A stretch of DNA of 64,000 bases, from positions 1,798,001 to 1,862,000 of the forward strand of contig NZ_JAGIOB010000001.1 of assembly GCF_017876495.1 (NCBI RefSeq), given 5' to 3'. This document shows, piece by piece, positions 1 through 64,000 of the stretch (the first letter of the stretch is position 1; each line of letters begins with the position of its first letter). The position numbers and the translations under genes were made by a program. This DNA comes from Microlunatus capsulatus. Lineage in GTDB: Bacteria > Actinomycetota > Actinomycetes > Propionibacteriales > Propionibacteriaceae. A model generated the notes under the pieces. The model saw only the letters and a program-made list of their open reading frames with translations. It was not told the DNA's origin and made no database searches.

Positions 1-811
1 TGATGTTGGCCATCTGCAGGATGCCCACCACGCCGGCGCAGAAGCCGGAGATCACGTAGATCCGGGTCTGCACGCGCTTGACCGGGACGCCGGACAGCTG
101 GGCCGCGCGCTCGTTGCTGCCCGTGGCGTACAGCCAGCGGCCGAACGGCGTCCGGGTGAGCAGCAGGGAGAAGACGACGGCCAGGATGATCATGACCCAG
201 GCCGAGATCGGCAGCCCCAGCGGCCGGCTCGCGAAGACCTCGAAGAAGCCGGTGTTGCCCAGGTAGGGCTGGCCGCTGAGCTCGTTGGTGATGTTCTGGC
301 CGTTGAGCAGCACCTGGGTGAGGCCGCGGGCCACGTAGAGCATGCCGAGGGTGACGATGAACGGCGCCAGGTTGAGCTTGGCGATCAGCAACCCGTTCAC
401 GTACCCCACGAGCATGCCGACCGCGACCGAGAGGACGACGATCACCCACACCTGCGGGAACATGATCGCCTGGGTGAGCGGCAGGTCGAGGCCGCGGAAC
501 AGGTTGCCCGCCACGGCCGCGGTGAGCCCCACCGTGGAGCCGACGGAGAGGTCGATCCCGCCGTTGAGGATCACCATCAGCATGCCGAGCGCGACGATGG
601 CGTTGAAGGCCACCTGCTTGGTGATCGTGGTCAGGTTGCCCGTGGTCAGGTAGTTGTCGCTCATGATCGCGAAGATCGCGACGATGATCACCAGGGCGAT
701 GAGGGCGCGGCCCTCGATCAGCACGGCGTTCAGGTTGAAGGAGCGGGCCGGCGTGGCGCCGCCCGAGGGGCCGGCCCCCGCGGGCGCCGGGGCGGCGGTC
801 GTGGTGCTCAT
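1..811 (-). CDS. Sugar ABC transporter permease, RbsC type (3' end beyond window)
   Basis: Reading the minus strand from the ATG at 809-811 gives an open frame of about 270 codons that runs off the left edge, so the C-terminus is missing. After a Thr/Ala/Pro-rich cytoplasmic start of about 30 residues come hydrophobic helices. The family signature GGIDLSVGS follows the second helix, as in RbsC/XylH/YtfT-type permeases that form the membrane channel of CUT2-class sugar importers. The start overlaps the stop of the ATPase gene by one base (TGATG), which indicates translational coupling. The gene order DUF2291, ATPase, permease suggests that the substrate-binding protein lies beyond the left edge. 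The nearby EltD/LerI genes suggest a tetritol or similar polyol substrate, which is inference. Confidence 0.93.
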   Translation of the reverse strand, partial: MSTTTAAPAPAGAGPSGGATPARSFNLNAVLIEGRALIALVIIVAIFAIMSDNYLTTGNLTTITKQVAFNAIVALGMLMVILNGGIDLSVGSTVGLTAAVAGNLFRGLDLPLTQAIMFPQVWVIVVLSVAVGMLVGYVNGLLIAKLNLAPFIVTLGMLYVARGLTQVLLNGQNITNELSGQPYLGNTGFFEVFASRPLGLPISAWVMIILAVVFSLLLTRTPFGRWLYATGSNERAAQLSGVPVKRVQTRIYVISGFCAGVVGILQMANI

Positions 812-2400
812 CAGTGGGCTCCGTTCGGCTCGTGCGGGAAGTCGGTGTCGTGCTCGCCGGACGCGGCCATGATGTCGTCGCGGGTGCAGGTGCGCGGGTC
901 GAGCTCGCGCACGATCCGGCCCTTGCTCATCACCAGGACGCGGTGCGACGCGGTGAGCGCCTCGCCCACCTCGGAGGTGACGTAGAGGACGCCCAGCCCG
1001 CGGGCGGCCTCGCGGAAGAGGAGGGAGAAGATCTCGCCCTTGGCGCCGACGTCGATGCCGCGGGTGGGCTCGTCGAGCAGCAGCACCTTCGGGTCGGTCA
1101 GCAGCATCTTGCCGATGACGACCTTCTGCTGGTTGCCGCCCGAGAGCGAGGTGATCAGCGCGCCCGGCCCGGCGGTCTTGACCCGCACGTCGGAGATCTC
1201 GCGCTCGACGTTGGCCCGCTCGGCCCGGCGGCCGATGAAGAAGCTCTTCACCGTCGAGAGCAGGCTGGGCAGCGACATGTTGGCGCCGACGCTGAGCATC
1301 TGCACCAGGCCGTCGCGCTGCCGGTCCTCCGGCACCAGGCCGAGGCCCCGCTCGATCCGCTCGGCGATGTCGAGCCCGGCGAGGTCGGTGCCGCCCAGCA
1401 GCACGCGGCCCCCGGACAGCGGGTCGCGGCCGGCCAGGGCCTCCATCAGCTCCGTGCGGCCGGCGCCCATCAGCCCGTAGAGGCAGACGATCTCGCCCTC
1501 GCGCACGTCGAGCGACAGGTTGTTGACCGCCACCCGGCCCGTGTCGAGCTCGGCCACCGTGACGTCCTGGATCGACAGCGCCACGTCGCCGAACTCGCGC
1601 GGGGCGTCGCGGAAGTCGTAGTCGGCCTCGCGGCCCACCATCTGCCGGACCACCCAGCTGAGGTCGATGTCCGCCGCCGGGGCGGTCGCCACCAGGTCGC
1701 CGTCGCGGAAGACCACCGCGTGGTCGGCGATCTCGATGGCCTCCTCGAGGTGGTGGCTGATGTAGACGATGGCCACGCCGTTGGCCGTCAGGTCGCGGAT
1801 CACCTTGAACAGCACCTCGACCTCGCTGGCGCTGAGCGCGGAGGTGGGCTCGTCCATGATGAGGATGCGGGTGTCGGCGGCCAGCGCCCGGGCGATCTCG
1901 ATGATCTGCTGCTGCCCGACGCGGAGGTCCTGGACCAGCGTCGAGGCCTTGATCGGCTCCTCGAGCCGGCGCATCAGCTCCTCGGTGATCTGCTTCTCGC
2001 GGGCGTAGTCGATGCCGCCCGTCCGGGTCCGCAGCTCGCGGCCGATGAAGATGTTGTCGCGGACGCTGAGGTTCGCGCAGAGGTTCAGCTCCTGGTGGAT
2101 GATCGAGATGCCGCGCTCGACGGCGTCGGTCGTCCCCGCCAGGGTGACCGGCTCCCCGTCCAGCAGCAGCTGGCCGGCCGAGGGCTGCTCGACGCCGGAG
2201 AGGATCTTCATCAGCGTCGACTTGCCGGCGCCGTTCTCGCCGAACAGCACGGTGACCTGGCCGCGGCGCACCTCGAAGTTGACGCCCTTGAGCGCCCGCG
2301 TCACGCCGTAGGTCTTGGCGATGTCCACCGCGCGCAGGACGACGTCGCCGTCCTCGTCGGCGGCGGGGGCCGGCACGGCCTCGACGGTCCCGGTGCTCAT
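811..2400 (-). CDS. Sugar ABC transporter ATP-binding protein with two ABC domains (RbsA/MglA type)
   Basis: The protein has 529 residues, normal for CUT2-class ATPases that carry two fused nucleotide-binding domains. Domain 1 has a Walker A GENGAGKST near residue 55, a Q-loop region IIHQELNL, a signature-like LRVGQQQ and a Walker B ILIMDEPTSAL. Domain 2 has the usual degenerate Walker A region (LYGLMGAGRTELM), a clear LSGGNQQK signature and a Walker B VLLLDEPTRGID. Such proteins energise uptake of ribose, xylose, galactose or polyols. The start overlaps the stop of the DUF2291 gene and the stop overlaps the permease start, so the three are one transcript. The substrate cannot be read from the ATPase. 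Confidence 0.96.
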   Translation of the reverse strand: MSTGTVEAVPAPAADEDGDVVLRAVDIAKTYGVTRALKGVNFEVRRGQVTVLFGENGAGKSTLMKILSGVEQPSAGQLLLDGEPVTLAGTTDAVERGISIIHQELNLCANLSVRDNIFIGRELRTRTGGIDYAREKQITEELMRRLEEPIKASTLVQDLRVGQQQIIEIARALAADTRILIMDEPTSALSASEVEVLFKVIRDLTANGVAIVYISHHLEEAIEIADHAVVFRDGDLVATAPAADIDLSWVVRQMVGREADYDFRDAPREFGDVALSIQDVTVAELDTGRVAVNNLSLDVREGEIVCLYGLMGAGRTELMEALAGRDPLSGGRVLLGGTDLAGLDIAERIERGLGLVPEDRQRDGLVQMLSVGANMSLPSLLSTVKSFFIGRRAERANVEREISDVRVKTAGPGALITSLSGGNQQKVVIGKMLLTDPKVLLLDEPTRGIDVGAKGEIFSLLFREAARGLGVLYVTSEVGEALTASHRVLVMSKGRIVRELDPRTCTRDDIMAASGEHDTDFPHEPNGAH

Positions 2401-3077
2401 CAGCCGACCTCGACCGAGACCGGCTGCACGTTGACGGGCTTGGCCCGCGGCACCGTGGCGCCGGTGGCCTGGACCCCGACCGCGCCCAGCACGGTGACCT
2501 GGCGGCCCTCGAGGCTGCCGGGGTCCTGCACCGAGGACTCGATCTGGGCCAGCATCAGCTTCTTCAGCTCGTCGCCGACGTACTGGTAGTCGGTCTGGCC
2601 GGGGGCGTCGGCGAACTTGAAGCCCATGACGTCGCGGATGACCGTGCCGTTGACGGCGGTGCTGAGCGGGACCAGCACCGGGGTCTGCGCGGGCACGCCG
2701 TCGACCTCGACCCGCAGCGAGGCGTCGCTGGCCTCGACGACGGTGCCGGTCAGCTCGACCGGGAAGACGTAGGAGCCCTCGGCCGGGGTGGTCGCGCCGT
2801 ACTTCTCGGCGGCGGCCGCGACGTCGGCCTGCAGGGCGGGCACGACCTCGCCGAGCGGCTGGGCCCGGCCGGGGAGGTCCTGCTCCGCCTGGGCGTAGAG
2901 GTCGGTGGCGACCTGCGCGGGGTCGAAGGGCTTCGGGGCGATGGCCGCCACCTCGGCGGGGGTGAGGAACTTGGTGCTCAGCGCCATGGCCACCACCAGG
3001 ACCACGAGGACCACGGCCCCGACGACGCGGGCCCGGGTGCGGGATCGATGCGTTATCTGCATCAGGTGCTCCTTCAA
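2400..3077 (-). CDS. DUF2291 family membrane-anchored protein of a sugar ABC importer operon
   Basis: The protein has 225 residues: a basic start, one hydrophobic segment at about residues 14-33 (a signal anchor; no lipobox Cys) and a soluble extracytoplasmic domain. It resembles the DUF2291 family as I recall it, which is found almost only next to RbsABC-like importers. Its function is unknown, and a periplasmic or extracytoplasmic accessory role is the usual guess. The first ATG is at 3075-3077, and a second in-frame ATG five codons later (near 3060) could be the real start. It is the first gene after the promoter at 3133-3162, and its stop overlaps the ATPase start. Confidence 0.8.
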   Translation of the reverse strand: MKEHLMQITHRSRTRARVVGAVVLVVLVVAMALSTKFLTPAEVAAIAPKPFDPAQVATDLYAQAEQDLPGRAQPLGEVVPALQADVAAAAEKYGATTPAEGSYVFPVELTGTVVEASDASLRVEVDGVPAQTPVLVPLSTAVNGTVIRDVMGFKFADAPGQTDYQYVGDELKKLMLAQIESSVQDPGSLEGRQVTVLGAVGVQATGATVPRAKPVNVQPVSVEVG

Positions 3078-3132
3078 GCTGTCGGACGAGCAGCGGCGCG
3101 GCGTCCGGGGTCCGGCTGAGCCGGACGAGAGG

Positions 3133-3162
3133 AACCTACCGGAGTTCTCGCGATTGTTGCAA
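3133..3162 (-). promoter_or_regulatory. Promoter of the DUF2291-ABC importer operon
   Basis: On the minus strand a TTGCAA box (3157-3162) is followed after 18 bases by TAGGTT (3133-3138), about 55 bases before the first ATG. TAGGTT fits the TAnnnT -10 pattern seen repeatedly in this window (TAGGCT, TAGCGT). The assignment is by eye only. Confidence 0.5.
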
Positions 3163-3182
3163 TCAGTCGTGAAAAGTTTTCA
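3152..3182. promoter_or_regulatory. Two adjacent inverted repeats, candidate operator
   Basis: GATTG-TTG-CAATC (3152-3164) is a perfect 5+3+5 inverted repeat that overlaps the -35 box. TGAAAA-G-TTTTCA (3170-3182) is a perfect 6+1+6 repeat just upstream. Their position suits control of the importer operon. The regulator is not identified and no regulator gene adjoins it inside the window. Confidence 0.4.
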
Positions 3183-3246
3183 ATCCGTTGTGCAGCAGCC
3201 GTCGCCGGGCGTGCGCGGACCGGTCCCGGGGTCGGGGCGGCGGACG

Positions 3247-4089
3247 TCAGGAGGCGGGGCGCGCGTAGGGCGCGCAGAGGTCCAGCAGCCGCAGGTAGCC
3301 CTGGACGTCCCAGCCCGCGCGGCCGACGAACAGGCCGTCGGTGCAGGGGTCGGTGAGCAGCTCCTCGGCGTTGTCGGGGTGCACGCCGCCGCCGTAGAGC
3401 AGGGCCAGCGCTCCCCCGCCGTCGGCGGCTCCGGCCACCACGTCGGCGATGAGGGCCATCACGGGCGCGATCTGGTCCTGGGTGGCCGGTCGGCCGTGCT
3501 CCCCGATGGCCCAGATCGGCTCGTAGGCCACGAGCACCCGCCCGACGTCGGCGGGGGCGACCCGGGACAGGGCCGCCCGCACCTGAGCGGCGACGAAGTC
3601 GGCCGCTCCCCCGGCGTCGCGGACCTCGAGCGGCTCGCCCACGCAGACCAGCGGGAGCAGCCCGTGGTCCAGAGCGGCCGCGGCCTTGAGCGCCACCGTG
3701 TCGTCGGTCTCCCCGAAGGACGCCCGGCGCTCGGAGTGGCCCATCTCGACCAGCTGCGCCCCGGCGTCGGCGGCCATCCGCATCGAGATCTCCCCGGTGC
3801 CGGCGCCCTCGGGCCCCCAGTGGGCGTTCTGCGCCCCCAGCAGCACCGGCGAGCCCGCCGGCAGCCGGTCGCGGACGTGCGCGAGCGCGGTGTGCGCCGG
3901 CAGCACGAACGGCACCAGGCCCGGCGGCACCTCGGCCGCCGCGAGCGCGTCCACGAAGGCCGCCGCCTCGGCGAGCGTCTTGTTCATCTTCCAGCTGGTG
4001 CCCACCCACAGGGTGCCCGGCCCGGGGACCGGCGGGCGCGCCGGACCGGGGGACGCCGGATCGGCGCCCCCGGGCAGCGTCGGCGTCAC
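3247..4089 (-). CDS. lerI: Triosephosphate-isomerase-family protein, probable L-erythrulose-1-phosphate isomerase (LerI/EryH type)
   Basis: The protein has 280 residues from a GTG at 4087-4089 that overlaps the dehydrogenase stop (GTGA). It is a TIM barrel with catalytic Lys34 (in GTSWKMNKT), His in MGHSERRASFG and Glu in AYEPIWAIG. Two details depart from glycolytic TPI: the usual GNWKMN is GTSWKMN, and the loop-6 GTGK stretch after WAIG is EHGRPAT. Both fit the EryH/LerI subfamily as I recall it, which interconverts L-erythrulose-1-phosphate and D-erythrulose-4-phosphate. Co-transcription with an erythritol dehydrogenase supports this over a glycolytic role. About 25 Pro/Gly-rich N-terminal residues precede the barrel, so a later start is possible, but no good alternative is visible. 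Confidence 0.82.
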   Translation of the reverse strand: MTPTLPGGADPASPGPARPPVPGPGTLWVGTSWKMNKTLAEAAAFVDALAAAEVPPGLVPFVLPAHTALAHVRDRLPAGSPVLLGAQNAHWGPEGAGTGEISMRMAADAGAQLVEMGHSERRASFGETDDTVALKAAAALDHGLLPLVCVGEPLEVRDAGGAADFVAAQVRAALSRVAPADVGRVLVAYEPIWAIGEHGRPATQDQIAPVMALIADVVAGAADGGGALALLYGGGVHPDNAEELLTDPCTDGLFVGRAGWDVQGYLRLLDLCAPYARPAS

Positions 4090-5219
4090 GGGATCAGCGA
4101 GACCTTGATCGACTCCTTGCCGCTGGCCACGAGGTCCAGGCCCTTCTGGAAGTCGGCGAGCGGCAGCTGGTGGGTGCAGATCTTGTCCATCGGCAGCCGG
4201 CCGGACTCGATCATCCGGATGGCGGCGGGCCAGCAGTGCGGGCCGAGGTGCGCACCGCGGACGTCGAGCTCCTTGTCGTCGCTGATGATCGACCAGTCGA
4301 CGGTGACGTCGCTGCCGAAGACGCTGTACTCGACGTAGGTGCCCAGCTTGCGCAGCAGGTTGAGGCCCTGGCCGACGGCGGAGGGGTGGCCGGTGCCCTC
4401 GAGGTAGACGTCGGCGCCGTAGCCGTCGGTGAGCTCCTTGACCCGGGCGACCGCGTCGTCGGTGCCGATGTTGATCACCAGGTCGGCGCCGCACTCGAGG
4501 GCGAGGTCCAGCTTGTCCTGCGCCATGTCGAGGCCGATGACCAGCTTGGGGTTCTTGGACTTCGCACCGGCGATCATGCCCAGCCCGATCGGGCCGCAGC
4601 CCGCGACCACGACGACGTCGTCGAAGTGGATGTCGGCGCGCTCGACGGCGTGCAGGGCGCAGGAGAGGGGCTCGGCGAAGGCGGCGTGGGCGGGCGGCAG
4701 GTCGGCCGAGACCTGGTGCACCAGGGCGTCCTTGGAGAAGAGCATGTACTCCGCCATCGCGCCCGGGGTGCGGCGCTTGAAGCCGAACATGTCGTGCGGC
4801 TGGCACATCCAGTACTTGCCGTCGAGGCAGTAGCGGCACTTCCAGCAGGGGACGATCTGCTCGGCGACGACGCGGTCGCCCACGGTGACGCCCCAGCGCT
4901 GGGCGGCCTCGTCGTCGAGCTGGACGATGGTGCCGACGAACTCGTGGCCGGGGATGACCTCGGTCTCGGCCCAGGCCGGCCGGTTCGCGTCGCCCCAGAA
5001 CTTGGGGGCGCCGTGGTAGCACTTCAGGTCGCTGGCGCAGATGCCGACGCCCTCCACCTTGACCAGGGCCTCGCCCGGCCCCGGGCGCGGGACGGCGACC
5101 GTCTCCAGCTGGTAGTTCTCGGGGCCGTGCACGATGACGGCCTGCATCGTCTCGGGGAGCCGGGGGCCGCTGACGGCCGACTCCGGGGTCGTGGTGTTCT
5201 CGGCCGGTGCTGCGGTCAT
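4086..5219 (-). CDS. eltD: Zinc-dependent erythritol/L-threitol dehydrogenase (EltD-like MDR enzyme)
   Basis: The 377-residue medium-chain dehydrogenase would oxidise erythritol or L-threitol to L-erythrulose with NAD. Catalytic-zinc ligands are visible in GICASDLKCYHG and GHEFVG, and structural-zinc cysteines as C-x2-C-x2-C-x7-C in the stretch beginning CWKCRYC. The Rossmann motif is VAGCGPIGLG, followed by an acidic residue (IGLDMA) that indicates NAD. The sequence closely matches my recollection of Mycobacterium smegmatis EltD, including the FWGD..RPAWAE region and the C-terminal GLDLVASGKES. It is the first gene of its transcript, and lerI follows with a 4-base overlap. Substrate assignment rests on remembered similarity and on the neighbour. 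Confidence 0.85.
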   Translation of the reverse strand: MTAAPAENTTTPESAVSGPRLPETMQAVIVHGPENYQLETVAVPRPGPGEALVKVEGVGICASDLKCYHGAPKFWGDANRPAWAETEVIPGHEFVGTIVQLDDEAAQRWGVTVGDRVVAEQIVPCWKCRYCLDGKYWMCQPHDMFGFKRRTPGAMAEYMLFSKDALVHQVSADLPPAHAAFAEPLSCALHAVERADIHFDDVVVVAGCGPIGLGMIAGAKSKNPKLVIGLDMAQDKLDLALECGADLVINIGTDDAVARVKELTDGYGADVYLEGTGHPSAVGQGLNLLRKLGTYVEYSVFGSDVTVDWSIISDDKELDVRGAHLGPHCWPAAIRMIESGRLPMDKICTHQLPLADFQKGLDLVASGKESIKVSLIP

Positions 5220-5308
5220 CGTTCAGCCTCCATGCTGCTCGGTCGTGCGGGCCCGGGTCGCCGGGTGCGGCGGCCGGGGCGGCGCGGCGTGGCCGCGCGT
5301 CGGGCAGA

Positions 5309-5337
5309 ACGCTAGCCACTGGTCCTGGTTCTGTCCA
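5309..5337 (-). promoter_or_regulatory. Promoter of eltD-lerI
   Basis: On the minus strand TGGACA (5332-5337), a 17-base spacer and TAGCGT (5309-5314) lie about 90 bases before the eltD ATG. The spacing and the TAnnnT -10 box are good. Confidence 0.5.
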
Positions 5338-5350
5338 GAAAGTGTGCAGA

Positions 5351-5395
5351 GTTGTCGGATCGCCCTGAAAAAGTTGTCATCGAGGCTGACACAAC
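5351..5395. promoter_or_regulatory. Repeated GTTGTC half-sites upstream of eltD, candidate regulator-binding array
   Basis: GTTGTC occurs at 5351-5356 and again at 5373-5378, which is 22 bases or about two helical turns apart. An inverted partner TGACACAAC lies at 5387-5395. TGAAAAAGTTGTCA at 5366-5379 resembles the palindrome TGAAAAGTTTTCA upstream of the importer operon. All of this lies upstream of the eltD -35 box, where an activator would bind. The regulator is unknown. Confidence 0.35.
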
Positions 5396-5513
5396 GGCGG
5401 TCGCCGGTGGTTCTCACCGCCCGCGGGGTGGACCCGGGCGCCCGCGGGGCCGACGATGGCGGGATGAGCGGCGGACAGGTCGCCCGGGAGCGCGGCCCCG
5501 GGCCCGGTGCGCG

Positions 5514-5954
5514 GTGAGCGGCCCCTCGCGGTGGGGCCTCACCCCCCGGCAGAGCGTGGAGCAGGAGTGCGCGCGCCGCGGTCGGGACGCGGTGGTCGAC
5601 GGCTGCCGGGCGCTGCTGGCCGGCGAGGCCGTCGACGACGGGCTGGTGCTGGCCCTGGGCGGGCGGCCGGCACGGGCGGTGCTGGCCGGTGAGCCCGGGT
5701 GGTCGGAGGCCTGGCTCCGGGTCTGGGCCGCCCGGGGCCTGCTGTGGGTCTGGGAGGACCGGGCGCTGCCCGCGGTCGCGGGGGCGCTGGACGACGAGAC
5801 CTGGCGCGTCCGGGAGATGGCCCTGAAGGTGGTCGCCCGGCACGGCCTCGGGGAGACCGTCGAGCGCGTGGCCGCCCTGCGGGACGACCCGGTCCCCCGG
5901 GTACGAGCGGCCGCCGAGCGCGCGCTGGTGCGGCTCACCCGGGACCGGGCGTGA
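5514..5954 (+). CDS. Small HEAT-repeat protein
   Basis: The protein has 146 residues from a GTG at 5514, the first plausible start in this frame; the upstream part is Arg/Pro/Gly-rich and looks non-coding. The C-terminal half has HEAT-like helix pairs, for example the stretch around ALDDETWRVREMALKVV and the next unit around LRDDPVPRVRAAAERAL. Such short HEAT proteins are usually binding scaffolds, and no enzymatic role is indicated. Its TGA overlaps the GTG of the following acetyltransferase, so the two are translationally coupled. The start is uncertain. Confidence 0.7.
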   Translation: MSGPSRWGLTPRQSVEQECARRGRDAVVDGCRALLAGEAVDDGLVLALGGRPARAVLAGEPGWSEAWLRVWAARGLLWVWEDRALPAVAGALDDETWRVREMALKVVARHGLGETVERVAALRDDPVPRVRAAAERALVRLTRDRA

Positions 5955-6541
5955 GCCGGACGACGCCGGAGCCCTCCGGCGGCCCGGGTCCGGTGCAGCG
6001 GTTCGACGAGCTGCTCACCCCGCGGCTGCGCCTGCGGCGCTGGCGGGAGGAGGACCGCGGGCCGTTCGCGGCGCTGAACGCCGACCCGGAGGTGATGCGG
6101 TACTTCCCCGCCCTGCTGGACCGCCGGCAGAGCGACGCCCTCGTCGACCGGGTCGAGGAGCGGTTCGTCACGCAGGGTTTCGGGCTCTGGGCGCTGGAGC
6201 GGCGCGAGGACGGGGCCTTCCTCGGCTTCACCGGGCTCAACCCGATGCCGCCGGGGACACCCGGCGCGGGTGGGACGGAGGTGGGCTGGCGCCTCGCGCG
6301 CCGCGCGTGGGGCCACGGCTACGCGACGGAGGCGGCGGCCGCTGCGCTGCGGGTGGCGCTGGACCCGCTCGGGCTCGGGACCGTCTGGTCCATCACCGCG
6401 GTGGGCAACGCGCGCTCGCAGGCGGTCATGCGCCGGCTCGGGCTGGTCGAGCACTCCCGCTACCGGCACCCGGCGCTGCCCGTCGAGCACCCGCTGTCGG
6501 AGCAGGTGGCCCACTGGACGGGACGCCCGGACGAGTGCTGA
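5951..6541 (+). CDS. GNAT family N-acetyltransferase (RimJ/RimL type)
   Basis: The protein has 196 residues from a GTG that overlaps the HEAT gene stop by four bases. It opens with the RimJ/RimL-type entry TPRLRLRRWREEDRGPFAALN. It then shows EVGWRLARRAWGHGYATEAA, which contains the acetyl-CoA pyrophosphate-binding R-x2-WGHGYAT motif, and ends with the NARSQAVMRRLGL signature. It acetylates an amine using acetyl-CoA in the cytoplasm. The substrate could be a protein N-terminus or a small molecule and cannot be told from sequence. Coupling with the HEAT protein suggests a joint role that is not known. Confidence 0.88.
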   Translation: MSRTTPEPSGGPGPVQRFDELLTPRLRLRRWREEDRGPFAALNADPEVMRYFPALLDRRQSDALVDRVEERFVTQGFGLWALERREDGAFLGFTGLNPMPPGTPGAGGTEVGWRLARRAWGHGYATEAAAAALRVALDPLGLGTVWSITAVGNARSQAVMRRLGLVEHSRYRHPALPVEHPLSEQVAHWTGRPDEC

Positions 6542-6601
6542 AGGACCGCAGGTCCGGGGCCCGCTGGACGACGGCTTCTCAGCACTCGCCGCGCCCGGCG
6601 C

Positions 6602-6607
6602 TATCGT
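6602..6607 (+). promoter_or_regulatory. -10 box of a leaderless transcript (gene at 6615)
   Basis: TATCGT ends seven bases before the ATG at 6615, with no Shine-Dalgarno sequence, which is the geometry of a leaderless mRNA. No convincing -35 box is visible. Confidence 0.45.
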
Positions 6608-6614
6608 CGCCGGC

Positions 6615-6929
6615 ATGGAGCTCACCCCCGCCCGGTCCGTGCACACCGCCCCCGTGGTCGCCCTCGGCCTGCTCGGCGGCTACCTGACCGCGCGCGAGAC
6701 CGGGCTGCGCCCGCTGGGCGGCGTGGTGCTGGCCGCCGCCGGCGTGTTCGCGGGGCGCACCTGGCTGGCCCGACGGGGCCCCGGCGTGACGGCCGCGCTC
6801 GCCGCCGTCTACGTCCTGGGCTTCGGCGCCTCGCACCCGCTGGCGAAGAAGATCGGCGCCTGGCCCTCGGTGCTGGCCGTCACCGCCGTCAGCGCGGGCG
6901 CGTCCTACGTCCTGGTCGACCGGGCCTGA
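6615..6929 (+). CDS. Small conserved-looking membrane protein of unknown function
   Basis: The protein has 104 residues from an ATG placed seven bases after a TATCGT box. Three to four hydrophobic segments alternate with short loops. The loop ASHPLAKKIGAWPSVL is distinctive and I believe it recurs in actinobacterial hypothetical proteins. There is no catalytic motif. It lies downstream of the acetyltransferase with its own promoter and is followed by a strong hairpin. Its function is unknown. Confidence 0.7.
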   Translation: MELTPARSVHTAPVVALGLLGGYLTARETGLRPLGGVVLAAAGVFAGRTWLARRGPGVTAALAAVYVLGFGASHPLAKKIGAWPSVLAVTAVSAGASYVLVDRA

Positions 6930-6934
6930 ACGCA

Positions 6935-6970
6935 CCGCGCCCCGGACCCGTGGTCGGGTCCGGGGCGCGG
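6935..6970. terminator. Bidirectional hairpin terminator
   Basis: A perfect 16-base inverted repeat (6935-6950 and 6955-6970) with a TGGT loop lies between two convergent genes that end at 6929 and 7014. There is no U tract, as is common in very GC-rich actinobacteria. Confidence 0.75.
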
Positions 6971-7013
6971 AGGCGTGCTCAGGGCTCTGCGACGGGCTCG
7001 GGGAGCGGCTGGG

Positions 7014-8681
7014 TCAGCGCCGGTCGACCCGCTTGAGGGTGAAGGGCGGGGACTGCCGCTCCCCCAGCGTGTAGTAGGCCGAGCCGTCGGGCGCGTACTC
7101 GATCGCCTCGCCCTGCGCCTCGTTGGACGGCGCGGTCAGCGTCACCGGGGCGGCGTCGAAGGCCGACTCGAAGGAGCTGCCCGCCGGGGCGCGGTACTCG
7201 TAGACCCGGTAGGGGGTGCGGAGCAGGAAGCGGTCGCCGGCCGGGTGGATCGAGGCCGCCGTCACCTGGGCGAACCAGGTGGCCGCGTGGGTGTCGTCGG
7301 GGTCGCCGGTCCAGGTGGGCACGTCGAGCGTGGCGACCTGGGTGAGCGTGGTCACCGTCGTCGACGAGGGGGCCGGCAGGGTCGTCGGGAAGGCGTAGAC
7401 GCCGCTGCGGCCGTCGGCCTCCTTGGTGATGACGTAGATGCGGCCGGTGACCGGGTGCACCATCATCGCCTCGGCGTTGTGCGGGGCGTCGGGGTAGCGG
7501 AACCGGAACCAGTCGCCGCGGAGGGTGCCGCGGGTCTCGCCGGCCGCCAGGTCGGGCTCGGCGACCCGGTAGACCGCGAAGGTCGACGGCGGGTTGGGCT
7601 TGCCGTTGGCGCGGCCGATGTCCCCGGCGAAGAGGCAGCTGCCGCTGGGGCAGGGGCCGGTGGCGATGTCCTCCCAGTCCCACTGCTGCGGGATGGCCAC
7701 GTCGTAGCGCCCGACGACGCGGGCGTTCGTGGTGCTGACCGCGACCATGCCCTGGACGTCGGACTCGCTGTGCACGTACTGCACGCCGGGGTTCACCCGG
7801 CTGGCGGCCAGGCCCGAGGGCTCGTGCAGGGTGTCGTCGGAGAGCCAGGTGTCACGGTTGCCCAGCAGGTCGTAGCCCTCCCACAGCTTGCCGACGTCGG
7901 TCGAGCTGCTCGCGTACCGGCTCGCGGTCTGCACCGCCGAGGCGGGCCGCAGCGTCAGCACCTGGGTGACGTTGGTGCGGAGGAAGTCCGAGCTGCCCGT
8001 CCAGCCGGAGCGGACGGCCGGGGCCCCGAGCTGGCGCTGCGCGGTCTCGACCGCCAGCCCGCTGCCCCCGGGGGCCAGGCAGTCGTCGAGGACCTCGGTC
8101 AGGCCCGACGGCGGGGTGATGGCGTCCACCAGGCAGTCGGTGCCGGTGTAGAGCTGGGTGCCGAACCAGACCGCCATCGCGTTCCCGACGGTGCTGGTCA
8201 CGCTCGGGGTGGTGAACAGGTCGAGGTTGCCGTTGACGCGGCCCGCGAAGGTGTCGACGGGGTCGGCGTTGTCGACGTTGTCGTAGGCGGTGACGGTGGC
8301 CGCGAGGTTGGTCGGCTCGCTCACGTCGAAGGTGTAGGAGGACGGCTCGCCGCCCGTGGCCACCCGGACCAGCACGACCGACTTGAGCAGGGCCGCGCTC
8401 TGGGTGGAGCCGACGGGGGTCCAGCCGGCGGAGGTCATGCTCGCGGTGACGTCACCCCGGTTCGCGACGCGCGCGACCAGGACGTCGCCCGCGACGGTGC
8501 CGGCGGGCTTGGGGACGGTGACCGAGTCGCCGGAGGTGCTGCTGGCGCTGCTGGCGCCGCGCAGGGTGATCGCGGGGCCGGCGGTGGTGGCCGCGGCGGC
8601 CGGGACCGCGGAGGCCAGGACCAGGGCCGCCGCAGCGGCCCCGACGAGCAGGGTGGTGGCACGAGGACGTGCTTCGAGCAT
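7014..8681 (-). CDS. Secreted protein, probable beta-propeller-like C-terminal domain
   Basis: The protein has 555 residues from the ATG at 8679-8681, preceded by a GGAGGGAG ribosome-binding site; the longer frame upstream is Arg-rich and rejected. A Sec signal peptide ends near AVPAAAA. The first ~200 mature residues are Thr/Ser/Val-rich and beta-sandwich-like (SVTVPKPAGTVAGDVLVARV). From about residue 280 comes a different domain with DWEDIATGP, LFAGDIGRANGK and VYRVAEPDL, matching my recollection of extracellular propeller proteins with DWED..GD.GDN motifs. Cysteines are few and paired. It is likely exported, but its ligand or activity is unknown. It shares a strong terminator with the convergent small membrane gene. 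Confidence 0.75.
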   Translation of the reverse strand: MLEARPRATTLLVGAAAAALVLASAVPAAAATTAGPAITLRGASSASSTSGDSVTVPKPAGTVAGDVLVARVANRGDVTASMTSAGWTPVGSTQSAALLKSVVLVRVATGGEPSSYTFDVSEPTNLAATVTAYDNVDNADPVDTFAGRVNGNLDLFTTPSVTSTVGNAMAVWFGTQLYTGTDCLVDAITPPSGLTEVLDDCLAPGGSGLAVETAQRQLGAPAVRSGWTGSSDFLRTNVTQVLTLRPASAVQTASRYASSSTDVGKLWEGYDLLGNRDTWLSDDTLHEPSGLAASRVNPGVQYVHSESDVQGMVAVSTTNARVVGRYDVAIPQQWDWEDIATGPCPSGSCLFAGDIGRANGKPNPPSTFAVYRVAEPDLAAGETRGTLRGDWFRFRYPDAPHNAEAMMVHPVTGRIYVITKEADGRSGVYAFPTTLPAPSSTTVTTLTQVATLDVPTWTGDPDDTHAATWFAQVTAASIHPAGDRFLLRTPYRVYEYRAPAGSSFESAFDAAPVTLTAPSNEAQGEAIEYAPDGSAYYTLGERQSPPFTLKRVDRR

Positions 8682-8795
8682 GGGAGCTCCCTCCGGTGGT
8701 TCGCGACGCCGTCGTCGAGAGCGCGCTGGTCCGGGGATGCCAGCGACGGGCACAGTCTCGCACCCCTGCGCGGCCCCGGCCAACGGGCGCGACCC

Positions 8796-8810
8796 GGTCC
8801 CCCCGGGACC
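8796..8810. terminator. Short hairpin after the AraC gene
   Basis: GGTCCC-CCC-GGGACC lies just beyond the stop of the minus-strand AraC gene. The short stem and the lack of a T tract make this a weak call. Confidence 0.3.
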
Positions 8811-8812
8811 GC

Positions 8813-9763
8813 TCAGACCTCGGCGAGGACGCGCGCCAGCGGGAGCAGCCCCGCCGCCCGCAGCGGGGCCACCTGGTCGTCGGTGGCGTGCCGGCGCCGG
8901 TAGGCCCCCGGCGGCACCCCGTAGGCCGCCCGGAACCGCCGGGAGAGGTGGTAGGCGTTGGCGAACCCGGTGGCGTCGGCCACCTCGGCCAGCGAGGCGT
9001 TGCTGCGCTGCAGCAGCACCGCCGCCCGGGACAGCCGGACGAGCTCGAGCACCCGGGCCGGGCCGCAGCCGAAGTGCTGCCGGAAGACGCGGAAGAGGTG
9101 CCCGGCCGAGACGCAGGCGGCGGCCGCCAGCTCGTCCACCTCGACCAGCCGCACGCCGTCGGCGGCCCAGGTCCGGCGGACCGCCTCCACGGCGACGGCG
9201 ACGAGCTCGGGCACCGGGTCCGCGGTCTCGTCGAACGGGCCGCGGACGAAGAGGTCGAGCAGCAGGGCGAGCAGCTGGTCGCTGCGGGCCCGGGCCGCCT
9301 CGGACGGCTGGGCCCCCAGGTCCTCCAGGTAGCGGCAGAGGCCGGCCAGCACCGGGGCCCCCGCGAGGTCGCGCACCACGGGCCAGCCGGCCGGGTCGGG
9401 CAGCGGACCCGGGTCGGCCACCCGGAAGTGGGCCCAGGCGTGCCGGGAGACGACGTCGGCGTCCCAGCGGAAGGAGTCGAGGGCGCCCGCGGGGGCCAGC
9501 AGCAGGGTGCCCGGGCGCAGCGTCACCGGCCGGTCCGGCCGCGCGGCGAGGGTCGCGCAGCCGCGGTGCACCGTCCAGACGGCCGAGCCCTGCAGCAGCC
9601 AGAGGAACTCGAAGTCGTGCAGCTCGCGCGGGCCGAAGCTGGAGCCCGGCTGGTAGTCGACGACCTGCACCACGCCGGCCCCGTCGACCTCCACCACCGG
9701 CAGGGTCGACGGACCGGCCGCGGCCGCCGGGGCGGGTGCGGCGGGCTCCCCCTCAGAGGTCAC
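8813..9763 (-). CDS. AraC family transcriptional regulator
   Basis: The protein has 316 residues. An N-terminal cupin-like sensor domain (about residues 20-160) is followed by two C-terminal helix-turn-helix motifs: LAAAACVSAGHLFRVFRQHF, and SLAEVADATGFANAYHLSRR ending in FRAAYGVPPGAYRRR. It starts with GTG at 9761-9763, only six bases after TACTAT, so the mRNA is probably leaderless. It is transcribed divergently from the oxygenase gene at 9858 across 94 bases holding a palindrome, which suggests that it regulates that gene and itself. AraC proteins with this layout usually sense sugars or small carbon compounds. The inducer is unknown. Confidence 0.92.
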   Translation of the reverse strand: MTSEGEPAAPAPAAAAGPSTLPVVEVDGAGVVQVVDYQPGSSFGPRELHDFEFLWLLQGSAVWTVHRGCATLAARPDRPVTLRPGTLLLAPAGALDSFRWDADVVSRHAWAHFRVADPGPLPDPAGWPVVRDLAGAPVLAGLCRYLEDLGAQPSEAARARSDQLLALLLDLFVRGPFDETADPVPELVAVAVEAVRRTWAADGVRLVEVDELAAAACVSAGHLFRVFRQHFGCGPARVLELVRLSRAAVLLQRSNASLAEVADATGFANAYHLSRRFRAAYGVPPGAYRRRHATDDQVAPLRAAGLLPLARVLAEV

Positions 9764-9769
9764 GATCAG

Positions 9770-9803
9770 ATAGTAATCGGCGCGTCCGGGGCATCGACGC
9801 CCC
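9770..9803. promoter_or_regulatory. Divergent AraC/oxygenase control region with GGGGCATCGACGCCCC palindrome
   Basis: The minus-strand -10 TACTAT (9770-9775) precedes the AraC GTG by six bases. GGGGC-ATCGAC-GCCCC at 9788-9803 is a near-perfect 16-base palindrome lying where the AraC -35 box should be. On the other side TAGTCA (9827-9832) may serve the oxygenase gene. It is a candidate operator only. Confidence 0.4.
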
Positions 9804-9857
9804 CTCTGGCCGGTGCGAGGGTGAGGTAGTCAACCCCTCCCGACCGGAGAACACACC

Positions 9858-10799
9858 ATGACCGACCTGCTCACCTCCCGCCCCACCGCCCCCGCCGCGG
9901 CGGACCGCCCGGCGCTGCCCCTGTTCGACGTCGTCGACGAGGCCTTCGTCGCCCACTACGCCGAGCACGGCTTCGCCCTGCTGGCCGGCGCCCTGACCCC
10001 CGAGCAGGTGGCGGCCATCAACGCCGACGCCCTCCGGCTGTGCCGCGGCGACTACGGCGACATCGGCTACGGCTGGAGCGGTGACGGGGAGAACGTCCCC
10101 GTGGCCGACCTCAGCGACGAGGAGGTGCTCCGCCGCTACCTGTGCATCCACTACCCGCACAAGGTGTCCCCGCCCGCCCTCGAGGCCCTCACGGTGCCGC
10201 GCGTCGTGGACGCCCTCGTCTCCGTCATCGGCCCGAACGTCAAGGCCATGCAGTCGATGCTCTTCGTCAAGTCCGAGGGCAAGCCCGGCCAGGCCTGGCA
10301 CCAGGACGAGTACTTCATCCCCACCCGCGACCGCTCGCTGACCGCCGTGTGGATCGCCCTGGACGACGCGACCGTCGAGAACGGCTGCCTCTGGGTGCTG
10401 CCCGGCTCGCACCGCCGCGGCGTCATCTACCCCGAGCGCGACCAGGACGACCCGCGCTTCGACTGCAGCAGCGAGGCCTACGACTTCCCCTACACCGACG
10501 AGCAGTCGGTCCCGGTGGAGATCCCGGCGGGCACCGCGCTCGTCTTCAACGGCTACCTGCTGCACCGCTCGCTGGAGAACTCCGGCAAGCACGGCTACCG
10601 CCGGGCGCTGGCCAACCACTACATGAGCGCGGAGTCGCTGCTGCCGTGGCGCCCGCCCGCCGAGGGCGAGCACATGGCCATGACCGACTACCGCGACGTC
10701 GTCCTGGTGGCCGGCGAGGACCCGTACGCCTGGAAGGGCACCACCGACCTAGCCCGCCCCTACTCCCGCCCCGACAAGGACGGCGGCTGCGACCGCTGA
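9858..10799 (+). CDS. Phytanoyl-CoA dioxygenase family Fe(II)/2-oxoglutarate oxygenase
   Basis: The protein has 313 residues with a GGAG ribosome-binding site. It shows the PhyH-fold features: an iron-binding HxD in AWHQDEYFIPTRD, the LDDATVENGCLWVLPGSH region, a distal iron His in NGYLLHRSLENSG and a downstream Arg (YRRALANHYM) for 2-oxoglutarate. The family hydroxylates small molecules with O2 and 2-oxoglutarate. Members act on phytanoyl-CoA, ectoine, mitomycin-type or nucleoside substrates, and the substrate cannot be read here. The divergent AraC gene and the downstream solute-binding lipoprotein suggest a small scavenging cassette in which an imported compound is oxidised, which is inference. 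Confidence 0.88.
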   Translation: MTDLLTSRPTAPAAADRPALPLFDVVDEAFVAHYAEHGFALLAGALTPEQVAAINADALRLCRGDYGDIGYGWSGDGENVPVADLSDEEVLRRYLCIHYPHKVSPPALEALTVPRVVDALVSVIGPNVKAMQSMLFVKSEGKPGQAWHQDEYFIPTRDRSLTAVWIALDDATVENGCLWVLPGSHRRGVIYPERDQDDPRFDCSSEAYDFPYTDEQSVPVEIPAGTALVFNGYLLHRSLENSGKHGYRRALANHYMSAESLLPWRPPAEGEHMAMTDYRDVVLVAGEDPYAWKGTTDLARPYSRPDKDGGCDR

Positions 10800-10840
10800 T
10801 CCTGAGCCCCACCCGTCCCGCACGCGTTCGAGGAGGAACC

Positions 10841-12661
10841 ATGCCCGACCCGTCCCTGCCCACCCCGTTCGCGGCTCCCCCGCCGGAGCCGCCCCGCTGG
10901 GCGGCGAGCCGTCGCCGCTTCCTCTCGGTCACCGGGCTGGCGGTGGGGGGCGCCGCCCTCGGCCTCGGCGCGGCGGGCTGCGGGACGGCCCAGACCGGGA
11001 ACAGCACGGGCACGGGCCAGGCGCAGGGCCGGCCGGGTGCCTCGGGCGACACGCTGTTCGTCTCGGGCTTCCAGTGGGGGCCGCCGGCCAACTTCAACCC
11101 GCTCGGGGCGGCGCCGGCCTGGCCGGCCGGCGGCGGGCAGAGCCAGCTGGTCTACGAGACCCTGCTGCGCTTCAACCTCATCGACGGGTCGCTGCAGCCG
11201 GGGCTGGGCAAGGAGCTGCAGGAGACCGACCGGCAGACCTTCACGGTCCCGCTGCAGGACGGCACCACCTGGTCCGACGGGAGCGAGCTGACCGCCGCCG
11301 ACGTCGTCTTCACCTTCGAGATCGCCCGGAAGGTCAGCACGGGCAACTCCAGCGTCTGGACCTACCTCGACGCCGTCACCGCGCCCGACCCGCGCACCGT
11401 GGTCTTCACGCTCAAGAGCTCGCCGTACAACCCGGGCACGGTGAAGGACGCGATCGCCAAGGTGCTGGTCGTCCCGGAGGCGGTCTGGGGCTCGGTGCCC
11501 GAGAGCAAGATCATCTCCGAGACCAACCTGGAGCCGGTCGGCTCGGGGCCCTACCTGCTGGACAAGGCCGACCAGACCCAGGTGTCGCTGAAGCGCCACG
11601 ACGGGTACTGGGGCACCGGCGTCTTCGGCACCCCGGCCCCGCTGGCGATCGTGCACCCGATCTTCAAGACCGGCAACGACGGCGACATCAAGCTGCAGAG
11701 CGGCGAGATCGACGCCAGCCAGCAGTTCACCCCGCAGATCTGGAAGATGTGGGAGGACCAGGGCAAGCCGGTGGCCACCTGGCTGGCGGAGAAGCCCTAC
11801 TACCTGCCCGGGAACCTGCCGCTGCTGATCTTCAACCTGGAGCGCAAGGGCCTCGACGACGTCCGGGTCCGGCGCGCCCTCGCCCACGCGATCGACTACC
11901 CGAACATCGCGGCCACCGCGATGTCGAGCTACTCCGACCCGGCGAATGCGAGCCTGGTGGTCCCCACGGGCTACGAGGAGAAGTTCTACGACGCCGCGGG
12001 GGTCGAGGCCGACGGCTGGACCTTCGACCCCGACCAGGCGGTCACGATCCTCGAGGACGACCTCGGGGCGGAGAAGGGCTCCGACGGCATCTACGTGCTG
12101 CCCGACGGCACGAAGCTGGGCGGCTGGGAGCTCATCACCCCGACCGGCTGGACCGACTGGAACACCGCCTGCGAGATCGTCGCCAAGTCGGCCAAGGCCG
12201 TGGGCATCGGGATCGAGACGAAGTTCCCCCAGGCGCCCACCATGCAGAAGGCCATGCAGAACGGCGACTTCGACCTCTGCATGTACTCGTACTCGGGCGT
12301 GAGCCCGGCCAGCCCGTGGGTGCGCTTCCGCGACGCGCTCGACGACCGCGGGGTGCCCGAGCGCGGCAAGACGGCGTTCTTCAACTACAACCGGTTCTCC
12401 CACCCCGACGTGCCCGGGCTGCTCGACGCGGCGGCCGGGGCCACCAGCGACGAGGAGGCGAAGACCGCCTACACGGCGCTGGACCGGATCTACCGCGAGC
12501 AGGTCCCGGTCGTGCCGCTGATGTACCGCCCGCTGGAGTTCTACGAGTTCCAGACCTCGAACTGGACCGGGTTCCCCACGGCGGAGAACCCCTACGCCCC
12601 GCCCATGTGGCAGGGCGCCGGCATCCAGTGGCTCTTCAAGATCACCAAGGTGGGCAGCTAG
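10841..12661 (+). CDS. Family 5 extracellular solute-binding lipoprotein (peptide/nickel/opine-type), orphan
   Basis: The protein has 606 residues with an AGGAGGA ribosome-binding site. The N-terminus has a twin-arginine signal (SRRRFLSVTGLAVGG) and a lipobox LGAAGC, so it should be exported folded and anchored to the membrane. The body is a typical SBP_bac_5 protein: LVYETLLRF, GTTWSDGSELTAADVVFTFE, VGSGPYLLD, DDVRVRRALAHAIDY and a C-terminal YREQVPVVPLMYRP. It captures oligopeptides, glycosides or similar ligands for ABC import. No permease or ATPase genes follow, because the next gene is convergent, so it must use a transporter encoded elsewhere. It lies 41 bases after the oxygenase gene and is probably co-transcribed. 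Confidence 0.92.
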   Translation: MPDPSLPTPFAAPPPEPPRWAASRRRFLSVTGLAVGGAALGLGAAGCGTAQTGNSTGTGQAQGRPGASGDTLFVSGFQWGPPANFNPLGAAPAWPAGGGQSQLVYETLLRFNLIDGSLQPGLGKELQETDRQTFTVPLQDGTTWSDGSELTAADVVFTFEIARKVSTGNSSVWTYLDAVTAPDPRTVVFTLKSSPYNPGTVKDAIAKVLVVPEAVWGSVPESKIISETNLEPVGSGPYLLDKADQTQVSLKRHDGYWGTGVFGTPAPLAIVHPIFKTGNDGDIKLQSGEIDASQQFTPQIWKMWEDQGKPVATWLAEKPYYLPGNLPLLIFNLERKGLDDVRVRRALAHAIDYPNIAATAMSSYSDPANASLVVPTGYEEKFYDAAGVEADGWTFDPDQAVTILEDDLGAEKGSDGIYVLPDGTKLGGWELITPTGWTDWNTACEIVAKSAKAVGIGIETKFPQAPTMQKAMQNGDFDLCMYSYSGVSPASPWVRFRDALDDRGVPERGKTAFFNYNRFSHPDVPGLLDAAAGATSDEEAKTAYTALDRIYREQVPVVPLMYRPLEFYEFQTSNWTGFPTAENPYAPPMWQGAGIQWLFKITKVGS

Positions 12662-12667
12662 CGGACG

Positions 12668-12697
12668 CCGCCGGTCCCGCCCGCACGGGACCGGCGG
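12668..12697. terminator. Hairpin terminator
   Basis: CCGCCGGTCCCG (12668-12679) and CGGGACCGGCGG (12686-12697) form a perfect 12-base stem with loop CCCGCA between convergent genes. Confidence 0.7.
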
Positions 12698-12712
12698 ACG
12701 CCGGCGCCCGCC

Positions 12713-13420
12713 TCAGGACAGGGTCGACAGGCCGGCCGCGACGGCGAAGCCGAGGACCGTGGCCAGCCCGGCCCGGTCGCCGGCCTTCTCCTTCGCCTCG
12801 GGGATCATCTGGTCGACGAGCATGACGAGCAGGGCGCCCGCGGCGAAGCCGTCGATCCCGGCCTGCAGCCCGCCGCCGACGACGCCGGCCAGCGCGTACC
12901 CGCCGACGGTCGCCAGGGTGCAGACCACCGCCACCGCGGCCCAGAGCGCCAGGATCCTCGACCGCGCGGTGCCGGCCTCGCGCATGTCGCTGGCCGAGCC
13001 GATCGCTTCCGGCAGGTTGGACACGAAGACCGCGACGAGGAGCGCCACGCTGATGCCCTGGCCGGTGGCCAGGCCGATGCCCAGCACGGCCTGCTCGGGG
13101 ATGCCGTCGAGCAGCGCGCCGAGGGCGAGGGGCAGGCCGCCGGGCCGGCCGCCGTCGCGGCCCCCGATCCGCTCGACGGCGCGGTCGGCGGAGAAGAAGG
13201 CCAGGGCGCCGGCGGCGACCCCGGCGGCGACCGGGAGCGGGCCGCCCACGTCCAGCCCCTCCTGCGCCAGCTCGAAGGCCACCGACGAGATCAGGGCGCC
13301 GGCGCCGAAGGCGAGCACCCCGCCGACCAGCCCCGCCCGCCAGCGGCGGCCGAGGGCGAGCAGGGTCCCGAGGAGGAGCGAGGCGGCCGCGACCGCCCCC
13401 CAGCCGAGCGCGGCGAGCAT
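12713..13420 (-). CDS. ZIP family metal transporter
   Basis: The protein has 235 residues from the ATG at 13418-13420. It has about eight hydrophobic segments. The two metal-path helices carry LDGIPEQAVLG and VSNLPEAIGSA, the D/H-x-x-PE pattern of helices IV and V in ZIP proteins. A variable loop with GGRDGGRPGG separates helices III and IV. It would move a divalent metal (zinc, iron or manganese) into the cytosol. The His of the usual HNxPEG is Asp/Ser here, as in the ZIP branch close to bacterial ZupT-like proteins, so metal preference is unclear. It lies 10 bases after the stop of the upstream small membrane protein, probably in one transcript with it. Confidence 0.85.
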   Translation of the reverse strand: MLAALGWGAVAAASLLLGTLLALGRRWRAGLVGGVLAFGAGALISSVAFELAQEGLDVGGPLPVAAGVAAGALAFFSADRAVERIGGRDGGRPGGLPLALGALLDGIPEQAVLGIGLATGQGISVALLVAVFVSNLPEAIGSASDMREAGTARSRILALWAAVAVVCTLATVGGYALAGVVGGGLQAGIDGFAAGALLVMLVDQMIPEAKEKAGDRAGLATVLGFAVAAGLSTLS

Positions 13421-13430
13421 GCCGCCGACG

Positions 13431-13844
13431 TTAGCGGCGCGGCCGGCGGGCCCGTCGCGGGGTGACCAGCGGGGCCGCCGGACCGGGCGCCCGCCGGCCG
13501 GACCGGACGGCGCCGAGCGCGGCCACGGCCGTCGTCGCCGAGACGGCCGCACTCACCAGGGCGGGCCGGCGACGGCCGGGGTCGGCGACGGCCAGGGCCA
13601 CCATCGACGCCGCGTGGGCGAGGTCGGTGAGCAGCCAGAGCCCCGTCAGCCGGGTGGGGGCCGCCACCTGCAGCAGCCCCTGGCCCAGGTGCCGGGCCCC
13701 GAGGACCGCCACCACCCCGCCCTCGACCTCCGACGGCGCCCGGCCCGCGACGGTCCGCCACAGCCCGTCGCCGCGGGCCAGCAGCAGCGCGCCCCAGGCC
13801 AGCCCGGCCAGCCCGGCGGCCCGGCCGGTCGACGTCGGGCTCAC
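13431..13844 (-). CDS. Small hydrophobic membrane protein of unknown function
   Basis: The protein has 137 residues from a GTG at 13842-13844 that overlaps the SDR stop by four bases (GTGA), so it is translated with it. Three to four membrane segments carry a central VLGARHLGQGLL motif and a second one, LWLLTDLAHAASMVALA. The C-terminus is a basic Arg/Pro tail. It recalls small DUF4267-like membrane proteins, but I am not sure of the family. Its function is unknown. Confidence 0.65.
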   Translation of the reverse strand: MSPTSTGRAAGLAGLAWGALLLARGDGLWRTVAGRAPSEVEGGVVAVLGARHLGQGLLQVAAPTRLTGLWLLTDLAHAASMVALAVADPGRRRPALVSAAVSATTAVAALGAVRSGRRAPGPAAPLVTPRRARRPRR

Positions 13845-14851
13845 CGGCGGCGCGCGCCGACGAGGGCGGCCACGCCGCCCGCCACCACCACGCCGGCGCC
13901 GGCCGCCAGCGGGCCCGCCCGGTGCGAGAGCCACTGCTGGAGGCTGCGCGAGGCCGACCGGTCGTCGAAGGTGCCGTGGGCGCCGAAGTCGTGCCCGTCG
14001 TCGCCGTCGAGCGGGGCGAAGAGGTTGTCGGGCCGGCCCGCCACCTCCGGCTCGTCGACCTGCTGGTCGTCGAAGCCCGTCCGGGCCAGGTAGCGGTCCA
14101 GCAGGGCCGGGGCGACGGCGTTGCCCAGCAGGGTGCCGACGGTGCTGCCGCCCACCCACCACTCGCGCCGGCCCGGGTGGTCGACCGCGTGCAGGATGCC
14201 CCGGGCGGCGACCTCGGGCTGGTAGATCGGCGGCACAGGCTGCGCCTTCTGCGGCAGCTTCGAGCGCACCCAGCCGAACTGCGGGGTGTTCACCGCCGGC
14301 AGCTGGACCATGGTGACGCGGATGCCGCTGCGGTCGTGCAGCAGCTCGGTGCGCAGCGACTCGTGGAAGCCCTGGATGGCGTGCTTGGCCCCGCAGTAGG
14401 CCGTCTGCAGCGGGACGCCGCGGTAGGCCAGCGCCGAGCCCACCTGGACGATCGTGCCGCGGTCGCGCAGCTTCATCCGGCGCAGCGCGGCCATGGTGCC
14501 GTAGACGTAGCCCAGGTACGTCACCTCCGTGACCCGGCGGTACTCCTCGGGGGTGATGTCGCCGAAGCGGGCGAACACCGAGGTGAAGGCGACGTTGACC
14601 CAGACGTCGATCGGGCCCAGCCGGTCCTCGACCTGGCCGGCGGCGGCGTCCACCGCCTCGGCGTCGCTGACGTCGACGGGCACGACGAGCGCCTCCCCGC
14701 CGTGCTCGGCGACCTCGGCGGCGGCCGCGGCCAGGCCCGCCTCGCCCCGGGCCAGCAGGGCCACCCGGTCCCCCCGCCGGGCCAGCTCGCGCACCACGGC
14801 GCGGCCGATCCCCCCGCTCGCCCCGGTCACGACGACGACACGTCCAGCCAT
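13841..14851 (-). CDS. Short-chain dehydrogenase/reductase with C-terminal extension
   Basis: The protein has 336 residues from the ATG at 14849-14851 with a GAGGAGGAG ribosome-binding site. It has a Rossmann TGASGGIGRA motif, the NVAFTS segment in place of the usual NNAG, and a catalytic Ser (QVGSALAYRG), Tyr and Lys (YCGAKHA). An Arg-Gly after beta-2 (LLARGE) suggests NADP. The last ~70 residues are an acidic linker followed by a hydrophobic segment and Arg-Arg-Arg, suggesting a membrane-associated C-terminus. This type is common in actinobacteria as 'SDR family oxidoreductase' with unknown substrate. It is translationally coupled to the following small membrane protein. Confidence 0.88.
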   Translation of the reverse strand: MAGRVVVVTGASGGIGRAVVRELARRGDRVALLARGEAGLAAAAAEVAEHGGEALVVPVDVSDAEAVDAAAGQVEDRLGPIDVWVNVAFTSVFARFGDITPEEYRRVTEVTYLGYVYGTMAALRRMKLRDRGTIVQVGSALAYRGVPLQTAYCGAKHAIQGFHESLRTELLHDRSGIRVTMVQLPAVNTPQFGWVRSKLPQKAQPVPPIYQPEVAARGILHAVDHPGRREWWVGGSTVGTLLGNAVAPALLDRYLARTGFDDQQVDEPEVAGRPDNLFAPLDGDDGHDFGAHGTFDDRSASRSLQQWLSHRAGPLAAGAGVVVAGGVAALVGARRR

Positions 14852-14956
14852 CCAGCTCCTCCTCGTGCTCCGGCCGGCGGGTCCGCGCGGCCTCCCCCTG
14901 TATAGCCCCCGCCCCCGCGGGCCGGTCGGCGGCGACGCCCGGCCCGGAGCCCGTGC

Positions 14957-14962
14957 CAGGAT
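14957..14962 (+). promoter_or_regulatory. -10 box of a leaderless transcript (esterase gene)
   Basis: CAGGAT lies six bases before the GTG start at 14969, with no ribosome-binding site. Confidence 0.4.
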
Positions 14963-14968
14963 CGGGTC

Positions 14969-15730
14969 GTGGCCGTGCTCCGCTGCGACGTGCACTCCGA
15001 GGTCCTCGGGCTGGGCACCTCGCTCACCGTCCTGCTGCCCGAGGCGGCCCGCGCCCGGGACGGCGCCGACGGCCCGCCGCTGCTGTACCTGCTGCACGGG
15101 ATGAGCGACGACAGCACCACCTGGCTGCGCCGCACCGGGCTGGAGCGCCACGTCGAGGGGCGCGGGCTCGCCGTCGTGATGCCGCAGGTGCACCGCAGCT
15201 ACTCCCTCGACACCGCCGTCGGGGAGCGCTACGGGACGTTCCTCGCCGAGGAGCTGCCCGCGCTGGTGCACCGGTTCTTCCGCGTCTCGGACCGGCGCGC
15301 GGACACCTTCGTCGCCGGGCTCTCGATGGGCGGGTACGGCGCCGTGCGCTGGGCGCTGCGCGCGCCGGAGCGGTTCGCGGCGGCGGCGAGCCTGTCCGGC
15401 GCGCTGGACCTGGCCGGTCCCTGGAGCGCCCGGGTCCGCCCCGAGGACCCGCACCTGACGACGCGGCTGTTCGGCGGCAGGCCCGTCGCCGGCTCCGACG
15501 CCGACCTGCTGCACCTGGTGGGGCGGGCCGACCCCGCCAGGCTGCCGGCGCTGCGGCTGTGGTGCGGGGCGGACGACGCGCTGCTGCCGGCCAACCGCCG
15601 GTTCGCCGCGGCCTGCGCCGCGGCGGGGGTCGACGCCCCGCTGGAGGTCGGCCCGGGAGCCCACGACTGGGCCTTCTGGGACGCCCGGGTCGTCGACGTC
15701 CTGGACTGGCTCCCGCTCCGCGCCCGCTGA
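14969..15730 (+). CDS. Alpha/beta-hydrolase esterase (esterase D / tributyrin-esterase-like)
   Basis: The protein has 253 residues from a GTG start, probably leaderless. The fold is recognised by LLYLLHGMSDDSTTW (oxyanion region), the nucleophile elbow GLSMGGYGA with catalytic Ser, an Asp in WCGADDALL and a C-terminal His in GAHDWAFWD. The family includes S-formylglutathione hydrolase-like esterases and FrmB/antigen-85-related acyl esterases. No signal peptide is visible, so it is cytoplasmic. The substrate is not predictable. It is divergent from the SDR gene across 117 bases. Confidence 0.88.
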   Translation: MAVLRCDVHSEVLGLGTSLTVLLPEAARARDGADGPPLLYLLHGMSDDSTTWLRRTGLERHVEGRGLAVVMPQVHRSYSLDTAVGERYGTFLAEELPALVHRFFRVSDRRADTFVAGLSMGGYGAVRWALRAPERFAAAASLSGALDLAGPWSARVRPEDPHLTTRLFGGRPVAGSDADLLHLVGRADPARLPALRLWCGADDALLPANRRFAAACAAAGVDAPLEVGPGAHDWAFWDARVVDVLDWLPLRAR

Positions 15731-15764
15731 GGCCGGCGGGCCCGGGCGAGCGGGGTCCGCGGCT

Positions 15765-15797
15765 CCGGCGTCCCCGTCAGCGCGACGAGGACGCCGG
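15765..15797. terminator. Bidirectional hairpin terminator
   Basis: CCGGCGTCC-C-CGTC and GACG-A-GGACGCCGG form a 13-pair stem with one mismatch and loop AGCGC. It lies between the esterase gene and the giant surface-protein gene, which converge here. Confidence 0.65.
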
Positions 15798-15806
15798 GCC
15801 GGCGGG

Positions 15807-18800
15807 TCAGCCCCGACGGCGCCGGACCGACAGGGTGGTCACCCCGCCGACCACGGCGAGCCAGCCGAGGACGAGGACCCAGAGCACCGGGCCACCGGTC
15901 CGCGGCAGCAGCGGGACCGGTGCCGGCTGCGCGGGCTGGGCCGGCTGACCGGGCTGGGCCGGCTGACCGGGCTCGGCCGGCTGACCGGGCTCGGCCGGCT
16001 GGTCGGGACCCGGTCCGGGCGCCGGCTCGACCTCGAGCGTGGCGTCGGCGACGCCGTTGCCCGGGGTCGGGTCGACCGTGCCGGGTCCGGCGGACACCGC
16101 GACCGCGTTGGTCACGTCACCGGCCGCGGTGACCCGCGCGACGAGCCGGAGCTCGGCACTCGCCCCCGCGGGCAGGTCCCCGACCGTCCACCGCCGCAGC
16201 GCGGCGTCGTAGCCGCCGGTGGCCGTCTCCGCGCCCACGAGGACCAGCCCGGCGGGCCAGCGCTCCTCGACGACGACCGCGTCGGCGTCGGACGGGCCGT
16301 CGTTGCGCACGGTGACCCGGTAGGCGACCTCGTCGCCGACGTCGACCCGGCCGGCGTCGACCACGGCCTTGGTCACGGCGAGGTCGGCGACCCGGCCCAG
16401 CGGCACCGGCGGCGTCGTGGCCGTGGTGTCGTCGAGGTCGGGGTCGGCCGAGGTCGTGGTCACCGTGGCCGTGTTGGACAGCGTCCCGGTGGCGGAGGCG
16501 TCCACGGTGCCGGCGAGCACCAGCACCACGTCCTCCCCGACCGGCAGGTCGCCGACGGCGCAGCGCACCGTCCGGTCGACGGCGGTGCAGCCCTGCGGCA
16601 GCGTCGCCGCGTCCGGCACGGCCGGCAGGGTGTCGGTGACCACCACGCCGCGGGCGGTCGAGGGACCGGCGTTGGTCGCCGTCAGCGTCCACTGCGCCCG
16701 CTCCCCGGCGACCGGGGCGGTGGTGTCGAGCACCTTGGTCAGCGACACGTCGGCCGCCCCGGCCAGCGGCGTCGTCACCTCGTCGGTGTTGTCCGTCCCG
16801 TCCGGGTCGGTGCTCGCCGACGAGCTCACGGTGGCGCTGTTGGTGACCTCCGCGCCCTCGACGTCGGCGCCGAAGCGGCCGCTGACCTCGACGACGGCGC
16901 TGCCGCCGTCCCGCAGCAGCGGCACGGTGCAGGTGGCGACGCCCGCGTCGACGACGCAGGCCTCCGCGGGCCCGCCGCGCAGGGTGGCGGTGGCGTCGAG
17001 CAGGTCGGCCGGCAGCCGGTCGACCACGGTGACGGCCCGGGCGGCGGAGGGTCCGGCGTTGCGGGCCGTCAGCGTCCAGCGCGCCTGGCCACCGGGCACG
17101 AAGGCCCGGGCGTCGGTCTCCTTGGTGACCGACAGGTCGGCCAGGGCGGCGGCGTCGCCGTCCGCGGTGCCCTGGTTGTCCTCCGGGTCGGGGTCGGGGT
17201 CCCCGCCCAGCACCGTCGCGGTGTTGCTGAAGGTGTCGGCGTCCACGTCGTCGGCGACGGCGACGGCGACCGGCACGGTGATGACCACCGGGTCGTCGCC
17301 GGTGAGGCCGAGCTCGCCGAGCTCGCAGCGCACCTGCTGCTCGACCACGGCGCAGTCGGCGCCGGTGACGGCGCCCGCGGTCATCCCGGCGGGCAGGTCG
17401 TCGGTGACCACGACGTCCCGGGCCGTCGAGGGCCCGGCGTTGCGGACGGTCAGGGTGAAGGTCGCGTCCTCCCCGGCCACCACGGCGTCGACGGTCTTGG
17501 TCACCGACACGTCGGCCGAGCGCGTGACCGCGCTGGACACCGGGTCGCTGGTGCCGTTCCCGGGCACCGGGTCGGCCGTCGCGGAGCGGACGCTCGCGCT
17601 GTTGACCAGCGCGGCGCCCCGGTAGCCCGGGTCGACGACGCCGGTGACGACGACCTCCGCCGAGCCCCCGTCGGGCACGTCGCCGAGGGCGCAGCGGACG
17701 ACCTGGTCGGCCACCGAGCAGCCGGTCCCGGTCGCCCGGAGGCTGCCGACCCCGGCGGGCACGGCGTCGGTGAGCACCACGTCGCGCGCCGTCGAGGGGC
17801 CGTCGTTGGTGACGGCGAGCGCCCAGCGGACCGGCCCGCCGGCCACCAGGTCCTCGGGACCCGTCTTGGTCACGGCGAGGTCGGCGAGGCCCTCCGCGTC
17901 ACCGCGGGCGGTGGCGCTGTTGTCACCTGCGTCGGGGTCCGACGTCGAGGAGGTGACCTCGGCGGTGTTGACCAGGGCGTCGGCCTCGAAGCCCGCCGCC
18001 AGCGTGCCGGTCAGCGTGACCTCGGTCGTCGTGCCCGGCAGCAGGGTGCCGAGAGCGCAGCGCACCTCGTCGGTGCCGGTGCAGTCCGCACCCTCGACCT
18101 CGACGTCGGTGACGCCCGCGGGCAGCACGTCGGTGAGCACGACGTCCCGGGCGACGGAGGGGCCGGCGTTGCCGACGGCCACGGTCCAGGCGACGGTGCC
18201 GCCCGGCGTGACGACGGCGGCGCCGGTCTTGGTGACCGACAGGCCGGCCGTGCGGACGACCGGCACGGCGGCGGCGTCCTCGTCGTTCCCCGCCACGGCG
18301 TCGTCGGTGCGGCTGGTGACGGCGGCCCGGAGGGCGACCTCGTCGGCCGTGGCGGCCGCGGGCACCCGGCCGGTCACGGTGAGGACCACCGCGGCGCCGT
18401 CCCCGACGCCCAGCGCGTCGAGGGTGCAGACGCCGTCCTCGCAGACGACCCCGGCGGGGCCGGTGACGACGACGTCGGTGAGCGCGCGGTCGGCGGGCAG
18501 CTCCACCCGGACGCCGCGCGCGGTGGCGGGCCCCCGGTTGAGCACGGTGACGGTCCAGCGGACGTCGGTGCCGGCGACCACGGAGGTGCTGGCGGCCGCC
18601 ACGTCGACGGCCACGTCGGCCTCGGCGCCCAGCACCGTGGTCACGGCGTCGGTCCGGCCGCCGGTGCCGCCGCCGGGCTCGCCGGTCGGCGAGGACACCT
18701 GCGCGGTGTTGGTGAGGTCGCCGGTCGGCGCCCCCGGGTCGAGCGGCTGCGCGGTGACCAGGTCGACGGTGACCCGCCCGCCGTCGGCGAGGGTGCCGAC

Positions 18801-21800
18801 GGCGCAGCGGAGCTCGCCGCCGTCCTGGGTGCAGACGCCCTGGCTGGCGGTCGCGGTGACCGCGCCCGCACCGGGCGGCAGGAGGTCGGTCAGCACGACG
18901 CCCTGGGCGTCGGAGGGACCGGCGTTGGTGAGCACGAGCCGCCACGCGAGCGGCGTGCCCGCGCTGGCCCGCGCCGGACCCGTCTTGGTCAGCGTCAGGT
19001 CGGCCTGGCCGGCGACCGGCACCGCGAGGGCCGCGGTGTTGTCGTCGGGGGCGGCCTCGGGCGTCGCCGAGGTGGCGGCGGCGCTGAGGTCCAGCGACGC
19101 GACGGCGAGGCCCGGCGCGACGGCGAGCGGCACGGTGACGGCGACGTCGGTCCCGGGAGCCAGCACCGGCACCGCGCAGACCAGCGTGCGGCCGGTCAGC
19201 GTGCAGTCGGCGCCCGTGACGTCCCCGGCCAGCTCGAGCCCGGCCGGCAGGGTGGTGCTGAGCAGCACCCGGTCGGCGTCCGAGAGCCCGTCGTTGCGCA
19301 CCCCGAGGGTGAGCGTCGCGCCGGTGCCCGGGACCAGGGTCGTGGGCCGCAGGTCCAGCGTGGTCACCAGGTCGGCGGCGCGGCCGACGGCGGTGGTCGC
19401 CGTCGCCGTGTCGTCCACCGAGCTGGGGTCGGCCGTCGGGCTGGTGACCGTGGCGGTCGCGTCCAGCTCGGCGGCGGTGGAGGCCGGGTCGAGGGTGCCG
19501 GTCACGACGACCACCACCACCTCGCCGGGGGCGAGGTCGCCGAGCCGGCAGTCCACCGCGGTGCTGCAGCGGTCGTCGTCGACGCGCACGCCGCGCACCC
19601 CGGCGGGCAGCTGGAGGGCCAGGTCGACGTCGCGGGCGGTCGAGGGGCCGCCGTTGCGCACCGTCAGCGTCCAGCGGAGCGGGCCGCCGGCGGTGGCGGT
19701 CGCCGGGGCGTCCAGGGCGACGGCCAGCGCGGCCGACTCCCCCACGGTCGCGTCGGCCGAGCCGGTGTCGTTCCCGGGGTCCGGGTCGGCGGTGCCGGCG
19801 GTGACCCGCGCGGTGTTGGTCAGCAGCTCGTCGAAGGTCTGGGCCACGACGCCGGCGACGGCGACCCGGGCGACCGCGCCGTCGGCGAGGGTGCCGAGGT
19901 CGCAGCGCACGCCCTGCCCGACGACGGTGCAGGAGCCGGCCGCCGAGGTGGCCGTCACCGCCCGCACCTGGCTGGGCACGGCGTCGGTGAGCACGACGTC
20001 GGTCGCGTCGGAGGGCCCGTCGTTGGTGACGACCACCTCGAAGGTGATCGGCGACCCGGCGACCGGCCGGCCGGAGGTGAGCGCCTTGCCCACGCGGAGG
20101 TCGGCGGAGGTGCCGACCGCGGCGTCGCTGGTGGCGCTGCCGCCGCCGGGCACCGGGTCCGGGGTGCTGGTCGTCACCGTCGCGGTGTTGCGCAGCCCGG
20201 CGCCGGCGTAGGCCGGGTCGAGGGTGCCGCTGAGCCGCACCTGGACCGTCCCGCCGGGGGCCAGCTGGTCGCGCGTGCACCGCAGGGTGCCGTCGACCAG
20301 GGCGCACTCGGCGTCACCGGAGGTGACGACCGGGTCGAGCACGCCGGCCGGCAGCACGTCGGCCAGCACCACGTCGCGCGCCGTCGAGGGGCCCGGGTTG
20401 GTGACCGCGAGCGACCAGGTGACGGTCCGGCCCGCGACGACGGGTCCCTCGACGACCTTGGTGAGGGCGAGGTCGGCGGCCCGGGAGACGGCGGTCCCCG
20501 CGGTGGCGGTGAGGTCGGCGTCGTCCGGGTCGGGCGTCGTCGAGCCGGCGCTGGCACGGACGGGCAGGTCGGTCGCCAGCGAGGCCGGGTCGAGCCGGCC
20601 GCTGACCGTGACCACGCGCTGCTCGCCGGCGGGCAGCACGCCCAGGGCGCAGCGGACGCCCTCGGCGGTGACCGGGCAGGCCGCGCCGCCGTCGACGACG
20701 GCGGTCAGGCCCAGCAGGCCGGGCGGCAGGTCCAGGCCGGCGGTGGCGCCGGCGGCGTCGCTCGGCCCGTCGTTGCGGACGGTGACGGTCCAGGTCGCGA
20801 CCTCACCCGCACGCACCGCGGCCGGGGCGTCGAGCGCCACGGAGAGGTCCGCGCTGCGGCCGACCGGGGTGCTCAGCCGGCTGTCGTTGTCGGCCGGCGT
20901 CCGCTCGTCGGTGGTCGAGGTGGCGACGGCCCGGTTGACCAGGTCCGCCGGGCCGGAGCCCGCGGCCGTCCGGCCGGTCAGGGTGAGCACGGCGCTCGCC
21001 CCGGCGGCCAGCGTGCCGACGTCGCAGGTCACGGTCCCGCCGACGACGCGGCAGTCCCGGCCGTCGAGAGCGGCCGCGGTGACGTCCACCCCGGCGGGCA
21101 CGGTGTCGGTGAGCACGACCTCGCGGGCCTGGGAGGGCCCGTCGTTGCGGACGGTGACGGTCCAGGTGACAGGCGCCCCGGCGACCGCCGGGGTGGGGGT
21201 CGCCTGCTGCTCGACGACGAGGTCGGCCGCGCCCTGCAGCGGGGTGCTGACCTGAGCGCTGTTGTCGGCGGGCGCCGGGTCCAGCGAGGCCGCGGAGCCC
21301 ACGGCGGCCGAGTTGGTCAGCACGGTGTCGAGGGTGCCGGCGTCGACCCGGCCGGTGACGCTGGCGACGACGGTCTGGCCGGCGCGGACCTGGTCCAGCG
21401 TGCAGACCAGGGGGCGCGCGTCGAGCGGGGCGCAGCTGCCGCCCGGCACGCTGGCCGCGGTGAGCTGCACCGAGGCCGGCAGGGCGTCGGTGAGGCTGAC
21501 GGCCCGGGCGGCCGAGGGGCCGGCGTTGCTGAGCGCCAGCCGCCACGTGACGAGCTCGCCCGGGACGGCGGTCGTCCGGTCGGCGGTCTTGGTCAGCGCG
21601 AGGTCGGCCCGGCTGGCCGCCTCCCCGGCCACGACGTCGCTGTTGTCCCCGGGCTCGGGGTCGGTGACGTCGGACTGGACGGAGGCGGTGTTGGCGAAGC
21701 CGTCGGGGTCGACGTCGTCGGCCACGGCGACCGGGATCTCCACCACGACCGGCGTGCTGCCGGTCGGGGCGAGGTCGCCCAGGTCGCAGGTCACCCGCTG

Positions 21801-24800
21801 GCCCGCCACCGTGCAGGTGCCGGTGGTGCTGGTGACGGCGCCGACGGCCATCCCGGCCGGGACGACGTCGGTGACGACGGTGCCCCGGGCCCGCGAGGGG
21901 CCGGCGTTGGCCACGGCCAGCCGGAAGGTGGCCGGGGAGCCCGCCTCCAGCGGGTCGGGCGTGACCGTCTTGGTCAGCGACAGGTCGGCGGCGGTGCCCA
22001 CCTCGGTGCGCGCCGCGGCGCGGTCGTCGGTGGGGTCCTCGTCGAGCGCGGCCGAGCTGACGGTCGCGACGTTGCTCAGCGCGCCGGCCGGGGTGCCGTC
22101 GGCGACGACGCCGGTGACCAGCACGGTGACGGCGTCGCCCGGGTCGAGGGCGGTCACGTCGCAGCGCACGCCGGCGCCCTCGACGGTGCAGCGCACACCG
22201 CCCTCGGCCGAGCCGGCCGCGATGTCGGCCACGCCCTCGGGCACGGAGTCGACGACGACGACGTCGCGGGCCTGGGACGGCCCGTCGTTGGTGACCTCGA
22301 TCTCCCAGGCCACGGCCTCGCCGGCGCTGACCCGGGCGGGCCCGGTCTTGGTGAGGCCGAGGTCGGCGGTGGGCCGGACGGCCGAGACCGCGGTCGCCGC
22401 GTTGTCGGCGCTGTCCGGGTCCGGCGTGGTGGAGGCGACCTGCGCGGTGTAGCGCAGCTCGGGCACGGCCACGTCGGGGGCGAGCCGGCCGGTGACGACC
22501 ACGACGACCGCCTCCTCGTCGCCGACGCCGAGGGTGCCGAGCGCGCAGGTCGGGGTGGCCCCGACGGAGCAGGTGGCGCCGTTCGAGGCGGTCAGGGTGA
22601 CGCCGGAGAGCCCGGCGGGCAGCAGCTCGGTGAGGGCGACGCCGCGGGCCAGCGAGGGGCCGCGGTTGGTGACCGTGACGGTCCACCGGACGTCCTGGCC
22701 GGGCACCGCGGTGGCCGGGCCGACGACGGTGACGCCCACCCCGCCGGCCTGCTGGACGGCGACGGGCGCGCTGGAGCGGTTGTCGCCCGGGTCGGGGTCG
22801 GCCGTGCTCGAGGTGACGGTGGCGGTGTCGACGACGGCGTCGTCGGTGGAGCCGGCGGGCACGGTGCCGCGCACGGTGAACACGAGGGCCTGGTCGGCGC
22901 CGGGCAGCAGCTCGCCGATGGTGCAGGTGCCGTCGGCGCAGGTCACCCCGGCCGGCGGGACCAGCGTGGAGCCCTGCAGGCCGGCGGGTGCCGGGTTGGT
23001 CAGGACGACGTCGCGGGCCGTCGAGGGCCCGGTGTTGCTGACGGTGACGGTCCACGCGGCGGGGCCGCCGGCCACGGTGCTGGCCGCGACCGGCACCGTG
23101 CTGACGGCGACGTCGGCCTGCTGGGTGACCAGCGTCGTCGACGCGGCCGTCCGGCCGTCCGGCGTCGTCTCGTCCCCGCCGCCGTCGGTGTCGGCGGTCG
23201 GGGAGGTGGCGCGGGCGGTCGCGGTGACCGGACCGGCCGGGTAGCGGGGGTCCAGCACGCCGCTGGTGCCCACGGTGATGACCACGGTCTGGCCGGCGGC
23301 CACCACCCCGAGGGTGCACGTCACCGTGCGGCCGGACTGGCTGCAGCTGCCCTGGGTGCTGGCGAGGCTGACGTCCCCGGTGCCCGCCGGCAGGGTCTGG
23401 GTGACCACGGTGCTCTGGGCGTCGGAGGGCCCGTCGTTGGACAGCTCCACGGTCCAGGCCAGCGGGGTGCCGGCCACGACCTCGGCCGGCGCGGTGCTGC
23501 GCAGGGTGAGGTCGGCGCGGCCGACCACCGGCACGGTGACGACGTCGGCGTTGCTCGCCGGGTCGGGGTCGGGCGTGGCGCTGGTGGCGGAGGCGCCGTC
23601 GGCGACGGAGGTGCCGGTGAAGGAGGCGCCGACGCTGACCGGGAGGGTGAGCACCAGGGATGCGCCCGGGGCGAGCTCGTCGACCTCGCAGCTGACCGTG
23701 CGACCGGTGGTGGTGCAGGTGCCGACGTCGGAGGTGGCGTCGCCGCGCAGCACGAGGCCCTCGGGCAGGGTGTCGGCCAGCGTCACCAGGCGGGCCGTCG
23801 ACGGCCCGTCGTTGCGGACGGTCACGGTGAGCACGGCGTCGCGGCCGGGGACCAGCTGCGGGGTGCTGCTCCGGGTGCTGACGACGAGGTCGGCGGCCCG
23901 GGTGATGGTGGTGACGACGCGGCTCGTGTTGTCGGTGGTGTCGAGGTCCGGCGTGCTCGCGCTGACGACGGCGGTGCTGCTCAGGCTGGTCCGGGTGCTG
24001 TCGGGCGGCACGAGGCCGCTGGCCACGATGGTGACGCTGTCCCCCGGCCCGAGGTCGCCGAGGGGGCACCGGCCGTCGGGCCGGCAGCGGTCGCCCGCGG
24101 ACTCCTCGACCACGTCGACGACGCCGACGGGCAGCAGCCCGAGCAGCTGGACGCCCCGGGCCTGGGAGGGCCCGTCGTTGCGGACGGTGACGCGGAAGGT
24201 GGCCCGCTCCCCGGCCCGGACGGTCGCGGGCCCGGTCAGCAGGGCCGAGACCTCTGCGATCTCCTCGACGGTGCCGGAGATCCGGGCGGTGTTGTCCGCC
24301 AGGTCCGGGTCGGGCGTCGCACTGCCCACGACGGCCACGCTGCTCAGGTCACCGCTGAAGGCCGACGACAGGACGCCGCTGAGCTCGATGCGGGCCTCCG
24401 CCCCCGGCGCCAGCTCCGCGACCCGGCAGGTCAGCTCGCGGCCGTCGAGGGTGCAGACGCTGGTCGTGCTGAGGGCGCTCGCGTTCAGGATCTCGGCGGG
24501 CACGGTCTCGGTGACCACGACGTCGCGCGCCACCGAGGGTCCGGCGTTGCGCACCACGAGGGTGCTGCTGATCTCCTGGCCCGCCACCGGCTTGCCGGAG
24601 CCGATCAGCTGGCTGATCGAGAGGTTGGCGCTCTGCCCCACCGGGGTGCTCGAGGTCGCCTCGTTGCCGCTCAGGTCGGGGTCCGGGGTGCCGGCGCGGA
24701 CGGCGACGGCGTTGACCAGCTCGGTCAGCTGGCTGGCGGGGTCGAGCGTCCCGTTCACGGTGACCCGGACCGGGGTGCCGGGGGCGACGTCGGACAGCTC

Positions 24801-27800
24801 GCAGGTGAGGACCCGGCCGTTCAGCCGGCAGACGGCGCCGCCGGCGTCGACGGAGGTGAGGGTCACGCCCGCGGGCAGCGTGTCGGTGAGGACGACCTGA
24901 CGGCCCACGGAGGGGCCGGCGTCGCGGACGGTCAGCGTCCAGCTCACCGGGCCGCCGGCGGTGACGGAGGCCGCACCCGGGGTGCTGGTGACGGTGAGGT
25001 CGGCCGAGCGGGTGACGGTGGTCTCGAAGACCGAGCGCAGGTCGTCGCTGTCGGGGTCGGGGGTGTCGGAGGCGACGGTGACGTCGTTGGTCAGCGTGGT
25101 CGCGGTGCTGGCCGGGTCGACCTGGCCGGTCACCACGATCACCCGGGAGCCGCCGGCGGGCACGACCCCGAGCGGGCAGAGCAGCTGCTGGCCGGTCAGG
25201 GTGCAGGTGCCGCCGTCGGAGGTGCCGGTCAGGCCCAGCAGCTCGGCCGGCAGGTCGTCGACGACGACGAGGCCGGTGCCGTCGGAGGGCCCGGCGTTGC
25301 TCACGGTCACCGTCCAGCGGGCGGTGCCGCCGGCGGCCACCTGCGGCGTCCCCGTCTGGGCGACCGACAGGTCGGCCGACCGGCTGACCGCCGTGGTCAC
25401 GGTCGCGGCGTTGTCCAGGGTGTCGGGGTCGGCGACGGCCGAGCTCACCCGGGCGGTGGCCAGCAGCGAGGTGCCGGCGTAGCCCGGGTTGACGCGCGCG
25501 ACGACGGTCAGCGTGCGGCTGGCCCCCGCGGCCAGCGCGTCGACGGTGCAGGTGGAGGTCGTCGTCCCGGTGCAGCGTCCCGGCCCGTCGAGCGTCGCGG
25601 AGACCGGGGTGACGCCGTCGGGCAGGTCGGCGACCAGCCGCAGGTCACGGGCGTCGGAGGGTCCGTCGTCGCTCACCCGGAAGGTCCAGGTGACCTGCTG
25701 GCCCGCGACGACCGAGGCGGGACCGCTGCCCGTCAGCGCGAGGTCGGCCGAGGCGACGGCCGGGGTGGTGACGGCGGTGGTGTTGTCGTCCGCGTCGGGG
25801 TCGGCGGTGGTCGAGGTGACCGAGGCCTCGTTGGTGAGCTCGGTGACGGCCGAGCCGGCGGCCAGCGTGCCGCTGACCGTCACGGTCACGGTGGCGCCGA
25901 CGGCCACGTCGCCGAGGGCGCAGGTGACGGCGTCCGCGGTGACGGGGCAGGTGCCCTGGCCGGTCTGGGCGCTGGTGAAGGTGACGTCGGCCGGGGCGGC
26001 GTCGCGGACGCGCACGTCGCGGGCGACCGAGGGCCCGTCGTTGTGCACGCTGACCTGCCAGCGCACCTCCTGGCCCGGGGTCGGGGCGCCGGAGAGCAGG
26101 CTCTTGCGCACCGACAGGTCCGCCCGGGCGCCGACGGTGCTGCTCACCGTGGCGGTCGCCGGCGTCGGGTCGGTGGCCGAGGCGCTGGCCGTGGCCGTGT
26201 TGACCACCGGCTGGTCGACGGGCTGGTCGACGGGCACGTCGAGGGTCAGGGTGACGACGGCGGAGTCGCCGACGTCGAGGGTGGCCCAGCGGCAGGTGAC
26301 CTGGTCGTCGTCGGCCGGGGTCTGGGCCAGGGCGTCGTAGACGCAGCCCCCGCCGCCGGTCGCGCCGGCGCGGGCGAAGGTCAGACCGGGCGGCAGCACG
26401 TCGGTGAGGATGACGTCGCGCGCCTGGGAGGGCCCGGCGTTGGTGAGCACCATCCGGTAGGTGACGGGCTGGCCGGCGACGACCTCGTCGCTGGTCACCT
26501 GCTTGGTGAGCCGCAGGTCGTTCTGAGCGCTGACGGGCTGCTCGACGCTGGCCCGGTCGTCGCCCGGCGTCGGGTCGGGGGTGTCGGAGGCCACCCGGAC
26601 CGTGTTGCGGACGAGCTGGCCGGCCGCGGTCGGCGACAGCCGCGCGGTGAGCTGGACCACGACGACGGCGCCCGGCTCGAGCGCGCCCAGGCCGCAGGTG
26701 ACCTCCGGGCCGTCGGCGGCGCAGGTGCCGGCCGGGTTGACGGCGGAGACGAAGGTGAGGCCGTCGGGCAGGCTGTCGACGACGCGGGCGGCGCGCGCCA
26801 GCGACGGGCCGGTGTTGGTCACGGTGACGAGGTAGGTCTCCTGGTCACCGGCCACCGGGGAGCTGCTGCGCGCGCTCTTGGTGACGGCGAGGTCGGCGCT
26901 GGTGACGACCGAGGTCGTCACCTCCGCCGACCGGGTGGCGGGGTCCTGGTCGCCGGTCGGCGAGCTCAGCGCACCGCGGGCGGTCAGCCGGCTGCCGTCG
27001 GCCAGGGCGGCCGAGACCTGCGTGTCGACGGTGACGGTGGCGGCGGCGCCGGGGGCGAGGTCGCCCAGGGTGCAGCGGACCCGGTTGAGGTCGGCGTCGA
27101 CGGTGCACGTGACACCGGCGGGGGCGGAGATACCGCCGTCGGCGACCCGCACCCCGGCCGGCAGCACCTCGTCGAGGACGACGGCGGTGGCCAGCGAGGG
27201 CCCGACGTTGACCGCGCCGAAGGTGTAGCGCAGCGTCGAGCCGGCGGTGACGGGGTCGGGGGCGGCCGCGGCGCTGAGCCGCAGGTCGGCCGACTGCACC
27301 ACCGGGGTGGTCGTGGCGGCCGTGTCGTTGGCGCGGACCGGGTCGGTCACCGCCGATCCGACGGTGACGCTGCTGGTCCGGGAGCCGGTGGCGTCGGCGG
27401 CGACCGCGACGGCGACCCGGGCGGTCAGCACGCCGCCCGGGGCGAGCCGGTCGACGGTGCAGGTGACCGTCTGCCCGTCCACGGTGCAGGTGCCGGTGCT
27501 GGGCGCGGCCGACACGACGGCGAGGCCGGCGGGCAGCGTGCTGGTGAGGGTGACGCGGGAGGCGTCGGCCGGGCCGGCGTTCGTGGCGGCGAAGGTGTAG
27601 GTGGCCGTGCCCCCGGCGACGAGGGCGTCGACGGAGACGCTGCTGCTGGCCCGCACGTCGGCCTCGGCCACGACGACGAGGTCGGCGACCGAGGCGTTGT
27701 TGGCGGCGTTCGGGTCCGCGGTCGTCGAGCCGATCGACGCGGTCCCCGCGATGGTGCCGGCCGGCGTGCTGGGCAGCACCCGGGCGCGGAAGGTCAGGGC

Positions 27801-30800
27801 GTTGCTGCTGTCGACGGGCAGCGTGCCGACGGCGCAGGTGACGGTCCGGCCGGTCACCGTGCAGGCGCCTCCGCTGGAGCCCGGGACGGCCTCGAGCCCG
27901 TCGGGCACCTGGCCGGTGACGATGACGCTGCGCGCCGTCGAGGGCCCGGCGTTGGTGACGGTCACCCGGTAGGTGGCCTCCTCCCCCGCGCGGACGGTCG
28001 GGGTGGTGGCGACCATGGCCACGCCGACGTCGGCGGAGCGGGCGGTCTCGGTCGTGGAGGTGGCGCTGTTGTTGGAGGTCGTCGGGTCCGTCGGGGTGGC
28101 GGCGCTCACCGACGCGGTGTTGGACGTGCTCCGGTCGACGAGGTCGGCCGAGACGCGGCCCACGACGGTGATGGCGACCGAGGCGTTCCCGGCCAGCGCC
28201 CCCACGGTGCAGGTGACGTCCTGGCCATCGACGGAGCAGGTGCGGCCGCCGGCGAAGGAGGAGGTCCGGTAGGTGACGCCGGTGGGCAGCCGGTCGGTGA
28301 CCACGACGCCGGTCGCCGCGGAGGGCCCGGCGTTGCTGGCGGTCAGGGTGTAGGTGACGTCGCGGCCCGGGACGACCGGGGACGGGCTCGTCGTCTTGGC
28401 CAGCGCCAGGTCGGCGCTGGAGGCGGTGGAGCTGACGAAGGTGGCGGTGTTGTTGGCCGCCGCCGGGTCGGTGGTCTCCGCCGCGGCGGTGGCGGTGTTG
28501 CTGAGGCCGCCCGCGGGCGCGGTCTGCGGGGTGCTCACGGTCACCGTCCGGGTGGCGCCGGCGCCGACCTCCAGGGTGCCGACGGGGCAGGTGACGGTCC
28601 GGCCCGCGGTGGTGCAGCCGGCGGGGGTGCCGACGACGGCGGTGCCCTCGGGCAGGGGGTCGGTGATGACGACCGCCCGCGCCTGGGAGGGACCGGCGTT
28701 GGTCGTGGTGAGGGTGTAGGTCAGCTCGTTGCCCAGCTGGACCGGGTTCGGCGCCGCGGACTTGGTCAGCGAGACGTCGGCCCGGGTCACGACGGTGACG
28801 TCGGTGCTGGCCGCGTCGTTCGTGGTGACGGTCTGCGCGGTCGTCGTGGTCGCCCGGGCGGTGTTGGTGACGGTGCCCGGGTCACGGGCGGCGTCGACCC
28901 GGACCAGCAGGGTCACCCGGGCGCTGGAGCCCGGCGTGATCGTCCCCAGCTCGCAGGCCACCGGCGACGTGGTGGTGCAGGTGCCCTGGGTCGGGGTGAC
29001 CTGCAGCAGGGTGAGGCCGGCCGGGACGGCGTCGGCCAGGGTCACCCCGCGCGCGTCCGTGGCCCCGGTGTTGGCCACGGTGACGCTGTAGGTCAGGGTG
29101 CCGCCGGCGGTGACCGTGGTCGGGTTGGCGGTCTGGCTGACGACCAGGTCGGCGTCCTGCCGGACGGTGGTCGTCGCGGTGGCGCTGTTGTTGGCCGGGG
29201 TCGGGTCGGCCGTGGCCGAGGTGACCGAGGCGGTGTTGTCGACCGAGGTGCCGGTGAAGGACGCGGCGACGGTGGCCCGGACCGTGACGGTCGCGCTGGC
29301 CGAGGGCGCCAGCGTCCCGACGGCGCAGACGACGGTCTGGCCGTTGGCCGAGCAGCTGCCCTGGCTCGGGTCGGTGCTGACCAGGGTGGTGCCCAGCGGC
29401 AGGGTGTCGGTGATGCTCGTCGAGGCGGCCGACGACGGGCCGGCGTTGAGCGCGGTGAGGGTGTACGTCACCTGGTTGCCGGCGGCGACCGAGGCGGTGC
29501 CGGTCTTCGTCAGCCGCAGGTCGGCCGCCCGGGTGAGGACCGTGCTCGCGGTCGCGGTGTTGTTCGTCGGGACGTCGTCGGTGGTCGCCGCGGTCACGCT
29601 CGCCGTGTTGACCACGGTGCCGGCCGCGGTGGTGGCGCCCACGTCGGCGGTCACCGGGATGGTGACCGTCGCGCCGTTGGCCAGGCTGGCCGTGGTGCAG
29701 GTGACCGTCTGCCCGCTGGCGGAGCAGGTGGTGCCCGCCGGCGCGGCGGCCGAGGCGTAGCTGAGGCCGGCCGGGAGCGTGTCGGTGGTGACGACGCCCG
29801 TGGCGGTGTTCGGGCCGTTGTTCGTGACCCCCAGCCGGTAGGTCACCGACGAGCCGGCGGTCTGGCTGGTCGGCACCGAGGTCTTGGTGAGCGCCAGGTC
29901 GGCGATCTCCTGCACCGGGGTGCTGACGGTGTTGGTGGTGAACGTGTAGTTGTTGCCCAGCGTCACCGCGCGGTAGTCCAGCAGGCCGCCGTTGGTCACG
30001 GTGGTGCCGGCCGCCGCGCGGTCGACGCGGACCCGGAAGGTGACCGCGGTGGCCGCGTTCACCGCGACGCTGCCGCCCGCGGTGGCGCTGGCTCCCGCGC
30101 CCAGCCGCGCGCGGACCAGCCGGTCGGCGGCGACGTACTCCGCCACGTCGTCCCCGGCCGCATCGGTCTTCGGCGTCGTGGAGGCGTTCGGCCCGCTGAC
30201 GACCGTCGTGCTCTCCGGCACGTAGGTCACCCCGGCGGGCAGCGGGTCGCGCAGGACGACGTCGGCCGCGGTGTCCTGGCCCGAGTTGGTGAAGCTCAGC
30301 CGGTACTCCAGGGTGTCCCCCACCTGGGCGGGGTTGTTGCCGCTGAGGTTGGTGACGGTCTTGCTGACGCCGGCGAACGAGGGCGTGTAGAGGTCGATCT
30401 CGGTGGTCAGCAGGCCCAGGTAGATGTAGTCACCGGTGGTGCTGACGCTGACCGTGGCCGAGGTGGCGCCGTTGGCCAGCACGCCGTTGGCGTTCACCCG
30501 GCCCATGTCGACGCCGAAGTTGTTGGTGGCGCCCGGGTTGCGGCCGCCGGTGCTGGCGCCGAAGTTCGAGATGGCCGAGTCGAAGGAGTTGTTGGCCGGC
30601 CGCGCGGCGTCGGCCAGCGTCGTGCCGCCGAACTTCAGCACGTCACCGGTCGTGCCCAGGTCGCCCTCCCAGGCGGCCAGGCCGACGGTCGCGTTGACGG
30701 TGCCGGCGGTGGGGGTGATGAAGCCGGAGACGCTGGTGGAGACGGTGGAGTTCGCGGCACTCTCGGTGGTGATGTCGGCGAAGCCCTCGAAGACCGTGAG

Positions 30801-31508
30801 GTCGCGGATCGGCAGGTTCGGGTTGGAGTAGGCGACCGCGAGGGTCCAGCCGGCGTAGCGGTCCGAGCCCGTCGCGCCCACCATGTCGGCGAAGAAGTAG
30901 GTGCCGTTGCCGGCGGCGCGCACGGTGCCGGTGACGTCCAGCGAGGCCTGGTAGGGCGTCGTGTCGATCGTGGTGGTGGTGACCGTCGTCGCGGTGACGT
31001 TGCTGTAGGCGGCCTGCCCGGGCGCGCGGAACTTCGCGTTGGCCAGGGTGCCGGTGCCGGCGAGGCCGTTGGTGCCGGCCACCAGCCGGGCGCTCCAGAG
31101 CAGCCGCGCGTAGAGCACGGTCGAGCCGGCGGGCAGCGCGAGGTCGGCGCTGGTCGAGTTCGTGGTGGTGGCGACGTCGTCGACGTCGGAGAACGCCATC
31201 ACGTAGTTGTTGTTGTTGACGTTGGTGCCCGAGCCGCTGCGGGCGGCGGCGCAGCCGGTCGCGGCGGTCTGGCAGGTCATCTGCGTGTTGCCGACGATGG
31301 AGATCGCGCCGTTGTTCTGGGTGCTGAAGACCTTGGCGAACGGCTTCTGCAGCGCCGCCTCGGCGGTGACCGGGGGCAGCACGGCGGTGGCCAGCACCAG
31401 CAGGGCGAGGGCCAGGCTCAGGGTCCAGGCGGTCGTCACCCGCCAGGGCGCCGGGGCGAACCAGCGGGCGGAACGGGACGACCGGCGCGACTTGGCGCGT
31501 GGGGGCAT
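15807..31508 (-). CDS. Giant LPXTG-anchored cell-wall protein with 38 tandem DUF11-type domains
   Basis: The single frame encodes 5,233 residues. A Sec signal peptide (basic start, hydrophobic core, AEA-like cleavage near residue 50) is followed by a beta-rich Asn/Thr/Gly-rich region of about 320 residues containing GWTLAVAYSNPNLP and LTVFEGFAD. Then come 38 DUF11-like domains of about 125 residues, each built as ADLxLTK...VTNAGPSxARxVVLTDxLPAG...C-x8-C...LGTLAPG...NTAxVTSxTxDPDPxDN. The tail is a Gln/Pro/Ala/Glu stalk, then LPRTG (residues 5201-5205), a hydrophobic stretch and RRRRG, a classical sortase signal. Nearly every domain has one close Cys pair, suggesting one disulphide per domain. 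The likely role is a long surface fibre or adhesin. The ATG at 31506-31508 has a weak GAGG site, and no sortase gene is in the window. Confidence 0.95.
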   Translation of the reverse strand: MPPRAKSRRSSRSARWFAPAPWRVTTAWTLSLALALLVLATAVLPPVTAEAALQKPFAKVFSTQNNGAISIVGNTQMTCQTAATGCAAARSGSGTNVNNNNYVMAFSDVDDVATTTNSTSADLALPAGSTVLYARLLWSARLVAGTNGLAGTGTLANAKFRAPGQAAYSNVTATTVTTTTIDTTPYQASLDVTGTVRAAGNGTYFFADMVGATGSDRYAGWTLAVAYSNPNLPIRDLTVFEGFADITTESAANSTVSTSVSGFITPTAGTVNATVGLAAWEGDLGTTGDVLKFGGTTLADAARPANNSFDSAISNFGASTGGRNPGATNNFGVDMGRVNANGVLANGATSATVSVSTTGDYIYLGLLTTEIDLYTPSFAGVSKTVTNLSGNNPAQVGDTLEYRLSFTNSGQDTAADVVLRDPLPAGVTYVPESTTVVSGPNASTTPKTDAAGDDVAEYVAADRLVRARLGAGASATAGGSVAVNAATAVTFRVRVDRAAAGTTVTNGGLLDYRAVTLGNNYTFTTNTVSTPVQEIADLALTKTSVPTSQTAGSSVTYRLGVTNNGPNTATGVVTTDTLPAGLSYASAAAPAGTTCSASGQTVTCTTASLANGATVTIPVTADVGATTAAGTVVNTASVTAATTDDVPTNNTATASTVLTRAADLRLTKTGTASVAAGNQVTYTLTALNAGPSSAASTSITDTLPLGTTLVSTDPSQGSCSANGQTVVCAVGTLAPSASATVTVRATVAASFTGTSVDNTASVTSATADPTPANNSATATTTVRQDADLVVSQTANPTTVTAGGTLTYSVTVANTGATDARGVTLADAVPAGLTLLQVTPTQGTCTTTSPVACELGTITPGSSARVTLLVRVDAARDPGTVTNTARATTTTAQTVTTNDAASTDVTVVTRADVSLTKSAAPNPVQLGNELTYTLTTTNAGPSQARAVVITDPLPEGTAVVGTPAGCTTAGRTVTCPVGTLEVGAGATRTVTVSTPQTAPAGGLSNTATAAAETTDPAAANNTATFVSSTASSADLALAKTTSPSPVVPGRDVTYTLTASNAGPSAATGVVVTDRLPTGVTYRTSSFAGGRTCSVDGQDVTCTVGALAGNASVAITVVGRVSADLVDRSTSNTASVSAATPTDPTTSNNSATSTTETARSADVGVAMVATTPTVRAGEEATYRVTVTNAGPSTARSVIVTGQVPDGLEAVPGSSGGACTVTGRTVTCAVGTLPVDSSNALTFRARVLPSTPAGTIAGTASIGSTTADPNAANNASVADLVVVAEADVRASSSVSVDALVAGGTATYTFAATNAGPADASRVTLTSTLPAGLAVVSAAPSTGTCTVDGQTVTCTVDRLAPGGVLTARVAVAVAADATGSRTSSVTVGSAVTDPVRANDTAATTTPVVQSADLRLSAAAAPDPVTAGSTLRYTFGAVNVGPSLATAVVLDEVLPAGVRVADGGISAPAGVTCTVDADLNRVRCTLGDLAPGAAATVTVDTQVSAALADGSRLTARGALSSPTGDQDPATRSAEVTTSVVTSADLAVTKSARSSSPVAGDQETYLVTVTNTGPSLARAARVVDSLPDGLTFVSAVNPAGTCAADGPEVTCGLGALEPGAVVVVQLTARLSPTAAGQLVRNTVRVASDTPDPTPGDDRASVEQPVSAQNDLRLTKQVTSDEVVAGQPVTYRMVLTNAGPSQARDVILTDVLPPGLTFARAGATGGGGCVYDALAQTPADDDQVTCRWATLDVGDSAVVTLTLDVPVDQPVDQPVVNTATASASATDPTPATATVSSTVGARADLSVRKSLLSGAPTPGQEVRWQVSVHNDGPSVARDVRVRDAAPADVTFTSAQTGQGTCPVTADAVTCALGDVAVGATVTVTVSGTLAAGSAVTELTNEASVTSTTADPDADDNTTAVTTPAVASADLALTGSGPASVVAGQQVTWTFRVSDDGPSDARDLRLVADLPDGVTPVSATLDGPGRCTGTTTSTCTVDALAAGASRTLTVVARVNPGYAGTSLLATARVSSAVADPDTLDNAATVTTAVSRSADLSVAQTGTPQVAAGGTARWTVTVSNAGPSDGTGLVVVDDLPAELLGLTGTSDGGTCTLTGQQLLCPLGVVPAGGSRVIVVTGQVDPASTATTLTNDVTVASDTPDPDSDDLRSVFETTVTRSADLTVTSTPGAASVTAGGPVSWTLTVRDAGPSVGRQVVLTDTLPAGVTLTSVDAGGAVCRLNGRVLTCELSDVAPGTPVRVTVNGTLDPASQLTELVNAVAVRAGTPDPDLSGNEATSSTPVGQSANLSISQLIGSGKPVAGQEISSTLVVRNAGPSVARDVVVTETVPAEILNASALSTTSVCTLDGRELTCRVAELAPGAEARIELSGVLSSAFSGDLSSVAVVGSATPDPDLADNTARISGTVEEIAEVSALLTGPATVRAGERATFRVTVRNDGPSQARGVQLLGLLPVGVVDVVEESAGDRCRPDGRCPLGDLGPGDSVTIVASGLVPPDSTRTSLSSTAVVSASTPDLDTTDNTSRVVTTITRAADLVVSTRSSTPQLVPGRDAVLTVTVRNDGPSTARLVTLADTLPEGLVLRGDATSDVGTCTTTGRTVSCEVDELAPGASLVLTLPVSVGASFTGTSVADGASATSATPDPDPASNADVVTVPVVGRADLTLRSTAPAEVVAGTPLAWTVELSNDGPSDAQSTVVTQTLPAGTGDVSLASTQGSCSQSGRTVTCTLGVVAAGQTVVITVGTSGVLDPRYPAGPVTATARATSPTADTDGGGDETTPDGRTAASTTLVTQQADVAVSTVPVAASTVAGGPAAWTVTVSNTGPSTARDVVLTNPAPAGLQGSTLVPPAGVTCADGTCTIGELLPGADQALVFTVRGTVPAGSTDDAVVDTATVTSSTADPDPGDNRSSAPVAVQQAGGVGVTVVGPATAVPGQDVRWTVTVTNRGPSLARGVALTELLPAGLSGVTLTASNGATCSVGATPTCALGTLGVGDEEAVVVVVTGRLAPDVAVPELRYTAQVASTTPDPDSADNAATAVSAVRPTADLGLTKTGPARVSAGEAVAWEIEVTNDGPSQARDVVVVDSVPEGVADIAAGSAEGGVRCTVEGAGVRCDVTALDPGDAVTVLVTGVVADGTPAGALSNVATVSSAALDEDPTDDRAAARTEVGTAADLSLTKTVTPDPLEAGSPATFRLAVANAGPSRARGTVVTDVVPAGMAVGAVTSTTGTCTVAGQRVTCDLGDLAPTGSTPVVVEIPVAVADDVDPDGFANTASVQSDVTDPEPGDNSDVVAGEAASRADLALTKTADRTTAVPGELVTWRLALSNAGPSAARAVSLTDALPASVQLTAASVPGGSCAPLDARPLVCTLDQVRAGQTVVASVTGRVDAGTLDTVLTNSAAVGSAASLDPAPADNSAQVSTPLQGAADLVVEQQATPTPAVAGAPVTWTVTVRNDGPSQAREVVLTDTVPAGVDVTAAALDGRDCRVVGGTVTCDVGTLAAGASAVLTLTGRTAAGSGPADLVNRAVATSTTDERTPADNDSRLSTPVGRSADLSVALDAPAAVRAGEVATWTVTVRNDGPSDAAGATAGLDLPPGLLGLTAVVDGGAACPVTAEGVRCALGVLPAGEQRVVTVSGRLDPASLATDLPVRASAGSTTPDPDDADLTATAGTAVSRAADLALTKVVEGPVVAGRTVTWSLAVTNPGPSTARDVVLADVLPAGVLDPVVTSGDAECALVDGTLRCTRDQLAPGGTVQVRLSGTLDPAYAGAGLRNTATVTTSTPDPVPGGGSATSDAAVGTSADLRVGKALTSGRPVAGSPITFEVVVTNDGPSDATDVVLTDAVPSQVRAVTATSAAGSCTVVGQGVRCDLGTLADGAVARVAVAGVVAQTFDELLTNTARVTAGTADPDPGNDTGSADATVGESAALAVALDAPATATAGGPLRWTLTVRNGGPSTARDVDLALQLPAGVRGVRVDDDRCSTAVDCRLGDLAPGEVVVVVVTGTLDPASTAAELDATATVTSPTADPSSVDDTATATTAVGRAADLVTTLDLRPTTLVPGTGATLTLGVRNDGLSDADRVLLSTTLPAGLELAGDVTGADCTLTGRTLVCAVPVLAPGTDVAVTVPLAVAPGLAVASLDLSAAATSATPEAAPDDNTAALAVPVAGQADLTLTKTGPARASAGTPLAWRLVLTNAGPSDAQGVVLTDLLPPGAGAVTATASQGVCTQDGGELRCAVGTLADGGRVTVDLVTAQPLDPGAPTGDLTNTAQVSSPTGEPGGGTGGRTDAVTTVLGAEADVAVDVAAASTSVVAGTDVRWTVTVLNRGPATARGVRVELPADRALTDVVVTGPAGVVCEDGVCTLDALGVGDGAAVVLTVTGRVPAAATADEVALRAAVTSRTDDAVAGNDEDAAAVPVVRTAGLSVTKTGAAVVTPGGTVAWTVAVGNAGPSVARDVVLTDVLPAGVTDVEVEGADCTGTDEVRCALGTLLPGTTTEVTLTGTLAAGFEADALVNTAEVTSSTSDPDAGDNSATARGDAEGLADLAVTKTGPEDLVAGGPVRWALAVTNDGPSTARDVVLTDAVPAGVGSLRATGTGCSVADQVVRCALGDVPDGGSAEVVVTGVVDPGYRGAALVNSASVRSATADPVPGNGTSDPVSSAVTRSADVSVTKTVDAVVAGEDATFTLTVRNAGPSTARDVVVTDDLPAGMTAGAVTGADCAVVEQQVRCELGELGLTGDDPVVITVPVAVAVADDVDADTFSNTATVLGGDPDPDPEDNQGTADGDAAALADLSVTKETDARAFVPGGQARWTLTARNAGPSAARAVTVVDRLPADLLDATATLRGGPAEACVVDAGVATCTVPLLRDGGSAVVEVSGRFGADVEGAEVTNSATVSSSASTDPDGTDNTDEVTTPLAGAADVSLTKVLDTTAPVAGERAQWTLTATNAGPSTARGVVVTDTLPAVPDAATLPQGCTAVDRTVRCAVGDLPVGEDVVLVLAGTVDASATGTLSNTATVTTTSADPDLDDTTATTPPVPLGRVADLAVTKAVVDAGRVDVGDEVAYRVTVRNDGPSDADAVVVEERWPAGLVLVGAETATGGYDAALRRWTVGDLPAGASAELRLVARVTAAGDVTNAVAVSAGPGTVDPTPGNGVADATLEVEPAPGPGPDQPAEPGQPAEPGQPAQPGQPAQPAQPAPVPLLPRTGGPVLWVLVLGWLAVVGGVTTLSVRRRRG
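15894..15908 (-). other. LPRTG sortase recognition motif
   Basis: The five codons of LPRTG are followed by about 20 hydrophobic residues and a terminal RRRRG, the standard cell-wall sorting signal cleaved between Thr and Gly. Confidence 0.9.
15912..16025 (-). repeat. Short tandem repeat encoding the Gln-Pro-Ala stalk
   Basis: An imperfect unit of about 18 bases (core GGCCGGCTGACCGGGCT) is repeated. It encodes QPAEPG/QPAQPG units just before the sorting signal and would act as a wall-spanning spacer. Confidence 0.8.
16398..20861 (-). repeat. Third 12-domain super-repeat (DUF11 domains 26-37)
   Basis: It encodes 1,488 residues, from GRSADLSVALDAP to just before GRVADLAVTK. Domain-specific oddities recur in the same order as in the block at 20862-25385, for example the short DRC...C domain, the AGTPLAW domain with a Gly-rich end, and the IPVAVADDVD-type domain. 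Confidence 0.8.
20862..25385 (-). repeat. Second 12-domain super-repeat (DUF11 domains 14-25)
   Basis: It encodes 1,508 residues, from SRSADLSVAQTG to just before GRSADLSVALD. Each of its twelve domains has a recognisable partner twelve domains later. Confidence 0.8.
25386..29912 (-). repeat. First 12-domain super-repeat (DUF11 domains 2-13)
   Basis: It encodes 1,509 residues, from QEIADLALTK to just before SRSADLSVAQ. Its length is within one residue of the second block. Correspondence with the second block is weaker but visible in domains 6/18 (VPGRD), 8/20/32 (ADV start), 10/22 (VVDSxPxG and DDRA), 12/24/36 (VxTPx end) and 13/25 (LDG before Cys). Confidence 0.65.
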
Positions 31509-31556
31509 GCGACGTCAACCTCGGGGGTCACGCCCTCCCCCGACCGGGCAGGCGAA

Positions 31557-31562
31557 ATCCTA
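31557..31562 (-). promoter_or_regulatory. Possible -10 box for the giant surface-protein gene
   Basis: TAGGAT on the minus strand lies about 48 bases before the ATG. No clear -35 box is seen. Confidence 0.35.
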
Positions 31563-31661
31563 GCCACAGACTGGGACGAGCGCCACTGTAAACGGATCAC
31601 GGGCGCCCGCGCCAGCCCTTCCGACGTGCTCGCGGACCCGCAGGACCGGCCCACCGCCGGG

Positions 31662-31678
31662 CGCGGATTATGTCCGCG
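31662..31678 (-). terminator. Small hairpin after the 69-residue gene
   Basis: CGCGGA-TTATG-TCCGCG lies just downstream of the stop at 31693. It is short, so it is a weak call. The rest of the 31509-31692 gap holds only the presumed promoter of the giant gene. Confidence 0.35.
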
Positions 31679-31692
31679 TCCGGCCTAATCGG

Positions 31693-31902
31693 TCAGCGGA
31701 CGGCGTGCGCCCGCGGGTGCCGCCGGCCGGCCCACCACGAGCGGTGGCCGCGCTCGGGGCGCCGGGCCGCCCGGGAGGCGGCGTAGCGGCGCAGCGCCGA
31801 CGGCGGGGCCACCTGGGCCGCCAGCCGGTCCATCGCGGCGATGTCCTGCAGCTCGGTGATCCGCGCGCGGTGCTCCCAGCCGTAGCTGTAGTCGTCGGTC
31901 AT
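31693..31902 (-). CDS. Small basic protein of unknown function
   Basis: The protein has 69 residues from the ATG at 31900-31902 with a strong AGGAGGA ribosome-binding site eight bases upstream. This favours it over the longer 104-residue frame, whose N-terminus lies upstream of that site. It begins TDDYSYGWEHRARITELQDI, continues with an Ala-rich helix and ends in an Arg/His-rich basic tail. There is no signal peptide and no known motif. It lies upstream of the giant surface-protein gene on the same strand and divergent from the LAL regulator. Confidence 0.6.
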   Translation of the reverse strand: MTDDYSYGWEHRARITELQDIAAMDRLAAQVAPPSALRRYAASRAARRPERGHRSWWAGRRHPRAHAVR

Positions 31903-32100
31903 CTCGGTCCTCCTGGTCCGCGGGCCGGGTGGCCCGCGCTTGAGGACCAACCTCGTCCTGAGGTGCCCGGCCCGGCATCGGGTGACCGGCGTATCCCGGG
32001 GTGCCACCGGTGGCCCCCGCGGTCTGAGGTACCTAGACCGGCGGCCCGGTCGTCGCGGACCCCCCCGCCGCTGTCAGCGCCCTCTGCCACGATGGCGACC

Positions 32101-35067
32101 ATGTCCGCGACCCCCGCGCCCGGGACCCCCGCCTCCGGGACGGGCACGTCCGGGACGGGCACGTCCGGGCCCCCCTCGTCCGGGGCGGGCGCCACCATCC
32201 CGCTGGTGGGCCGCGACGACGAGCTGGCCCGGCTGGCCGCCGCGGCTGGGCTGGGTCCGCCCGCGCGAGCGGGTCTGGTGCTGCTCAGCGGCGACGCGGG
32301 CATCGGCAAGTCGCGGCTGCTGGCCGCCCTCGGCTCCCAGGCCGCCGCGCGGGGCTGGCGGGTCGCCGTGGGGCACTGCCTCGACCTGGGCGGCAGCCCG
32401 CTGCCCTACCTGCCCTTCACCGAGATCGCCGGCCGGCTGCAGGCCACCCGGCCCGAGGTGATGGCGCACCTCGTGCAGCGCTGGCCCGCCGCGGCCCGGC
32501 TGCTGCCCGGCGGCGCCCCGCCGGCCGACGGCGCCGCGAGCGGCGAGCCCGTCGACCGCGGCGCCTTCTTCGCCGCCCTGCACGCGGTGCTGGCCGAGCT
32601 GGGCCGGACGGGTCCGCTGCTCGTGGTCATCGAGGACCTGCACTGGGCCGACCGCTCCACCAGCGACCTGCTCTCCTACCTGTTCAGCCGCGGCTTCGCC
32701 GAGCCCGTCTCGGTCGTCGCCTCCTACCGCAGCGACGACCTGCACCGGCGCCACCCGCTGCGCACGGTGGCCGCGCAGTGGTCCCGGCTGCCCGACGTGC
32801 GGCGCGTCGAGCTGGGCCCGCTCCCCGACGCCGACGTCCGCGCCCTCGTGCAGCGGCTGCACCCGGGTCCCCTGGAGCCCGGGGACGTCGCGGCGGTCGT
32901 CGAGCGGGCCGAGGGCAACGCCTTCTTCACCGAGGAGCTGGTCGCGGCCGTCGGGTCCCCCGAGGTGCCGCGCGACCTGGCCGGGCTGCTGCTGCTGCGG
33001 CTCGACTCCCTGGAGCCCGACGCCCGGCAGGTGGTCCGGGCGGCCGCCGCGGGCGGGCGCCAGGTGCGCGACGACGTGCTGGCCGCCGTCGCCGGGCTCG
33101 GTCCCGCGGCGTTCGAGGCCGCCGTGCGCGCGGCCGTCGAGCTCAACGTGCTCGTCGCCGACGTCGACGGCTACCGCTTCCGGCACTCCCTGCTGGCCGA
33201 GGCCGTCTACGAGGACCTGCTGCCGGGCGAGCGCCGCCGGCTGCACGCCGCGTTCGTCCCCGCGCTCGAGGCCCTCGGCACCGGGGGTGCTGCCGACCTG
33301 GCCCGGCACGCGGTAGCCGCCGGTGACCACGCGACCGCGGTCCGGGCCGGCGACCGGGCCGGCGACGAGGCACTCGCCGCGGGCGGGCCCGACGAGGCGG
33401 CCCGGCACTTCGCCCAGGCGCTGGACCTGCACCCGGGCTGGGGGGCGCCGGGCGTCCCCGACCTCGTCCGGCTGACGGAGAAGGCGGCGACGGCGGCCGC
33501 TGCGGCCGGGCACGTGCTGCGGGCCGAGGCGGTCGTCGCCGAGCAGCTGGCCCGGCTGCCCGCGGACGCCCCGGTGCAGGACCGCGCCCGGCTGCTCGTG
33601 GCCCGCGCCGAGGCCGGCCTGCTGTCGGAGTCCGCGACCGACGTCGTCGCCCTCGCCCGGGAGGCAGTCGCGCTGGTGCCGGCCGAGCCGGCCAGCACCC
33701 TGCGCAACCGGTCGGTGGCCGTGCTGGCCACCGCGCTGGCGTCGGAGCGGCAGGACGACGAGGCGCTGCGCTGGGCCGAGGAGGGGCTCGCCACCCCGCC
33801 CGGACTGCGGGTCGGGGAGGTCACCACCCTGCTGCAGACGGTGCTGGCCCGGGTGACCGAGCGCGGCGGGGACCCGGCGGCGTCGGAGCGGATGCTGCGC
33901 CGGGTCCTGGGCGAGGGGCCGGACGACCTGGCCCGGCTCCGCGTCCGCTACCAGCTGGGCTGGGTCGAGATGGAGGGCGGCCAGCTGGAGCAGGCGCTGG
34001 AGACGTTCCGGCGGGCCGCGCGGCGCAGCGCCGAGCTGGGCCGGCCCTACGCCCCGACGGGAGCCGACTCCCGGGTGCTCGCCGGCCTGGTCGCCTACCA
34101 GCTCGGCCGTTGGGACCTGGCGGAGGAGCTCGCGGCCCCGGAGACCGGTCCCCCGCCCCCGCTGGCGGCGGCCGGGCTGGCGGCCGTCACGCTGGCGGTG
34201 CGCGCCGGCCGGGGGCGGTCGGCGGGCTGGACCGAGCTGATGGCGCGCGTCCGGCCGCAGTGGACGACCGACGGCATGGTCGGGGTGCACAGCACCGCCG
34301 CGGCGATCGACCTGCTCGGCGACGCCGGCGACCTCGACGCCGCCCTGGCCCTGCACGACGAGCTGGTGGACTGCATCGGGGCGGTGTGGGGGACGCGGGA
34401 CTTCCAGGCCCACATCCGGCTGGCGGGCCTGCTGATCGGCCAGCTGGCGGCCCACGTCGGGGGCGTCGAGGCCCGGGAGCGGACGGCGCTGCTCGCGCGG
34501 GCCGACGAGCTGGCCGCCGCCGCGGCGCGCGCCCGGGCGATGGGACGTCGCCCGGAGCCCGGGCTGGAGAGCCAGGCCTGGCTGGCCCGGGTGGACGCCG
34601 AGCTGCTGCGGCTGCGGCACGCCGCGGGCGAGCCGGTCGACCTCGAGGAGGCCGAGCGGGCCTGGGCCCGGGCGGTCACCGCCGTCGAGCGCTACGGGCA
34701 GCCCTTCGAGCTGGCCCGGAGCCGGGCCCGCTGGGCGGCCGCGCTCAGGCGGGTGGGCCGGGCGGCGGAGTCCGCGGCCGCGGCGCGGGCGGCCCAGGAG
34801 ACGGCCGAGGCCCTCGGCGCGGCCCCGCTGCTGGCCGAGCTGCGGCCGCTGGTGGGCCGTGGCGGGGCACCCGAGGTGCTCACCCCGCGCGAGGCCGAGG
34901 TGCTGGCGCTGGTGGCCCAGGGGCTGAGCAACCGGGAGGTGGGCGAGCGGCTGGTGGTCAGCACGAAGACGGTGAGCGTGCACGTCTCGAACATCTTGGC
35001 CAAGCTCGCGGTGCGGTCGCGGACCGAGGCGGTCGCCGTCGCCCGGCGGCGCGGCCTGCTGGGCTGA
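32101..35067 (+). CDS. LAL-family LuxR transcriptional regulator with AAA-type ATPase domain
   Basis: The protein has 988 residues. A low-complexity Thr/Gly/Ser N-terminus (residues 1-30) is followed by an ATPase domain with [11 protein letters not shown], a Walker [12 protein letters not shown] and a Walker [17 protein letters not shown] long helical TPR-like middle region follows. The C-terminal LuxR helix-turn-helix (about residues 925-985) contains [25 protein letters not shown] and [17 protein letters not shown] in sequence. LAL proteins are MalT-like ATP-dependent activators. CACGAT lies seven bases before this ATG, which supports it over the ATG nine bases upstream, and the transcript looks leaderless. 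It is divergent from the small gene that precedes the giant surface-protein gene, which it might control. Confidence 0.9.
32134..32163 (+). repeat. Two perfect 15-base tandem repeats in the LAL gene
   Basis: TCCGGGACGGGCACG occurs twice in a row, then begins a third time. It encodes a [10 protein letters not shown] linker. As 15-base units, copy-number change would stay in frame. Confidence 0.85.
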
Positions 35068-35079
35068 GGCTCAGCCCAG
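35059..35079. other. Perfect palindrome containing both convergent stop codons
   Basis: CTGGGCTGAG-G-CTCAGCCCAG spans the stop of the LAL gene (35065-35067) and the stop of the convergent small gene (35071-35073), only three bases apart. It may act as a compact bidirectional terminator, though the central loop is very tight. Confidence 0.6.
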
Positions 35080-35409
35080 GGCGGCGTCCAGGGCCCAGAA
35101 GGCCTGCCGGGCCGTCGGGCACGGGTACTGGGCCGCCGGGTCGAGGTCGTCGTGCCGGCACCGGGTGCAGCGCAGGTGGAGCCCGTCGGGGCCGTCCGCG
35201 ACGGGCGTGGCCGCGTGCTCGGCGAGCACCAGGTAGAGCGCCGTCGTCAGCCGCTCCCCGCTGGTGGCGGCCCGGCGCAGCACCCGGGCGGCGCCGACGA
35301 CGAAGGCCTCCTGGGCCGCCAGCGCCGGGTGCGGCTCCCGCAGCAGGGTCAGCGGGCGACGGGCCGCGACCGTGGTGGGGGTGGGCTGGGGCTGGGCCTC
35401 GACCGACAT
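35071..35409 (-). CDS. Small cytoplasmic protein with a Cys/His cluster, unknown function
   Basis: The protein has 112 residues with a GGAGGAGACGACG region before the ATG at 35407-35409. The N-terminal third is Pro/Thr-rich, then comes a helical Ala/Leu-rich section. Near the C-terminus [10 protein letters not shown] and AQYPC provide three cysteines and one histidine in a layout like a small zinc site. I do not recognise a family. It is convergent with and almost touches the LAL gene, and divergent from katA across 281 bases. It could be a small metal-binding protein, which is inference from the Cys/His spacing only. Confidence 0.6.
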
Positions 35410-35571
35410 CGTCGTCTCCTCCGGGGGTAGGTGGTGAGGTCACCGTGCCGCCGCCACCTCTGCGCCGGCCCCGCGTCGGCTCGGGGACGGCTCAGGACCG
35501 GCCGAGGATCCCGCGGACCCCGGGCCCGTGGTTCAGGGGGACCGGTCCGGGATACTGGACGGAGTGTGGCC

Positions 35572-35587
35572 GTCGTCGGCCGACGAC
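35572..35587. promoter_or_regulatory. Perfect 16-base palindrome upstream of katA
   Basis: GTCGTCGGCCGACGAC lies about 104 bases before the katA ATG, in the 281-base divergent gap. It could be an operator or simply GC-rich self-complementarity. Confidence 0.25.
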
Positions 35588-35690
35588 GACCCCCGACCTC
35601 GCCGACGAGCCAGGACCGACCCCGCGGGCTGACCGGACGCCCGCCGAGAACGCCGGCGCGCACCGCGCACCGGCCAGGAACGGAGTGCAC

Positions 35691-37355
35691 ATGACCGACG
35701 TCGCCAGCCAGGGCCCCGCCGCGGGCCAGGAGGACCGGGCGGTCCTGACCAACCGTCAGGGCCACCCCGTCTACGACAACCAGAACCAGCGCACGGTCGG
35801 GGCCCGGGGTCCCGCCACGCTGGAGAACTACCAGTTCCTGGAGAAGATCAGCCACTTCGACCGGGAGCGCATCCCGGAGCGGGTCGTGCACGCGCGCGGC
35901 TTCGTCGCCTTCGGCGAGTTCGAGGCCACCGGCTCCTGGGGTGACGAGCCGATCGCGGCCTACACCCGCGCCAAGCTCTTCGCCGAGGCCGGCAAGAAGA
36001 CCGACGTGGCCATCCGCTTCTCCACCGTGATCGGCGGCCGGGACTCCTCCGAGGCGGCCCGCGACCCGCGCGGCTTCGCGGTGAAGTTCTACACCGAGGA
36101 CGGCAACTGGGACCTCGTCGGCAACAACCTCGCCGTCTTCTTCATCCGCGACGCGATCAAGTTCCCCGACGTCATCCACGCCCTGAAGCCCGACCCGATC
36201 ACCTTCCGGCAGGAGCCCGCCCGGATCTTCGACTTCATGTCGCAGACGCCGGAGTCGATGCACATGCTGGTCAACCTGTTCAGCCCGCGCGGCCTGCCGG
36301 CGAACTACCGCACGATGCAGGGCTTCGGGGTGAACACCTACAAGTGGGTCAACGCCGAGGGCGTCACCCACCTGGTGAAGTACCACTTCCAGCCGCACGC
36401 CGGGGTGAAGAGCCTCACCGAGGCCGACGCCGCCAACATCCAGGCCGGCGACCTCGGGCACGCCTCGAAGGACCTGTACACGGCCATCGAGCGGGGCGAG
36501 TTCCCGAAGTGGGACCTCTACGTCCAGGTGATGAGCGACGACGACCACCCCGAGCTGGACTTCGACCCGCTCGACGACACCAAGGTGTGGCCCGAGAACG
36601 ACTTCGAGCCGAAGCTCGTGGGGACGATGACGCTGAACCGCAACGTCACCGACCACCACAACGAGAACGAGCAGATCGCCTTCGGCACCGGCGTGCTGGT
36701 GGACGGCCTCGACTTCTCCGACGACAAGATGCTGGTGGGCCGGACGTTCAGCTACTCCGACACCCAGCGCTACCGCGTCGGGCCGAACTACCTGCAGCTG
36801 CCGGTGAACAGCCCGAAGAACGCCCGGGTGGCCACCAACCAGCGCGGCGGGCAGATGTCCTTCACCACCGACCTCGGCGAGGGGCAGAACCCGCACGTCA
36901 ACTACGAGCCCTCGATCACCGGCGGCCTGCGCGAGGCGCAGTACCCGACCCACGACGACCAGGGCCCGGAGATCACCGGCCGGTTGACCCGCAAGCGCCT
37001 CCCGCGCACGGACGACTACACCCAGGCCGGCCAGCGCTTCCAGCTGATGGAGGACTGGGAGAAGGACGACCTGGTGGCGAACTTCGTCGACCTCATCGGC
37101 CAGGCCGCCCGGCCCGTGCAGGAGCGGATGGTCTGGCACTTCTTGATGGTGGACGACGAGCTGGGGCTCCGCGTGGGCGACGGCCTGGGCATCTCCCCCG
37201 ACGACGTGCGGATGCTGGAGCCGCTGCAGACCCAGACGCTGTCGGAGGCGGAGCTGGACCGGCTGGCGAACCTCGGCAAGAACGGACCGCGGGACGTCAC
37301 GGGCCTGACGATGACCCACACCGTGCCGAACGAGCACGTGGTCGTGGAGCGCTGA
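35691..37355 (+). CDS. katA: Monofunctional haem catalase
   Basis: The protein has 554 residues and degrades hydrogen peroxide in the cytoplasm. Distal His is in [12 protein letters not shown], distal Asn in [13 protein letters not shown] and the proximal haem Tyr in [15 protein letters not shown], which matches the R-x4-Y catalase signature. Its length is above the roughly 480-500 of small-subunit catalases and well below the ~750 of large ones. The N-terminus has the usual [20 protein letters not shown] entry. It has its own promoter region and is followed by a strong hairpin. No OxyR, Fur or CatR gene adjoins it. Confidence 0.97.
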
Positions 37356-37390
37356 GCACTAGGATCTCCCTCCTGACCTGAACGCGGACG

Positions 37391-37423
37391 ACGTCGACCC
37401 GGCTCTCGCAGCCGGGTCGACGT
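37391..37423 (+). terminator. Hairpin terminator after katA
   Basis: ACGTCGACCCGGCT (37391-37404) and AGCCGGGTCGACGT (37410-37423) form a perfect 14-base stem with loop CTCGC. Confidence 0.8.
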
Positions 37424-37465
37424 GCGTCCGGGGCCGGGACCGGGACCGCAGCGAGAAGGGGCCAC

Positions 37466-38929
37466 GTGGAGGAGACCTGGGACCAGCTGACCGGGGCGGG
37501 GGTCGTGACCGGCGTCGTGACGGTCCTCGTGGTGGTCGCCCTGCTGGTCGCGCCGCGCAACCGCCGGCCGTCCTCGGCCCTGGCCTGGATCCTGCTGATC
37601 GGCTTCGTGCCCGTCGTCGGCCTGGTGCTGTTCGCCCTCATCGGCAGCCCCAAGCTCCCCCGCGGCCGGCGCGAGAAGCAGCAGAGCATGACGGCGCTGA
37701 TCACCGAGCGCTCGCGCGACCTCGAGGACGTCGGCCCCGAGCCGGGGATGCCGGCCTGGCTGCCCTCGGTGGCCCGCCTCAACCGCGCGGTCGGGGCCAT
37801 GCCGCTGCTGGAGGACAACGACGCCCACCTGCTCACCACCTTCGAGGAGCAGCTGGACGCCCTGGTGGCCGCCGTCCGGGGGGCGCGCCGCTACCTGCAC
37901 GTGGAGTTCTACATCCTCTCGCTCGACACCACGACCGCCCCGTTCTTCGAGGCGCTGGACGACGCGGTGCAGCGCGGGGTGACGGTGCGGGTGCTGATGG
38001 ACCACATGGGGTCCCGCAAGTACCCCGGCTACCGGCGGACGCGCAAGGAGCTGACCCGGATGGGCGCCGACTGGCGGCTGATGCTGCCGGTGCAGCCCTA
38101 TCGGGGGCGCTACCAGCGGCCGGACCTGCGGAACCACCGCAAGCTGCTGGTGGCCGACGGGGAGGTGGGCTTCGTCGGCTCCCTCAACCTCATCGACCCC
38201 AGCTACGACTCCCGGTCCAACCGGCGGCGCGGCCTGCGCTGGCAGGACCTGCTCGCCGAGATCCGCGGGCCGGTCGTGCACGCGATCGACGCCCTCTTCG
38301 TCACCGACTGGTACAGCGAGACCGACGTGCTGCTGACCAGCTCCCAGGAGCAGGCGACCGCCGAGCAGCACCAGGGCGCCCTGCTGGCCCAGGTCTCCCC
38401 CAGCGGACCGGCCTTCCCCACCGAGAACAACCTGGCCCTGTTCAACTCGCTGATGTACCACGCGGAGCGGCGGATCAGCATCACGAGCCCGTACTTCGTC
38501 CCCGACGAGTCCCTGCTGGCGGCCATCACCACCGCGGCCCGCCGCGGGGTGGACGTCGAGCTGTTCGTCGGCGAGATCGGGGACCAGTTCTTCGTCTTCC
38601 ACGCCCAGCACTCCTACTACGAGGAGCTGCTCGCCGCCGGGGTGCGGATCTACCTGTACCCGCGTCCGGCGATCCTGCACGCCAAGCACATCTCCGTCGA
38701 CGACGACGTGGCCGTGGTCGGCTCCTCCAACATGGACATCCGCTCGTTCCAGCTGGACCTGGAGCTGATGCTCATGGTCTGCGGCCGCACCTTCGTCGAC
38801 GAGATGCGGGCCGTCGAGGACGAGTACCGGCGGGTGTCACGGGAACTGACCCCGGCGAGCTGGTCACGGCGCGGGGTGCTGCACCGCACCGTCGACGACT
38901 TCACCCGGCTCACCTCCGCCGTCCAGTAG
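37466..38929 (+). CDS. cls: Cardiolipin synthase-like phospholipase D family enzyme
   Basis: The protein has 487 residues from a GTG start preceded by AAGGGG. Two N-terminal membrane helices (about residues 10-30 and 40-62) anchor it. Two phospholipase D (HKD) motifs follow: NHRKLLVADGEVGFVGSLN and HAKHISVDDDVAVVGSSN, each with the expected His, Lys and Asp. This is the bacterial Cls architecture (PLDc_N plus two PLD domains). It condenses two phosphatidylglycerols to cardiolipin at the inner face of the membrane. Some actinobacteria use a CDP-alcohol transferase for cardiolipin instead, so another phosphatidyl transfer is possible. Confidence 0.92.
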   Translation: MEETWDQLTGAGVVTGVVTVLVVVALLVAPRNRRPSSALAWILLIGFVPVVGLVLFALIGSPKLPRGRREKQQSMTALITERSRDLEDVGPEPGMPAWLPSVARLNRAVGAMPLLEDNDAHLLTTFEEQLDALVAAVRGARRYLHVEFYILSLDTTTAPFFEALDDAVQRGVTVRVLMDHMGSRKYPGYRRTRKELTRMGADWRLMLPVQPYRGRYQRPDLRNHRKLLVADGEVGFVGSLNLIDPSYDSRSNRRRGLRWQDLLAEIRGPVVHAIDALFVTDWYSETDVLLTSSQEQATAEQHQGALLAQVSPSGPAFPTENNLALFNSLMYHAERRISITSPYFVPDESLLAAITTAARRGVDVELFVGEIGDQFFVFHAQHSYYEELLAAGVRIYLYPRPAILHAKHISVDDDVAVVGSSNMDIRSFQLDLELMLMVCGRTFVDEMRAVEDEYRRVSRELTPASWSRRGVLHRTVDDFTRLTSAVQ

Positions 38930-38939
38930 GCCGGACGCC

Positions 38940-40181
38940 TCAGCGGCGGCCCACCGGCTCCGGCTCGGGGGCGACGACGGGGGCGGGCACCCGCAGCCGC
39001 CGTTCCAGGACCACGAGGCCGACGACGGCGACGGCCGAGAGGCCCGCGGGGAGGAAGAACACCTCGGGGAGCCCGAACCGGGCGACGCCGAAGCCGCCGA
39101 TGAGCCCGCCGGCCGCCGAACCGAGGGTCATCGAGCTGAGGAAGAGCCCGGAGGCCGTCCCGACGCCCTCCGGGTAGAGGTGCTGGGCGATGGAGACGCC
39201 CAGGGCGCCCAGGGCCGCCCACAACCCCGCGGCCAGCAGCTGGCCGACGAAGAGCCCGCCGACGCCGGTGCTGGTGGCGAAGGCCAGGTTGGCGCCCACG
39301 CCGAGGGCCATCCCCACCACCATCACCCGCAGCGCGCCGTAGCGGTCGGCGAAGCGGGCGAAGAAGGGCATGAGCGCCAGCTCGAGCAGCGGCTGGAAGG
39401 CGATGACGCTGCCGCGGACGGCGTCGGGGACCTTCAGCTCGTCGGCCATGTACAGCGGCAGGTAGCCGAACTTGATGGTGTCGCCCGTCATGGCCAGGAC
39501 GCAGAGACCGGTGAACACCAGGAGGGGCACCATCCGACGACGGGGACCGCCGCTCCTCGCCGCGTGCTCGGCCTCCGGGCTCCGGTACCGCTCCACGCGC
39601 TGCCGGCCGAGCGGCAGGACCTGGGCCAGGGTCAGGACCGCGGTCGCCACCAGCAGGGGACGCAGGCCCACGAGGCTGCCCAGCCAGCTCCCGACGACCG
39701 GACCCAGCACCCAGCCAGCCGTGAAGGCCATCCGGACGGCGGACAGCACCCGGTTGTCCGCGCCGGTGGGGTGGCGGCTCAGCTCGTCCCGGGTGGCGGC
39801 GAACAGCTGGGCCATGGACGCGCCGCCGACGCTGAGCGCGACGACGCTGATGACGAAGGGCATCCACAGGGCGGTGCTGAACGACATGGCCAGCCAGCCC
39901 AGCGCCCCGATCGCCGCGCAGACCCGGAACAGCCCGAGCCGGTTGCTGCTGCGGTCGGACCAGCGGCCGACGACGTAGCCGGCGACGGGCGCCGCGAGGT
40001 TGGTGACGTAGTAGAGCCCCGCGACCGGCAGCGGGGCGCCGAGATCACGCACCAGGAAGAGCGTCAGCTGAGGTGTGGTGGCCGAGATGGCCAGCCCGCT
40101 GAGCAGCAGCGCGACGAAGGCGCTGCGGTAGAAGCGGGACGCGAGGATGATGCGCACGGTCGACGTGCGGGGGCTGGTCAC
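38940..40181 (-). CDS. MFS transporter, SetA-like sugar efflux type
   Basis: The protein has 413 residues and 12 predicted membrane segments. The conserved loop 2-3 motif reads GRWSDRSSNR. Further stretches such as RMAFTAGWVLGPVVGSWLG and AQHLYPEGVGTASGLFLSS resemble the SetA/SetB sugar-efflux family as I remember it (R.AF..GP..G and Y.P..G.A..L). It would export sugars or sugar analogues by proton antiport. It has its own promoter with a LacI-type palindrome just downstream, which supports a carbohydrate link. It converges on cls with a 10-base gap. Confidence 0.85.
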   Translation of the reverse strand: MTSPRTSTVRIILASRFYRSAFVALLLSGLAISATTPQLTLFLVRDLGAPLPVAGLYYVTNLAAPVAGYVVGRWSDRSSNRLGLFRVCAAIGALGWLAMSFSTALWMPFVISVVALSVGGASMAQLFAATRDELSRHPTGADNRVLSAVRMAFTAGWVLGPVVGSWLGSLVGLRPLLVATAVLTLAQVLPLGRQRVERYRSPEAEHAARSGGPRRRMVPLLVFTGLCVLAMTGDTIKFGYLPLYMADELKVPDAVRGSVIAFQPLLELALMPFFARFADRYGALRVMVVGMALGVGANLAFATSTGVGGLFVGQLLAAGLWAALGALGVSIAQHLYPEGVGTASGLFLSSMTLGSAAGGLIGGFGVARFGLPEVFFLPAGLSAVAVVGLVVLERRLRVPAPVVAPEPEPVGRR

Positions 40182-40223
40182 GGGGCGCGGCTCTCAGGAC
40201 GGGACGGTGCCGGCGGGGGCGTC

Positions 40224-40271
40224 GGCTGAATCGATACAGCCGGAGCCTAGCAAGAGCTGCATCCTCGTCAA
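40224..40271 (-). promoter_or_regulatory. Promoter and LacI-type operator of the MFS gene
   Basis: On the minus strand TTGACG (40266-40271), a 16-base spacer and TAGGCT (40244-40249) form the promoter. Immediately downstream GGCTG-AATCGATA-CAGCC (40224-40241) is an 18-base palindrome matching its complement at 16 of 18 positions, with the central CG typical of LacI operators. A repressor bound there would block initiation. Confidence 0.6.
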
Positions 40272-40328
40272 CGGCACCGGGTCACGGCGGCCGGCCGCGC
40301 TACCGAGGAAGCATCTGGACGCAGAAAT

Positions 40329-40368
40329 ACTTCAAGCCCGACCCCCCGAAGAGGGTCAGGCTTGAAGT
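40329..40368 (-). terminator. Terminator of the rRNA operon
   Basis: ACTTCAAGCC-C-GACCC and GGGTC-A-GGCTTGAAGT form a 15-pair stem with one internal mismatch and loop CCGAAGA. It lies just after the 5S gene in the minus direction. Confidence 0.85.
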
Positions 40369-40373
40369 GTGTT

Positions 40374-40492
40374 GTCCGGCGACGTCCTAGTCTCCCACAC
40401 GGTCCCCCGTGCAGTACCATCGGCGCTGAAAGGCTTAACTTCCGGGTTCGGAATGGGACCGGGTGTTTCCCTAACGCAATGATCACCGAAAC
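40374..40492 (-). rRNA. rrf: 5S ribosomal RNA
   Basis: Minus-strand sequence begins GTTTCGGTGATCATTGCG and contains the universal loop CCCATTCCGAACCCGGAAG and the 3' part GGGAGACTAGGACG. The two ends are complementary (TCCGGC region against the 5' GGTG side) with a length near 119. End positions are approximate. Confidence 0.93.
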
Positions 40493-40581
40493 TCTAAAGA
40501 GATGACGCGCAACCCTCCCGCACCCAACCAGCTCCACCCGAAGGCGGAACCAGTGGTGCTTGGAGGGTTCCCGACCGTATC

Positions 40582-40618
40582 TCGAGAACCTCACAGTGGA
40601 CGCGTAGCATCTTTGTAG
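40582..40618 (-). other. 3' arm of the pre-23S processing stem
   Basis: This stretch is complementary over about 36 bases, with one bulge and one or two mismatches, to the 5' arm at 43743-43778. The two arms bracket the 23S gene and form the double-stranded stalk normally cut by RNase III. Confidence 0.85.
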
Positions 40619-45598
<4,980 letters not shown>

Positions 45599-45818
45599 AA
45601 TATCGCAAAACCAACCAACCCGAAGGCCAGCCAGCAGTAGCGTCAAAAACAACGAGTTCAACCTCTGACAGAACCCATTGCTGGGTCAATCATCAATCAA
45701 TCTCAAAGGAATCCGCCCCAACCACACCCAACACCCACCCCCACGACGTGAGGACGACCATCAGACACAGCCAGGCACGGGTTTCTATAGTGCATATTTG
45801 GCATTGACTTTAAGCACG

Positions 45819-45833
45819 CTGTTAAGTTCTCAA
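45819..45833 (-). promoter_or_regulatory. boxA-like antitermination element in the rrn leader
   Basis: TTGAGAACTTAACAG on the minus strand recurs almost exactly in the 16S-23S spacer (TTGAGAACTTCACAG). Such paired elements in rrn leaders load Nus antitermination factors. Confidence 0.6.
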
Positions 45834-45890
45834 GACTCGCTCACACACCGCACCGGGCTTTTCATTTCCCGGCTTGGGGCAACTCGACTT

Positions 45891-45919
45891 ACTTTAGTCA
45901 TCCGCTCGGCCGGTGTCAA
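45891..45919 (-). promoter_or_regulatory. rRNA operon promoter
   Basis: A perfect -35 TTGACA (45914-45919), a 17-base spacer and -10 TAAAGT (45891-45896) lie about 290 bases before the 16S 5' end. This is a strong primary-sigma promoter of the sort expected for rrn. Confidence 0.85.
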
Positions 45920-46296
45920 ATCCGGCTTCCTGTCCGACCCCATCATCCTCGACCAGCTCCTGCCGCCTCTGGGCGGACAGCAACCTTGTGACCAAGGTGG
46001 TGGTGGTGCCCGAGGCCGGCCATCGAGCCTTTCGGCTGACGTCCCGCACCCTCAGGGCTCGGACTACGTTACCCGTGAGCGACCCTCAGGTCAACTCGGG
46101 CTCTGAGTCCGTCTCCCGGCCGGCCACCGTCCCTGTGTGACCAGAGCTGGTGTCCCGCGTCCCGTGGAGGCTCCACCACCTTACGCCGCTCCTCCCGATG
46201 GCTCAAGTCGGCTGCGCGTCCCCTCCGCCGACCCTCCACCGGCACGGCGTGGTGGGACAAGGCGGTGCGGAGGCCGTGCTGTGCCAGGCTCCCGCC

Positions 46297-47262
46297 ATGA
46301 GCACCGTCAGCCCCCGGGGACTGCACCACGTGACCGCCATCGCCTCCGACCCCCAGGCGAACGTCGACTTCTACACGACGCTCCTGGGCCTGCGGCTGGT
46401 GAAGCAGACCGTCAACTTCGACGCCCCAAACTCCTACCACCTGTACTACGGCGACGCGGCGGGCTCCCCGTCGAGCCTGCTCACCTTCTTCCCCTGGCCT
46501 GGCGTCCCCCGGGGCCGATCGGGCGCCGGGATGATGACGGCCACCGCGTTCAGCGTGCCCGGCTCGTCCCTCGGCTGGTGGCACGAGCGGTTCCGCCGGC
46601 TGGGAGTCGACGTCGACGCTCCCCGCTCGCGCGACACCGAGGAGGTGCTGGCCTTCCGCGACCCCGACGGCATGGGCGTCGAGCTCGTCGCGACCGAGGG
46701 CGACCACCGCTCCGGCTGGGACGGCGTCGCTGACATCCCGGCGGAGCACGCGGTGCGCGGGCTGCACGCCGTGACCCTGTCCGAGCAGCAGCTCGACCCC
46801 TCCGCCGCGATGCTCACCAGGCTGATGGGGCTCACCCTGGACGCCGAGGACGGCGACCGCGTCCGGTTCGGGATGGCCGACCGGGGCGCGGGCGGCCTGG
46901 TCGACGTGCTGGCCGGCGTGCAGGAGCGCGGGCGCCAGGCGGGCGGCACCGTGCACCACGTCGCCTTCCGCGCGCCGGACCTCGAGACGATGACGCGGTG
47001 GCAGGGCGAGCTGGTTGATGGCGGCGTCCGCGTCACGCAGATCCTCGACCGCCAGTACTTCAAGTCCATCTACTTCCGCGAGCCGGGCGGCGTCCTCTTC
47101 GAGATCGCCACCGACGACCCCGGCTTCGCCACCGACGAGCCGCTCCTGGAGCTCGGCCGTCACCTCAGGCTGCCGCCGTGGCTCGAGCCGAGCCGCGAGC
47201 AGATCGCGGCCGCACTCCCCCCGCTCCGCCTACCGCCCCAGCCGACCGGTCCCGAGGCCTGA
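46297..47262 (+). CDS. VOC-family ring-cleaving dioxygenase (MhqO-like)
   Basis: The protein has 321 residues with two vicinal-oxygen-chelate modules. The first opens with GLHHVTAIASDPQANVDFYTTLLGLRLVKQTVNFDAP and the second with RGLHAVTLSEQQLD. Metal ligands are probably the early His (LHHVT), a His in TVHHVAFRAPD and a C-terminal Glu (GGVLFEIATDDPGF). This length and the LVKQTVNFDAP motif typify the MhqO/MhqA/MhqE hydroquinone-specific dioxygenases that open quinol rings in electrophile resistance. It probably starts leaderless, six bases after CAGGCT. The next gene begins four bases after its stop and encodes a MhqD-like hydrolase, which reinforces the assignment. Confidence 0.87.
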   Translation: MSTVSPRGLHHVTAIASDPQANVDFYTTLLGLRLVKQTVNFDAPNSYHLYYGDAAGSPSSLLTFFPWPGVPRGRSGAGMMTATAFSVPGSSLGWWHERFRRLGVDVDAPRSRDTEEVLAFRDPDGMGVELVATEGDHRSGWDGVADIPAEHAVRGLHAVTLSEQQLDPSAAMLTRLMGLTLDAEDGDRVRFGMADRGAGGLVDVLAGVQERGRQAGGTVHHVAFRAPDLETMTRWQGELVDGGVRVTQILDRQYFKSIYFREPGGVLFEIATDDPGFATDEPLLELGRHLRLPPWLEPSREQIAAALPPLRLPPQPTGPEA

Positions 47263-47266
47263 GCAC

Positions 47267-47899
47267 GTGGCCGACCCGCTCGACCGACCGCACGTCGCCC
47301 TCCCCCGGGAGAGCGGCAGCACCGGGCCGTCGCTGCTGCTCCTGCACGGGACCGGCGGGGACGAGCACGACCTCCTCCCGCTGCGGGAGCTGCTCTCCCC
47401 CGGCGCGGCGGTGCTGTCCCCCCGGGGGACCGTCCTCGAGCAGGGGATGCCGCGCTTCTTCCGGCGGCTCCGGGAGGGCGTCTTCGACGAGGAGGACCTC
47501 TCGGCCCGCGCCGACGAGCTGGCGGCCTTCGTCACCGCGGCCGCCGAGGTCCACGGGACCCCGCCCGCATCCCTGGTCGCGGTGGGGTTCTCGAACGGGG
47601 CCAACATCGCGTCGGCGCTGCTGCTCCGGCACCCCGCGCTGCTGCGCGGGGCCGCGCTCTTCGCCGCGATGGTGCCCTACGCCGAGCCACCGGCGGCGGA
47701 GCTCGCCGGCCTGCCGGTCCTGGTCTCCAACGGGGCCCGGGACCCGATGATCCCCCGAGCGCGGACCGAGCTGCTGGAGCGGCAGCTGCGCGACCGCGGG
47801 GCCGTCGTCACCGACGTCCCCCACCCGGGGGGCCACCAGCTGGACCCGGAGGCGCTCCGCCGGACGGCGGGCTGGCTGGCGTCGCTGCCCACCCGGTGA
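47267..47899 (+). CDS. Alpha/beta hydrolase of the phospholipase/carboxylesterase family (MhqD-like)
   Basis: The protein has 210 residues from a GTG four bases after the dioxygenase stop. Conserved parts are LLLLHGTGGDEHDLLPL (oxyanion region), LSPRG followed by GMPRFFRR, nucleophile Ser in AVGFSNGANIASALL, Asp in NGARDPMIP and His in PHPGGHQLD. The FFRR and GFSNGANIA motifs are typical of MhqD/YodD-type hydrolases that work with the ring-cleaving dioxygenase in quinone detoxification. It is cytoplasmic and likely forms one operon with the preceding gene. Confidence 0.88.
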   Translation: MADPLDRPHVALPRESGSTGPSLLLLHGTGGDEHDLLPLRELLSPGAAVLSPRGTVLEQGMPRFFRRLREGVFDEEDLSARADELAAFVTAAAEVHGTPPASLVAVGFSNGANIASALLLRHPALLRGAALFAAMVPYAEPPAAELAGLPVLVSNGARDPMIPRARTELLERQLRDRGAVVTDVPHPGGHQLDPEALRRTAGWLASLPTR

Positions 47900-47909
47900 G
47901 GGCGACGGC

Positions 47910-48260
47910 TCAGTGCACGTGGTCCCGCCAGTCGGCGGGCACCCGGCCCGCCGGTCCCGGGACGGGCTGGTCGACGGGGTGGTGCTCCGGCGGCGCCAGG
48001 TCCGGCCCGCTGTCGAAGAAGGCCTCGTCGCCGTAGCGGAAGAACCAGGCCTCACCGGGCTCGAAGCTGCGGATCAGGTCGTGCCCGGACCCCGTGGCGT
48101 GCGCCGTCGCGTGCTGGGACGGCGAGGTGTCGCAGCAGCCGATGTGGCCGCACGAGGCGCAGCGGCGCAGGTGCACCCACCAGCCCCCGGCGGCCAGGCA
48201 CTCCACGCACCCGGTCCCGCTCGGCGGCACCGTGGGGTCGAGGTCGTCGGGCTCGGTCAT
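47910..48260 (-). CDS. UBP-type zinc-finger domain protein
   Basis: The protein has 116 residues with an AGGAGGA ribosome-binding site. The ZnF-UBP pattern is clear: GCVECLAAGGWWVHLRRCASCGHIGCCDTSPSQHATAHATGSGH read in order gives C-x2-C, W-HLR-C-x2-C, GC-C-D-S-..-H-x3-H and GH. In eukaryotes this finger binds the ubiquitin C-terminus. Bacterial stand-alone members are widespread in actinobacteria with unknown ligand. The C-terminal third (FRYGDEAFF and a Pro-rich end) is as usual for these proteins. Confidence 0.9.
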   Translation of the reverse strand: MTEPDDLDPTVPPSGTGCVECLAAGGWWVHLRRCASCGHIGCCDTSPSQHATAHATGSGHDLIRSFEPGEAWFFRYGDEAFFDSGPDLAPPEHHPVDQPVPGPAGRVPADWRDHVH

Positions 48261-48388
48261 GCGGTCCTCCTGCGGCTCACGGGACGGGTCTGGCGCCGAG
48301 GCTACGGTCCCGCCTCCGGGGACGCGTCGGCCGGGGCGGCGCGGGAAACCGGTGGTACCCCGTCCCCGCATGCGGCAGGGTCGTCGTC

Positions 48389-49300
48389 GTGCCGACTCCC
48401 CCCGCCGACGTCGCGGGCCCCGACGGCCGCGGCGGCATCACCGCCGACCTCGTCCGTCGCCTCCTCACCGCGCAGCTCCCCGCCTGGGCCGACCTGCCGG
48501 TGCGTCCCGTGCCGGCCGACGGCTGGGACAACCGCACCTACCGGCTGGGCGACGAGCTGCTGGTCCGGCTGCCCAGCGCGGCCGGCTACGCGGCCGCCGT
48601 CGCCAAGGAGGACCGCTGGCTGCCCCGGCTGGCGCCCCGGCTGCCGCTGGCCGTGCCCGAGCCCGTGGCCACCGGCGGGCCGGGAGCGGGCTACGCCTGG
48701 TCGTGGTCGGTGCGCCGCTGGATCCCCGGGCGGCCGGTGCAGGGCACCACCCCGGCCGACCCCGTCGCCTTCGCGCGCGACCTGGCCGCCTTCCTCACCG
48801 CCCTGCGCGCCGTCGACGCCGCGGACGGCCCGGCGCCCGGAGCGCACTGCTTCCACCGCGGCGGGCCGCCGGCCTTCTACGACGCGGAGGTGCACGCGGC
48901 CCTGGCCGCGCTCGGGGACCAGGTCGACGCCGACGCCTGCCGGGAGGTCTGGGCCGCCGCCCTGGCGTCGTCGTGGGAGCGACCCCCGGTGTGGTTCCAC
49001 GGCGACATCGCCCCGGGGAACCTGCTGCTGGACGACGCGGGCGCCCTGAGCGCCGTCATCGACTTCGGCACCTGCGGGGTGGGCGACCCGGCCTGCGACC
49101 TCGTCATCGCGTGGACGCTGCTGCGCGGCGACGCCCGTGCGGCCTTCCGGGACGGCGTCGACCTGGACGACGGCACCTGGGCGCGGGCCCGCGGCTGGGC
49201 GCTGTGGAAGGCGCTGATCGTGTCAGCGGACGGCGGGCCGGCCGCGGCCGGGCCACGGGCGGTGGTCGACGAGGTGCTCGCCGACCACGCCCGCCGCTGA
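48389..49300 (+). CDS. Aminoglycoside phosphotransferase-fold kinase
   Basis: The protein has 303 residues from a GTG seven bases after CAGGGT, so probably leaderless. An N-lobe with GWDNRTYRLGDELLVRLPS is followed by the catalytic loop WFHGDIAPGNLLLDD (His, Asp and Asn in the HGD-x4-N pattern) and the metal-binding IDFGTCGVGDPACDLVIAW. The APH family phosphorylates antibiotics, sugars, choline or macrolides. The AVIDFG and GDPACDL forms match a common chromosomal branch of unknown substrate, so antibiotic resistance should not be assumed. It converges on the SDR gene with a one-base gap. Confidence 0.88.
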   Translation: MPTPPADVAGPDGRGGITADLVRRLLTAQLPAWADLPVRPVPADGWDNRTYRLGDELLVRLPSAAGYAAAVAKEDRWLPRLAPRLPLAVPEPVATGGPGAGYAWSWSVRRWIPGRPVQGTTPADPVAFARDLAAFLTALRAVDAADGPAPGAHCFHRGGPPAFYDAEVHAALAALGDQVDADACREVWAAALASSWERPPVWFHGDIAPGNLLLDDAGALSAVIDFGTCGVGDPACDLVIAWTLLRGDARAAFRDGVDLDDGTWARARGWALWKALIVSADGGPAAAGPRAVVDEVLADHARR

Positions 49301-49301
49301 C

Positions 49302-50057
49302 TCAGAGCGTGGTCATCCCGCCGTCGACGCGGAAGATCGCGCCGGTCGCGTAGGCCGACTCGTCGCTGGCGAGGTAGACCATGATCCCCTCGACGTCGGC
49401 CGGCGTCCCCGGTCGGCCGAGCGGGATCCGCGAGACGATCGCCGCCCGGTCCTGCGGGTCGCCGCTGATGGCGCTGACCAGCGGCGTCTCGGTGTAGCCC
49501 GGCACCACGGTGTTCACCCGGATGCCCCGCCCGGCGTAGGCCTTGGCGACGGCCCGCGCCATCCCGTGCATCCCGGCCTTGGAGCTGGAGTAGGCCGTGA
49601 AGTCCTGGCCCTCCCCGTTCAGCCCCGTCGGCGAGCCGGTCAGCACGATGGAGCCGCCCCCGCCGGCGAGCAGCGCCCGCACGCCGTGCTTGAGCGTGAG
49701 GAACGTGCCCGTCAGGTTGACGGCGATCGTCCGCTGCCAGACCTCGAGGTCGAGGTCGGCCACCTGGGCGTCCTGCCCGAACAGCTGCACCCCGGCGTTG
49801 GCCACCACGACGTCGGGCGCGAAGCCCGCCGCCGCCGCCGCCGCGAAGCCGTCGGCCACGCTCGTCTCGTCCGCCACGTCCAGGGCCACGGCGAGCGCGG
49901 CCTCCCGGTCCCCCGCCACCCGGCGGGCGGCGTCGACGTCGCGGTCGGTGACCACGACGCGCGCCCCCTCGGCGAGGAACCGCTCGGCCACCCCGGCACC
50001 GATGCCCGAGCCGGCGCCGGTGACCAGCGCCGTCCTGCCCTCCAGCCGTCCGCTCAT
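49302..50057 (-). CDS. Short-chain dehydrogenase/reductase in the D-apionate operon
   Basis: The protein has 251 residues with a GAGGAGC ribosome-binding site. It has the NAD motif TGAGSGIGAG with acidic Asp after beta-2 (VVTDRDVD), NAGVQ, catalytic Ser in TGSPTGLNG, Tyr and Lys in YSSSKAG, and the PGYTETPL loop. It is a classical NAD-preferring SDR of the FabG/glucose-dehydrogenase type. It is the third gene of oiaC-apnO-SDR, 11 bases after apnO. In the described D-apiose pathways the first oxidation is done by a Gfo/Idh/MocA enzyme that I do not see here, so this SDR may make the lactone substrate of ApnL, or act on another pathway intermediate. That role is inference. Confidence 0.85.
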   Translation of the reverse strand: MSGRLEGRTALVTGAGSGIGAGVAERFLAEGARVVVTDRDVDAARRVAGDREAALAVALDVADETSVADGFAAAAAAGFAPDVVVANAGVQLFGQDAQVADLDLEVWQRTIAVNLTGTFLTLKHGVRALLAGGGGSIVLTGSPTGLNGEGQDFTAYSSSKAGMHGMARAVAKAYAGRGIRVNTVVPGYTETPLVSAISGDPQDRAAIVSRIPLGRPGTPADVEGIMVYLASDESAYATGAIFRVDGGMTTL

Positions 50058-50068
50058 GCCCGTGCTCC

Positions 50069-50953
50069 TCAGCGCTCGATGGCGTCGAGGTGCAGCATCT
50101 GCTTGAGGACGTGGTCCAGCTCGTCGTCGGCGAAGATCGACTTCCAGTCCTCCTTGACGATCTTGTCGCGCCCGTAGTCCATGGCGATCAGGCAGGCGTC
50201 GGAGAAGGGGTTGTCCCCGCGGAGGCCGTTGGCCAGCGCGACCTGGACGTGGCCCATGAGCATCGCGCGGGCGGCGGGCTCGGGCACCCCGACGGTGTGG
50301 ATGGTCTCCTGCAGGGCCTCGTTGAGCAGCGCGCCGACCATGCAGGCGACGACCTCGACGAGCGTCGGCTCGAGGTAGGCCAGCTGCTTGACCGTCACCC
50401 AGTGCACGGAGAGCACCGGCGCGTACATCAGCGTGATGACCTCCTCCGCGACCGCGCGCTTGGCCAGGTCGTCGGACTCGAAGGCCGCGACGACCTCCTG
50501 CGGGGCGGCGATGCCGCCGAAGGTGTCGGCGAGCTCGGCCTCGGTCTTGCGCTGCAGGAAGACCGACGGGTGGCAGGGGTGGGCCACCGCGTACTCGACG
50601 TCGGCGCGCCGGAACAGCAGGTTGGCGTAGGCGGCGGCCGGGTCCAGGGTCAGCACGACGGCGCCGGTCTTGAGCTGCGGCACGACCTCGGCCGAGACCG
50701 GGGCCAGGGCCACGTCGGGCACGGCCAGGATGACCACGTCGGCGTCGGCGACGGCGCTCGCGGTGTCGGTCACCGTGCGGCCGGCGTCGGTCGTGCGCTG
50801 CTGCCCCGCCGGGGAGTTCTCGCTGTACAGCACCGTGTGCGCGCTGCGCTGCAGGTTGTTCGAGACCCGCATGCCCATCTTGCCGCCGGCCCCGACGACC
50901 GCGATGGTCAAGGGGGTGGTGGTTGTCGGCCGGCTGGTGGTGTCGGTGGTCAT
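50069..50953 (-). CDS. apnO: D-apionate oxidoisomerase-like protein (ApnO; phosphogluconate-dehydrogenase C-terminal family)
   Basis: The protein has 294 residues. An N-terminal Thr-rich start is followed by a Rossmann motif VVGAGGKMGMRVSNNLQ and VVILAVPDVAL. The second half is the phosphogluconate-dehydrogenase-like helical domain with VAHPCHPSVF, VKQLAYLEPTLVEVVACMVG and MDYGRDKIVKEDW. These match my memory of ApnO, which oxidises D-apionate and rearranges it to 3-oxo-isoapionate. Its start overlaps the oiaC stop (ATGA). Neighbours oiaC and apnL, on the two sides of a shared control region, make a coherent pathway. The assignment is by remembered family and context. Confidence 0.78.
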   Translation of the reverse strand: MTTDTTSRPTTTTPLTIAVVGAGGKMGMRVSNNLQRSAHTVLYSENSPAGQQRTTDAGRTVTDTASAVADADVVILAVPDVALAPVSAEVVPQLKTGAVVLTLDPAAAYANLLFRRADVEYAVAHPCHPSVFLQRKTEAELADTFGGIAAPQEVVAAFESDDLAKRAVAEEVITLMYAPVLSVHWVTVKQLAYLEPTLVEVVACMVGALLNEALQETIHTVGVPEPAARAMLMGHVQVALANGLRGDNPFSDACLIAMDYGRDKIVKEDWKSIFADDELDHVLKQMLHLDAIER

Positions 50954-51747
50954 GGCGTGCTCCTCAGGTGGGAAAGGGTGTGCTCGGTCCAGCGCTGCTC
51001 GAGCGCGGTGGTGGTGGCGCTGTCGCCCTGCCAGGGCAGCCAGTGCTCGACGATGCGGCTGATGCCGCGGGCGTCGGGGTCGACCAGGGCGACCATCTCG
51101 GCATAGGGCAGCAGGCCCTCGCCGAGCGGGCAGCCGACGAGGTTGAAGCCCACCCAGCCGTCCTGCCGGGTGAAGTGGAAGTCCTTGACGTGCAGGTTCT
51201 TCACGTGCGGCGCCGCCGCCCGCACCGTGTCCATCGGCAGCTCGAGGGCCGCGACGCAGTTCGCGGGGTCCAGGCAGATCCCCAGCGACGGCGAGCCGAC
51301 CGCCTCGACGACGTCGACGAGGGTCGCGACCGGGACCTGCTCGTAGGTCTCCAGGGCCAGGGTGAGCCCGGCGGCCTCGTAGGCGGGCACCGCGTCGACC
51401 AGTAGCCGCACGGCCTCCTCGCGACCGGGCCGGTGGTCGCCGGCGCTGAGCATGCTGCGGACGAGCGTGACGTCGAGCCGCTCGGCGAGGTGCCGGTAGC
51501 GCGCGAGGTGCTCCGCCCCGATGCCCCGGGTGCCCAGCTCCAGGGTGATGCCGAGGCCTCCGGCGGTGGCGCGGACGGCGTCGAGCCGGCGGTCGTCCCA
51601 GCCCTCGACCGCGGGGTAGTCGCAGATCTGGAAGCGGTCGACGCCCGCGGCGGCGGTGCGCTCCAGCATCGCCTCGAGGCTGAGGGGCGCGGCGGCGCTG
51701 GGGTGCCACTGCCAGAAGAAGGCGTAGGTGCCGAGGCCGGTGCTCAC
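50950..51747 (-). CDS. oiaC: Sugar phosphate isomerase/epimerase-fold protein, probable 3-oxo-isoapionate decarboxylase (OiaC)
   Basis: The protein has 265 residues from a GTG eight bases after its -10 box. It is a xylose-isomerase-like TIM barrel. Metal ligands are probably Glu in LALETYEQ, Asp in GICLDPANCV, His in NLHVKDFHFTRQ and Glu in IVEHWLPWQ. In the D-apiose pathway OiaC, a member of this fold, decarboxylates 3-oxo-isoapionate to L-erythrulose. Its place as first gene upstream of apnO with a 4-base overlap, facing apnL, supports this. A related epimerase on another sugar acid is the alternative. Confidence 0.72.
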   Translation of the reverse strand: MSTGLGTYAFFWQWHPSAAAPLSLEAMLERTAAAGVDRFQICDYPAVEGWDDRRLDAVRATAGGLGITLELGTRGIGAEHLARYRHLAERLDVTLVRSMLSAGDHRPGREEAVRLLVDAVPAYEAAGLTLALETYEQVPVATLVDVVEAVGSPSLGICLDPANCVAALELPMDTVRAAAPHVKNLHVKDFHFTRQDGWVGFNLVGCPLGEGLLPYAEMVALVDPDARGISRIVEHWLPWQGDSATTTALEQRWTEHTLSHLRSTP

Positions 51748-51755
51748 GGGCCGGA

Positions 51756-51784
51756 AGCCTGCCGCTCTCGTCCCAACCTGTCAA
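51756..51784 (-). promoter_or_regulatory. Promoter of oiaC-apnO-SDR
   Basis: On the minus strand a perfect TTGACA (51779-51784), a 17-base spacer and CAGGCT (51756-51761) lie eight bases before the oiaC GTG. The -35 box overlaps the operator arm at 51782-51795. Confidence 0.7.
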
Positions 51785-51814
51785 CCGGTTGACCAATTTT
51801 TGGTCAACCGGTTG
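51782..51814. promoter_or_regulatory. Operator of the FadR-type GntR regulator
   Basis: CAACCGGTTGACCA (51782-51795), spacer ATTTT and TGGTCAACCGGTTG (51801-51814) form a perfect 14+5+14 inverted repeat. Each arm is itself built on the palindrome CAACCGGTTG, so two adjoining dimer sites are likely. It covers the -35 of the minus operon and sits just upstream of the gntR promoter, as expected for a repressor of both. Confidence 0.85.
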
Positions 51815-51822
51815 GCCGGTCG

Positions 51823-51852
51823 TTGCCCGACGGCGGGCCCGGACCCTAGGCT
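51823..51852 (+). promoter_or_regulatory. Promoter of gntR-apnL
   Basis: TTGCCC (51823-51828), an 18-base spacer and TAGGCT (51847-51852) are followed six bases later by the GTG start at 51859. This is the layout of a leaderless transcript. Confidence 0.6.
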
Positions 51853-51858
51853 GCGCCC

Positions 51859-52599
51859 GTGCCCACTCCCCCGCCCAGCGACCCGGTCGCGCCGAGCCTC
51901 GGCGGGAGCATCGCGAGCACCTCCGTCGTCACCGAGGTGACCCGCCGCCTCCTCGACCACTTCACCGCCGGCACCATCGCGCCGGGCTCGCGGCTGCCGC
52001 CGGAGCGGCGGCTGGCCGAGACCTTCGCCGTCGGGCGCTCGGCGGTGCGCGAGGCGCTGGCCGCGCTCGAGGTGCTCGGGGTCGTCGAGGTGCGGCCCGG
52101 CTCGGGCACCTACCTGCGCAGCAGCACGTCGGAGCTGCTGCCCCAGACGCTGTCCTGGGGGATGCTGCTGGGCGAGCCGAAGACCCGCGAGCTGGTGCAG
52201 GTCCGGCACGGCCTGGAGGTCCAGGCCGCCCGACTGGCCGCCGGCACCGTCGGCGCCGAGGGGCTGGCCGCGCTGGCCGGGCACCTCGACGCCATGCGCG
52301 CGTCGCAGGACGACTTCGAGGCCTTCGCCGCCGCCGACCTCCGCTTCCACCAGGAGCTGGCCGAGCAGACCGGCAACGCTCTGCTCGACCAGATGCTGCA
52401 GAGCGTCCGCTCGCTGATCCGGGTCTGGGTGGAGCGGGCGGTCAGCGACGCCGAGCACGTGCGGGTCACGTGCACCGAGCACGCGGCCGTCGTCGCCGCG
52501 CTGGAGGCCGGCGACCCGGACGGCGCGGCGGCGGCGATGAGCGTGCACATGGACAGCGCCGGAGCCCGGCTGCTGGCGAGCGTGGAGGCGGGGGCGTGA
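51859..52599 (+). CDS. GntR family regulator, FadR subfamily (FCD domain), of the D-apionate genes
   Basis: The protein has 246 residues. The winged helix at about residues 20-90 reads SRLPPERRLAETFAVGRSAVREALAALEVLGVVEV and then RPGSGTYL. The FCD ligand domain follows with the metal-binding pattern: Asp and His in ADLRFHQELAEQ, His in CTEHAAVV and His in MSVHMDSA. Such regulators release DNA when they bind a sugar acid or carboxylate, so D-apionate or a later intermediate is a reasonable effector. The gene has an operator of fitting symmetry at 51782-51814, is divergent from oiaC, and its stop overlaps the apnL start (GTGA). Confidence 0.93.
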   Translation: MPTPPPSDPVAPSLGGSIASTSVVTEVTRRLLDHFTAGTIAPGSRLPPERRLAETFAVGRSAVREALAALEVLGVVEVRPGSGTYLRSSTSELLPQTLSWGMLLGEPKTRELVQVRHGLEVQAARLAAGTVGAEGLAALAGHLDAMRASQDDFEAFAAADLRFHQELAEQTGNALLDQMLQSVRSLIRVWVERAVSDAEHVRVTCTEHAAVVAALEAGDPDGAAAAMSVHMDSAGARLLASVEAGA

Positions 52600-54446
52600 G
52601 CGGGGACGGCCCGGCGGACGTGGTCGCGGCGCGCAGCGGCGGCCCGACGACCGACCTGGCGCACGGGCGCTGGACCCTGCAGGTGCACGGCGACGAGGTC
52701 GCCGACGTCCGCGTCGACGGCGTCCTGCTGCTCCGAGCCGTCCGGCCCGTGGTGCGGGACGCGGACTGGGGCACCGTGCCGGTCCGGGTGGTGGACGGGT
52801 CCCCGGGCGGCGGCCCTTCGACGGGCTCAGGGAGCGGGGGGTCGGGCTCAGGGAGCGGGGGGTCGGGCTCAGGGAGCGGGGGCTCCGGCTCGGGGAGCGG
52901 GGACGGCGGGGTGGTGCTGCGGCGGTCGCTGCGGTTCGAGGCCGCGGGGGTCGACTACGCCGGCGACCTCACCGTGACGCTGGAGGAGGACTCGCTGGTG
53001 GTCGACTTCGCCGGCGAGGCCCGCTCGGCCTTCCGGCGCAACCGGGTCGGGCTCGTCGTGCTGCACCCGGCCACCGACGCCGGCGCGGCCGTCCGGGTCC
53101 GGCACACCGACGGCGGGGTCGAGGAGGGCCGGTGGCCGGAGGCGATCAGCCCGCACCAGCCCTTCGCCGACGTCGTCGGGTTCGACTGGACGACGGGCGG
53201 GCTCGCCGCGCGGCTGGACCTCGAAGGCGACGTCTTCGAGACCGAGGACCAGCGCAACTGGACCGACGCGTCCTTCAAGACCTACTCGACGCCGCTGGCC
53301 CTGCCCTTCCCCGTGCCGCTGGCCGTCGGGGACCGGGTGCACCAGCGCGTGCGGCTGGCCGTCGCCGGGCGGGCGTCCGCACCCGCCCCGACCTCCGGGC
53401 CCGACGTCGTGCGCGTCGGGGACCTCACCGGCGCGAGCCTCCCCCCGCTGGGGCTCGGCGCCGCCCTGCACCCGCCGCCCGCCGAACCCCTCGCGGCGCC
53501 CGGGTTCGACGCGGTGCTGGTCGAGCTGACCGGGCCGGAGGCCGGCTGGCCGGCACGGCTGGCCGAGGCGGCCCGGCAGGCCGAGGCCTTGGACGCCAGG
53601 CTCGACGTGCGCCTGGTCACCGACGACGCCGACGCCGTCCGCCGCGCCGTCCGCTCGCTGGCCGGGACGCCGGTCCTGCGGCTGGGGGCCTTCGACGCCA
53701 CCGGCCACGTGAGCACCGCGCCGCTGTGGGCGGCGCTGCGTGACGAGGCCGAGCGGCAGGGGCTGGCCGCCGTCCTGGTCGGCGGCACCCGGGCCCACTT
53801 CACCGAGCTGAACCGGCGGCAGGCCGACCTGCCGGCCGACGCCCCGGCCCTCACCTTCAGCCTCACGCCGCAGATGCACGCGACCGAGGTGCCGCACGTC
53901 GTCGACAGCCTCGCCACCCAGCGGACGGTGGTCGAGAACGCGGTCCGGATCGCGGCCGGGCGGCCGCTGCACGTCGGGCCCGTCACGCTGGCCCGCCGCT
54001 TCAACGCCGTGGCCACCGGCCCGCGACCCGACCCGCCCACCGAGGCGGCGCGCGCCGTCGACCCGCTGCTGGACACCGCGCTGGCCGCGGCCTGGACGCT
54101 CGCCAGCGTCGCCGCGCTGGCCGTGCCCAGCGTCGCGAGCCTCAGCTACCTGGAGACCACCGGGCCCCGCGGCCTGGTCGACGACGACGGCCGCCCCCGC
54201 CCGGTGGCCGCGGTGCTCACCCGGCTGGCTGGCCTGCGCGGCGGTTCGCTCCGCGCAGTGGCGGTCCCCGACGGGCTCGCGGTCCTGGCCCTCGACGACA
54301 CCGGATCGGAAGGCGGTGGTGGCACCGTCGTCCTGCTGGCCAACCTCACCACCGGGCCCCGCACCGTCACGGTGCAGCGCTCCGGCGGCGCCGACGTGGC
54401 CGTCACGCTGCCGGGCTGGGGCACCGCGGAGGTCCGGCTCGGCTGA
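52596..54446 (+). CDS. apnL: D-apionolactonase-like protein (ApnL) with an inserted Gly/Ser linker
   Basis: The protein has 616 residues from a GTG overlapping the gntR stop. It carries stretches I associate with the ApnL family: RPVVRDADWGTVPV, GVEEGRWPEAISPHQPFADV and the signature GDVFETEDQRNWTDASFKTY. A later barrel-like half has VLVELTGPEAGWP and FSLTPQMHATEVPHVVDSL, and a beta domain ends the protein. ApnL hydrolyses D-apionolactone to D-apionate, the substrate of ApnO. Around residues 70-105 lies an almost pure Gly/Ser run encoded by a DNA tandem repeat that interrupts the N-terminal domain between GSP and VVLRRSLRF; the family does not normally have this, to my knowledge. Confidence 0.8.
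   Translation: MSGDGPADVVAARSGGPTTDLAHGRWTLQVHGDEVADVRVDGVLLLRAVRPVVRDADWGTVPVRVVDGSPGGGPSTGSGSGGSGSGSGGSGSGSGGSGSGSGDGGVVLRRSLRFEAAGVDYAGDLTVTLEEDSLVVDFAGEARSAFRRNRVGLVVLHPATDAGAAVRVRHTDGGVEEGRWPEAISPHQPFADVVGFDWTTGGLAARLDLEGDVFETEDQRNWTDASFKTYSTPLALPFPVPLAVGDRVHQRVRLAVAGRASAPAPTSGPDVVRVGDLTGASLPPLGLGAALHPPPAEPLAAPGFDAVLVELTGPEAGWPARLAEAARQAEALDARLDVRLVTDDADAVRRAVRSLAGTPVLRLGAFDATGHVSTAPLWAALRDEAERQGLAAVLVGGTRAHFTELNRRQADLPADAPALTFSLTPQMHATEVPHVVDSLATQRTVVENAVRIAAGRPLHVGPVTLARRFNAVATGPRPDPPTEAARAVDPLLDTALAAAWTLASVAALAVPSVASLSYLETTGPRGLVDDDGRPRPVAAVLTRLAGLRGGSLRAVAVPDGLAVLALDDTGSEGGGGTVVLLANLTTGPRTVTVQRSGGADVAVTLPGWGTAEVRLG
52812..52906 (+). repeat. Dispersed repeat expanded into a tandem array inside apnL
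   Basis: CCCTTCGACGGGCTCAGG starts the element. Its right part, a 21-base unit (GGGCTCAGGGAGCGGGG plus four bases), is then repeated: units 1 and 2 (52823-52843, 52844-52864) are identical, unit 3 (to 52885) has one change and unit 4 (to 52906) is diverged. All stay in frame and encode GSGSGGS repeats. Confidence 0.88.
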
Positions 54447-54457
54447 CCGCCGCGGGC

Positions 54458-55492
54458 TCAGGCGCGGAGGACGACCTTGACGTGCGCGCCCGAGGCGGAG
54501 GCGGCGAAGGCGGCCGCGACGTCGTCGAGCGGGAACTCCGCCGTCACCAGGTCGGCGGCCCGGACCTCGCCGGCCGCCACCATCGCCGTCGCCACCGCGA
54601 TGTCCTCGGCGAGGTAGGTGGCGCTGCCCTGCAGCCGCACCTGCTGGTCCTGGATGAGCGCGAGCGGCACGGCCACGTCGCCGGCGGGCACGCCGACGAC
54701 CACCACGGTGCCGGCCTTGAGCGCCATCCCGACCGCCTGCGGGACGGTGAACCGGTTGGCGACGCAGTCGAAGACGGCGTCGGCCGACTCCCCCAGCGCC
54801 GACCGCACCTGCGCCACCACGTCGTCGGCGCGGGCGTCCACCACCGCGTCGGCCCCCAGCCGCAGCGCCAGCTCGCGCTTGGCGGGCAGCGGGTCGGTCA
54901 TCACCACGGCCCGGGCGCCGGCCCGGCGGACCGCCGCCAGGGTCAGCAGGCCGATGGTGCCGCAGCCGAGCACGGCGACGGCCGCCCCGGTGAGGTCGCC
55001 GGCCAGCCGGACCGCGTGCACCGGGGAGGACAGCGGCTCGACCAGCGTGGCATCGAGGTCGCCGATCGTGTCCGGGATCCGGTGCAGCCGGTCGGCGGGG
55101 GCGGTGAACCAGTCGGCCATCGCCCCCTGCTCCCAGCCGCAGCCGAAGAACCGGAGGTTCTCGCAGAGGTTGCTCCGGCCGGTCCGGCACATCTTGCAGG
55201 CCCCGCAGGGCAGCGTCGGCTCCAGCGTCACCCGGTCGCCCGGAGCGAGGTCGCCGGCGTCGTGGCCGAGGGCCGTGACCACGCCCACGACCTCGTGGCC
55301 GGGCCGGTACGGCAGCGGCACGAACGGGTGGTGCCCGGCGGCGGCGTGGGTGTCGGACCCGCAGACCCCGGCGAGCACCGTCCGCACGAGCACCTCGCCC
55401 GCGCCGGGACGGGGAACCTCGGCCGCGACGACCTCGATGCGGCCGGGGCTGACGACGACGCGGCGCATCGGGCTGGTGGGGGTGCTGGTCAC
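54458..55492 (-). CDS. Zinc-binding medium-chain alcohol dehydrogenase
   Basis: The protein has 344 residues from a GTG at 55490-55492 with a GGAGGAACC ribosome-binding site. Catalytic-zinc ligands lie in AGVCGSDTHAAAGHH and RPGHEVVG, structural-zinc cysteines in CGACKMCRTGRSNLC, and the Rossmann motif is VLGCGTIGLLTL followed by an acidic TDPLP, so NAD is likely. The enzyme resembles sorbitol/L-idonate/threonine-type dehydrogenases acting on polyols or sugar acids. It is the last gene downstream of the GH127 glycosidase and its ABC importer, and probably oxidises the released sugar. The exact substrate is unknown. It is convergent with apnL at an 11-base gap. Confidence 0.88.
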   Translation of the reverse strand: MTSTPTSPMRRVVVSPGRIEVVAAEVPRPGAGEVLVRTVLAGVCGSDTHAAAGHHPFVPLPYRPGHEVVGVVTALGHDAGDLAPGDRVTLEPTLPCGACKMCRTGRSNLCENLRFFGCGWEQGAMADWFTAPADRLHRIPDTIGDLDATLVEPLSSPVHAVRLAGDLTGAAVAVLGCGTIGLLTLAAVRRAGARAVVMTDPLPAKRELALRLGADAVVDARADDVVAQVRSALGESADAVFDCVANRFTVPQAVGMALKAGTVVVVGVPAGDVAVPLALIQDQQVRLQGSATYLAEDIAVATAMVAAGEVRAADLVTAEFPLDDVAAAFAASASGAHVKVVLRA

Positions 55493-55572
55493 GGTTCCTC
55501 CGCGGTCGACGACGGCGGCGGCCACCGCCCGGGCGAGCCTAGCCAGGCCCGTCCGGGCGGTGCGCCCGCGCC

Positions 55573-57513
55573 TCAGGCGGTGGGCACCCAGACCCGCATC
55601 GCGCCCTCGGCCCGGTTGCCCCAGGCGAAGTAGGGCACGGCGCTGAGCGTGGCCGACTCCCGCGCGTCGGCGGCGACGGCGGCCGCGCTGCCGTAGGGCC
55701 ACCAGCCGGGCGCCGGCCGGCCGCGGACCGCTCCGGCGGCCCGGACCCGCACGACGGGGCCCAGCTCGCCGTCCTCGGCCGCGCTCTCCAGCGGCTGGTC
55801 GGGCCGCAGCACGAGGTCGTCGAGCCGGTGGCCGTCGTGGTCGACGCCCTCGAGGCAGTAGACGAGCGGGCCGCGCTCGACCGCGACGCTGCCGCGGTCC
55901 ACGTCCAGCCGCGGGTCGGCCGCGGTCAGCCGGGGCTCGAGCGGCAGGTGCAGCACCACCTCGTCGCCGGCGGCCCAGGTCCGCTCGAGCCGCCACCAGC
56001 CCTCAGCCGGGGAGCCCTCGACCGGCTGCCCGTTGACGGCGACGGTGGCGCCCCCGGCCCAGCCCGGCACCCGCAGGGCCAGGGCCCAGGGGCCGTCGGG
56101 GCCGTCCTCGACGCGGACCCGGACGGCGCCGTCCCAGGGGTAGTCGGTGCTCACCGACAGCCGGGCCTCGCCGCCCGCCACCGCGGCGGCGAACGTGCCG
56201 GTCATGTACTGGTGCAGGGCGAGCGAGCGCTCGTCGGACAGCAGCACGTAGTGCTCCAGCGAGCCGAGCAGGCGCATGACGTTGGGCGGGCAGCAGGCGC
56301 AGCGGAACCACGGCACCCGGACGTAGTCACCGTCGTCCCCGCTCGAGACGTGGCCGTCGCGGACCTGCAGCGGGTTGGCGTAGATGTAGCGCTCGCCGTC
56401 CAGCGACAGCCCGGCGAGGAAGCCGTTGTAGAGGGTGCGCTCCAGCAGGTCCGCGTACTTCGCCTCCCCGGTGACCATCAGCAGCCGCCAGCTGAGGTGG
56501 ATGGAGGCGATGGCGGCGCAGGTCTCGCAGTAGCTGCGCTCGTTGGGCAGCTCGTAGGGGTCGCCGAAGGCCTCGTCGCGGTGGTGCGCGCCGACCCCGC
56601 CGGTCAGGTAGGTCTTCGTCGCCACCATCTCGCTCCAGATCCGCTCGACGGCGGCGAGCAGGCTGGCGTCGCCGGTCTCGGCGTAGACGTCGACCACCCC
56701 GGCCAGCAGGTAGAGCTGGCGCACCGCGTGCCCCTCGGCCGACGGCGCCTCGCGGACGGGCAGGTGGTCCTGCCAGTAGTGCCGGCCGAACTTGTCGTCG
56801 CCCAGCAGGCCGTGGCCGCGCCGGTCGACGAAGTAGACCGCGAGGTCGAGGTAGGAGCGCTCACCGGTCTCCCGGTAGAGCTCGACCAGCGCCGTCTCGA
56901 TCTCGGGGTGGCCGCAGACGCCGTCCACCTGCCCGGCACCGGTGCCGAAGGCGCGGACGGCGAGGTCGGCGACCCGGCGGGCGATGCCCAGCAGCTGCTC
57001 GTCGCCCGTGCTGCGGTGCAGGGCGACGGCCGCCTGGATGAGGTGGCCGGCGCAGTAGAGCTCGTGGCCCCACGGCAGCTGGACGAAGCGCTCGCCGGGG
57101 AAGCGGACCTGGAAGTGGGAGTTGAGGTAGCCGTCCTCCTGCTGGACCGCCGTGAGCAGCTCGGTGCTCTCGGCGACGCGGCGCAGCAGCTCCTCGGCCG
57201 GTGCCTGGGCCAGGTCGGGGTCGTCGAGCGTCCAGGCCACGCCCTCCAGCCACTTGTAGAGGTCGGAGTCGAGGAAGGGCAGGTCGTTGACGTAGTCACC
57301 GGTCACCCGCGCGGCGGCCAGCTCGAGGTTGTGGAAGTTCCCGGCCTCGTGCAGCCGGTCCCAGCCCTGGGGGACGCAGACGTCGCGGTTGACCGCGCGA
57401 CGTCCCGCCCAGAGGCCCCCGGTGATCCGGGCCTGCGTCGCGGGGCGCAGCGCGACGACGCTGGAGCTGGTCAGGCGGATCGGGCCCGCGCTGGCGCGGC
57501 CGGTCTCGGTCAT
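55573..57513 (-). CDS. GH127 family glycoside hydrolase (beta-L-arabinofuranosidase-like)
   Basis: The protein has 646 residues, normal for GH127. An (alpha/alpha)6-type catalytic domain carries NFHNLELAAARVTGDYV, QEDGYLNSHF, WGHELYCAGHLIQAAVA and NERSYCETCAAIAS. Then comes the WFRCACCPPNVMRLLGSL stretch, whose Cys residues together with the Cys/Glu of YCETC form the zinc-thiolate active site known for this family. A C-terminal beta domain follows (GSVAVERGPLVYCLEG). There is no signal peptide, so it acts inside the cell on imported oligosaccharides. Known GH127 activities include beta-L-arabinofuranosidase and, in rhamnogalacturonan-II breakdown, an aceric-acid hydrolase. The substrate here is open. 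It lies downstream of the two permease genes in one operon. Confidence 0.92.
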   Translation of the reverse strand: MTETGRASAGPIRLTSSSVVALRPATQARITGGLWAGRRAVNRDVCVPQGWDRLHEAGNFHNLELAAARVTGDYVNDLPFLDSDLYKWLEGVAWTLDDPDLAQAPAEELLRRVAESTELLTAVQQEDGYLNSHFQVRFPGERFVQLPWGHELYCAGHLIQAAVALHRSTGDEQLLGIARRVADLAVRAFGTGAGQVDGVCGHPEIETALVELYRETGERSYLDLAVYFVDRRGHGLLGDDKFGRHYWQDHLPVREAPSAEGHAVRQLYLLAGVVDVYAETGDASLLAAVERIWSEMVATKTYLTGGVGAHHRDEAFGDPYELPNERSYCETCAAIASIHLSWRLLMVTGEAKYADLLERTLYNGFLAGLSLDGERYIYANPLQVRDGHVSSGDDGDYVRVPWFRCACCPPNVMRLLGSLEHYVLLSDERSLALHQYMTGTFAAAVAGGEARLSVSTDYPWDGAVRVRVEDGPDGPWALALRVPGWAGGATVAVNGQPVEGSPAEGWWRLERTWAAGDEVVLHLPLEPRLTAADPRLDVDRGSVAVERGPLVYCLEGVDHDGHRLDDLVLRPDQPLESAAEDGELGPVVRVRAAGAVRGRPAPGWWPYGSAAAVAADARESATLSAVPYFAWGNRAEGAMRVWVPTA

Positions 57514-57587
57514 GGAGGTCCTCTCGGGAACGGGGTGGGGGTCAGGGGTGGAGCGGTCGTGCACGGGTGGGGCGGTCGGGCTGCTCG

Positions 57588-58445
57588 TCACTTGAGCGCC
57601 CCGCTCAGCATCCCGCTGACGTAGTAGCGCTGGAGCAGCACGTAGACCACGATGCACGGGATGATCGTCAGGGCGACGCCGGCCTGCAGCGAGCCCCAGT
57701 TGACGGTGCCGAACTGGCCGCTGGAGACCAGCGTGAGGGTCACCGGCAGGGTGAACTTGTCCTGCTCGGTGATGAGGATGAGGGCGGCGAAGAACTCGTT
57801 CCAGGTGGCGAAGAACGTCAGCAGCGCCGTGGTGATCACCCCGGGCATGACGACCGGCAGCAGCACGCTGCGGATCGCGCCGAGGATGCCGCAGCCGTCC
57901 ACCAGCGCCGCCTCCTCCAGGCTCGCCGGCAGCGCGGCGAAGGAGTTGCGCATGATGAACAGCCCGAACGGCAGGTTGAAGGTGATGTAGACGATCGCCA
58001 GCCCCAGCAGAGAGTTGTTGAGGTGCAGCACCTGCATCACCTTGAACAGGGGGGTGATCACCGCCTGGAACGGGATCATGAACGTCGCCAGGGCCAGGAA
58101 GAACAGGATGCCGCTGCCGGGGAACCGGGCCCGCGCGAAGGCGTAGCCGGCCAGCGTGCTGAGCACGACGGTGCCGGCCGTCGCCCCCAGGGTCACGACG
58201 ACGCTGTTGAGGACGTTGCCGAACACGTTGAGGCCCTGCACGCTGGCCAACCGCCGGAAACTGGCCAGGCTGAGCTCGTGCGGGAACAGCGTCGGCGGGA
58301 TGAGCCCGGCCTCGGTCGGGCCCTTGAAGGCCATCGAGAGCATCACGTAGAGCGGGTACAGGAACACCACGGTGAGGGCCAGGCAGATGACCCACCAGGC
58401 GATCCGGGGCACGGTGGAACGGACGTCGCCGATGATCGTGCGCAC
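57588..58445 (-). CDS. Carbohydrate ABC transporter permease (MalG type)
   Basis: The protein has 285 residues from a GTG with a GGAGAC ribosome-binding site. It has six membrane segments and the cytoplasmic EAA loop EEAALVDGCGILGAIRSVLLP, which contacts the ATPase. LTFFATWNEFFAALILI and the C-terminal QRYYVSGMLSGALK are typical MalG endings. It is the second permease of a CUT1-class importer whose ATPase is not encoded here; such systems often share a MsiK-like ATPase in actinobacteria. It lies 17 bases after the first permease. Confidence 0.95.
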   Translation of the reverse strand: MRTIIGDVRSTVPRIAWWVICLALTVVFLYPLYVMLSMAFKGPTEAGLIPPTLFPHELSLASFRRLASVQGLNVFGNVLNSVVVTLGATAGTVVLSTLAGYAFARARFPGSGILFFLALATFMIPFQAVITPLFKVMQVLHLNNSLLGLAIVYITFNLPFGLFIMRNSFAALPASLEEAALVDGCGILGAIRSVLLPVVMPGVITTALLTFFATWNEFFAALILITEQDKFTLPVTLTLVSSGQFGTVNWGSLQAGVALTIIPCIVVYVLLQRYYVSGMLSGALK

Positions 58446-58462
58446 GCGTCGTCTCCTCTCTC

Positions 58463-59419
58463 TCAGTTGTGGTCGGTGCCGCGGAGCAGGAGCATCTGCA
58501 CCGCGCTGACCGCGGCGAGGATGACCATCAGCAGCACCGAGAGGGCGGCGCCGTAGCCGAGCCGGAAGCTGGTGAAGCTGATCCGGTAGACCTGGTAGAC
58601 GGCCGTGATGGTGGAGTTCGAGGGCCCGCCGCCGGTCATGATGAAGAACTGGTCGAAGGCGAGCAGGGAGCCTGCGACCGAGAAGACCAGCACCAGGGCC
58701 AGGGTCGGCCGGAGCAGCGGCAGGGTGATCCAGCGGAACAGCTGCCAGCCGCCGGCGCCGTCGATCCGGGCCGCCTCGACGACCTCGTCGGGGATGGACT
58801 GCAGGCCCGAGAGCAGCAGCAGCATCTGCAGCCCGACGACTTTCCAGGTGACCATGGCGATGACCAGCGCCAGCGCCGTCGTGACGTCGGCGAACAGGTT
58901 GTCCGAGGCGTCGACGAGGCCGGCGCGGCGCAGCAGGTCGAAGAGCGGGCCGATCTGGGACTGGCCCAGGTAGAGCCACAGGAACGAGCCGGACGCCAGG
59001 CCGATGCAGACGGGCATGAAGAAGACCGACTGGAAGAACCGCGCCCCGCGGACGGGACGGCGGACCAGCAGGGCCAGGAACAACCCGAGCACGAGCAGCA
59101 CCGGGGTGATCACGACGGTGTAGAGCAGCGTGAACCGCAGCGCCCGCAGGAAGTTCTCGTCGCCGACCGCCCGGCTGTAGTTGTCGAGCCCGACGAAGCG
59201 GGCCCGGCCCATCAGCGGCCAGTTGTGCAGCGACATCCAGAAGGTCAGCACCAGCGGGACGAGGAAGAACACCGTCACGAGCACCAGGGCCGGGGCGGCG
59301 AGGGCCAGCCCCAGCAGGGCGCGGCGGCGGGACGCGCTGCGGCGGCGGCCGCGACCGGTGCGGGGGGCCGGGGGCGAGCCGGGCGGCCGCAGGGCGCGGC
59401 CGGGAGCCAGGGAGGTCAT
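58463..59419 (-). CDS. Carbohydrate ABC transporter permease (MalF type)
   Basis: The protein has 318 residues with a basic Arg/Pro-rich cytoplasmic N-terminus, six membrane segments and the EAA motif EVVEAARIDGAGGWQLFRWITLP. The FFLVPLVLTFWMSLHNW entry and FDQFFIMTGGGPSNSTITAVY are typical of MalF-like proteins. It forms the heterodimeric channel with the next gene product. A strong hairpin precedes it, between it and the binding-protein gene, and probably lowers permease expression relative to the binding protein. Confidence 0.95.
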   Translation of the reverse strand: MTSLAPGRALRPPGSPPAPRTGRGRRRSASRRRALLGLALAAPALVLVTVFFLVPLVLTFWMSLHNWPLMGRARFVGLDNYSRAVGDENFLRALRFTLLYTVVITPVLLVLGLFLALLVRRPVRGARFFQSVFFMPVCIGLASGSFLWLYLGQSQIGPLFDLLRRAGLVDASDNLFADVTTALALVIAMVTWKVVGLQMLLLLSGLQSIPDEVVEAARIDGAGGWQLFRWITLPLLRPTLALVLVFSVAGSLLAFDQFFIMTGGGPSNSTITAVYQVYRISFTSFRLGYGAALSVLLMVILAAVSAVQMLLLRGTDHN

Positions 59420-59458
59420 GAGGTTCTCCAGTCGACGGGGTGGAGGGCGGGACCGGCT

Positions 59459-59505
59459 CCCGTCCGGCCCGGCCGAGGGGAGGGAGCGAGGCCGGGCCGG
59501 ACGGG
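59459..59505 (-). terminator. Intra-operon hairpin between binding-protein and permease genes
   Basis: Two perfectly complementary 16-base arms (59459-59474 and 59490-59505, CCCGTCCGGCCCGGCC and its complement) flank a 15-base loop. Such hairpins commonly attenuate transcription or protect the upstream binding-protein mRNA. Confidence 0.75.
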
Positions 59506-59514
59506 GGCACCGGG

Positions 59515-60798
59515 TCAGCCGGCGTCGTCGATCAGGGCCTGCGCCGCCTGCTGGGCGGCGGCCTGGGCACCCGCGACGTCCCCGCCGAAGGTCGCGTCGT
59601 TGATCATCTTGATCCAGGGCCCGTTGTTGTCGTTGAAGATCGGGTTCTCCACCACGCTGTAGGGCGTCTTGCCGATCCCCATCAGCTCGCCGAAGACGGC
59701 GTACGGCTCGCCCTGGGGGGCGTAGATGCTGCCGACGAGGTCGGTGCGGACGGGCACGGACCCGTTGTGGGCCAGGAAGTCCTGGGCCTCCGCGTCGGTC
59801 ACCCACTTCACGAAGTCCTGCGCGCCGGCCGCGTTCTTGGTCCCGGACATCACCGAGATCACGTCGCCGCCGGCGAAGGAGCCGGTGCCGCCGTCCTGGC
59901 CGGGCAGCGGGGTCACCCCGAAGTTGATCTTCGCCTCCTCGACGGTCGGGATGGCGAAGGCGCCCAGCGGGGTCATGCCCAGCTTGCCGCTGGTGAACAG
60001 CGGGATCTGCTGGGTGCCCGCGTCGTTCTTCGCGGCACTGGGGATGGAGCCGTCGGTCCACATGTCGCGGTAGAGCTGGAGGGCGGCGGTGACCTGCGGG
60101 GAGTCCAGCGAGGCCTGCTTGCCGTCGGCGGAGAGGACGTCGCCGCCGCTGGCCCAGACGTGCGGCGTCAGCTCGAACACGTTGCAGCCGCCGCACGCCC
60201 CGGCGAAGGTGAAGCCGTAGTAGTCGTCGCCCAGCGCGCGGATCTTCTGCGCGGCCTCACGGATCTCGGCGTAGGTGGTCGGCGGCTTCTCGGGGTCCAG
60301 CCCGGCCTTCGTGAACAGGTCCTTGTTGTAGTACAGCGCCGAGGCCTCCGCGGTGAAGGGCAGCGCGTAGGTCTGGCCCTCCCAGGTGGAGAGCGCGCGG
60401 TGCGACGGGCTGAGCGCGTCCTTGTAGGGCAGCGCGTCGGCCAGCTCGGTGATGTCCTCGAGCGCGCCGACGGAGGCGAAGTAGGGCGCGTAGACGAGGT
60501 CGATGGAGGCCACGTCCGGGCCGCTGCCCGAGGACGCCGCCGTGCCGAGCTTCTGCACGAAGCTGGCGGCCGGGATCACCGTGACCTTGGCCTGGACCTC
60601 GTGGTTCTTGTTGTAGAGGTCGACGAGCTTGCTCATGAACACCTGCTGCGAGTCGCGCGCCCACACCGTGATGGTGCCCGTGGGCGCCGCGCCGTCGCCG
60701 GCGTCGCCACCGGTGTCGCCACCGCCGCCGCCGCACGCCGCGGCCACCATCGCCAGGCCGCTGAGCAGCGCCGCGACCTTCCACCTGGGGTTGTGCAT
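59515..60798 (-). CDS. Carbohydrate ABC transporter substrate-binding lipoprotein (MalE type)
   Basis: The protein has 427 residues with a lipoprotein signal (lipobox MVAAAC, then a Gly-rich linker). It has the family-1 binding-protein layout: ITVWARDSQQVFMSKLVDLYNK, PDVASIDLVYAPYFASVG, YALPFTAEASALYYNKDLF and AGAQDFVKWVTDAEAQDFL. It captures an oligosaccharide or glycoside for the two permeases that follow. It is the first gene of the operon, preceded by a promoter with a LacI-type operator. With GH127 and the zinc dehydrogenase downstream, a plant cell-wall oligosaccharide is a fair guess. Confidence 0.95.
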   Translation of the reverse strand: MHNPRWKVAALLSGLAMVAAACGGGGGDTGGDAGDGAAPTGTITVWARDSQQVFMSKLVDLYNKNHEVQAKVTVIPAASFVQKLGTAASSGSGPDVASIDLVYAPYFASVGALEDITELADALPYKDALSPSHRALSTWEGQTYALPFTAEASALYYNKDLFTKAGLDPEKPPTTYAEIREAAQKIRALGDDYYGFTFAGACGGCNVFELTPHVWASGGDVLSADGKQASLDSPQVTAALQLYRDMWTDGSIPSAAKNDAGTQQIPLFTSGKLGMTPLGAFAIPTVEEAKINFGVTPLPGQDGGTGSFAGGDVISVMSGTKNAAGAQDFVKWVTDAEAQDFLAHNGSVPVRTDLVGSIYAPQGEPYAVFGELMGIGKTPYSVVENPIFNDNNGPWIKMINDATFGGDVAGAQAAAQQAAQALIDDAG

Positions 60799-60845
60799 CG
60801 TCTTCCGGCTCCCTTGCCTCGTCGCGCCGAGCGGCGCGGAACATG

Positions 60846-60861
60846 CGGAAATGGTTTTCCG
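60846..60861. promoter_or_regulatory. LacI-type operator of the glycoside operon
   Basis: CGGAAA-TGGT-TTTCCG is a perfect 6+4+6 inverted repeat just downstream of the minus-strand -10 box, where a repressor would block transcription. The adjacent divergent lacI-type gene is the obvious candidate. Confidence 0.75.
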
Positions 60862-60867
60862 TGCCGG

Positions 60868-60897
60868 ATGCTAGTCTTCCGGTCTCGCTCGGGTCAA
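60868..60897 (-). promoter_or_regulatory. Promoter of the ABC importer-GH127 operon
   Basis: On the minus strand TTGACC (60892-60897), an 18-base spacer and TAGCAT (60868-60873) are followed by the operator and, about 70 bases downstream, the binding-protein ATG. Confidence 0.6.
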
Positions 60898-60968
60898 GGA
60901 GCGACAGCCCGGCCCCCCGGACCGCACGGTCGCCGCGGGGAGGCCGCCGAGGTCCGGAGGTCCACCCC

Positions 60969-61976
60969 ATGCGGTCACCGACAGCCCCGCCCACCGTCCG
61001 CGACGTGGCCGCCCGGGCCGGGGTCTCCCCGGGGACGGTCTCCAAGGCGCTCAACGGCACCGGCCAGCTGCGCGCCGCGACCCGGGACCGCGTGACGGCG
61101 GCCGCCGAGGAGCTGGGGTTCCGGCCCAACCACCTGGCCAAGAGCCTGCTCCAGGGGCGCACCTACACGGTGGGGATCCTGACCACGGACAGCTTCGGCC
61201 GGTTCACCACGCCGGTGATGGTGGGCATCGAGGACGCGTTGGGCGCCGGCCGGATGTCCACCCTGCTCTGCGACGGCCGCGGGGACCCGCTGCGCGAGCG
61301 GCACTACGTGCAGGAGCTGCTGAACCGCCGGGTGGACGGACTGGTGGTGACGGGCCGGCGCCCGGACCCGCGGCCCTCGCTCGGCCGGCTGCCGATCCCG
61401 GTCGTCTACGTCCTGGTGCAGTCCGAGGACCCCGAGGACCTGTCGCTGAGCTACGACGACGTGCAGGGCGCGGCCCTCGGCACCGAGCACCTGGTCGGGG
61501 CCGGACGGAAACGGATTGCCTACGTCAGCGGTCCCGAGCGGCACTGGTCGACGCAGCGCCGCCGGGAGGGCGTCGAGCAGGCGCTCGTGGCCGCGGACCT
61601 GTCCCTGGCGCCCGAGCTGGTGCTGATGGGCCCGTGGAGCGAGGCCTGGGGCCGCTCGGCCGCGACCCAGCTGCTGCGCCGCGACCCGGACGTCGACGGG
61701 GTCGTCTGCGGCAGCGACCAGATCGCGCGCGGGGTGGTCGACGGCCTGCGCGAGGCCGGCGCCGACGTGCCCGGCCGGGTCGCCGTCGTCGGCTTCGACA
61801 ACTGGGACGTCATGGTGGAGGCCGCCCGCCCCCCGCTGACCACCGTCGACCCCAACCTCACCGCGCTGGGCCAGCTCGCCGCCACCCGGCTGATGGACGC
61901 CATCGACGGCAAGGAGCTGCCCCGCGGGGTGCAGCTGCAGCCCTGCGACCTGGTGCTGCGGCAGTCCTCGGTCTGA
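60969..61976 (+). CDS. LacI family transcriptional regulator
   Basis: The protein has 335 residues with a GGAGG ribosome-binding site. The N-terminal helix-turn-helix reads TVRDVAARAGVSPGTVSKALNGTGQL and ends with the hinge NHLAKSLLQGRTYTVG. The periplasmic-binding-protein-like sensor domain follows, with VVGFDNWDVMVEAARPPLTTVDPNL near the C-terminus. It is divergent from the ABC importer operon and most likely represses it through the site at 60846-60861 until a sugar binds. The 'HLAKSLLQG' hinge differs slightly from the common 'ARSLRTG' but keeps the Leu that intercalates in the minor groove. Confidence 0.95.
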   Translation: MRSPTAPPTVRDVAARAGVSPGTVSKALNGTGQLRAATRDRVTAAAEELGFRPNHLAKSLLQGRTYTVGILTTDSFGRFTTPVMVGIEDALGAGRMSTLLCDGRGDPLRERHYVQELLNRRVDGLVVTGRRPDPRPSLGRLPIPVVYVLVQSEDPEDLSLSYDDVQGAALGTEHLVGAGRKRIAYVSGPERHWSTQRRREGVEQALVAADLSLAPELVLMGPWSEAWGRSAATQLLRRDPDVDGVVCGSDQIARGVVDGLREAGADVPGRVAVVGFDNWDVMVEAARPPLTTVDPNLTALGQLAATRLMDAIDGKELPRGVQLQPCDLVLRQSSV

Positions 61977-61996
61977 GCGCGGACCGGCCCCGACCT

Positions 61997-62036
61997 GTCA
62001 GACGCGGTGGCGGTCCTGGCCGCCACAGCGTCTGAC
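61997..62036. terminator. Bidirectional hairpin terminator
   Basis: GTCAGACGC-G-GTGGCGG and CCGCCAC-A-GCGTCTGAC form a 16-pair stem with one mismatch and loop TCCTGG between convergent genes. Confidence 0.8.
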
Positions 62037-62047
62037 CGGTCGGCCGG

Positions 62048-62953
62048 TCACATGGTCCAGGGCTCGGCGTGCACGTCGACCGCGTCGGACCAGCGGCGCT
62101 GCAGGGCCTCGAGCTCGGCCAGCACGTCGGCGTCGAGGCCGCCGACGCCCTGGCTGGCGGCCAGCAGCTCGTCGAGGTGCTCCGGGCGGCTGGTCGAGCC
62201 GACGGTCGAGACCACCTGCTCGTGGCTGCGGACGAAGCGGAAGCAGAACTCGGCCCAGGTGGCGACGCCGGAGCGCTCGAAGACGGGCGCGACCTCGACG
62301 GCGCGCTCCTGCAGGTAGGGCTTCCAGGCCGCGCCGGGCACGTCGCGCAGCATCTGCACCGGGGCCCCGCAGACGGTGCGCATGGAGATGACGCTGGTGC
62401 CCTGCGCTCGCAGCTCGTCCCACAGGGCGTTGGAGGCGAAGCGTTGCAGCGGGTTCAGGTAGGTGATGACGCCCTCGACGAGCCCGTCGAGGTGACCGGC
62501 GCGCAGCGCCTGCAGGGGCGCGTCGCTGGTCCACGGGAAGATCTCCAGCACGAAGCGGCGGACCAGCCCCTCGTCGCGCAGCGCGCGCAGGCCGTCGAGG
62601 GCGGGGCCACCGGCGACGAGGTCGTCGGCCAGCTGCCCCACCGGGTTGAGCTGGCCGAGGGCGATGGAGCCGAGGCCGAGCGGGCGGAGGTTCTCCGCCA
62701 CGGTCGCGCGGACGTCGTCGACGGTTCCGCCGCCGAGCTTGACGACCAGCGGCGGGACCGCGTCCGGGTTCTCGGCGAAGGCCTCGCCGAGGACCTCGAG
62801 GGCGTGGTCGTACTGGCGGGAGGTGTGCATCCACAGGCCCTCGGCCAGCGCGGTCCGGGCCATGGCGAGCTGCTGCTCGCGCGGGACGTCCGGGTGTCCG
62901 AGACGGGTGGTGCCGTAGATGAAGGGGGGCAGGTCGGAGAGAGGTCGGGCCAC
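62048..62953 (-). CDS. Aldo/keto-reductase-like protein with a degraded catalytic tetrad
   Basis: The protein has 301 residues from a GTG six bases after TAGCGT, so leaderless. The fold is recognised by the overall (beta/alpha)8 order: FIYGTTRLGHP start, the helix after Tyr (SRQYDHALEVLGEAF), PPLVVKLGGG, the AENLRPLGLGSIALGQLNPVG strand, and SHEQVVSTVGSTSRPEHLDELL, the cofactor region near the end. The Tyr and Lys of the AKR tetrad are present. The usual Asp of D-T-A-x-x-Y is replaced (MHTSRQY), and the usual strand-4 His (QxH) reads GQLN. It may be an AKR with altered chemistry or a non-reducing relative. Substrate unknown. Confidence 0.75.
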   Translation of the reverse strand: MARPLSDLPPFIYGTTRLGHPDVPREQQLAMARTALAEGLWMHTSRQYDHALEVLGEAFAENPDAVPPLVVKLGGGTVDDVRATVAENLRPLGLGSIALGQLNPVGQLADDLVAGGPALDGLRALRDEGLVRRFVLEIFPWTSDAPLQALRAGHLDGLVEGVITYLNPLQRFASNALWDELRAQGTSVISMRTVCGAPVQMLRDVPGAAWKPYLQERAVEVAPVFERSGVATWAEFCFRFVRSHEQVVSTVGSTSRPEHLDELLAASQGVGGLDADVLAELEALQRRWSDAVDVHAEPWTM

Positions 62954-62959
62954 GCCCCG

Positions 62960-62965
62960 ACGCTA
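62960..62965 (-). promoter_or_regulatory. -10 box of a leaderless transcript (AKR-like gene)
   Basis: TAGCGT on the minus strand ends six bases before the GTG start and no ribosome-binding site is present. Confidence 0.45.
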
Positions 62966-63037
62966 GCCGCCGCGCGACCGGGGCCGCGCTCTGGTCAGCC
63001 CGCGGTCACGGGTCTACGGTCGGGCCAGGGGGTCGCG

Positions 63038-63844
63038 ATGGACGTGCAGCAGAGGGTGCGCAGCCACTACAGCCGCGAGGACCTGGCCGACGTCGTGCTC
63101 CGGGCGGTCGCCGCCAGCGGCGCGGACCTCGACCACCTACGTCCCGAGGACCTCGGCTCGGTCGACCAGCTGCACCTCGGGGGCGCGGCGGGCACCGCGC
63201 ACCTGCTCGGCCGGCTGGCGCTGGGTCCGGGGACGCCGGTGCTGGACGTGGGCGGGGGCCTCGGCGGGCCGGCCCGGGCCGCGGCGTCGCGGTGGGGGTG
63301 CCCCGTCGTCAGCGTCGACCTCTCCCCCGACTTCGTGGCCGCCGCCCGCGTGCTCACCGAGCGCGTCGGGCTGGCCGACCGGGTCGAGCACCGGCTGGGC
63401 CCGGCGGAGCGGACCGGTCTCGGGACGGGCCGGTTCGCCCGGGCGATGATGCTGCACGTCGGCATGAACCTGCCCGACCCGGCGGCGGTGTTCGCCGAGG
63501 TGCGACGGCTGCTGGCCGACGACGGGGTGTTCGGGCTCTGGGAGCAGGTGCGGGTCGGCGACGGCCCGCTGGACTACCCGCTGCCCTGGGCCGAGGACGC
63601 GTCGTCGTCCTTCCTGCGCGACCTCGACGGGCTGACCCGGGCGCTGGAGGCGAGCGGCTTCGCCGTGCAGGAGGTCGAGGACCGCACGGCCGCGGTCACC
63701 GAGGGCACCCCCGGCGCCGGGCCGCCGCTGCTGAGCCCGGCGACGGTGTTCGGGCCCGGCTTCGCCGAGCGGCTGCGCAACGACGTCGCCGCGGTCCGGT
63801 CCGGGGTGCTGGCCCCGGTCGTGGTGGTGGCGCGGGCGGTGTGA
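63038..63844 (+). CDS. SAM-dependent class I methyltransferase
   Basis: The protein has 268 residues, ATG preceded by an AGGGGG site and by TACGGT (63015-63020). Motif I is VLDVGGGLGGPARAAA, motif II SVDLSPDFVAAARVL, then ARAMMLHVGMNLPDP in the motif IV position and EVRRLLADDGVFGLWEQV as motif V/VI. The N-terminal VRSHYSREDLADVVLRAV segment recalls methyltransferases acting on small molecules such as sarcosine/dimethylglycine or gamma-tocopherol-type substrates. The substrate cannot be named. Confidence 0.85.
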   Translation: MDVQQRVRSHYSREDLADVVLRAVAASGADLDHLRPEDLGSVDQLHLGGAAGTAHLLGRLALGPGTPVLDVGGGLGGPARAAASRWGCPVVSVDLSPDFVAAARVLTERVGLADRVEHRLGPAERTGLGTGRFARAMMLHVGMNLPDPAAVFAEVRRLLADDGVFGLWEQVRVGDGPLDYPLPWAEDASSSFLRDLDGLTRALEASGFAVQEVEDRTAAVTEGTPGAGPPLLSPATVFGPGFAERLRNDVAAVRSGVLAPVVVVARAV

Positions 63845-63845
63845 G

Positions 63846-63870
63846 GGCCCTTCGACGGGCCCAGGGAGCG
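63846..63870 (+). repeat. Second copy of the dispersed repeat found in apnL
   Basis: This 25-base stretch (core CCCTTCGACGGGCCCAGG) matches 52812-52836 at 24 of 25 positions. Here it is intergenic, starting right after the methyltransferase stop. Confidence 0.85.
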
Positions 63871-63876
63871 AAGAGG

Positions 63877-64000
63877 TCAGCGGAGGATGCCGTAGCCGCG
63901 GGCGAGGTCGCGGGCGACGGTGACGGAGTCGACCAGGGGGTGCAGGGCCAGGGCGGTGACCAGGGCGCCGGGGTCCTGGTCGCGGGCGGCGGCGATGGTG
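63877..64000 (-). CDS. C-terminal fragment of a probable GH4 family glycosidase (5' part beyond window)
   Basis: The minus strand reads into a frame ending at the stop 63877-63879. The 40 visible residues include ARDQDPGALVTALALHPLV and DSVTVARDLARGYGILR. The pattern ALALHPLV.S...A resembles the extreme C-terminus of GH4 6-phospho-beta-glucosidases and alpha-galactosidases. With so little sequence this remains tentative. Confidence 0.5.
   Translation of the reverse strand, partial: TIAAARDQDPGALVTALALHPLVDSVTVARDLARGYGILR

Follow-up and report, generated by a model that had tools for sequence, protein, structure and literature searches.

Introduction

Fibrillar adhesin-like proteins carry stalks of repeated domains, and their published survey treats DUF11 as one of the stalk domains, while listing a DUF3344-like N-terminal cluster (no. 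23) as ambiguous in function (PMC9210967). Disulfides have been reported in the giant adhesin of Mobiluncus mulieris (PMC10619420). Domain repeats are described as expanding several domains together, often in the middle of the array (PMC1553488), and in the A-band of titin equal positions in successive blocks resemble each other and a mid-chain duplication has been proposed (PMC10665226). Length-variable bacterial stalks are often described with highly identical tandem domains, with which the protein reported here contrasts. It is encoded in the window, the whole stretch of 64,000 nucleotides of Microlunatus capsulatus DNA that was analysed, and it was compared with its relatives in other genomes, one per species.

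Results

Layout of the giant surface protein

The gene and the parts of its product, all on the minus strand except for the DNA repeat, are as follows.

15807..31508, minus strand: gene for the giant surface protein, 5233 aa with an ATG start (open reading frame; 38 DUF11 domains, with 38/38 reciprocal best matches in the congener G006)
31356..31508, minus strand: arginine-rich and hydrophobic N-terminus, aa 1-51, a probable signal peptide (sequence reading)
30378..31361, minus strand: N-terminal head, aa 50-377, all-beta and distantly DUF3344-related (40-sequence alignment; AlphaFold2; DUF3344 matches in family members)
29904..30377, minus strand: domain 1, aa 378-535, a long, odd DUF11 domain adjoining the head (the first domain of related proteins matches it)
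25749..29903, minus strand: domains 2-12, aa 536-1920, an older ladder that has no block copies (no preferred register against the later blocks; order kept in relatives)
21228..25748, minus strand: domains 13-24, aa 1921-3427, forming copy A of the 12-domain unit (44.5% identical to copy B)
20853-25376, minus strand: copy A in the frame of the original prediction, domains 14-25
16755..21227, minus strand: copy B of the unit, domains 25-36, aa 3428-4918 (domain matrix, blastp, profiles)
16389-20852, minus strand: copy B in the frame of the original prediction, domains 26-37
16389..16754, minus strand: domain 37, aa 4919-5040, possible equivalent of position 25 in the congener G017 by short loops common to both in the alignment, although its similarity there ranks 9 of 37 and the scores do not support equivalence
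16017..16388, minus strand: domain 38, aa 5041-5164, the last domain, without the Cys pair (sequence; best match of the last domain in G017, 0.52, and in Auraticoccus G051, 0.48)
15810..16016, minus strand: Pro/Gly/Gln-rich spacer, LPRTG sorting motif, hydrophobic stretch and RRRRG tail (sequence reading)
15894-15908, minus strand: the LPRTG sorting motif (sequence)
15922-16001: 18-bp DNA repeat in the spacer region

The giant reading frame takes 38 of the genome's 43 matches to DUF11 (PF01345), all above the Pfam cut-off, which confirms the predicted 38 DUF11-type domains in a single 5233-aa frame, and the block lengths given for domains 2-13, 14-25 and 26-37 (1509, 1508 and 1488 aa) follow exactly from the domain starts. 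The model of domains 26-27 (pLDDT 97; two-domain alignment of 78 of the 116 listed stretches, domain 38 left out) has nine strands per domain, and its nearest solved structures are integrin alpha chains. Both a beta-sandwich repeat stalk and a C-terminal wall anchor (LPRTG, hydrophobic stretch and RRRRG, read by eye), as in fibrillar adhesin-like proteins, are present, and the genome holds four sortase matches.

The head was modelled over aa 50-380 with a mean pLDDT of 94.4. DUF3344 (PF11824) is matched at E <= 1 by 13 of the 40 members of the head alignment (39 of the 61 listed stretches plus that of the window), the best at 1.8e-12, while the window's own head has no match at that threshold; the tip is thus DUF3344-related at best, and the corresponding cluster is given as ambiguous in function (PMC9210967). 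Searching the head fold against the PDB gave weak xylanase, carbohydrate-binding and PNGase F-like matches, and with a TM-score to the query of at most 0.25 in the 50 matches listed they are not interpretable.

A single 12-domain block was duplicated

In the domain matrix, offset 12 is the sole strongly raised offset, with a z of 5.1 by identity and of 6.5 when alignments are scored (1.5 for the offset ranked next), and the signal is confined to domains 14-24 versus 26-36; none of 20,000 shuffled domain orders reached a z of 6.5. Copies A and B align at 44.5% identity across 1506 columns. The in-register blastp score of the later blocks is 805 bits, that of the next register 394, and multi-species profiles give the in-register match a z of 7.4. 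A tree built from domains 2-38 of two species unites 6 of the 12 n/n+12 pairs of blocks 2 and 3 as clades (support 83-100), alongside ten other four-sequence clades at offsets other than 12, the best supported being 3/8 (92), 5/11 (91) and 12/33 (86). A single duplication of a block of about 12 domains and 4.5 kb, after the domains had diverged, is therefore well supported. Its border is uncertain because pair 13/25 is weakly raised and pair 25/37 not at all; since position 13 of G017, a congener with a single copy, has its highest scores with window domains 25 and 13, the unit may begin one domain earlier than had been predicted, as 13-24/25-36, a border that is weakly resolved.

The original prediction was a 1 + 3x12 + 1 architecture produced by copying a 4.5-kb block, probably twice, with n/n+12 pairs closest throughout. 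The copying of 14-24 to 26-36 stands far beyond chance, and there the n/n+12 pairs are indeed the closest. The second copying, which would have given block 1, is not supported, and the threefold architecture fails, no register being preferred between domains 2-13 and either later block. By the domain matrix, block 1 has no raised identity to block 2 (z -0.06, p 0.53) or block 3 (z -1.2, p 0.88), and two-species scores agree (z 0.09 and -0.29). Profiles of domains 2-12 against the unit, over offsets 3-20, reach a best z of 1.9, with 0.5 at offset 12; 0 of the 12 block 1/2 pairs form clades, n/n+12 pairs not being the closest here, and blastp scores two registers at 480 and 465 bits for block 1/2, and at 387 and 374 for block 1/3. 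A third block was rejected on the matrix, the two-species scores and the profiles. Comparison with relatives shows domains 2-12 to be no third copy but an older array, inherited separately, in which the positions have stayed its own.

The motifs that had suggested the period are mostly there, and as lists alone they are weak evidence because all domain pairs in the protein share about 35% identity. AGTPLAW and GPSDAQ (19/31), PAGVxCxDGxCT (20/32), DRC...C (17/29) and the AG starts (21/33) are present, whereas IPVAVA, assigned to domain 35, is not, the sequence there being VPVAVAVADDVD. LLGLT and DPAS both occur in 14/26, but DPAS, found also in 15 and 29, is not specific; of the first-block motifs, VPGRD (6/18) and VVDSxPxG (10/22) occur, while ADV starts are unspecific, being found also in 5, 7, 35 and 37. 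Of the dot-plot lines expected, those in DNA at 4.5 and 9.0 kb are absent from the ten best offset bins listed, and in protein the offset of 1510 aa ranks fourth by shared 4-mers behind 3761, 3506 and 125. DNA words of 11-14 bases put the best bins near 3.0, 3.3 and 7.5 kb (about 3.0 kb at the top, about 7.5 kb second or third). Saturation of synonymous sites explains the missing DNA lines: where both residues are the same and have fourfold codons (A, G, P, T, V), third-position identity is 0.594 in block 2/3 pairs and 0.584 off the diagonal, so that the event is no longer recorded in the DNA.

Relatives keep the order with or without the copy

All 38 domains are reciprocal one-to-one matches in G006, at 56-88% identity, with offset 12 at a z of 6.5 as in the window's protein, and 6 of the 7 neighbouring proteins tested lie beside the gene there. 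G017 has the unit once within one contig, followed by its last domain; we infer a total of 26 domains, because in this fragmented assembly the gene is split over two contigs (break near domain 9) with a frame change in domain 12. G017, two Auraticoccus (including G051) and Actinokineospora follow the window's order to about domains 20-24 and lack an offset-12 copy; for G028, G051 and Actinokineospora, the five top-ranking offsets listed do not include 12. Window positions 2-24 at shift 0 give a z of 17.0 in G017, 13.1 in G028, 13.4 in G051 and 9.5 in Actinokineospora, where the positional signal ends near position 20. Two Nocardioides have only positions 2-12 in common with the window, the order of these domains is also kept in G037, and the congener G001 fits the ladder weakly (z 2.7 at shift 0, 2.9 at shift -4).

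Over 18 arrays, with domain 1 left out, the same-position z is 7.3 (G028), 6.0 (G037), 6.0 (Actinokineospora), 4.4 and 3.1 (the two Nocardioides), 2.7 (G147) and 2.1 (G001), and is below 2 (0.5 to 1.8) in the other 11; therefore, only among the nearer relatives is positional identity firmly established. The seven proteins around the window's gene had no tblastn match at 1e-8 in the examined flanks of G017, Auraticoccus, G001 and Actinokineospora, and vertical descent is thus not proven. As far as the alignments indicate, the domain order is inherited, and common descent without reshuffling accounts for it where selection or constraint on order had been proposed.

Two zones of stalk growth

In the sampled arrays the stalk has two zones. 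Nearest-paralogue identity stays below 0.60 in domains 1-11 of all 23 arrays and reaches 0.60 from domain 12 or later in 9 of them. Arrays were read starting at domain 1: the number of domains exceeds 13 in 16 of them and is 11-13 in 6, while a contig end truncates the remaining one, G017a, whose first model match, lying in the head, was passed over. Three downstream pieces (G017b, G028_2, G051_2) do not enter the count, and each added locus is represented by its frame with the largest number of domains. Other lineages extend the wall-side part by units of 1, 2, 3, 7 or 10 domains. In G130 and G147, offset-10 copies take in domains 2-10, and the tip-side ladder is therefore not immune to copying. 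We tentatively suggest, at somewhat less than even odds, a rule for the widespread head-plus-DUF11 family, whereby a tip-side ladder of about 11 domains, with fixed positional identities, persists across genera and orders and nearly all growth is wall-side, in a unit (1, 2, 3, 7, 10 or 12 domains) set per lineage.

Discussion

Based on these findings, we propose, with a probability of roughly 0.78, that the protein is a sortase-anchored, fibrillar adhesin-like stalk, in which a tip-side ladder is joined to a wall-side zone growing by tandem duplication and 12 domains were copied once. The secreted all-beta head, possibly adhesive, would sit on 38 beta-sandwich domains of the DUF11 type, of which almost every one has a Cys pair that could form a disulfide, and the Pro-rich spacer and LPRTG signal would hold the protein in the wall. 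Domains 1-12, next to the head, form an old array whose positions are each distinct in sequence, whereas the wall-proximal zone grows within the gene, presumably by unequal recombination, in units differing by lineage. The unit of 12 domains (13-24, possibly 14-25) was copied once, before the window's species parted from its nearest sequenced relative, taking the stalk from perhaps 26 domains to 38; the copies have since diverged to about 46% identity with their order kept, and the likely outcome is a stalk about half again longer, with the head further from the cell.

The same data bear on three other readings. Two successive 4.5-kb duplications, giving three blocks with one domain at each end, would explain the equal block lengths, VPGRD and VVDSxPxG, and the weak tracking of core positions 2-11 by window domains 25-34 (z 2.4 in G147, 2.0 in G001; -0.9 to 2.4 over 18 arrays); but equal lengths are expected of any 12 domains of about 125 aa, and matrix, two-species scores, profiles, tree and blastp yield no block 1/2 or 1/3 register, which makes this very improbable. 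Mere chance or compositional likeness among Ala/Thr/Val-rich domains, to which the identity common to all pairs and the ten off-register clades could be ascribed, is hardly credible as a general account: for blocks 2 and 3 it is refuted by the shuffled orders, the same offset in the congener and the six offset-12 clades, and for block 1 it stands. Selection might instead fix the place of each domain type, successive positions binding different partners as proposed for the A-band of titin, and the duplication would then have doubled a 12-site ruler. Such a ruler would fit the finding that positional identity extends across families and orders, over positions 2-20 or more and at roughly 40-60% identity, and also the stronger conservation of codon positions 1 and 2 (0.84, 0.85) than of position 3 (0.67) between G000 and G006 orthologues. 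Yet descent without reshuffling would account for the order just as well, purifying selection acting on individual domains does not amount to selection for their order, and the two copies have diverged to about 46%, and we regard this reading as unlikely.

The date of the copying is less firm. In the unit tree, independent duplication in each species is rejected (AU p 4e-55), while no placement before or after the G017 split is (AU p 0.17, 0.83 and 0.25). Because G017 groups with copy A (support 71) and the outgroups fall next to copy B when the tree is left unconstrained, the duplication may predate that split, G017 having then lost one copy. The log-likelihood of this placement is 6.5 better than with G017 outside both copies, which is not significant, and identity between copies A and B (0.45-0.47) is not above that of either copy to G017 (0.46-0.47). 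Such a loss requires an additional, precise removal of 12 domains, and Auraticoccus and Actinokineospora likewise lack the offset-12 copy, leaving the earlier date the lesser, though real, candidate.

Domain positions traceable between species, families and even orders, beside a zone that grows by blocks, allow stalk-lengthening events to be ordered in time and let one ask if tip-side domains have their own jobs. If the two-zone rule is general, tip-side domains would be functional individuals and wall-side domains interchangeable length.

Among known systems, the fibrillar adhesin-like proteins with DUF11 stalks, as described, share the repeated stalk domains, the N-terminus distal to the anchor and the C-terminal anchor (PMC9210967), whereas the present stalk has 38 mutually divergent domains and a 12-domain block copy. 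The Mobiluncus mulieris adhesin is likewise a giant, single-chain, LPxTG-anchored actinobacterial stalk of 51 Ig-like repeats, but its described domains bear ester and isopeptide cross-links and are not DUF11 (PMC10619420). In periscope proteins, too, whose length varies between strains, the number of tandem domains changes stalk length, but their repeats are described as highly identical (PMC9210967), a description that the present repeats, with 57% identity in the best pair, do not fit, and the length change here is old and common to two species. Titin shares the repeats of repeats; its many super-repeats are tied to the thick filament (PMC10665226), unlike the two copies here, which have no known template. 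As in the general mode of repeat expansion, a multi-domain unit was duplicated inside the array with the end domains untouched (PMC1553488), here in a bacterium, with 12 domains as the unit and with relatives that lack the copy available for comparison. Therefore, this giant protein is a good example of giant stalk growth, not a new kind of system.

The giant gene and its protein

The repeat lies in the stalk of a giant surface protein, whose gene has a divergently read regulator gene beside it.

15807-31508, minus strand: giant surface-protein ORF, 5233 aa
31705-35067, plus strand: regulator of AAA_16/LuxR type, read divergently; its longest ORF begins about 200 bp from where the giant begins

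The Pfam DUF11 model has 43 matches genome-wide, 38 of them in the giant ORF and each of these above the family cut-off. With borders set at AD[L/V]-type starts, the ORF divides into 38 domains, and the block lengths of the original prediction (1509, 1508 and 1488 aa for blocks 1, 2 and 3, domains 2-13, 14-25 and 26-37) were reproduced exactly. Another large DUF11 frame lies elsewhere in this genome, beyond the window (G000:C1:57671-60760; a 3695-aa open frame with five matches). Antisense to the giant runs an 1881-aa open frame (26043-31688, plus strand), which is expected in high-GC DNA and bears no sign of being a gene.

The protein begins with a putative export signal, identified by eye, and a head some 330 residues long; the stalk follows, then a Pro-rich spacer and an LPRTG motif. 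The genome has four sortase matches. The head is modelled as nearly all-beta (pLDDT 94). DUF3344 was matched at E <= 1 by 13 of 40 members of the head alignment and not by the window's own head, and the accessible text of PMC9210967 calls the function of a DUF3344-like cluster ambiguous. Among L047-L092, those loci whose match covers query residues below 370 show the head spread across phyla: their contigs, for the most part MAGs, carry labels such as Myxococcales, Bacteroidetes, Gemmatimonadetes, Eisenbacteria and Acidimicrobiales. The head is thus a widespread, little-studied tip domain, and within the literature covered the term DUF3344 occurs in two papers only. The adjacent stalk domains 26-27 were modelled at pLDDT 97, and two Cys columns per domain are invariant in 78 aligned domain pairs (window domains 1 and 38 left out). 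The closest solved structure to the stalk-domain model is integrin alpha-X (4nen), which the same text of PMC9210967, where DUF11 is a stalk domain, also gives for a DUF11 cluster.

Support for one block duplication, not two

Block 3 carries a copy of most of block 2. The offset-12 pairs of domains 14-25 have a mean identity of 0.449 versus 0.367 for the entire block 2/3 comparison (z 6.1, a level that 100,000 permutations never reached), and the strongest diagonal in a scan of offsets and runs is domains 14-24 at offset 12. By alignment scores, offset 12 reaches z 6.5, a value attained by none of 20,000 random domain orders, versus z 1.5 for the runner-up. Blastp of residues 1921-3427 against 3428-4918 gives 805 bits (44.5% identity over 1506 columns), and two other registers give 394 and 386 bits. 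The predicted kinship of domains n and n+12 is supported for 14-24 with 26-36, but not for pair 25/37, which shows no elevation in the identity matrix, nor for block 1. When domains 2-38 of two species are placed in one tree, six of the 12 block 2/3 pairs form clades (14/26, 18/30, 19/31, 20/32, 23/35 and 24/36; support 83-100), but none of the 12 block 1/2 pairs does; ten more four-sequence clades unite domains at other offsets (support 37-92), and therefore the tree by itself is noisy.

That block 1 is a third copy was not borne out, as no register was preferred in any test. Its z values are -0.06 with block 2 and -1.2 with block 3 by identity, and 0.09 and -0.29 by two-species scores; the blastp scores for two registers are 480 and 465 bits with block 2, and 387 and 374 with block 3. 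More sensitive profiles, built from up to six species, place offset 12 at z 0.5 and no offset of 3-20 above 1.9, in comparison with 7.4 for blocks 2/3. The weak block-1 motifs are truly present as letters but do not exceed background. A faint hint is that window domains 25-34 follow core positions 2-11, nearest the head, of G147 (z 2.4) and the congener G001 (z 2.0), within a range of -0.9 to 2.4 over 18 arrays whose values are non-independent.

At the DNA level, the predicted dot-plot lines at 4.5 and 9.0 kb are absent from the ten best offset bins, and among shared protein 4-mers the offset of 1510 aa ranks fourth. Where codons specify the same residue, agreement at fourfold third positions is 0.594 in block 2/3 pairs versus 0.584 in off-diagonal pairs, and only 0.61 even between orthologues of the window's genome and its congener G006; the duplication therefore predates what synonymous sites can record.

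Relatives, timing and border

DUF11 is present in 13 of 20 sampled genomes of the genus, the window's own included. With the giant's first 603 residues as query (E <= 1e-40), the matching congeners are G006, G017 and G001, and in the family search 27 of 197 genomes match, again counting the window's own. G006 has all 38 domains (38/38 reciprocal best matches, 56-88% identity), offset 12 at z 6.5, and six of seven tested neighbour proteins; among the loci compared, with the flanks of other relatives searched, only there does the regulator adjoin the giant. G017 has a single unit within one contig, followed by the last domain; its total would be 26 domains, an estimate because the gene is split over two contigs with a frame change in d12. 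In G017 (L038) and two Auraticoccus genomes, G028 (L112) and G051 (L101), the giant frame splits within the array into two overlapping frames, by sequencing error or real frame change.

With unit positions scored against the better of the window's two copies, window positions 2-24 are followed in order by G028 (z 13.1), G051 (z 13.4) and Actinokineospora (z 9.5; to about position 20). Two Nocardioides match positions 2-12 only (z 5.4 and 4.3; beyond, 0.2), and G001 fits weakly, a shift of -4 (z 2.9) being no worse than none (z 2.7).

Separate duplications in the window's genome and G006 were rejected on concatenated units (AU 4e-55). Trees in which G017 branches outside the two copies, joins copy A (domains 13-24) or joins copy B (25-36) are statistically indistinguishable (AU 0.17, 0.83 and 0.25), and the best unconstrained tree unites it with copy A (support 71). 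Loss of a copy in G017 is a possible reading, but parsimony, given those further relatives without an offset-12 copy, favours gain of the second unit near the G017 split. Regarding the border, block z by identity is practically equal for 13-24/25-36 and for the predicted frame 14-25/26-37 (6.32 and 6.23), but G017 scores weakly favour the former: its position 13 scores highest against window 25, then 13, with window 37 ranking 22nd, and its position 25, whose loops in the alignment are shortened like those of window 37, ranks that domain ninth of 37, not best.

Stalk growth among relatives

We surveyed nearest paralogues in 23 arrays, each read from domain 1; the arrays were sampled through the N-terminal query, several come from one genus, and the sample is not random.

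Unit size (top offset) by array
1: Nocardioides, G043
2: Auraticoccus, Actinokineospora, G001
3: G169, G080 (two arrays)
7: G037 (68-84% identity between domains separated by one unit)
10: G130, G147
12: window, G006

No offset exceeds z 2 in five arrays of short or medium length (Leifsonia, Glaciibacter, G094, G030, G041). In none of the 23 do domains 1-11 have an own-array paralogue at >= 0.60 identity, a level that 9 of 23 reach from domain 12 on. Two findings count against a strict rule by which the tip-side ladder is never copied and positions are fixed: G130 (L120) and G147 (L122) have their own domains 2-10 copied at offset 10 (z 7.9 and 5.0), and in 11 of 18 arrays the match to the window position by position scores below z 2. 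The 40-domain relative L125 (G037) has a seven-domain unit three times (domains 12-32; 64-84% identity), a super-repeat younger and cleaner than the window's.

In the literature titles and abstract openings covered (for one search, 15 of 81 papers), with most subscription journals outside coverage, neither the giant protein nor any bacterial stalk with a 12-domain block was found described. According to the accessible text of the sources, multi-domain duplication in mid-array is one of the usual routes of repeat growth (PMC1553488), and titin is a classical case of super-repeats (PMC10665226). The giant is a further case of a known mode of repeat growth rather than a new kind of system.
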